From the NCBI RefSeq assembly GCF_965638725.1, contig NC_134950.1:106848802-106912801 (forward strand): a stretch of 64,000 nucleotides of DNA, in the 5' to 3' direction. Source of the DNA: Aptenodytes patagonicus. Lineage: Eukaryota > Chordata > Aves > Sphenisciformes > Spheniscidae. The translations under genes and the position numbers were made by a program. Of the stretch, positions 1 to 64,000 are shown piece after piece. The number at the start of each line of letters is the position of its first letter. Position 1 is the first letter of the stretch. The notes below the pieces were generated by a model. The model did not search any database and was not told the origin of the DNA. It saw only the letters and a program-made list of their open reading frames with translations.

Positions 1-1072
1 TGGTTGCAGCAATGGAAGCAGAGCAACTGGCAGCGCAGAGGCAAACGCATCTGGGCTGCCGCATTGTGGCAAGATATTGCTGCCCGGGGGGAGAACCTGG
101 TTGTAAAAGTCTGTCACGTAGATGCTCACGTACCCAAGAGTCGGGCCACTCCAGAACATCAAAACCACCAGCAGGTGGATCAGGCTGCTAAGATTGAAGT
201 GGCTCAGGTGGATCTGGACTGGCAACATCAGGGTGACTTATTTATAGCTCAGTGGGCCCGTGACACCTCAGGCCATCAAGGAAGAGGTGCAACATACAGA
301 TGGGCTCATGATCGGGTGGACTTGACCACAGACACTATGGCACAGGTTATCCATGAATGTGAAACATGCGCTGTGATCAAGCAATCCAAGCGGTTCAAGC
401 CTCTCTGGTATGGAGGACGACGGCTGAAATAGAAATATGGGGAGGCCTGGCAGACCGATTATATCACATTCCCACAAACCCGCCAAGGCAAGCGCCGGAT
501 GGCTGGAAACACATCCCGTGCCCCATGCCACTGCCCGGAACGCTATCCTGGGCCTTGAAAAGCAAGTCCTGTGGTGACATGGCACCCCAGAAAGAATTGA
601 GTCAGACAACGGGACTCATTTCCGAAACAACCTCATAGACATCTGGGCCAAAGAGCACGGCATTGAGTGGGCGTATCACATCCACCATCATGCACCAGCC
701 TCTGGGATAATCGAACGATACAATGGACTGTTAAAGACTACACTGAGAGCAATGGGTGGCGGGACATTCAAACATTGGGACACACATTTAGCCAAGGCCA
801 CCTGGTTAGTCAACACGAGGGGATCTGCTAATCGAGCTGTCCCTGCCCAGTCAAAACTTTTATGTACTGTAGACGGGGATAAAGTCCTTGTAGCGCACAT
901 ACAGAATATGCTGGGAAAGACAGTCTGGGTTATTCCTGCCTTGGGCAAAGGCAAACCCATCCATGGGATTGCTTTTGCTCAAGGACCTGGGTGCACTTGG
1001 TGGATAATGCAGAAGGATGGGGAAGTCCGATGTGTACTTCAAGGGGATTTGATTTTGGGTGAGAATAGCTAA
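1..1072 (+). pseudogene. Endogenous retrovirus pol remnant (RNase H end and integrase), broken
   Basis: This is the 3' part of a retroviral pol gene, cut by the window edge. The first reading frame (4-432) holds an RNase H C-terminal signature (HVDAHVPKS, then a conserved VDQAA) followed by an integrase zinc-binding motif, with His in SGHQG and AHDR and the Cys pair in CETC. The integrase core is visible only piecemeal in other frames: TDYIT near 450-465, SDNGTH near 600-617, and an IERYNG motif near 706-723. A third open piece covers 752-1072. Reading frame changes at least twice, so no functional integrase is encoded. No env is seen between this and the LTR at 1471, which suits an ERV-L-like element. 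The class is inferred; fragment identity is confident. It presumably sits in RECK intron 2. Confidence 0.85.
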
Positions 1073-1470
1073 TGATCTGAACTATATGATACTAATTGTT
1101 ACATAATATTATATGCCATACTAATGTTATTACAATAAGAATCACCCAGATTAATGAAGAATGAACTTCAATGAAACCGAGCAAAGCACAGTGATGATGG
1201 AACCAGAACTGACTTCAACATGAAACAATCCAACACCACATACCATCCCCATCTTTCCTGCCCTGAAAGATTATTATGACAGATGGAGCCCAAAGTCATG
1301 GGCTAAATGAACTCAATGTCCATTTTAGAGGGATGGCCCACAGACTAAGGGAATGATATCTGTGTGTATATGTATCAAGAAACAGGAAAAGGGGTGGTGA
1401 TTAATGGAAACGTATTGGAAAGTGGGGGACCTAGGCATGATGTAGATGGTACAGAATAAGGGGTGGATAC
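1073..1470 (+). mobile_element. Retroviral 3' internal region between pol remnant and LTR
   Basis: About 400 bases separate the end of the integrase remnant from the LTR. No env-like frame is visible. The purine-rich run AATAAGGGGTGGATAC ends directly before the LTR start at 1471 and is in the position of a polypurine tract. The short spacer is what an env-less element would show. Confidence 0.6.
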
Positions 1471-2006
1471 TGTCCTGGTTTCAGCTGGGATTGAGTTAAT
1501 TTTCTTCCTAGGAGCTGGTACAGCGCTGTGGTTTGGATTTAGGATGAGAATAATGTTGATAACACACCGATGTTTTAGTTGTTGCTAAGTAGTGCTTACA
1601 CTAGTCAAGGACTTTTCAGGTTCCCATGCTCTACCGACTGAGAAGGCTGGAGGCGCACAAGAAGCTGGGAGGGGGCACAGCCAAACTGGCCAAAGAAACA
1701 TTCCATACCATGTGACGTCATGCTCAGTACATAAACTGGGGGAAGCTGGCGGGGGGGGCCGCTGCTCAGGGACTGGCTGGGCATCGGTCGGCGGGTGGTG
1801 AGCAATTGTATTGTGCATCACTTGCTTTGTATATTCGTATTATTATTATTACTAGGATTTTATTCTATTTCAATTATTAAACTTTTTATCTCAACCCACG
1901 AGTTTTCTCACTTTTACTCTTCCAGTTCTCTCTCCCATCCCACCGGGGAGGGAGTGAGCGAGCGGCTGTGTGGTGCTCAGTTGCTGACTGGGGTTAAACC
2001 ACAACA
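1471..2006 (+). mobile_element. Retroviral LTR (3' LTR of the element at 1-1470)
   Basis: The LTR begins TGTCCTGGTTTCAGCTGG and ends ACCACAACA, so it has the TG...CA termini of a retroviral LTR. An ATTAAA polyadenylation signal lies at about 1876-1881. The opening sequence belongs to a family widespread in avian genomes. A second, solo copy in reverse orientation lies at 42348-42870. The linked pol remnant lies immediately upstream in the same orientation, so this is the 3' LTR. The exact repeat-library name was not checked. Confidence 0.85.
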
Positions 2007-3705
2007 CAGTCACCTCCCATGTATGTAAACTTTCATGCTACAAATTTTATGTTTAAGACAAGGGGGTAAGTATCAAATAATACATTCCAAAATGGACTCA
2101 ACAAAGACAAAGCATTTGAATCGTGCTGCACAAAATGGTTAAGTTACAGAGCACGAAAATCAGTAGAAAAATAGTAGACAGCCCCTTCAGTCAGTTTCCT
2201 GGCCTATATCAAAGGGTCATTCAGAAAATAATGCTACCAGCCTGATGTGAGGTAACTAAGACAGCTCCTTGTAGAACAATTTGAGGGGCGCCAGTCTTGC
2301 TTTAGACTTGTTCTAGACCTCTCACCACAAAGACTCTGAATATTCTGATTATCTGAGTAGAAAGAGATCATCCAGATGAGGCAAGATCAGAATATCTTAC
2401 AAAAACCACAGAAAACCCTACACAATAATTAGAACCAATATAACAGAAATGGGATGAAATTTGACAGTAAAAAGCTCAAGGCCCTTCATGAACAGCTAAC
2501 AGGAATTCACATGATAAACTGGGAACTTTAAACCAATGAAGTTTGGTTTGAAGAAAGAATTGGACAGATTATTCCAAATACCCTCTCAATGCAGCTACTA
2601 AACCTGCCAATTAAATTTGTTTATATACAGGAATGGGTATCTTTCTCTTACTTACCCATAAGTTTTAACACAATTTTTGAGACTGAGTGCTATACTTTTG
2701 TTTATAATACCATGTACAGTTTTGCTTACCTGTATTCAAAGAGATAAACTTATGCTGGAAGGGCTGCAAGAATAATTATACGAATTGAGAGAATATCTTA
2801 TGCAAAGAGACTACAAGACTTTTCCTTGTTTGGCCTAACAATAGGAAAGCTGAAAGGGGATTTGGTTGCACTCTATAAATATATCAGGGAGGAAGAAGTG
2901 CAATTTAAACTACAAGTTTTGTTAGTACAATCACAGATAAATATAAACTTAATCATAACCAGGTTTAGTGCTTGAATAGCCCCAAAGTGGGTAACGAAGA
3001 CAAGAAAAGGGAGCAGGTATGATGTAAGGACACAATTTTGATATAAAAAATTAATTTAATTTAATATAAAAATTGTGTATACGTGTATATATGCTTTACT
3101 GGTATAAAATTTTTTATGTATATAAATTTATATAAATACACACACACAAAACTGTACAACATACTATCCAAAGGTACTGGAAAAATATTTTCCAAGCTTG
3201 AATTTAGCACAAACAGCTCTTTGTTATTACCTTATGAACAGAGTAAGTAAGCAGTTTTTGCTGGATTCACAAAGCCATATATCATAATAAGTATCTCAGA
3301 TGCTTGGCTAAGAAACAAGAACTGGCAGGAATAAAGAACAGTACTAACATCTTGTTCTTCTTTTTAAATTCCCCAAAACTTGGAAACACACAAGATCCAG
3401 AAACTGGGTAAAATACCTTCACCCCTCCCATTTCCTAACATACTTATCACTTCTTGACCAAATCCTGACCTCAGATTTGTATCTCTATTTCTCTTCAACT
3501 TCAGCAGAACCTGTTTTCCACTATGAAAGAGGACTACAGCTTTAAACCTTTAAGTTCTCATTTAAATAACAATAATATTACATCTCATGATTCACACATA
3601 GTATTCACACAGAAAATCATTTGCTTATAACCCTAATCTTCCTATGTCATTGTCTAAAGGCATGATTTTAACTCTGAGGGATAAACCAAATTTAAAACAA
3701 CTTAC
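2007..3705. other. RECK intron 2 sequence, apart from the CR1 fragment
   Basis: Apart from the CR1-like fragment at 2735-3010, this stretch contains only AT-rich DNA. An (A/T)-rich run with a short CA repeat lies at about 3035-3150. No exon of RECK or of another gene was recognised. RECK exon 3 must lie beyond the left edge if intron 2 spans this region and the retroviral insertion. Confidence 0.5.
2735..3010 (+). repeat. Old, degraded CR1-like LINE fragment
   Basis: With gaps and stops, the plus strand translates to a CR1 ORF2 C-terminal pattern. The best piece is a 'LFGLT..KLKGDLVALYKYI' type segment at about 2825-2885, matching the [17 protein letters not shown] pattern of younger CR1 copies such as 28407-29050. 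It is heavily diverged and probably ancient. Confidence 0.6.
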
Positions 3706-3764
3706 CTGTTCACAGACATCACGGCACATTAAGTTGTCCTTTGCATGGTAACAACAAGACAAGC
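3706..3764 (-). CDS. RECK: RECK exon 2
   Basis: This is a 59-nt exon with an acceptor ending CCATAG and a donor CAG|GTAAGT. It encodes CCYHAKDNLMCRDVCEQ after two junction residues. That closely matches the start of the first cysteine-knot repeat of RECK (human CCNHSKDNQMCRDVCEQ, recalled from memory). It starts with two bases completing a Gly codon begun in exon 1 (G|GC) and ends on a codon boundary. It therefore joins exon 1 at 7520-7598 in frame. The reading frame seen to the left of 3706 is intron. Confidence 0.88.
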
Positions 3765-6700
3765 CTATGGAAAAGCAGGGGGAGGGAGAAAGATATTTAA
3801 AAGACTTGAAGCACTTAACTATCACTTCTGAACAGAAGCAACCACTTGGGGGCCTATCAGGACGATTTGTCTGGTCCACAGATGACTCTCAGAAATTTTT
3901 CCTTCCCAGAAGGCAAAAAAGATGAGAAATTTTTGTTCCGAAGTTGACGCAGATCTGTTCATCGAGTCTCACAGAATTACTGCTGAACACTCACTGCCAC
4001 CAAAAGGAGATCTCACTCCCCTTCCTTCTGCTTTTAGCCACATTTCTGCTGCTTAACTTGCACTAACTTGGCACCTGCCAAATACCTTCATAAGGCAATT
4101 CAATTTATTAACCCAGGAGAAATAAAAAAAAAGACTAGAATAATAAAATGTGAACAAAAATCCCACCAAAAAACTCCATAGAGACTATATGCCTTTGTAA
4201 ATTGAATAGTCTCACAGAATCTGAAAAGTGCAAGAACCAGTTAGAACAGGTGGAAAAAGAAATCAGAGCAGGAACCCCTTTTCACACAGAGGTGAACACA
4301 GCTGCTCATTGAACTCTGGTTTCTTAAAAACTTGGAACAGAGCTATAAGCTGTTCCACTAGTGATGGATGATTAAGAGTGGTTTTGCAAGACTAGATGTA
4401 AGTCATAAAGCAAACACAGATATGAACACATCAACAGGAAAACAAATGAGACTGAAGCACTGAGAAGTCATGAAACACCAAGATTTAAAGCATCCTTTTT
4501 AACATTATACTTTGTTGTGCTTTGTCCCCCTACCATCCAAATATTTCCTTCATTCGGTGTTAAGCTCGGCCAATATAAAATGAATCGCACAACTCCTTGA
4601 TATTCATTTTCATCCTCACTGCCTGGTGTTTGGAACAGTGTATTAGAAAACAGACAGAGATTTCCTTCAAAGCTTTTACTTCCACGCACATCTTCACACA
4701 CAGGATCATTTAATGATTACAGATTTCTGCTCAACTGTATCTGAACTACATATCACACCGATACAACATAGAAGCAATACTGTACAATGATACCACACAG
4801 ATAAAGTTGTATTTCACAAGACCTAGTTACTAAATAGATTTTGACCGAACCAATAAGAGGGATCTTGGGCATGAATTCCTTGATAATTTCACAGCTTACA
4901 AGTGTTTTCATCTGAAAGCTTACAGCTGTTACAAGAAGATAGCCAATTTAAAAAAAAAAACCAAAAGAATCCACCACCACCAAAACCAAAATTCTCCAAT
5001 ATTGAAATGACATTAAAAAAGAAAAGAAAATTTCAGCCTGAAAATGTTGAGGAACTGGGGGAGGGCGGGGAGTGGAAATCACTGAAAAGGTTTTCTGAAA
5101 CAGTCACAATTTAAAACGGCTACTACAGGATTGAGCTATATTTTAATGCAGAAATCTATCATTCCTGAAGAGGAAAGACGTGAAACCAAAGTAGGACTTG
5201 TAACTGGTGAATGTTTTCATTAATAATTAGAAATAACACAGCAAAATGCCTGTAATAAATTAGGACAGCATCAAAATCCTGCTTACAATACGATGAAATG
5301 AAAGAATGAAATTGTACAATTGATTTTAATGTTTTTTGCCAATTTTCTACCATCGCAGAAAAGGACTGAGATATGACACAAATGGCGTAAAAATCTTTCC
5401 GATTTGAGGGCTACACATGGGATCCTGCAGGTTTTCCTGCACTATGTTCAGTAAGCCGATCTGTGCCAAGAATCAACTTCATCATTAGCAGGCTCCACCA
5501 TGTTCAAACTTCAGTTATTATTTCACTTAACTGAAAAGCTTTGCTTTACACTTTATTAGTCCTGTTATAAAGCCATGGTATTAGAAATATATAACAATAA
5601 AAACCATTAACTTTGAAGAACAGACAGTTTTTCTTAAGGCAAGAGTTGCACTTATTTTCAGAAACGTTTCTAAATTTCAGTGCCCATGCAATCAGTCTGC
5701 AAGCAAATTAACACAGCGCTGGAGAAAACATTCAGGTTCACAATGAAAAGATATCCAGCAAATTAATTGTCAAAATCCAACCAAACGTACTTAAACATAG
5801 GCTTTACTTACAAACAGAAATACTGGCTACTCAATCATGTTTTTGTTGTTTTGTTTCACCGTGAGTCCTAGAAATTTTTCATTATATAAATTTTTATTGC
5901 GAGTAACTGCTACATTTAAGAGACCCAAGAATTCACAGTTCCCAACCTATAAAGAAAATTTACATTGGCTTAGGTGACAATGCATATGTTTAACTGCGTA
6001 TGTCACTATGATTTGAGTTCATTAATATCTTAGGCAACATTTTATTAAACGCTCCTTCACATAGATTATTGAATACTCTGTGGTCTTTTATCCATTAGTT
6101 TTCAGTGGCTGTCAACCGTCCTATGAGGGTTAACACACATCCAGGATAGTTCTCCTTCTCAATCACTTCCACTGCTGAGTTTCAAGTCTTATCAATTATA
6201 CCAAAGAGTGTTACAATGAAATAACAATATACTAAACTTTATGGTCATTTAATTCCTTTTATACAAAATCGTAATCAATTGATGGTATCTTGAATTAGCA
6301 GCGAATTAAACTGGCCCAGAGTGATCTTTAGTGCTTAAGTCAGAAATAGAAGGTATTAACAATATCCATTCCAAACACAATTCCTCAGTTCTCTTTCCAG
6401 TTAACCTCTTCTGAAATGTCTTATGACATCTCTTTCAGTCAGTCCCTTACCTTCTCATTTCCACTTTTTCTAGTTTTACTAAAAAATTTCCAAGTTTCAT
6501 TTCAAAATTTTATTCACGTCCAACTATGAAGTATCTACACTTCCTTCTTTGATAATACCTGCTATCTCAGCAATATGAGTAGGTTTACCAAGGGAAAGTT
6601 GGGCTAGAGTATGTCGTATTTCATTCCACTAGCTTTTTACAGCCAACTTTAATGCGGGAAACTATCTTATCACTACCCTTCTCTCTATTAAACATCTTGC

Positions 6701-7598
6701 CTTTACTTTTTTAAAAATTCAGTATCTTGTTCAATACCATTCTTCTTACTGAAAATGTCAGCAAAACCACAAGGAATACAAGCCCTGGAATACAAGGGCT
6801 GTTCTGACATTTCATATGGCAATCCACAAGTCAGGTTTTACCCATCTGGAGCAAGACACCAGGTCTTCTCTGTTTCAAACCACAATCTTGGGAATTTACC
6901 TATTGCCAGCACGACAGCCGAAGACACAAATCCTGGCCCCGAGTCATGTAACTCGGTGGGGTAAAAGAAGGGGTCTGTCCCCATCACACTGCCAGGCGGG
7001 ATGTGGGAAAGACGGCCGTACCCCTGCATCCCACTCCTCGCTACCTCAGCTATTTAAGCCCCCTCTCTCCGGCTGCCGGCCTTCGCACCAGGGTTTCAGG
7101 CGGGCGCTTTCCACGGGTAGGCGGGGGGTGGGGGCGGGGGCGGACACCGAGACAGCAGCAGCGGGAAGACGACCGACACCAGGAAGGCGACGCTGCCCCT
7201 TCCTGGCAGCGTCCCGCGGGCACCCGCCGCCGACCCTCACCTGCTGCGGCCCCGCACCCACCGGCCTCCCGCTCCCGCGGGGCAGGTGCGGACGACAGCG
7301 GGTGCCGGGGTGCCGTCCCCCCTCTCCCCCGGCTGCAGACAGCCCGCCCCCGGCTGCGGCGAGACAGGAGGGACCCACGGCGCCGGGCCGCGCTCCATCC
7401 CCGCCGGCGACGCCACCGCCCCAAGGCTTCGGCACCCCGCGGACGGCCTCGCCCCTGCGCCATGTTGTTGAAGAGGGACCCGCGGAGCCGCCTCCCCTGC
7501 TCCGCGGCTCGCTACTCACCGGCCGCCCCGGGGAAGAGCAGCAGAGCCGCCGCCAGGCAGAGCAGGGCCCAGGGCCACCGAGCGGCCGCTACCGCCAT
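3706..7598 (-). CDS. RECK: RECK, 5' end (exons 1-2 only), reversion-inducing cysteine-rich protein
   Basis: RECK is a GPI-anchored extracellular glycoprotein that inhibits matrix metalloproteinases (MMP2, MMP9, MMP14). With ADGRA2 it also acts as the Wnt7-specific co-receptor for canonical Wnt signalling in brain blood-vessel development. Only the first two coding exons lie here. Exon 1 (7520-7598) supplies a signal peptide and exon 2 (3706-3764) opens the first Cys-rich repeat; they join in phase 1 across a 3755-nt intron. The remaining exons, including the Kazal-like domains and GPI signal, lie beyond the left edge. The identification rests on the CCYHAKDNLMCRDVCEQ motif, the matching phase, and the CpG-island promoter at exon 1. 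It is the downstream neighbour of the ACVR1-like relic and TGFBR1, all three on the minus strand. Confidence 0.85.
3765..7518 (-). other. RECK: RECK intron 1
   Basis: The intron has a GT (7519-7518) donor and an AG (3766-3765) acceptor. I recognise no exon, RNA gene or clear mobile element in it. An open frame at 4468-4701 on the minus strand lacks splice sites and family similarity and is treated as chance. The right end (above about 7050) becomes GC-rich as it enters the promoter CpG island. Confidence 0.7.
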
Positions 7599-8140
7599 GG
7601 CCCGGTCGCGAACCCGCAGTGCCCTGACGCGCCGAGCGTCCGCCGCGCGGCTCCGCCTCGCGACCCCCGCCCGCCAGACGGACGGGCTCTGACGCGGGCA
7701 GCGCCCCCTCCCCCCGCGCCCGCTCCCAGCCCCGCTCTGCCTCCCACCACCCCCATTGGCTGCGGCTCCCCCGCCAGGCCCCGCCCCCTCCGCCCGGCCG
7801 CCGCGGACATTCCAGCGGGCGAGAGCCGTCGCCGCGGGGAGCTGCGTCCCGCGCCGCCGGCCGCCCCGCCCCGGCCCCGCCCCGCCCCGCCCGGCGGGGA
7901 GAGGCGGCGGACAGAAGAGGGCGGGGCCCGCAGCAGAGCGGTGTCCGGCGGTGGCCCTGCGCCTGCCGCCGCCGCGCTCGCTCTTCTTCGGCCCGGGTCG
8001 GGCTGCCCGCGGGCACCGGTTCTGCGGTGCCTGTGCCGACCTTCGCCGCCGCCCACACAGGTACCCCGCTGCCTTCCTTTACCCCCTCGGCCCGTGGAGC
8101 GGCAAGGGCGCGCCCGGAGGGAGGGCTCGGGCGGGTATGG
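7060..8140. promoter_or_regulatory. CpG-island promoter of RECK, possibly bidirectional
   Basis: This stretch is dense in CpG and GC, unlike the AT-rich DNA on either side. It encloses RECK exon 1. A CCAAT box lies on the minus strand at 7755-7759, about 155 nt upstream of the ATG. A cluster of GC boxes (CCCCGCCCC type) runs through about 7860-7900. No TATA box is apparent, as is usual for CpG-island promoters. The transcription start was not located. On the plus strand, CACACAG|GTACCC at about 8060 could be a weak donor for a divergent transcript, but no coding sequence follows. Confidence 0.8.
7520..7598 (-). CDS. RECK: RECK exon 1, signal peptide
   Basis: The ATG is at 7598-7596 (minus), followed by 26 codons plus one base and the donor CCG|GTGAGT. 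The peptide begins MAVAAARWPW, continues with the hydrophobic core ALLCLAAALLLF and ends PGAAG. This is a standard signal peptide with a small-residue cleavage region. The terminal single G plus GC of exon 2 make Gly. Human RECK also starts with MA and has a short hydrophobic leader before its first CC motif. The sequence is GC-rich and sits in a CpG island. Overlapping long open frames on both strands here are by-products of GC content. Confidence 0.85.
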
Positions 8141-11100
8141 CTTAAAAGAGGGCTAAGGAGAGAAGAAACACTATTTAGGAGAAAGCTTTTTGTGAAGGAG
8201 GCAGAGACCTCTCTTACGTAATAATTGCATTATTAATATATTTCTACACATTACTTCTAGAGTACTGCTTGTAAGCCTATCGTATAACACTGTTTTCTGC
8301 TTGAAACTACTTTGTGTGTCCAGTGACCGCGGGGGGAGAAATGAACCGAAGAGCACAGAGCGTAGGTTACTGAATGGGAATGACACCTGAGGCTGGGAGG
8401 ACATCCCCCCAGGTACAGAGATGAGGAGGCCGTCATGGCTGCAACGCGTTGATTCATCATCGGCTCTTGCCGCTGTGTCAAGCGCTTGCTCCGGGTCGAG
8501 CTACCAGAAGCGCTCAGGCAGGTATTGACACGGTTTGAGCCCACCGTGCAGCTGGGGGTGGCTTGTGTCCAGGTTGAAGGTGGCAGGCGGGGAAGCTGTC
8601 TCAGCTTCCCAGTGACAGTGTACCTTCTCGCGGCCTGTGCAGCAGCCGTGCAGTTCCTGTCGTTCGCTCACGTTGTTGCCCGTGATGGGCTTCAGTTTGG
8701 GAAGGGAACCTGGAACGCTCCGCTGGCCTGCTACCGCTTTTGCTCTTCTCTAACCTTTCATTCAGGTTGTGTGGCGTTTGTCAGTTCCCTGTGCCTATGC
8801 GGCAGCCTGGGTCAGTGGCGAGATGTTCCTGTCCCTGGCAGCAGGAAGGCAATCTAACTGCGGAGATTCAGTCCACGGTGTAGACAATTGGAAAAAGAGT
8901 CTGTAACTGAAGAAACCTCTGTACAGTAGGGCTACCGCTGCAGTCTCTTTTCCCTGTAGAGATCAAATTATCCCATCTTTTTTAGAATTCAAGAGAAATT
9001 AAATGTAAGCTATCCAACGAAGTCAGAGCAAACTGAAGTTACTGCTCATTTCGTAGCTAGTAACTATTTTGCCTCAAAGTCTGGCCATTCCAAGGTGAAT
9101 GGATCCCCTTCTGACAGCTCCAGACTTCTTGGATGAGCAAACTTAGCTTGCCATTATTGGGTTTTCTGGCAATAGTAAAAGAGGAAAAAATTTAAGAACC
9201 GAGAACAGTTCGGTGTCCCACAAACTGCTTACATCCTTTTTCTGATCTGTCATCCCAATGAATTCCTTCTCCAAAGACAGTCTGGCAAGCTACCAAGCTA
9301 TTAATGACTCCATGGTCTTCTACAGCCTGGAGAATCTGTAGGAACCCACTGCTCTTTAATTCCAGTGTCAAATTCATAAATGGTCCAGAAAAAAACCCAA
9401 GGCAGTACAGGAAAACACTCCAATGAGATGAAAAAGTTCTCTATCTTGTCTATCTGCCTATACACCAGTATAGAGTGATTAAATTGTACTACTTCTTTAT
9501 GGAGCAAAGCCATAAGAAATAACAGTACATTTCGTTGTATTTTAATTTGAAGTCTTAATAAATTGAGGTTGTTGCTGTAATTGTGAATTCAAGAAACTGA
9601 AAAGTGGCAAATGTAACCTGATTATAAAAAAACCTTTTCACACCAGAAATGATGCTTACATGTAAGTGGGCTTACATGTCAGTGAAATAGCTGGGCTTTT
9701 CCCCCAAAACCCAAGGTTAACTTTTTTGTTAATTTTCTGCCTACTATTCGGGACTTAAAATTCATCATGGGCCCACGAGGTGGCAGCAGATCCAAAAGCA
9801 AAATTAGCCAGATAGTTAGCCGAATTTGCTGGCTGGTTTCGTTTCTCTGAAAATACAAGGGGCCTGAACCGATTAGATGCATTTTCCCCACTTATGCTAA
9901 GTGGTTTAATTTGGCTCGATTTTAGGTGAGGGTGAACTGCTGTGCAGTCTGCTTCCCCTGAATGCCATTTATGTGCGAAGCCATCAACAATAATTTACCC
10001 CACAAGTGAACAGGCAGAGAAAAGATGCCACTATGTCTGGTAATTTAAAGGCTCTGCATTGTCACTCCAAGTCACCGCTTCAGTTCCAGAAGAAATAACT
10101 GAGACCACTGAAAGTATTTCCTTCACTTTAAAGGTGCAAACTGAACTTTGAAATAATATAAGCTTTTAAAATTTGGCTTTCAGTAAGGACAGTATAAGTT
10201 GTAACCTAATTGTTCTAGAAAGCAAAGACTTTTGTTCCTTGGGAGTTTGGATGTTGAATCTGCAGACTACTGTTTTCCTGTTAAACCATGAATACCAGCC
10301 TCTTTAAAACAGAACCCATTTGAAATTGATTCCTACCCAATATTTAACAATGAGAAGTGGAATATTGGGGCTTGAAATAATTAAATGCTTCAGTGTAAAG
10401 CAGTTTGCTACAAATATACTGGCAGCATACTTTTTAAATCTGGTGGTAAGACAGAAACCCTTCTGCAAATGTCTTGTTTTTTGCTGTTTTTGCTGTTTTC
10501 CTGTTAACTGCTAAGGGAGAAGGAATACTTTATGCTGTGTTTCTTGTTACTTAGATATAATAAAATCTGCTCATTCAGCTACATTTTTTTGTATTACCTT
10601 GAATAGTTAGTTCATTATATTTTGTTCTGAGCAGTGTTTGATCCTGCTTCCTTATCCTAAAAATTGCTGAAACGTTAAAAGGTTTGAACGTTACTCCGTA
10701 TTTTATGTTGAAGTCTCCCTCAGCAATAGGTGAAGATTCTGACGTAGTCATGGTCTGAATTACTGGTCCAAACACACATTTTACTGAAAGAGATCTGACC
10801 TGATCAGGATCCCTTCAGAAAGTAAAATGATGCCACATTTTTCTTAAATCCAGAGAACCATATTGTCCATGTGGCATATCTCTATACGTTTCAGCAGAAT
10901 ACTCTCTGGAATGAAAATATACTGTCCTATATTTGAATTTAACATACTGTTATATCTGGTTTGAGATGTACATACATTCTGTGCACCATAAAATTGGCTT
11001 CCCAACCTTTTAAGAACTTCAAGAACGAATATACAGAGCTACCCCTCTCAATACAGTACTTTATCAGACAAAAGGCTATTTTCACTTTGTATACCTTCTG

Positions 11101-14100
11101 TTTCTGTTTTTATCTCATTACTGGAAGCCAGTAGCACTTTCCTTCTTGGTAATTTCTAAAACTATTGTATTTTAGCTATGAATATTAAAAAAAAAAATTG
11201 CTTTGCTGTAATTCTTAGGATATCTACACCTTACAACTGGAAAGTCTACAACATTTGCAGACTTACCCTAATTAGCATTAATTTGTCTAATCTGTGTATC
11301 AACAACTAGATACCTGCATGATAAGCTAGTGCCAGATTTCTAGCGCATGTTGAATAGCTTTCCTGTGCTGAGGCTTGTTCTGTTTCATCTCTCTCTTGGA
11401 AAGAGGCAGGGCTTTACAGATGCCTCAAATACATCTGTGTGCGAACTGGTGGGAATTGTGGGACCAGTTGTGGGACTGTCCCTAACAAGCTGCTAGCTAG
11501 TAAGTGAGGCTGTTGCCTGTTTCTTCAAGGCTGAGGATGGATTGCCATAACAAAGCCTCTTTCAAAGAGATTTTGTTCTTAAACAGGCAAACCTTTTTGT
11601 TCAGGCAAACCTTAGCTACTTTATTTTTTCTCCGTTAGATCTCAGGCAGCATTTTGCAGCTGACTTTCCAAATAATGAATAAGAAAGATGAATTTATTTT
11701 CAAATTACTTCACTTTTTTTAAAAGCAGAATGTGAGGGGTTTTTATAACAATTATATCAAAAGGTAAAACACAAGTAGAAAAGCAAGGTTTGGTGGCTGC
11801 TATTACACACATCAGAAGCAGCGTGCAGTTACACTGATAAAGTTGTATATAAAGCAACACAGATGTGAAATTAAAGCCAATAAAGATGTACATTAATGGT
11901 AAATAGAATGTCTGCAGTTAATTTTAAGCAAGTTGAACATGTGGTGCATATTAGAGTTCATAAAATCTTGCTATAGGCAAATAATTAATGTTGCATACAT
12001 CAAGTCTGGAAGGATAGCCAACTGAAAGTGATTAAATGTGGAGTATATAATTAATTACAATTTGCTACGAAGGTAATAAAGAAGTAAATAAGATTCTGTC
12101 GCCATCATCAGTGAGCATAAGTTAAGAAAATATTTTATAGTTTTGGAGAGGAATTTGAAATAGATCTCATGTTTGCTGAAAGAGGCAGTTTTTATGTTCA
12201 TAAAAGGTACCATAAAAAATCTGGCTCTGCTTTACATTGTGTAACTTTTCTCAACAGAGCAAATGACCTGAAACTGAAGTCACCTGTCATTCTAAATTTT
12301 AAAGCCCTGAAATCAGTTATGGGATTAGAGCCATGTCTGCTTCTCTTCAAATGAGAATGCTGAGTGAAATAAAATACACTTCTTGGTAACAGAGCTTATG
12401 AAATGGATAACTTAAAAACAGGTTGTGGACTGATGGAAGCATCAAGACCAGTCATTCTCTTTGACATAGAAAAACTGTGTCAGTAAAGCCTAGTTACCAC
12501 GTCCTTCCATGTTAAAGAAGGTGATGCTAAAAACAATGCCTAAAAAAAAAGGCACCAAGATACATTTTTACATTTATGGTATTTGGTCAGATGCTTTGTA
12601 CTCTCTATACTGTGTTGTATGCTCTATAGTCTTTGTACTGTATACTCTTTATAATGGAGTTACGTATTAATGTAACTATCAATTTGCTGCCTTCAAGACT
12701 ACTATACGTAGGCCAGGGTTGCTAGCGAGTGTGTGGAGTACCTTCACGTAAAAGGCTCTCTAATGGGACAGAAGATCATTTCAACTTGATTTCTGGAGTA
12801 ATATTAAGGGAGTGATAGAAGAAAAAAAATTTTTTCAGTTTGAGAAATTGGAAATGAGGGAAACTATACTGGCAGATTCTGGAGTTTGGGGAGTAGAAAA
12901 TTGATCCCTTCAAAATGTGGAAAAAGAGTATTTCAAATGGAATTGTTCAGTCCCGTCGAATCCTTCAACCATCCTAATGATCTAGATCCGAATCTAAACT
13001 CAAGTGTGTAAATATAAAGTCTGCCACATAGTAGAGACGGGCCGTGCTTGTGGCAGATGAAATCCTATCTTCTTTCTGGCCTTGGCTCACCATCCAAGAG
13101 GACAAACAACAGCATTTAGCAAAGTGATGACACATCTATGTCTTTGAATACAGCTAAAATGGATATTCATTTTGCTTTTCAACTCAGGCTTCAGTATCAG
13201 CAGTGCATCTGCCAGTGTACCGTAAGCATTGGAGACAGAAAAGGATGTGTTGAAGAACACTGAGAATGCCATATGGAAGTTCTTCTGTGGATTATCCCAC
13301 TGAATCATCGAGTCATGTATAGGATTAGTTACTTCTCCAGATGGTGTTTAAGGACGAAATTGCTGCTGGAATATTTTCCAAAGGTTATTTTTATGTTTTG
13401 CTGCACTATGGAATTGTGTTAAAAATTACATCATAACTTGCACCTACAGTGAGATATTTTAAAGCACCCAAAGAGCTTTATACGTTTTCCTCCACGTTTT
13501 AGCAATTATAATACTCTCTCAATTAGTAATCTTTGAAGAACTGTGTGGAATTCATTCACTGCTATACATACATTTCCGTATGAACACAGTCTGTAAGCTT
13601 TGCAAAAGTGGGTATGGGCAGTATGAAATCATTTACGCTGCTAATTGACGATTATGCAGTTGCTTCTATTTTCAGACAGAAAAAAAATCAATGTAGACTG
13701 GCAGATAAAATAAAAAAGAAAGGGGAAGGTATAAAATTCCATTTTTTGCAACCAGTTTGTGTCACGCTATTTAAATTGGTTTTAGTTAAACTCGCTAAAA
13801 CTAATCAGTTTTAGCTAAAATAAAATTATTTTATTCTTGCTATTCCATACGTTAGCTAGCAAGTTCTGTCAAGATGACATTATAATTATGTGAATTACAG
13901 ATCAATGCCTATTCCCATTTGTACCTACACTTGAATGACATGAGTGAATTAGGGTAGAATTTTGCTAGTCTGCATTATCCTGAATACTTCTCAAAATACC
14001 TTAATAAAAATGTCAAAAGGTACTTTATTTATTCTAACTTCTGTAACTTTTTGTAATAAAAATATATGTGCATAATTTACACATTAGGTTTAACAGCGAT

Positions 14101-15780
14101 GGAAGTTATTAGAGAGCTCTGATGTCTTTGCTAGGAAAGGAAAAGCCACACGCGTCTGAGAAGAACGGAGAGAGGGAGTCACGGTTTTTGGCGAGAACAA
14201 GGAGTAGTGCACTGGGGCAAGGCAGCGGGGCTAGGTAGAGCGAGTGCTGCCCGCAGGCTCCTCGCTTGCTGTGAGCTGGCTGAGGTTATCCTGCGGCCAA
14301 GGGCCATGCACAGCCCAGCCCAGCCCGCACCTGCTCAGGCACACTGCGGTGTGGGTCACTGGGTCCTCCATGTGCAGCAGTCCTCTCCTCACCATCACTA
14401 CACAGGGACACGAGGATCAAATGAAACTTCTTCTGTTAGGCAGCTTTAAATAATATACACTACAGCAAAATAACGTGTTAAGTTTGAGATCGTATACAAT
14501 AGGTCTGAATTCAGATCCTAAAGAATAATTTTAAAGCTCCCCCACCATATATTCAAAAATTCATACCTAAATTCTTACTGTCTTTGATAAATAAGACTGG
14601 AAAAAAAAACCACCTTACTTTCCCCTTTAATGCTCATATTTACTTTTCTCGGGTAGTGAAACTAAACCAGACCTTAAAAATCACTAAGCACCTGATCTCT
14701 CTCATAACTGATACCCAAATTATATGTATATGTACACAAAGCACAGCAAGATCCAAGTAAAATTTAGTGACCTAAATCAAGACTGAAGATAGATACATAA
14801 AAATAAAATTGAAATTGGAAAAAATACATTGACTACTTGGAAGCATGTAAACATCGTATACACTTCATGCTTCAGCTTGCTGGGTTCCTTCGGCACCTGC
14901 TTCTTCCTGAATCCTCAGGTGTCCTGGTGGATTGCCATCCTCCAAATCTCAGCTCCTCCAGCGGAACAGAGGCAGGATGTGGGTATCGACATCTAAGACA
15001 AAACCTACGAGCCCCTCACCTTTCTGGGTTGCCTACACTCTTCTCGGGGAAAGCCTGAGAATAAATAAACTTTTAAAAATGTAATGAAGTCCTACGCATA
15101 GTGTCTTAAAAGGAGAAAATGAAGAAGTAGCTTGGTTTAAAAATGTTCTTACTAGTGCCCAATAGGTAAGTCAAGTAATACTTCAGTAATGTCACAAATT
15201 AAATAAGTTATGTCCTTTATACGTACCTATATACCTTACATGCACTACTAACTAATTATGTTTTAACTCAGTAAATAGCAAATAAGGAAGACACAATAAT
15301 GAGATGAAAGCTGGGGAAGGGGGAACTGTCGGTGTACTTCATCAAGCTGCATTTTATTATACATCATGCGCGTTTAGAGGTGCAAAAATATTTTCAAAAA
15401 CAGAACCAAAATTTTATCTTTAAAATACTTACGGGGTCTGAAAGTCATCTGGTGTGGTTTTTGCTGTTCTTTACATCCTAACTTTGAAGATATGAGAAAA
15501 ATAGTGGAACACAATCCTAAAATGGTACTTTAAATCCGTCTGCAATTCCTAAAGAAAAAGCTATTTTTAAATTAGTTTACTTATTTATTCAACAACTATG
15601 ACTACACCTATCCAGCAATAGTAAGAACAACAAATTGCTAAGCCAACAACTGAAATTAAATTAACATCATAACTATAGCGTTAGTAACAGAAGGGAAGTC
15701 TGCAAAATGCCAATATGGTCATTTTGCTGAAAGCTGAGGAAAACATTAAAAAAAATTAAAAAATCTCATGAGAACAACAC
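8141..15780. other. Intergenic region between RECK and the ACVR1-like relic
   Basis: This AT-rich DNA contains no confidently recognised gene. The two missing C-terminal exons of the ACVR1-like relic should lie here or in 15.8-17.9 kb, but I could not find them. A minus-strand stretch at about 9190-9510 has two overlapping open frames without known similarity. A GC-rich patch lies at about 14160-14420. A segment at about 14870-15070 ends in AATAAATAAA and may be an old retro-element tail. None of these supports a gene call. Confidence 0.5.
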
Positions 15781-15782
15781 GT

Positions 15783-17110
15783 CAGGGATCTGCAGAATGC
15801 GGCAGCCCAACAGCGGCAAGGCTGCTGCAGCTCCATGCCCCGGGGTCCCACCAGTCGCAGGGCTGAACACCTCTTCCCAGCGGGCACGGGCAGGGGCACA
15901 CGGAACAACACAGCAAGAAGCACTCGCCACGCACACAAACGGCACCGGCAGCCTCACCCTGCTCCCCTCTGTGGCTGATCAGGACGGAGGTCTGTTAGTA
16001 GAAAACCTCTATGCGTATGTACAGTGGAGATCCCTCCAGCAGCTGGGCTCAGGCAGTCTATCCAGCAGCTGCCCCTGGATCCTCACACCTGCCCAGCCAC
16101 CAGCACCTGGGCGTGCGAGTTCCCACGGCCTGCAGCCCCACTTCAGCTGCTGGTAGAGGACCTCCCACCCCATACACACACCAGCGCACAGGCACACGTG
16201 CTCTAGATCCCTTCAGTAACTGGGCTTAGACACGCAGAGCATCCAGTATCTGGTCCTGCATACTCTTTCTCCCCAGTTGCCTCTTGCACAGATACACACA
16301 TACCAGCGGGTCTCCCAGTCAACCCCACACCTGCTCTCTCCAGCAGCTGGCCTGGACCTGCTGGGGTTGGCTCTGGCCGCCAGGTCCTCCAGGAGTCCCA
16401 CCTGCAGAAAGGCACGCACATACCTGGCTCTCAGGCCGCTTGACCTACTTGCCAACAAACCCAGCCTGACCGTCACTAGTGATCATGCACTCACGTAGGG
16501 CACCCTCCCTTGCTCCAGCTGCTGCAGCACAGACACGTGTGCCCTGTCACCTGTGGCCCAGCTCCACCTGCTGACACTTGGACCTTGGTGCACCCCATGA
16601 AAAGGAGTTTCATGAGACAACAGGACAGACTGTGCTGCTACAGCACAGGGTGCAGCCTTAATGTAATGACCAAAGCATAATGACCTTAAGTGTAATGACC
16701 GGCCACCTGTTTATACACAACCAGCCCCCTTTATCCCCTTTTCCCTCTCTTTTCCCATGCTTGTTCCTCCCCAAACCACCTCGATCCCTCCCTTTCCCCA
16801 CCTTTGGTTCCTCCCCTAAACACGCCATGGCAACTCTAGCACAACCCCAACATGCTCTTCAGCTGCATCCCATGCCATGTGCCGTAGCCCTGCTGGCACT
16901 GACCCTACCTCAGTCTGCAAGGTGATCCAGAGAGCCTCTCCAGCAGGTTCATTGTCTGGATCTCACACCTGGACAGTGAGGCTGATGGCTCTCCCAGGAC
17001 AGCTTTGGGACGGGCTGGGACAGGGTGTCCATTCCTCTTACTGGTCTACAGGGGGTCGCCCACCTGCCGCTGTGCCTCTGTGCTCCTTTGTGTTTGTGGG
17101 GATGAGCTGT
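15783..17110 (-). mobile_element. GC-rich LTR-like dispersed repeat, copy A
   Basis: This is a GC-rich island with repeated CAGCAGCTGG-like and CACACC motifs and a pyrimidine-rich block near 16730-16820. It aligns by eye with 33529-34320. Shared landmarks include GGAGGTCTGTTAGT (15990 and 33735), GAGCTGGGCTCAG-like text soon after, and the block with TTTTCCCATGCT plus GTTCCTCCCC at the far end. A related copy in the opposite orientation lies at about 44270-45740. The three copies and the retroviral look of copy C suggest LTRs of an avian endogenous retrovirus, but no family name could be assigned. The borders are approximate. Confidence 0.6.
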
Positions 17111-17976
17111 TTATCACATAAACCAACATTGAACCAAATAATACAATCCACTTTTAGATCTCTTAATGTGTTATCTGCAAGCCAAAGAAAATCAGGACAC
17201 ATAATCAGCTAGCTGTTTCTGGATCACTAGCCTTATGATAACCAGCCTGAGATCCTCTCCTTTGAAAAGGATGTGAAGGCAAACAGTTGCGCTAGGAAAC
17301 CAAAATGGGGAAAAATAAATTATGATACCTATTAGAAGTCACTCAGAATATAAATTGAAGAAAATATGCAACAATGAAAGTAAAACAAGTTGAAAAAAAC
17401 CCCAATGAATGGGAAAAACAACAGCTGAAAACAGACCACATGTCTAGAGCTAGTACACTGTTGCAGGAATTGTATGTGTTCCTTGCCCTTCGTCTTGCAT
17501 TCCCTGAATTTTTCCCGGAGGAGCCTGTCATCATTCATGTACCCCTGTAAAGCATGCTGCAGCTACTGAATACCTTACGTGTGAGCAAAAGACGACGTCT
17601 TAAACAACAGTGTGCAATTTTGAAGGTACCATTTCTACAAAATGCCTAAAGACTCCATCTTGCTCCTAAAAAGGTGGTATGCAACAAACAGAGCAAACTC
17701 ACTCTTTCTAGAAAGCATCGAGGACATGCTTCCAAATGCAATGCAGGTAAGGGAAAAGTGCATTCTGGCATATTGATTTTCTGGTTGGCTAAGATAACAT
17801 TTGTTATTTTTTCTGTGTTTATTGTTGCTACAGAATGGATTTTATATTAGTAGTGTAATTCTAATATTGCTAATTAGTCACTAAAACACTGACTCTCTGA
17901 TAAGGAATCCCTAATTCTACTTAGAGGTTTAGAAAAACTCAAATTTTAATTTTTCTTCTCTTTTTTTTTGACTTAC
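17111..17976. other. Sequence downstream of the last recognised ACVR1-like exon
   Basis: Nothing was firmly recognised here. A minus-strand open frame at 17332-17538 follows an acceptor-like TTTACAG but has no similarity I know. A plus-strand segment at 17640-17750 ends in a donor-like CAG|GTAAGG. Both are probably chance. Confidence 0.4.
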
Positions 17977-18174
17977 CATTACTGAATGTTCTTCTTGTTA
18001 TTGCCCATAGAACAAGAACAAATGCCCACATGTCAATATGCTTACGGGCATCAAAGCCATCAACCAAAATCGAGTCATCAGGAAGTTCTAGTGCCATGTA
18101 CCATTTTGTGCCAAGTCTAGGACTGTTTCCAACATCTGATCAGTTCTTTGTCCAGGAATGCGTTACTGCAAGGC
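17977..18174 (-). pseudogene. ACVR1-like relic: activation segment to F-helix exon
   Basis: This 198-nt exon has an intact acceptor (TTTTAG) and donor (AATG|GTAAGT). It reads GLAVTHSWTKN, stop, then [18 protein letters not shown] and on to [13 protein letters not shown] and TRRTFSNG. Each piece lines up with ACVR1 ([30 protein letters not shown] and so on, from memory) without gaps. There is one in-frame TGA at the position of a Gln codon. The APE motif is ALE, and the conserved Gly of WAFGLVLW is Val. It joins the preceding exon in phase 1 (G|GC), as in a real gene. This is the best-preserved evidence for the relic. Confidence 0.93.
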
Positions 18175-19709
18175 CTAAAATTAAGAAAAAAAAATCTTTC
18201 AAAATGAGAGTTTAATTCATATAGATTTGAAGTTAGCATTATCACATTTAATAAATCAGTATTATCTATTTAATACCAAATCAGGTACATAGAAAGGCTG
18301 AAGTGCTACAGCAAAGCAGAAATGCTCTAACAGGAAGTGGCAGATTATTTCATCAATGCTCATTAAACCCTGAAATTACTGGAAGTTGCTAGCTAGCTGA
18401 CTATATCCCTTAGTGAGAAAAAGTGAAAAAGGTAGAGTATTGCCTTCAAATTAATTCTAGGTGACTTGCTCATTACAGGAGTTTAAAGAAACAGTTGCAG
18501 CAAAGTTGGGACTTGGTGTTATTTTCACTGTGCAGGATTGGGAATGTACCAAAAGGTTGGGATAGTGGGTAGTGATTCTTTCGGAGAAGGACAAAGGAAA
18601 GAGATAAGAAATTATTTTGGTTTTTGTTTTGATTGGGAAAAAAACACCCTGGAATGAATCATCCAACATTATTTTTGAGTACCACCATGACAGCAAGCAA
18701 GAGTCAACATGCATTTTGCCATGAACAAGTTGTAGCAAATGTATCTTATTTCCCTTCGCAACAACTGACACAAGGAAAATTCAGGTTGGACATCAAAAAA
18801 AGCTTTCTAAAGATAAGGCTAGTGAAGTAATGAAATGTATGGCCTAGGCAAGTTGTAGAATATCCACCAGAAAGAGTCCGGCAAATCTTTCAGAAATAGT
18901 CTAGGCAAATGTTTGCCAAGCGCATGGATATGGTTTATCTGGCTTCGGAGGAGTGTGAAAGGTTTGATGATTTCCAGAATCTTTTTCAGGCCTATTTTTC
19001 TCTGATTCTTCACACAGACCTCCAGGCCCCAGAATGGGGCCTTCACTAGCGGGGCAGAGACTACTGTAAAGGGCTTTTGGCTGTAAAGGGCAGTTCTGAA
19101 GGTGCTCATAAACAAACCTGAAGCAGCCTAAAGCACCCTTGTTCTCGCTGGACCTTTGTAAGTGACTGCCTGTAAGCGTGCTCTGGAAGAGAAACCTAGC
19201 AAAGGAAGCTGTTGAACTTTTTCAGCCTTTCCGGGGATTAAAAACCAAAAGTTACATTTTCAACCTCAGAATAAGACCTAATCACCACAAAAGACAGCAA
19301 CAAACAAACCTGTTTCATCTCTAGGAAACATTCTGCATTTGAGAACATTTTCTAAATGTCGAGACTCATCTCCCACATTCAAAATCTCCCGGATTTCATC
19401 TCTTTCTAGCACGAAGTTCAAACTCCTTGTTGCATGCTGTTCCATCCATTTTCTGTGTGACACATTCCTGTATTTTATCAATTGCGAAGTATTAGGATTA
19501 ATAGTGTAGGACTTCTGACCAGATTGATATATTATTCCTGAGACTAAATATCATATAGTGTTTTGTATGCAACACAAGTTGTCCAATAAATGCTACATTT
19601 TCCTCATTCAAACACATGGCACATTTACTAACTACAAGGAGAACAGGTTATTTTTGATCCAGAATTTGTTATAAAAGAGATTATTTTTCAAACAATGAAA
19701 ATTCCTTAC
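18175..19709 (-). other. Intron of the ACVR1-like relic with a possible old CR1 fragment
   Basis: This lies between two recognised relic exons. Near 18760-19000 the plus strand gives a CR1 ORF2-like phrase (GKFRLDIKKSF followed, after frame changes, by a VVEYPPE piece). It resembles the '[17 protein letters not shown]' end of younger CR1 copies. The minus-strand open frames at 18457-18771, 18819-19115 and 19278-19481 match no receptor exon. Confidence 0.5.
18760..19000 (+). repeat. Possible ancient CR1 LINE remnant
   Basis: Similarity is only at the level of a short translated phrase (TQGKFRLDIKKSFLKIRLVK) matching the C-terminal region of CR1 ORF2, then a frameshifted continuation. There is no 3' terminal CR1 octamer repeat. 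Call it tentative. Confidence 0.45.
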
Positions 19710-19971
19710 CGATATCAGCAATGCAGCAGCACAATTCTTAACGAAGATATTTTTACTTTTTAATGCCTACATGCTGTTGCTGGTTTACCTTCTGACCCAA
19801 ATATTTTAATATGTAGATATACAAGACCACTTGCAACAAAAACTATAAAATTTAAACAACCATAAATTATCAACCGTATGTCACTGCAGGTAGTTACAGT
19901 GACTCATTTTTGTGGTAGCAAGGCTGAATTTCTACCGGAATTTCGTGATGTCATGTCTGATGCAATGAACC
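19710..19971 (-). pseudogene. ACVR1-like relic: hinge, C-lobe and catalytic-loop exon
   Basis: This 262-nt exon has acceptor TTTTAG and donor ATCG|GTAAGG. It opens GFIASDMTSR, identical to the ALK1/ALK2 signature, then decays. There is an HKNE..SL remnant of the HYHEMGSLYDYL segment with TAA for the Tyr, then several stops. The frame recovers as VASGLVYLHIKIFGSEGKPA (ACVR1 [20 protein letters not shown]). The catalytic HRD reads CRH and is followed by a one-base deletion, then KSKNIFVKN and, after another shift, CCIADIG. The exon continues through GTQGKPA without an intron. That matches the ALK1/ALK2 gene structure and not TGFBR1, which has an intron there. Confidence 0.92.
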
Positions 19972-20736
19972 CTAAAACAAAAAGGAAATTCTTCTCATTA
20001 ACTTGTGTTAGTATGCTTGCGTTTGAAAATAATTTGATATGGCAGGAGTGGATCAGTAAATCTATCAGTAGAGCTACTAATTAACTCCAGTGTTTTTTTT
20101 TTTTAAAGAAAAAAAAATCAAAACACAATCCTTGTTTCTTATTAAACCATCTTTTTTGTGTCAGTGACTATGAACTCACTGATCAGTAAGAATTGTATTC
20201 TATTAAAAGAGGTCAATTCCTCCTAGGTCTTATTCTAAAGACTACTTTTCTGTTTCACCAACTTGCTAAGTAAAATCGGTTTTGATTAGGGTTTAAGTAA
20301 ATGAATAAATGATGAAAATTATGATTTTAGACAGATTCGTAATGGACACTTTTCTCCAGTCCCATAACATATAAGAGAGCCTGAATGTTTGTTGCTTTAG
20401 TTTGAAAAAAGGAAATTAAAAGCCTCTGTATCACATAGATCATGTTCTTTTCTAACCTCTCTTTAAGAAACAACAAACAAAACCAGAGAGATAACTATCT
20501 GCAAAATTACAGGGTTGTAAGAAAAAAATATTTCAAAGCTGTATAATTCAGATACTTCAAAAGTTCTTTTCTCTATAAAAAATTTCAAGTAAATTATAGA
20601 CTTGGACAAAAATTAAGTACAACATAGGTCCTTTCCCGCCCCCCCCAAAAGGATCCTAAAAGGACATGACTAAGATTTTCTCATTAAGAGATAAATATAT
20701 GAAACATTAGTCCTTTCTACTTGGAAATAATGATAC

Positions 20737-20950
20737 CAGTATACACTCATGTTGAAGTAGTATGGAGCTAAAAATGGCACCTTCTTTAAATCATGATTTT
20801 TTTTATCCCTTGATGAAAAGATTCTCACAACAACATTCTCTCCTTGCCACTGAGCTTTCCAGACTTCTCCATTGTGGCCTTTTCTTAAAAAACAAAGATA
20901 TCAAATTGTTGATAATGATACATATTTCTTTTCAGAGCTGGGCACAGTTT
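20737..20950 (-). pseudogene. ACVR1-like relic: GS end and kinase N-lobe exon
   Basis: The recognisable core is [20 protein letters not shown] then IFSSRD (ACVR1 [26 protein letters not shown]). The glycine loop has lost its second Gly and the ATP-binding Lys is Arg. A run of A residues just after IFSSRD adds two bases and shifts the frame. The continuing frame reads S, stop, [18 protein letters not shown], aligning with [20 protein letters not shown], with the Trp codon now TGA. It ends at CTG|GTATCA, the same site where ALK1/ALK2 genes split before GFIASD. The 5' border near LCPALKR (the ancestral LPFLVQR) is approximate, and a stop plus a shift occur before the glycine loop. Confidence 0.88.
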
Positions 20951-22229
20951 AAGTAGATGTGTATTTATGACTTTGGTTGTTTTTCTCTGCAACTTTTTAG
21001 CATTTATAATAAGATTAAAGATGGGAGGTAGTCTCAGGATTTTAAAGTGGTGCAGTGAGTCTTCTGGATAGTAGACCATCTACCCGCAACATTGCAATAG
21101 GTTTTTGTAAACAAATTCACTGCCGTTCAGTTCTTAAGAAATGATGTATCTCTGATGCCTAAAGCAAAAATGTTCAGTTTTGGGGAAGAATAAAGATAGT
21201 AGACTTCCAATCTAAGTTAAAAAATTTATTGCTATCTTGTGTCTTTGATCATCAGTAGGGAAAGTAGAGCTGACAACTGTTCTTTCTCATTCTCCCTCTT
21301 CCAACAGTGCTGATATTTCCCAAAATCTTTAATTCCATTGCAGCAGAACAATAATTAATTGAGGTTCCAGCAAATATATTCTTATTCTCATAGGTCCAAA
21401 CAGGAAGCTAAAAGAGTTGACTGGTTCCCTAACCAGACTCAAAAGAATGAAAAAATGACATGCATTATTTGTTGATGAGAAAAACAAACAAGCCAAAAGC
21501 CCAACAGAAAAACTCTTTCATTGGTATATGGAAAGCACAGTATCACCCAGACTAGCTCCACCTTCTATCTCAATGAACTAATTACAACTCAATCACGCAA
21601 TGCATTGCAATTTTAGTAATCCCCTCCAGTGTATCTACAGCGATACACTATTGAATACTTTAAAATTAGAAGATGACTTGAGAAACAGAGATGGTTTCTA
21701 ACACTAAATTACCATTTTACTTCACCTGTGGTATAGATGCATAAGAATATGGAAGACAGGAGAATAATTATCATTATAATTTTACAATTCATTGTCTTCA
21801 GATGTGAAATAGCATGGTTGTTTTGGTACCATACATAGGCAGACCACTAACAACAGCTGAGTAACTATCAAATCCAACCGTCCTTCCAATGAAGAAAATG
21901 TGTATCAAATTATTTAAAGGTAGAATAATCTTATGTAACAAGACTTGTAAAGTTTTTAAATTCAGATGTGAATGCTTCACAAGTATAATGTAAGTTTTGA
22001 CAAAGTGTTTTGATTTGGTGCTTTTACATTTTTGCTGTAAGACATGATTAACTCTTGACCTATGCACATCTACTAGCATTTTGCAGTAAAAATAGCAGTG
22101 CAGAGCCACTTCCTGAGGTGCAAGAATAATTCAGCAATTCCTAAACATGGGGGAGATTTTTTTCAGTTAAAACAAAGAAATTATTGCAATAAAGAGTAGC
22201 TTTTATAAAGAGTTTCAGAATTCTTGACT
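20951..22229 (-). other. Intron of the ACVR1-like relic
   Basis: AT-rich sequence. Open frames at 20951-21079 and 21798-22109 (minus) give no receptor similarity. No repeat family was recognised. Confidence 0.45.
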
Positions 22230-22507
22230 GGCATCACTTAAAATTGCCCCCTCCTTGCCCCTCAGTATTAAGAAAATCTTATTTTCCAAATCAGCTAGAT
22301 TTTGCAATGAGTATTAAATGCAATATTTAGAAAAGAAATGTTTTATTTTACATGTTCAGCATCAATGTGCACATATAACTGATGCATTTGAGTTTGACCC
22401 ATTTTGTGACAGGCTGTGATAGCCAAAAATGACAGAATTAGCAGCACTACAATAGGGCTTATGACAAATAAGAAAAGTATCAGTACTGGATTGTATTGCA
22501 GCAGATA
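22230..22507 (-). pseudogene. ACVR1-like relic: transmembrane and GS exon (probable)
   Basis: After an acceptor (TTTTTTTCAG at 22508) the frame gives a strong membrane segment, VLILFLFVISPIVVLLILSF, followed by a short polar tail and a TAA stop at about 22345. Past the stop an NLADLE piece resembles the TLADLL that precedes the GS box in ALK2, but no SGSGSG run remains. Position and order, between the ligand-binding exon and the kinase exon, fit the family. The identity of the segment itself is inferred from hydrophobicity and order. The 3' border was not determined. Confidence 0.65.
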
Positions 22508-23434
22508 CTGAAAAAAAGAACGCATATGACCAGTTTGCATACCTGCTTTTACTTCACCTAACTCAAATTTTCTGCCAGGTCCATAAAGGTATTACGGTTT
22601 GTAGAAGCTTTAGAACTTATTGCAAAGAAATTAATTGCCTCTGATTAATTGCACTTTAACATGAAGTAGCCACATAAAACAGAGGCAGACATCATTACAT
22701 AGCAGCCTGTCTTGTTCCTTCCAGGTACCAAACCAATCTACCTACGGGACTGTCAAGCTCATGCCTTTGAAACTAAGGAAACAGATAAAACAGAACAGAG
22801 GCAACAAATACATGCTGTCTGAACACGGCAGTCAAAGAAGAAAATGTAAATTGTTCCAATTTTTTACTAAGTACATTGACAGAAAAGAAAATTACAGGTA
22901 TCACAGTGAGGAGAATAAAGGCATTTAAAAAAAAAAGAAAAGAAAGGAAAAAGGTTTTTAGCCACAACCTGATTTCTTGGTCAGTTAAGCAAGTCCTCCT
23001 TCTCCATAAATTTTTTTTTTTAATATATCAGTAAATAAGACACATACAAAACTGAGTGTGGGAAATGCCAAACTTCAAGCCTGTATAGTGCAATGAAGAA
23101 CTAGACTGAGACTAATAAAAATACCTTACAAGAATTGAGTGCTTGTGATCCCCTGCACAGAATAGTTCTGTGTCTTTGTAGATAAGGTTTTTTGGCAAGG
23201 AAGTATCCCATTTTGATCTAAATAGCACAGTGAGTTGCAGCAAAACCAGAATCCAAATACCAAAAAAATTCCAACAGCATAAAAGCAGTAAATCTTATAG
23301 TAACCATGTAAAAATGCTTACCATATCCAGATAGATTTGTAATTACACAACAAACATATGAAAAGTAGTTTCATATTTACTAATCTGTTTATTAAATACA
23401 TTAACCAGAATAACAGAAATTAAAACACTCGTAC
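22508..23434 (-). other. Intron of the ACVR1-like relic
   Basis: AT-rich, with poly-A and poly-T runs near 22930 and 23015. No recognisable element. A hydrophobic open frame at 22773-22967 (minus) is Phe/Leu-rich from T-rich DNA and is not called. Confidence 0.45.
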
Positions 23435-23693
23435 CTGGGAAGTAATGGCTTTTCACTGATCTTCCAGTTATGGAGATTTCCATAACAACATGCAACAACC
23501 TGACTTATTGAGGGTGCAGTTCTGCATGTCGTTTCTCCATATTCCAGAAGGATAAAACATCTTTTCTGGAAGACATATGTATCGCCATTCAGGATCACCA
23601 AAGCAAAATACTGCTGAACCAAGCAGCAATTCTGACAACCACATGAACTCACCTCACAAATGCCTTCAAACAGGATGGATTTAACAGCTTCAG
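23435..23693 (-). pseudogene. ACVR1-like relic: ligand-binding (three-finger) domain exon, still open
   Basis: This 259-nt exon runs from acceptor TTCCACAG to donor CCCAG|GTACGA and has no stop in its frame. It contains GICEVSSCGCQNCCLVQQYF, then DTYVFQKRCFILLEYGETTC, RTAPSISQVVACC and a short end. Aligned with the ACVR1 ectodomain (CVCEGLSC..., HVYQKGCFQVYEQGKMTCK, PPSPGQAVECC), it keeps the toxin-fold spacing. However, it lacks three expected Cys: the first of CVC, the one in QQC, and the last after CC. It starts in phase 1, like the corresponding receptor exon, but ends in phase 2, which does not join the transmembrane exon in frame. Confidence 0.88.
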
Positions 23694-23977
23694 CTGTGGA
23701 AAAAATGCACATCAAGCTTTTATAAGCAAAAATATCTACCTTTATACCAGCAGGAAATATCTACCTATATACCAGCAGAGTTTGCACAGGCTGATTAAAT
23801 TACAAATGGGTTTTATCTTGCATATTCTACTAAAAACTTAGTCCTTACTAGCCTTACAAAATGAAAACTGAATTAAAACACTATAGATATTTGTGAGTGC
23901 AGGAGCACAGAGGTCTTCAACCTAGCTCCTCACTGCTCTCTTTTTGTGCTCATGCTTCAAAAAGGGTGCCACAAGTA

Positions 23978-24510
23978 GAACCATAGAATCATAGAATATC
24001 TCGAGTTGGAAGGGACCCGTAAGGACCATCTTCCTGCTCCTCGCAGGACTACCTAAAACTAAACCATTTGACTAAGAGCGTTGTCCAGATGCTCCTTGAA
24101 CTCTGACAGGCTTGGTGCCATGACCACTTCCCCAGGTAGCCTGTTCCAGTGGGCGACCACCCTCCCAGTGAAGAACCTTTTCCTACTGTCCAACCTGAAA
24201 TTGCCCTGATGCAGCTTCATTCCATTTCCTCGTGTCCTGTCGCTGGTCACCAGAGAGAGGAGATCAGCACCTCCACCTCCGCTGCCCCCCTTGAGGAAGG
24301 TGTAGACTGCCATGAGGTCAGCCCTCAGCCTTCTCTTCTCCAGGCTGAACAAACCAAGTGACCTCAGCCCCTCCTCTTGTCTTGCCCTCGAGAACTTTCA
24401 CCATCTTGGTCGCCCTCCTCTGGACACACTTGAATAGTTTGATGTCTTTCTTGTACCGAGTATATAAGTATTCACATTCAACATCAGCAGCTCTTCCCTG
24501 CACGAGAGCA
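23978..24510 (-). mobile_element. CR1 LINE, 5'-truncated, minus orientation
   Basis: The left end carries the tandem ATAGAATCATAGAATAT typical of a CR1 3' terminus read in reverse, then the GAGTTGGAAGGGACC 3'-UTR text. The reverse strand encodes the CR1 ORF2 C-terminus in two frames ([20 protein letters not shown], ...[19 protein letters not shown]..., then [14 protein letters not shown], and upstream [20 protein letters not shown]). Frame breaks show it is inactive. It lies upstream of the ACVR1-like relic's ligand-binding exon. Confidence 0.92.
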
Positions 24511-27500
24511 ACTTAAAATAACAGCATCGGTCTAACCACAAGTAAGATGAAAGTAATTTTCTGATCTGTAGATTTGCTCTCCCCATAAGATGGGCTTACT
24601 GTTTCGGACAGAAGTCTTAATTCAAAAGGTCATTCTGTTCAGTTCATCTGTGGAAGTGCATTTCATTTTCTCTTAAAGGAAAACAGAACAAAACCAAAGC
24701 TGCTTCCTGCTGCCTTGATTCTGACCAGTCACGTTTGTCCAAGACTGATCTTCAAAGCAGAGAATATTTAAAAATTACTATTAAAATGAAGCTGAAAGAG
24801 CCCCCAAAGTTAATCTTTGTTAAAAAAAGATATTCCACAGCCTACTATTTTTATTTCAACTTAAGGAGTAAACCCGTAGAGCAGCATACAGTCAAACGTA
24901 GATAATATACAGAGCAGCAGATCAGAGGAGATCAGCATTATAGGTCGATTTCTTGTTGTAATGAACAGGAATTGACATTGTCAAGCAAGCATACAGAATA
25001 ATGACAACATTGGGCTCATTTTAGGCATTTGCTCAAACAGGAAAAAAAAAAAGGTGCCTATGAAGCAAACAAAACAATAACTAAAACCAAAACTGATAAA
25101 CTTCTATTGCAATTACAAAAAAGCCAGTTGGTTACTTTCAAGTATCTATGTATATAATCTCATACATACACACATTCACATCGTCCCACTCTAAGGACAG
25201 GTTTCAGTCCAAACACAACTGTTAATGTCATTTTAGACACTCCGGGGCATGCCAGCTGTCACTGCAGCAAGACGCATGTCTCTGTCGCTTTTGTATCATA
25301 TCAGCCTGCTTAAGTAAATGTGCGGGATATCCCAGGACATTATTATGGCAGTTGAAGCCTTTGTTTAGGCAACTGAACCTACTCTAGATGTATAACTTCG
25401 GTACTTAAATTCTGTAAGTGGACTCAAACTATATGAAACGGTGGAAAATGAATGTCTGAAAATGGAAGGAGAATCCAGACGCTCTCCTGTCACAGTGAAA
25501 CACCAGAGTTAGCTTTCGAAGATCGCTTCAGTAACGAACTTGAATATATTAAAATATCCTGAATGTCCATGTTGTTTACAAAATGGTGACTTTGAAGACA
25601 AGAGCAAAAATGTGCAAGAGGTATCAGGCATGCCTGCAGCTGAATCTAGGGGACTATGAGTAAAACACAACAGTTTCTGAAAAATAAAGAAACTTCCATT
25701 TCTCAATGCATCATCATTCCTGGACTCTTGGAACAAGACGGGAGAGTACTGTGCTGTAAACCTAGGGAAACTCTAGTAGTTGTAGAGCTTCTGGCAGAAA
25801 AAGCTCCCCCTTCCCAAGAGATCCAAGTGTAGCTTTGCTAACTGCAGCATGACATGACTGCACATGCATAAAGACACACCTGAATGGAAAACCTACTTTT
25901 TCCAGTCAGGAACATACAACTGTTACGGTGGGCAGTCTGGAAACATCAGCAATGCTGGAATTTTCCCGACTGCAGCGAATCTCTGTCCTACCTACAGAAA
26001 TGATCTTCACATTCCCTGATACGCTATTTGGCTACAATTGCACTGTGCATTTGTAACACATGAATTAACTATGGTCCTTTTCCAAGTAACTGCAGGGTGA
26101 ATCACAGCATGCAGTCAGGGACTAAAACATGGACTATGTCTGCTAGCAGAAAGGTTGGAGCTGCTCGGGAGTACTTCCTACAAGATAAAGCTATCAGTTG
26201 CTTTTCTGTGAAAGCAAGGGAAGAAGCCTCATCGCAGACTAGGATGCCAAAGCTCACTGTTTTTTCTGGCTCCCTTAAGCCATCAGCAAGATGGCCTTTG
26301 CAGAATGGAATAATCAGGGATAACTTATCCCCTACATTCACAGCAGAAACATAATCTACTACATCAGTATTTTCCAGCTTGCTTTATGTCCTTTCGCTAT
26401 ACTGGAGATGGCTGATATATAAAAAGAATCATGGTTTTCCTCCTACATAAGGAGCATGTTTTCCTTCATTGGTTATCGTTTCACTCCTCTTTTCTCTACT
26501 GAAGAGCTATGCTTTCTCCGTATCTCGGTGTTCTAGCTGCCTAGGTTACAACAGTCCATGTTTTGGGATCTTTTCGTTGTTGTTGTTCAAAGTCCATATG
26601 AAAACAAACTGATTCTGGGATGATTTTCTGTATGAAAGAACAAAAATAACAGTACAGACAATGCAATACTTGCGTTACCTTCAATATCGCCTTCAAAATA
26701 GGATGCGTCAGCAAAATTCTGTCTAGCACCTCCTCATATGCACAGATGGCATGAGAACTGCTAGAGATACAGCTTGGTTTCTTTCTTTCTCACTTTCTTA
26801 GCCTTGATTTTTCATCCTTGATTTAACTTATCATTTTCACATCTTTTGAATTTTTATTGCATAAGATCATGTTTGTAGTCTTGCACAGCCATTTCTTTAT
26901 TGAGAGCTTCAAAAATACCTGCATTATGTTCCTTGCTATGATGCTTTTCTTTCTGTAATTATTTTTAGCTTGTCAGGTGACTCCCAAGCCTTCCTCAAGG
27001 AAAATGACTTCATTTCTCAGTGTGTGTGTCGCTGTCTCAGCGTTGTTTTGAACAGGGTATTGGAGATACTTGCCTGGGTAAAAAGCCATCGGTCCATACT
27101 AAATTGTGCCTAAGCAACACCAAGTGATGGCCAGCTATCTCACCTCCTTTCCTCTCCGTGATCATCTCTGATTTTAAATACCCTTTCCTTGCTTTTATGG
27201 AAACTTTCCAATGCATTTCTTTGAGTGGCATGAACAACTTTGTTTGAAAATAAGCTTTGATTTCTTCCATCAATTCTTCAAAGTATTTCCTTTGTGAAAA
27301 CTGGAGGAGCCCAAGTCCCTTCAGCCTGGCCACCTCTTTCAGGCCCACAATCACATAGACTGCTAGGACTTGTAGCTCCTACTTCCCGAGTGTCAGAATT
27401 CATGTAGGGAGACAGTTTGAAAGAGGCTGCCAGGGAACCAGAAAAAGCACACAAGTCTGTATTTGAGGGACTGATTCATAACCTCATCAGTCACTCATAT

Positions 27501-28406
27501 GTAAAACATCTGTAATCATTTATAAAGTTACTGTATTCCAGCTTAGACATGGTAAACAGATCATCTCAAAAGATGACAGCTTCCTGAACTTTGGCCTATA
27601 TAAATCACCTCCAACAGTGCTTAAGACTATAAAGGAAAAACAAACACACCAAAACACACGAAAACCCCAGTGACTAGACCACTGCCTGAGCACTTATGTC
27701 TTAGGAAAGGAATGAGTAACATAGAGCTAGTCTTGGAAGCTCCTTAAACACTACTGCTGCTTCAGAAGTGCTTGTCTGTCTATGCCTTGGGCAGACCAGC
27801 TAGTTTTTGCAATACCGCTTAGATAAGGCATGTGGATGCAACTAAAACCCTCAGCAGTATAGAAAAAAAAATAATCTCCAAATTTCTTCTAAATCTCCTG
27901 GCCTTCTGATCAAATACGGAATCTGCAGGAGCTCAGTTGCCATGTGTAAGTATTACTGTAACCCAGGACTGCATCAACCTCTAAATGAGAAACTCAAGCT
28001 AATTTAGATCTATAAAGATTACAGTATCTCATAGGTTTTACATTTACCTCAGGGTGCAGCTGCCTTCTTAATCATGTCTAACAGATGGACACTGAAGGAA
28101 ACTCATGTTGATATATATTGAAGCTAACAAGCTAGTACTTCAAAGTGCCATCACTGGTCATTTGATTTGATTCTTTTTCTATCTTTTTGGTTTTAAAGAC
28201 TGTTGTAAACAAAGTATTCTTTAAAGCATAGATTTTAAGAATTCCAACCAGAACGGCTTTCTATCTTTTTACAGTTAAAATAGAGATGACATGATAATGG
28301 TCCTTTCACTCAAGATAACACTGAACGATCTCTAGTCTTGTAACCCTCCTTCCTTTTTCTCCCAAGCAATTTCATTAAAGAAATTATATCTAGCTAGTGT
28401 TTAGAT
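24511..28406. other. Spacer between two CR1 copies, no recognised gene
   Basis: If the signal-peptide exon at 31.1 kb belongs to the ACVR1-like relic, this is part of its first intron. Two minus-strand open frames (25509-25736 and 27037-27354) were examined. The second reads like a real peptide (RLKGLGLLQFSQRKYFEELM), but I know no homologue and see no start context or splice sites. No RNA gene was seen. Confidence 0.45.
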
Positions 28407-29050
28407 ATAGAATCATAGAATCATTAAGGTTGGAAAAGACCTCTAAGATCATCAAGTCCAACCATCAATCCAACACCACCATGCCCACTAAACCCTGTCC
28501 CTAAGCGCCTCATCTACATGTCTTTTAAATACTTCCAGGGATGGGGACTCAACCACTTCCCTGGGCAGCCTGGTCCAATGTTTCACCACTCTTTCAGTAA
28601 AGACATTTTTCCTCACGTCCAATCTGAACCTCCCCTGGCGCAACTTGAGGCCATCTCCTCTTGTCCTATCGCTAGTTACTTGGGAGAAGAGACTGACACC
28701 CATCTCGCTACAACCTCCTTTCAGGTAGCTGTAGAGAGCGATGAGGTCTCCCCTCAGCCTCCTTTTCTGCAGGCTAAACAACCCCAGTTCCCTCAGCTGC
28801 TCCTCATCAGACTTGTTCTCCAGACCCCTCACCAGCCTCGTTGCCCTTCTCTGGACACGCTCCAGCACCTCGACGTCCTTCTTGTAGTGAGGGGCCCAAA
28901 ACTGAACACAGTATTCGAGGTGCGGCCTCACCAGTGCCGAGTACAGGGGCACAATCACTTCCCTGCTCCTGCTGGCCACACTATTTCTGATACAGGCCAG
29001 GATGCCATTGGCCTTCTTGGCCACCTGGGCACACTGCCGGCTCATGTTCA
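28407..29050 (-). mobile_element. CR1 LINE, 5'-truncated, relatively young
   Basis: The reversed 3' terminus ATAGAATCATAGAATCATTAAGG is at the left end. From about 29045 down to 28488 the minus strand holds an uninterrupted 185-codon frame of the reverse transcriptase C-terminal region ([77 protein letters not shown]). No stop or shift is seen, so this copy is younger than the one at 23978-24510. It is truncated at its 5' end and cannot move by itself. Confidence 0.95.
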
Positions 29051-31115
29051 GCCGGCATATTTCAGTTCATATTTCCCAGGATGATATCATAAAGCATTAC
29101 AGAAGTCTACTTCTGTAAGTCACTCATTGAAATCTTGCAATTGCAACTTACTTCAACCAGAAAATTAATACAGAAGAAATAAAGCATTAAAGTTTGCTCT
29201 ATTTTGCTGTATACTTTTGAACTGCTTTGTGCATACAAATCTAGGAGAGATTTTGAACATTAAGGATACTGGTGTTACAGTATATACCAACAGAGATATT
29301 TCATTCTGCAAACTTCAAGCACACAATACATACGTTTCATCCTGTAAATTTCAAGCAGTAAGGGGCCAAAGCAAAATCAATCACCTGTGAAGCGTTCTGT
29401 GTGAAGGGGAGCACAAGTAAGGGAGCTCATGTCATGAATGGTTTGTGAAAATTCTTCTCCCCGCATCCAGGCAGATGGAAAGCCCTCTAGCCTGACAGGC
29501 ATGCCCATTTACAAGCAGCCAAGCAACCCTGCTTCATTGCTTTATCACTATCACCAAGGCAGTATAGCGTATTTTTAGAGGGCTGTCATACACGAGGACA
29601 GATTTTGTCCTGAAACGGATGCAGGGCAGTGTCGATTATTGACTACATTACCTGTTCTTAACCAAACATCCAACAGCGCAAGCAGCAGTTAGATTCATGG
29701 CAGCTGGAAAGTGCAGCCTGACGTTTCCTTTGGGTTGAAAAGGCCTGGAGAAAAATAGCTGGGACTATTTCAGCTGGGAGAATTTACTTTTAAAAATTAC
29801 ATTCTATTTTTAAAAAAAGCATTGTTTTTTATGCCAAAAGGCCAAAGTCCTTTTATAATGCAACTGCTGATGCCAATCAAAACCAATCAACAATAAAAGT
29901 AGGACTGCAGGGAGAGGGAGACCTACTACTGGGATAAAATTTCTCACTAAAGGTTGCTTACGAAGACAGTCTCCAAGAGCCAGGCTGGAAGAAAAGCCAG
30001 ACAGTTGCTCAAGTAATCGCAGAAAAAGATTACTTTTTCAAGTGAACTGAAACAAACTAACTGCCCCCCAGCTTTCCAAGTGGATTTCTCAGACGGAGCA
30101 GGAAACGCAACTGGTGCCGTCTCTTCTGTGGGGAGACAGGGAGTGAGCTGAGCATGAGTGACTCAACACACATGCTAGCAAGCAGAATTTTGCATTAGCT
30201 AAAAAAGAGGGGGGAAGCAAGCAAGCAAGATGAGAGCTGGAATTATCTTTCTCCATACTGTAACACTAAATACACACAAAATGCAACACAAAAATATGAA
30301 TGTAATTATTCCCAGCAGAGAAGATCCACTGGATGAAAAAAGAGCCAAGCTGTCATTCACCTTCTAAAAATGAAAGTGACGTGACATGAAGAACAGTAGT
30401 ACTTAAACATTTATCAGTAGAACCACATATTAAAGAAGTTTCTTCAACTTGAGCCAGGTTTCAAATGGTCTAAAGAAACCGCCTGTTTTTAATTTAAAAT
30501 AAGTGTATTGAATATACTGCCTTCAGCATAAATTCTTTTTAAAACAATTTGAAAGTATTTTCAGCTGCAGAATGCAACATCTTTGGAAGAGGAAGCAACA
30601 AAACATACATCTGGCTACAGGAAACTGGAAAAATGGATGCAGCAACACATCATTACAAAGGAAGAAATCATTAAGAGCCTAAACTGTCATTTTTCTTTTG
30701 CGTTAGAACTCAAAGGCTAGCAGAATGATGAACAAAGACAGGTTACTTACCTGGAACTTTTCTTCAAAATGTGTTACCTGTTTATACAGTTACACTGAGA
30801 TTATCTGTAAGCAAGCACTCAGGTAAGTTTTACCGTAAGAGTTTCCTCAGTATTTTACTTCAAGCCTCCTGCATGCAACCGCGGCAACAATAAAGGGAGC
30901 AAAGCACCCACCTCCCCTTCTGGAGAATCCTCCTCACCAAAGAACCAGAAGATTTGGACTTTAAAAGAGAGGGCTGTGAGCATGCTGTACATACTGACAA
31001 CACAGCCTGAAGAAGTTAAAAAAGAAATGTTGTAAATTTTTTTTTCCCCGCAATATTCCCTCCTTCTTCAAGTTCAATACTATTCTGAGTGTTTTAAGAA
31101 CTGTGGAGTGCTTAC
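29051..31115. other. Spacer upstream of the ligand-binding exon, no recognised gene
   Basis: AT-rich sequence containing no repeat family or exon that I recognise. Confidence 0.4.
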
Positions 31116-31176
31116 CTGCGGTACCAGCGACAATGTGCACAGCAACCCTGAAGAGGCTGTAAGCCACTGCGATCAC
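31116..31176 (-). pseudogene. Candidate signal-peptide exon of the ACVR1-like relic
   Basis: A short minus-strand frame reads (V)IAVAYSLFRVAVHIVAGTA followed by a single G and the donor GCAG|GTAAGC. The hydrophobic stretch ending in small residues looks like a signal peptide. The phase-1 end matches the phase-1 start of the ligand-binding exon at 23693. The first in-frame codon is GTG rather than ATG, so the start may have been lost. After the junction the peptide EAVKS resembles DPVKPS of ACVRL1 at the same exon border. This is inference from position, phase and hydrophobicity; 7.4 kb separates it from the next exon. Confidence 0.35.
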
Positions 31177-33528
31177 GTGAGCCTTAGCAGAAGGAGCCTT
31201 TGTGAGAAATGGAAATTAGCATTTTGACAATATTATTGCAGTGAAGAGACTAACAGTCCATGGACCTTTCAGACATGGATACATGGAAATGAGGTTCTCT
31301 GTGAGGGCTCAGGTCTGCCAATACAAAAATGTAAAGCCTTCTAAGATCTATCGTGAGAAGCACTATCTTTGCGAAACAAGCATAGGCAAAGCAGTTTCCT
31401 GAAAAAAGGTAAGAAAAAAGGTAGCTCACTTTCACGAAGAATTGTCCAGAGAGGTTCAGGAAGGGAATCTCACTGACCCTTCTGGTAACAGCGTCAAAAA
31501 GCTATCTTCATGGAATAAGAAATAAGATAACAGAGTTTCAAAAAGCTTCCCTCTGAGGAAGGAGATGTAGGTCAGAGAGCCCATTCCACAGTACGGCATT
31601 AGTGGAAGAAGGCACAGCTCGATTCCACCCTTTGGGAACGTGTAAGAATTAGACAGCAACTGTGGTATCAAAGACTTCTTATGTTGCCATTCCTTACCCT
31701 GTTCCTGTACCAATTAAGAATTTGACCACTGGGACTACATTCATGAGTTTCCCAGGCCCACAGCATAGAAGGGAATGGGAATACATGACCTGTGGAAAAA
31801 TGCATGAATGCAAATTTTAAAGTGGGGATGTCCAGAGCAATAGGTAAGCTATAAAAACTTGGAATTTATCACCAATTCTCCCTTCACCTCATCTTTTCTT
31901 AAGACTGTTACTGCTTCTGTCTTTTACTTTTTTAGATATTTAACTTAAAACCACAATAAAGTAGATATTTTCTAAGTATGTTAGTGGTTATTTTCTAAGT
32001 ATGTCACTGCCCTGTGGGCAGACGACCAACGTCAAGAATCAAAACAGTGACCTCCAGTTCTAGAAGTACAAGCTTCTATTGCCCAAGCGATAAAAGGCAG
32101 GCATGTATTCTCAAGAACTGCACTGGGCCACAAATATTCATGCAAAACAAGTAGTTGTGAGTATGTCTACACTAGCAGGTAATGCAGAGCGATCAGAACA
32201 GATGGACAGATTAGAACAGCTAATACCAAGGACCCTACATCTACTTTATACGTGTTAGGATTTTACTTCAGATCATACTTAACCTGGCCCTTTGGACTGA
32301 ACCACCCCCTTAAACATGTGGTTTGAAGCCATTCAAAGGAAAGCTACAGCACAAACTTGCTTGCTGAACTGTAGCCCCTTAGTGAGCCATTAGAAAGGGC
32401 CACATCATCCTTTCTCGTGTCTCACAAGGGTGGCAGTATAAACCCATTGCCTATTTAAGAAATTTCTTAGGCATGTAAGCTTTATTACTGTTAATGCTTG
32501 TTGCAGGTGACACCTGTCATATGAATAATCTATCAACTCCAAGCATGGTCACCAGCCAACAAAGGGCAACATGGGGAGGATGAGAGGACAATAGACTCAA
32601 TACTTGCAGCAGGCACCCGAGGAGACCACCACACATGAGCTAACCCTGACCCTCCTACATGTTCTTTTGTCTGAGAAAGAAGACAAGCCACATGACTTTC
32701 TAGGTCTCATCACAGTGACTGCTTTGCCCTTGGCCTACCACAAACTCTCAGCATGCTAGATGAACTCAGACTGGTGGCAACACACTGATCTTTAAGATGT
32801 GGGATAACTGGCAACAGTCACAAAAATTTTCAGATGTGGACAGGCACAAAGTCCTCTGCTATGTCTTCACCATGTTCTTCAAGGAGACCGAGAGTCTATA
32901 CTCCCACCAGTAGGTGGCCAAACAATTTTTGGTGGAAAACAGAGCCTGACATCTGTCTGTCCATCCCCCATGCCCTCTATGAGTAACCTAACTAAATCAC
33001 GTTGCTCAGAATCTCATTCAGTCAAGTTTTGAAAGTCCCCAAGGAAGAACAGTACGTAATTGCTCTGAGCAACCCACTCCTGTGCTTAAGCACCCTCCCG
33101 GCGAAGGCTGTTTTCCTTATACCCAGTCAGAGCTCCCAGTCTGTGACTGCCACCTCTTGTCCTTTCTGCTGCACATTTGTCAGAAGAGTCTGCCTCTGTC
33201 TTCTCCATAGAAAGTACAGGTGACCACTGGGTCCTCTGCTGTCCCAGAGATGATGTGAGGAAGCCTTTCCATCCCACCTGGAATCGTATGGACTTTCTTC
33301 AGCAGCAGCATGCTTAGTTCTCTACCTGAAACCCCAGGATGGCAGCTGCATCCAGGATGTCACCTGTGTCATGACTGCTGATGGGCACACTCACACCAAG
33401 CGTCCACAGCCTCACTGGAGCAGGGAAGCGTGTGATTATATGCTGCTACCCTTGCACTGCATCAGTTTTCATGTACTGATTAAAAATTAACAGATTTCCA
33501 AGATGTACTTGTTAAGGGGAAAATACCA
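31177..33528. other. Intergenic region, with one CR1 fragment
   Basis: Apart from the diverged CR1 3' end at about 32990-33235, I recognise no gene or element. The minus-strand open frames at 31250-31435 and 31456-31713 lack similarity. Confidence 0.45.
32990..33235 (-). mobile_element. Diverged CR1 LINE 3' fragment
   Basis: The plus-strand text CATTCAGTCAAGTTTTGAAA, then GTCCCCAAGGA and a later CTTGTCCTTTCTGCTGCACA, follows the reversed CR1 3'-UTR/ORF2 end. The canonical copy has CAAGTTTTGAAAGTCTCCAAGGATGG and so on, ending GCCTCTTGTCCT. No open frame remains. The identification is by remembered consensus. Confidence 0.7.
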
Positions 33529-34320
33529 TGTCAGATCCAACAGTCCAGGAGAGGCAGTGCTGATGGAGCTCTGCATCCCCGGTCCAGCCAGTAGCGAGGC
33601 TGAAAATGTATTCCCAGTAGGCATACGCACACAGAGGCTATATATGCAACACAGATATGTATACATAGCCAGCCACACAGAACACCCACAGGAACCAGTG
33701 GCCTCGTCCTCCTCCCGTCTGGTTGAGCAGGATGGAGGTCTGTTAGTGGGAACATGTATGTACATATGTACAGGATGGATCCCCCCAGGAGCTGGGCTCA
33801 GACACGCAGTCTGCCCAGTAGCCGCCCCAGAATCCCAGTCTCCCCAGTTGCTGGTACCTGGGGCTGCAGTCCCACTACAGCTGCTGGCACCCAGACCTGG
33901 ACTCGCTCCCGTCACTGGCGCTATGGACACACAGACCCCCGTGACCCATGGTCCCGCTCCAGCTGCTGGTGCTTGGGTCTGCTCACCCTGGTCTCTCCTG
34001 TTGCTGCACCATGGACACACAGGACCTCCTGCCCGTGACCTGGCTCCAGCTGCTGCACTCAAACACCCCCGCACCCCTAGAACTGAGTCCCTCACACAGG
34101 AAAAAAAATGTAGAAAGGGATTTAAAAAGTTAAGAGGGGCTGCGCAGGGCACGGCCAGACCAGCATACTGACTGACCGACCATTTACATGCCACCCGCCC
34201 TTTTCATCCTCTTATCCCTCTATTTTCCCATGCTCACGCCTCTCCAGATGACCTAAACCTCTCCCTTTCCCTGCCCTTTGTTCCTCCCCTACACATCCTC
34301 CTCAGACTGAAAGGTGTTAT
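33529..34320 (-). mobile_element. GC-rich LTR-like dispersed repeat, copy B
   Basis: This matches copy A at 15783-17110 in the same orientation. Shared pieces include GGAGGTCTGTTAGT, GAGCTGGGCTCAGACACGCAG, repeated CCAGCTGCTGG-type motifs (about 33830-34060) and the pyrimidine-rich end with TTTTCCCATGCTC and GTTCCTCCCCTA. The internal quasi-repeats of about 50-60 nt (CAGCTGCTGGCACC...) give spurious long open frames on both strands (33487-34194). Probably an endogenous retrovirus LTR; family not identified. Confidence 0.6.
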
Positions 34321-36514
34321 TTCTAACCCCTTCTCCCCTCATTTAAAAACCTACACAAGTATATTGGATATTATAGAAAATTAAAAATGAGTATCAACTT
34401 CAACAGCTTCCACAAACTTTCTGCTACTGGCAATTGGAGAGCTCTTTTCAGTTTCGTAATTGAGCTAATTAGAAACGTATCTCAAGGATGTTTAATCTTC
34501 ATCTCCATATACCTATTTTAATACCAATAAACATTGCAGTTCTACCAGCACAGCTTGCTCTGGCTTTTTTCTCTTCAAAAGAGAGGTAATGATTTCAGGT
34601 ACCGTTACATCTCAGAGACTAGGGATTTAAATCTTATTTTCAAGAAACTCTCAGAAAGACTCAAGGCTGTGGGTTTCCCAGGGACTTTTGGACACTTTGG
34701 TTGCAGCCTAGTCAAGTTAGTGAAGGAGATGCTGTGCCTACATTTTTTTTCCAACGTGGAAGACTTGGGAACAACTCCAGCCACTCCAAGCTAGAATTAT
34801 GAGACTCATAAAACCACAGCAGTCCATCACGTCAATAAGGGGATTTGCAGCATTAGATTTTAGTAACTCTTCTCTAACAGAGTGATGAACACTTAGACAA
34901 ATACCAAGACAAAAACATTCTCTAAGCAGTGCAAGCAAACCAACATACCTTCCACACATCTCTTAACTGATGACACTCCGCAGACACACAGACCAAGCCC
35001 ATGTCCTCGCCAGAAGAGCCCTCCCTCAGTATCTCACAAGTGGTCACCCAGATGTCCGTAACAGAGCTACGCTGCAGAGCGTACCCCTACAAAACATGCC
35101 CATGCACTTCCCCACTGTTAGTACCAGTTAAAAAAAATCACAGCTTGATAGATAAGGAAAGCTAGTAAGAGCATTGAATAAGAACTTGCTATTTTTTAAC
35201 TTCCTATTTAAAAGGAATCTATTTTCTACCAGGACCACCCTTACGCTATACTATAATTACCTGGTACGTTACTGAACATCAGTTACCCATTTCACAAAGA
35301 TTGATAAAAGGAAAATCGCAATATTTACTTGGTACTACATAAAAGTGGTTTGTTTATACATTTTTTAGTTATGCTGCACCTACACAAAATACCCACTGCA
35401 CTGAAGTAACGAATATTAAAAAGAACCTGTTTCAACAGCCCCGCACTTAAAATTTACATCAGGCAAACCCAACCAGCTGAAAGCCTGCTGCTCTTTACAC
35501 TGACTTGTAATCCAAGCTAGCATGCAGACCTCCTGAATTCAGCATCTCACCGAAAATGATCTTAAAACATCCTCACATCCAAGTTACTTGTGGTGATTGT
35601 TTGCTGTTCATGGATTTTCAGTTGTTAGGCTCAGTCCCTCAAAGCATGAAACACAGAAGACTAATAAAAACTAAGCTTGGTGGACAGCAACATTACTATG
35701 CTGTTTCCAGGCCATACATTTCCTCTGCTAGGAGATCTATGAGAGGGACTCAGGATTTTACTGAATTTTGGTTACTTGCAGTGGTAGGAGAGGCCTTCCT
35801 TTAGCCACTCATGGGAGAGGCATGTTCTCAGCCAAATAATCATACCTCCTGTGAAAGAGTTAAACAGGAACACAGCATTTTGACACAGCTTTTGGCTTTT
35901 TGGACACCTTATGGCTATTTTGGAGAAAGAATTTACTAGAAGAAGTGGTTTTTGGTAATTCTGTCTGGTCATTTCTGAGCCAAAATTAACAGATGCACAT
36001 AAAGTTATGGAAGGGCAAGATGTCATATTTTTTGTTGTGTCTACATCTTCACCTTTCTTCAGAAGAGTAATACCAGTCTAAAATTGAGTTTTGCACAGAA
36101 ACAATCCACTCCAACACAAGCTGATTGTACTTGCTGTTCTGTGATGCACTGAGGACTCTGTTTAGTGTGAAATCCTCAGCAGCTCTGTTACTTCTATGTA
36201 AATAAACAGAGAGAAGGAACACTTTGTCATTAGTTCTTTTGTCCAAGAGATCAGACACACCAGCAAGGTACTTATTCAAACGTTATTGTAGGACACAAGT
36301 AAGATCAGGCACTTTATGATTATCCGTATAGCATACATGAGATGGATTGCCCCAGCATTAGCAAACCGCTTTATCATTTTTATACCAGCAGAAATTCCTT
36401 CTGAGGTAAGAAATTCACAGTAAACCCACATTTTGCCAGGTAAGAACATCACACCCAAACCCATACCTACCTGCAACTTCTTCCTCTGAAAGACAACTCA
36501 CGCATTTTGAAAAA
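34321..36514. other. Intergenic region downstream of TGFBR1
   Basis: I see no recognisable gene or repeat between copy B and the inferred TGFBR1 polyadenylation region. Confidence 0.45.
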
Positions 36515-39500
36515 AAGTTATTTATTTTCACTGCTTTAATCTCTCTACTGTAGTGTTAGCACTTAACATAAGCATCCACTCTTCTACTGTCCTATTTACA
36601 ATCCATTGAAATGTATACTCTACAAATACAATACATATTTTCAGAAATGTAAAGGGAAATGCACAATTTTGTAAGGTTTAAAAAAAAAGTGACACTCATC
36701 TGTACAGGATCCTCAAATCATCCAAAAAGTAAAATTTACAAGGCAGTATCCACACAGCTATGTAAGGGCAGGTGCTACAGTGACAAAGCAGCAAACTTGC
36801 TAATACAATAAAATACAGAAAAAAGTGTTTTGGGGCACCAGATAATACATTTAGTACCGCTGAAGTTGTATATTTAGTAATACCCATATTTCTAGAAACA
36901 CGTAACTGCAAACCTGGAGAATGTTCTGAAAAATATTAAACATTATATACACATGAGGTAAATGTACCTTGGTCTTTTAAGAGGTAATTTGAGTTTAAAG
37001 CAACTGATATGGTGAAGTTTTATTGTTGTTTTTTTTTTTTTAAACACAAAATGATTAACACCTTGCAATCCTTTCAATGGCACAATATAAACAAGGAACT
37101 AACTAAAAGGTGAATTTCATGGCAATCATACTCAGAACCATTACTGAAAAAAAAAATAGCCTCTTATTTCATCTGACACCTTCATGTCCCCGTATAATCA
37201 ATCCCAACGTCTTTACCTATATACAAAGTCTTTCTTAGGATTACAAGTGGAACCACTGGAGGGTGACAGTGTGTCATACTTGGAAAGTCAGCTTGAGAAA
37301 CATCCCAGAATTCCAGCTTTTAAGGTTGGAAGGTCCCTGAAGAATTCCAGCGTTCCAAAAACAACGTTTTGGGCTTTTCAGCATCAGACTATTTCCAATG
37401 CTCCTTACTCTCCATGTCCATATCCACCTGGTCACAAGTCTGTAAACCAAACTGAGGCTTCAATGCTACTAAAATGTCAAATTGATTAAACCCACAAAAC
37501 TTAAGTGAATGTATAATGTATGTAATATTTACAATAAACATTTGCATCAGTATTCATCAGAAACTGTTTTGGTATATACTTGAAATGATACAAAATTAAT
37601 ATTTTGAATGCTAAAATATTTTGGTCCCCCTGGATTTCCAAGAGCAGATCTGGTGATATTACAATCTTAATTTAAAAAATACTTATGTGTACCTGTGTCC
37701 ATATATATAAGATATGATCTTACACAGGTAACATTTAAAGTTACATAATATATACAGACACAGCCTTTGTAAAAGGTGTTCAGTTTATATAATGGAAAAG
37801 AAGAACAAAGCTTGAAGTTGTGGTGTCAGAACAGAGGATACTTATAGCTCTATTCAGAATTTTCCTGTTCTGCATTCCAATGTGAATAATAAGGTTGTCC
37901 CAAAATAACATTCCTAACGTCACACACCGTATCAAGCACCCTTCCTGTGCTTTGTTTTTGCAAGCTTTATTACAAAGCAAAAAATCAGAACGATATAAGA
38001 ATAGTTGCTAGCAATTCAGGAGGATGAAGACTAGTAGGTGGTTGAGATGAGACAGACGTAACAAACCACTGTACAGTTGGCTGAATAATCTGCATGCCAT
38101 AATGCTGTTCAGCTGCCGTAGATTCTGTTTTAAATGCAACAGAACTGCTCCTTATACTTTAGGAAACTAAACGTTATGGTGATAAGGTTTTCTAGGTGCT
38201 AAAAAAAGCCACTAATGAAATTATTTGATGAATTATATTGGAAGCGCTCTCGTGTTACCATCAAGATTGCTATAAAGATCTGAAGCATGCCAGTAGCCTG
38301 ATGATTCTAAAGTATGAACTATACCATTTGTATCTATGGTAAAGATCCAGTTAAACCTCTGAAAAACTCAAAATTTAACAAAGCTAACAAATTGTTTAAA
38401 TAGGAAGCCTTTGAAATCAGTATGGAGATACAGCAAGTTCTACTTTCATGCTGACGTGTTTTCTTTAAATATTTGTCTAGATACATAGAACTTGTTAGAG
38501 AGGCATGCCAAGTAGGTAGATTTAGGAGTTTAGTTATATTCATAATTTTTTTAGCATAGTCATAATTGAAAAACTGTGGTGCACAGCTGTCCATTTGCAC
38601 AAAGGCATAGTTTATTTAAAATACCTACATGAAGTAATTTTTGATTCAGCTTTGATTGATAGAGGCCTGAAGCACATAAGACTCACTGGTCAGATAATGC
38701 CAAACATAAGCGTGACAGCTGTACATACATTTAAATCCAATTGTTTCCTAAGAACTTCTCTTATCTCTTCCTCTTCTCCTGGATGCCATCTTCCAGTATG
38801 AGTAAACTCATCCATAAAGGCAGATGAATAAAGCAAGTCATTATTTGCAGTTCAACCTCTGAAGGTTTGTAATTCCCACATCATTTAAACCTATCTCCAA
38901 GCAAGCACTAAGAATTTGGAAATATGCAAGACTTAGCAAAGTGCTAAGGCTTACCTTGGCTAAGTCTTACATCACCTATATAGCCTGTTCTTACTAGGAC
39001 TCATCTGTCTTACTGCTTTAACTACCATATATCACGGACCACGGAACACAATCTCGACTATGCTTCTGTTAGCAACCACCCTGCCACGGCTACTAGCTTT
39101 GTGAAAAACTCTCAGTGGACTGTATGCTGAAGAATGAAAAGGAAGCAGACTTAAGGCTGCCATGTGTGTTGCGTAATAGGATGGATACCGATGTGTTCTG
39201 GAGAGTAGGAGGTCAGGTGGCATATTAATTACCAGGCACATTTACATACTGCAATACTACTGAGTGTTTTGGGCATTTATGAAACCAAAAGGTCAACCAG
39301 ACTCTTCCTAAAACTGCAATTAAAAAAAAATAATCCTGGTAACAGCAGTTTTCTAAAGAGAATTTTACATATTAATTCCCCCAGTCCCCTCCAGAAGTTG
39401 TACATTCGGGCAGGAAGCAATTCAATTTCTAAACAAGTTTGTGAAAATCTTGTGATATCCTTAAAATTTCAGGTAAATCTTGACTAAAGCCATGCATATT

Positions 39501-40840
39501 CTTCTGTGTTCATACGACAACACAAGCCACCATAAGCTTTGTTCTTGTAACTATGAAGAGGATCGCTGGAATCCTCTGGTATTTGTATCCAAAGACCTGC
39601 AGCGCACCACTTTCTGTAGCTCACCACTTTCTGTGTATGAGGCACACACAAAATATATGCACAGAAAATTTATAAGCAGCTTTGAACTTTCTGGTACAAA
39701 AGCCCAAATAACTTCTCCTTAATTACAGGTGCACTTAATCCTCATTTAATTGCAAATATTGTTCTTTGAGCCTTAAGACTCTGCAGAACTGCACAGAAAA
39801 TTCACTTTTCATATTTGATTTAGTGGAGCAAAATCTCCCTTAAGAACATCTTACTCCTCTTGCCACTTTTCTGAAGTGGATAGGTACTTCAAGCATTTTA
39901 GAAGTACCACTTGATAAAAAAATCTTATATAATTATGACTCATGACTTGACAATTACAAAATATGACACTGAATTAACTAGCTTACACTATTTAAAACTC
40001 CTACAGTGGTTTAAAGAGTCAGATTTGGTAAAATTAAAGGTATTCCATGAATTATGTACTCGCTGAAACGAGTGTGAATTAGATCTTAGCTAGGCAAAAG
40101 AATAGTTGATTTTTAACTTGTATTTTTGAAACCGAAAGTACCATAGGCTTTGTACGCTCCTACTGTTTTGCATTAAAAGACTCAAAAGCGGCACTTACTG
40201 GTATAATACAATCTATTTTGAAGGCAATGTAATGTTCTGAAAAAGTGGAAAAAACCTAGTAATCATGTATAAAGTACAGTTGCATAAATTATGTTCCCAC
40301 AACTGAATGAGGTCAATTTGTAAAACAAGGTAAGAGTCCCAAAGATACACTACCTTAATAGCTAGCAAAGTATACTCCAACAGTACATTCACAATCTGAA
40401 CCAAAGAACTGTGACAGTGATTCAGAATAGTCAATGTACCAGCCAGGAATAAAGTTGCTTAAAGAGCCATCAATGCACTCTAGAACAATATAGCGAACCA
40501 GTTCCATTTTAAAAGTGACCTCCTATTTTTAGCACAGTTAACTAGAAGTTAAGACCAGCTGTCAACTTTTCAAATAAAAAAATTATAGGTTAATAAAAAT
40601 AAAACTAGACTACACCAATGTTTTGTAAGTAACCTGGAAAAGAGGTTCATAGTGCACAGAAAGGACCCAACACAACTGTTTAGCACATCCACAAAAATCC
40701 TAATAAGTGACGTTCCTATGAAGTACTAAAAGGCAGCAATATCCTTCTGTTCCCCCAATGAGGTAGAACAATTAACCTTCTTAACATGCCACTGGTGCAG
40801 ATATGGATTTTTACAGTATTCTTCGGCAGCAAATCCAGGA
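36515..40840 (-). other. TGFBR1: TGFBR1 3' untranslated region (inferred extent)
   Basis: The stop codon is at 40841-40843. The minus strand then runs through AT-rich DNA without genes. TGFBR1 transcripts in vertebrates have a long 3' UTR of several kilobases. Candidate AATAAA signals on the minus strand lie at about 37018-37025 and in the AAATAAATAA run near 36515-36525. I take the latter as the most distal plausible end. Alternative shorter ends are equally possible. Open frames inside (for example 37184-37489 plus) are treated as chance. Confidence 0.45.
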
Positions 40841-63993
<23,153 letters not shown>

Positions 63994-64000
63994 CTGGAGT

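What the first reader, a model, noticed from the sequence alone, without database searches (positions are those of the whole stretch)
17977..23693. A decayed ACVR1/ALK2-class receptor gene sits between TGFBR1 and RECK
Five exons in the right order and on one strand match the ALK1/ALK2 class, including the diagnostic GFIASDMTSR and DVGN.PR.GTK. The gene structure also fits that class: an intron before GFIASD and none at GTQGKPA. Nothing in the neighbouring TGFBR1 explains these. I know of no mammalian ALK2-type gene at TGFBR1, so this would be a lost fourth ALK1/2-class locus or a lineage-specific duplicate of ACVR1. Seen directly: the motifs, splice sites and lesions. Inferred: its origin and loss.
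Basis: partly seen in the sequence, partly recalled or inferred. Interest (0 to 1): 0.88.

Follow-up and report, generated by a model that had tools for sequence, protein, structure and literature searches.

The report
Dead ACVR1L receptor gene in bird
Next to the growth-factor receptor gene TGFBR1, this apparently avian genome carries the wreck of a third, very old BMP receptor gene (ACVR1L) that alligator, coelacanth, sharks and ray-finned fishes still have intact, so it records the loss of a developmental receptor on the line to this bird.

Summary
On the minus strand, between an intact TGFBR1 and a probable RECK 5' end, lie seven decayed exons (and probably an eighth) of an ALK1/ALK2-class type I receptor. 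All 12 splice boundaries that could be placed keep AG or GT. Stops, frameshifts, loss of 3 of 10 extracellular cysteines and damage to the VAIK lysine, HRD and APE motifs show that it is dead. It is not a copy of avian ACVR1: it pairs with an intact alligator protein (99/93) inside an ACVR1L clade (100/98) with cartilaginous fishes, coelacanth and gar; union with avian ACVR1 is rejected (p-AU 6e-5). ACVR1L is in print for shark, coelacanth, gar and teleosts; I found no tetrapod report in the library searched. Its place beside TGFBR1 fits an ohnologue pair (compare ACVR1-ACVR1C and ACVRL1-ACVR1B, recalled), but gene order differs and a crude linkage check in fishes was inconclusive. Whether other birds share the relic, and whether a second copy exists in this genome, could not be tested.

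The parts
30557..30631 (-). probable signal-peptide exon (FPVSCSQMYVLLLPLPKMLHSAAEN; alligator LPVARSQIHILLFLILKILYSGAED)
   Evidence: score 54, 0 of 100 shuffles as good, best on the other strand 30; tBLASTn E 0.24; no canonical donor at its end
23435..23693 (-). ligand-binding (extracellular) exon; open frame, 3 of 10 cysteines lost
   Evidence: 61% over 105 residues to alligator ACVR1L, E 5e-33 (the match runs on upstream to 23742); ccacag before, gtacga after
22352..22507 (-). transmembrane exon; one frameshift, 3' end not resolved
   Evidence: 58% over 50 residues, E 5e-11; 0 of 40 shuffles as good; tttcag before
22081..22140 (-). GS-box exon (ELLNYSCTSGSGSALLFLLQ); 3' end not resolved
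   Evidence: 14 of 20 identical; tBLASTn E 0.002; gtttag before; Pfam GS motif below cut-off
20737..20883 (-). kinase N-lobe exon (glycine loop and VAIK region); VAVK reads VVVR, one frameshift, one stop
   Evidence: 32 of 47 identical; AG and GT at both ends
19710..19971 (-). GFIASD-to-ADLG exon without a break at GTQGKPA; HRD destroyed, frameshifts, one stop
   Evidence: 61 of 87 identical; ttttag before, gtaagg after
17977..18174 (-). DVGN/APE exon; one stop, APE reads ALE
   Evidence: 43 of 67 identical, E 2e-20; ttttag before, gtaagt after
15433..15548 (-). penultimate coding exon (GIADGFKVPF*DCVP...); one stop, one frameshift
   Evidence: 0 of 40 shuffles as good with human and with alligator query; ctttag before, gtaagt after
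40844..64000 (-). neighbour: TGFBR1, seven exons without stops, from the transmembrane exon (cut by the window's edge) to the stop codon
   Evidence: tBLASTn 76-100% to human TGFBR1
3703..3771 (-). neighbour: probable RECK exon

Best explanation
The sequence is the pseudogene of ACVR1L, an old ALK1/ALK2-class BMP type I receptor gene distinct from ACVR1 and ACVRL1. Shown: ALK1/2-type exon plan with readable splice sites, lesions through most exons, and grouping with the intact alligator gene inside a clade that reaches back to cartilaginous fishes. As a receptor it cannot work: the catalytic lysine, HRD, APE and three structural cysteines are hit and the last exon is gone or unrecognisable. 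Inferred: the living gene made a SMAD1/5-activating BMP receptor like fish Acvr1l; on the bird line it came free of constraint long ago (about 0.2 substitutions per site of drift) and has decayed in place since, with no role now.
For: Best hit of the read-through relic is alligator P0001 (418 bits), then Latimeria 407 and 403 and Callorhinchus 394; single-domain bird and tortoise ACVR1 reach 350. Summed frameshift-aware scores: alligator 1197, Latimeria 1080, Callorhinchus 1062, best ACVR1 949, human ACVRL1 687, TGFBR1 560. Tree: relic with alligator 99/93, ACVR1L clade 100/98; AU tests reject union with three avian ACVR1 (6e-5), all ACVR1-side rows (0.0022) and human ACVRL1 (0.0020). Holds on an avian ACVR1 template (clade 100/97) and on ECD+TM alone (pair 100/99) and kinase alone (clade 99/98). 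Of 7 clade-separating sites 6 ACVR1L, 0 ACVR1, 1 other. GTEGK in 41 of 44 clade proteins, 0 of 139 others; relic GSEGK. Splice sites 12 of 12. Lesions.
Against: The relic's branch is long (0.86), and the pair with alligator is not starred on the avian template nor on the kinase alone. Leaving alligator out of the definition, 10 separating sites give 6 ACVR1L, 1 ACVR1, 3 other. The splice points were placed by eye where the homology ends, which favours finding AG and GT. That no second, working copy exists in this genome is untested (genome search did not complete). The clade rows are not named ACVR1L in the database; the name follows PMC5979292.
Confidence: 0.93

Rival explanations
1. A lineage-specific duplicate of avian ACVR1 that landed beside TGFBR1 and decayed.
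For: The relic is of the ACVR1 type, and all ACVR1 rows match it well (850-949).
Against: 51.0-51.7% identity to three bird ACVR1 against 65.7% to alligator ACVR1L; p-AU 6e-5; 0 of 7 separating sites in the ACVR1 state.
Confidence: 0.02
2. A decayed relative of ACVRL1 (ALK1).
For: Same class and intron plan (recalled); ACVRL1 is second among the other receptor types for the kinase.
Against: The extracellular exon matches ACVR1, not ACVRL1 (33 against 306 for alligator ACVR1L); p-AU 0.0020 (one human ACVRL1 row only, on a long branch).
Confidence: 0.01
3. The kinase is dead but the ligand-binding exon is still used, for instance as a secreted decoy or in a non-coding transcript.
For: That exon has no stop or frameshift and both its splice sites.
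Against: Three of its ten cysteines are lost; no stop where about 2 are expected is not unusual (P 0.13 at 0.2 substitutions per site). No expression data at hand.
Confidence: 0.04

Closest known systems
ACVR1L / Acvr1l (zebrafish alk8; PMC5979292, PMC7478894, passages)
   Same: Same clade by tree, same diagnostic residues, ALK1/2 type exon plan (alligator P0001, Latimeria P0003, Callorhinchus P0004, gar P0025).
   Different: Dead: stops, frameshifts, lost cysteines and catalytic motifs. In an archosaur beside TGFBR1; no tetrapod member in the papers I searched. Zebrafish Acvr1l itself was not among the named rows, so its place in the clade is taken from the papers.
ACVR1 (ALK2)
   Same: Same class, motifs and intron plan (human intron positions recalled).
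   Different: Separate clade with its own cartilaginous-fish members; 47-53% identity to the relic over the compared columns.
TGFBR1 (ALK5)
   Same: Neighbour on the same strand; same superfamily.
   Different: Different breaks between exons in the same window; 36% identity to the relic.

Membership tests
ACVR1L gene lineage | falls in the clade of intact ACVR1L proteins | tested here: met
   100/98, pair with alligator 99/93; clade in 3 of 3 further builds and in the 189-row quick tree, SH-aLRT 99
ACVR1L gene lineage | clade-separating residues | tested here: met
   6 of 7, 0 ACVR1 state; without alligator 6 of 10, 1 ACVR1 state
ACVR1L gene lineage | same genomic place as intact ACVR1L | tested here: inconclusive
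   contig lengths agree in 1 of 9 fish species; alligator locus not readable here
working type I receptor kinase | catalytic lysine, HRD, APE and ten ectodomain cysteines | tested here: not met
   VVVR, CR+frameshift, MALE, 3 of 10 cysteines lost
unprocessed (intron-bearing) pseudogene | introns and splice sites remain, with disabling lesions | tested here: met
   12 of 12 placed boundaries; 4 stops and several frameshifts
unitary pseudogene | no working copy elsewhere in the genome | not tested
   The genome search unanswered in 9 tries; no bird ACVR1L in the listed best 120
recent avian ACVR1 duplicate | groups with avian ACVR1 | tested here: not met
   p-AU 6e-5

The most novel reading that the evidence does not exclude
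TGFBR1 and ACVR1L are the third of three old tandem pairs left by the vertebrate genome duplications (ACVR1 with ACVR1C, ACVRL1 with ACVR1B, ACVR1L with TGFBR1). ACVR1L lived on in archosaurs, is still intact in alligator, died in the bird stem before living birds diverged, and was lost separately in mammals, lepidosaurs, turtles and frogs; all birds should carry the same wreck between TGFBR1 and RECK.
Probability: 0.5. Interest if true: 0.62.

Novelty: new member of a known kind. Interest (0 to 1): 0.52.

Why it matters
It adds archosaurs (intact in alligator, dead here) to a BMP receptor lineage that the papers I saw report only from fishes and coelacanth. It supports an origin of ACVR1L before the jawed-vertebrate lineages split, against the teleost-duplication origin stated in PMC13187141. 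It bears on the use of zebrafish acvr1l as a stand-in for human ACVR1 in fibrodysplasia ossificans progressiva work, since the two would be old paralogues. It gives a position-tagged receptor loss on the bird line and a testable link to the tandem pairs of type I receptors.

Tried and rejected
Single-piece Pfam scans were uninformative. Last coding exon: not found in 1-15432 (alligator query, 28 of 40 and 37 of 40 shuffles as good; an earlier best of 38 at 14197-14112 had no shuffle control). Rest of the GS exon (alligator residues 219-233): not found (5 of 40 shuffles as good; human query 25 of 40). With human ACVR1 the transmembrane exon (36 of 40 shuffles as good) and the signal exon (19 of 40, in 23700-25500) were not seen; with the alligator protein both appeared. 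Rfam: 0 matches in the window. Papers: ACVR1L with tetrapod (4 hold both, 3 listed), with birds (4, 3 listed), with alligator (1); of these I saw passages of PMC5979292, PMC13187141, PMC10516590 and PMC7916704 and none tells of a tetrapod ACVR1L. One search was useless (its 10 listed papers hold no acvr1l); I saw as listings only (25 of 40 papers listed). PMC4290089 on genes missing in birds has no ACVR, activin, TGFBR, RECK or ALK2 in its main text (an earlier whole-word find was ill-posed); its supplements were not seen. In some searches I labelled P0013 (Scleropages) ACVR1L; the trees put it with ACVR1, and I counted it there in the AU test.
Full report
Setting. The window carries CR1-like repeats (recalled consensus) and a TGFBR1 that is 99-100% identical over 391 residues to named bird and reptile TGFBR1; I take it as a bird, species unknown. 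TGFBR1 lies on the minus strand, seven exons without stops from 64000 to 40844, the first cut by the window's edge. The ligand-binding exon of the relic starts 17 kb beyond the TGFBR1 stop on the same strand. So TGFBR1, relic and probable RECK read in one direction.

Observation. Frameshift-aware scores summed over seven exons are 883 for human ACVR1, 687 ACVRL1, 560 TGFBR1, 557 ACVR1B, 547 BMPR1A. Against PDB chains the extracellular block hits ACVR1 only (2 of 2 at E up to 10); the kinase blocks rank ACVR1, ACVRL1, TGFBR1, BMPR1B first (34 sequences at E up to 0.001).

More exons. With the alligator protein the ligand-binding exon rises to 61% over 105 residues (E 5e-33) and the transmembrane exon appears (22501-22352, 58%, E 5e-11; 146 against a shuffle maximum of 44). 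The penultimate coding exon is at 15548-15433, GIADGFKVPF-stop-DCVP, between ctttag and gtaagt (59 against 48 in 40 shuffles; 61 against 45). On re-checking, a probable signal-peptide exon came up at 30631-30557, FPVSCSQMYVLLLPLPKMLHSAAEN (54 against 44 in 100 shuffles of 23694-40800; best on the other strand 30); it has no canonical donor. The last coding exon was not found.

Structure. Boundaries that could be placed: ligand-binding exon both sides, transmembrane acceptor, GS acceptor, N-lobe both, GFIASD both, DVGN both, penultimate both: 12 of 12 have AG or GT. They were placed by eye where homology ends, so the count flatters. Not placed: transmembrane and GS donors, the signal exon's donor, the last exon. 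The breaks before DLLDHSC, before KGRYGEV, before GFIASD and after ADLG do not occur in TGFBR1 of the same window, which breaks at SGSGS/GLPLL, ADNK/DNGT, GTQG/KPA and GTKR/YMAPE; the break before IVEDY/IHEDY is shared. The relic is thus an unprocessed gene of the ALK1/2 plan (that plan in human ACVR1 and ACVRL1 is recalled).

Lesions. Stops: N-lobe 1, GFIASD 1, DVGN 1, penultimate 1, others 0; frameshift steps: transmembrane 1, N-lobe 1, GFIASD 5, penultimate 1 (steps of the alignment, not proven events). VAVK reads VVVR, HRD reads CR and a frameshift, MAPE reads MALE; cysteines 54, 72 and 118 of the ten (alligator numbering) read G, Y, H. At 240 columns invariant in six intact ACVR1L proteins the relic keeps 163 (0.679), at 202 invariant also in five ACVR1 proteins 132 (0.653); a simple drift model gives about 0.19 and 0.20 substitutions per site. 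With a recalled avian neutral rate of 1.2 to 2.2 per site per billion years that is roughly 85 to 165 million years, an inference. Stops expected at 0.2: ligand-binding exon 2.0 (seen 0, P 0.13), rest 6.2 (seen 4), so no sign of kept use.

Which gene. The read-through relic against 5.8 billion proteins: 856 at E up to 1e-20 of 3350 candidates, 120 listed. First is Alligator 'activin receptor type-1' P0001 (418 bits; a cluster of 7 sequences), then Latimeria 407 and 403, Callorhinchus 394, Narcine 370, Scleropages P0007 365, Chiloscyllium 358. Of the ACVR1 side, two-domain proteins reach 372 (Heptranchias P0005) and single-domain penguin and tortoise ACVR1 350. The alligator protein as query lists no further tetrapod in the ACVR1L clade among the best 120 of 4507 scored; the tetrapod rows of both lists (tortoise, birds, snakes and lizards, frogs, caecilian, newt, mammals) stand on the ACVR1 side. 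P0012, an unnamed 429-residue piece, is a further ACVR1L of unknown species and could be a tetrapod. Capped lists are weak evidence of absence.

Trees. 35 rows, 392 columns, LG+C20+F+G4: relic with alligator 99/93; ACVR1L clade 100/98 with Callorhinchus, Narcine, Chiloscyllium, Latimeria, gar and P0012; Callorhinchus and Narcine also have ACVR1-side genes, so the split predates the jawed-vertebrate divergence on this tree. Human ACVRL1, on a long branch, is not placed (53/28). Forcing the relic with three avian ACVR1 costs 75.5 log units (p-AU 6e-5), with the ACVR1 side 44.5 (0.0022), with ACVRL1 33.0 (0.0020). On an avian ACVR1 template the clade stands (100/97; 64.8% to alligator, 53.1% to duck ACVR1) but the pair with alligator is not starred; ECD+TM alone gives the pair 100/99 and the clade 96/99; kinase alone the clade 99/98, sister unresolved. 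A quick 189-row tree gives a 45-row ACVR1L clade (44 proteins and the relic; SH-aLRT 99) that takes in single-domain teleost genes; relic with alligator 87. GTEGK marks 41 of 44 clade proteins and 0 of 139 others; the relic has GSEGKPA. Of 7 separating sites the relic is 6 ACVR1L, 0 ACVR1, 1 other; with alligator left out of the definition 10 sites give 6, 1, 3.

What is known. PMC5979292 (passages): ACVR1L, a copy of ALK2 from the second genome duplication, in shark, coelacanth, gar and teleosts. PMC13187141 (passages) calls medaka ACVR1 and ACVR1L products of the teleost duplication. The trees here side with the former. PMC7478894, PMC10501582 and PMC7916704 (passages) describe fish Acvr1l as a BMP receptor. 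No tetrapod ACVR1L was found in the passages seen from the searches; subscription papers are largely not held.

Place. Human ACVR1 with ACVR1C and ACVRL1 with ACVR1B are same-strand neighbours (recalled). A partner beside TGFBR1, the third ALK4/5/7 gene, is what the genome duplications predict. Against a simple reading, the ALK1/2-type gene is upstream in the two human pairs (recalled) and downstream here, and contig lengths agree in only 1 of 9 fish species, with gar among the 8 that differ.

Verdict. A real, old, dead ACVR1L gene: identification strong (0.93), history partly inferred.

Noticed in passing
window 23983-24450 and 18771-18805: CR1-like repeat (recalled consensus) just upstream of the ligand-binding exon, and an older inverted piece of the same repeat (35 nt, 77% complementary) in the intron before the DVGN exon.
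   Followed up: partly
window 7001-8500: CpG island (GC 0.55-0.82, CpG observed/expected 0.82-0.99), possibly the RECK promoter.
   Followed up: partly
window 16001-17000: GC-rich (0.55-0.60), CpG-poor stretch inside the relic's intron before the penultimate exon, rich in C over G; looks like an inserted repeat, not identified.
   Followed up: no
proteins P0067 (Phoxinus), P0071 (Cyprinus), P0072 (Carassius), P0178 (Myxocyprinus): Carp-like fishes have proteins on the ACVR1 side (GTQGKPA; 2, 1, 1 and 3 ligand-binding domains by a simple motif count), whereas PMC13187141 says ACVR1 was lost in all Cyprinoidei.
   Followed up: partly
protein P0005 (Heptranchias perlo, 599 aa): A shark protein on the ACVR1 side with two ligand-binding domains by motif count; the passages seen of PMC13187141 do not mention one in sharks.
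   Followed up: partly
protein P0012 (unnamed, 429 aa): An ACVR1L fragment on a 1558-base contig, 87% identical to alligator, that branches next to alligator plus relic (70/85) in the small tree; species unknown.
   Followed up: partly
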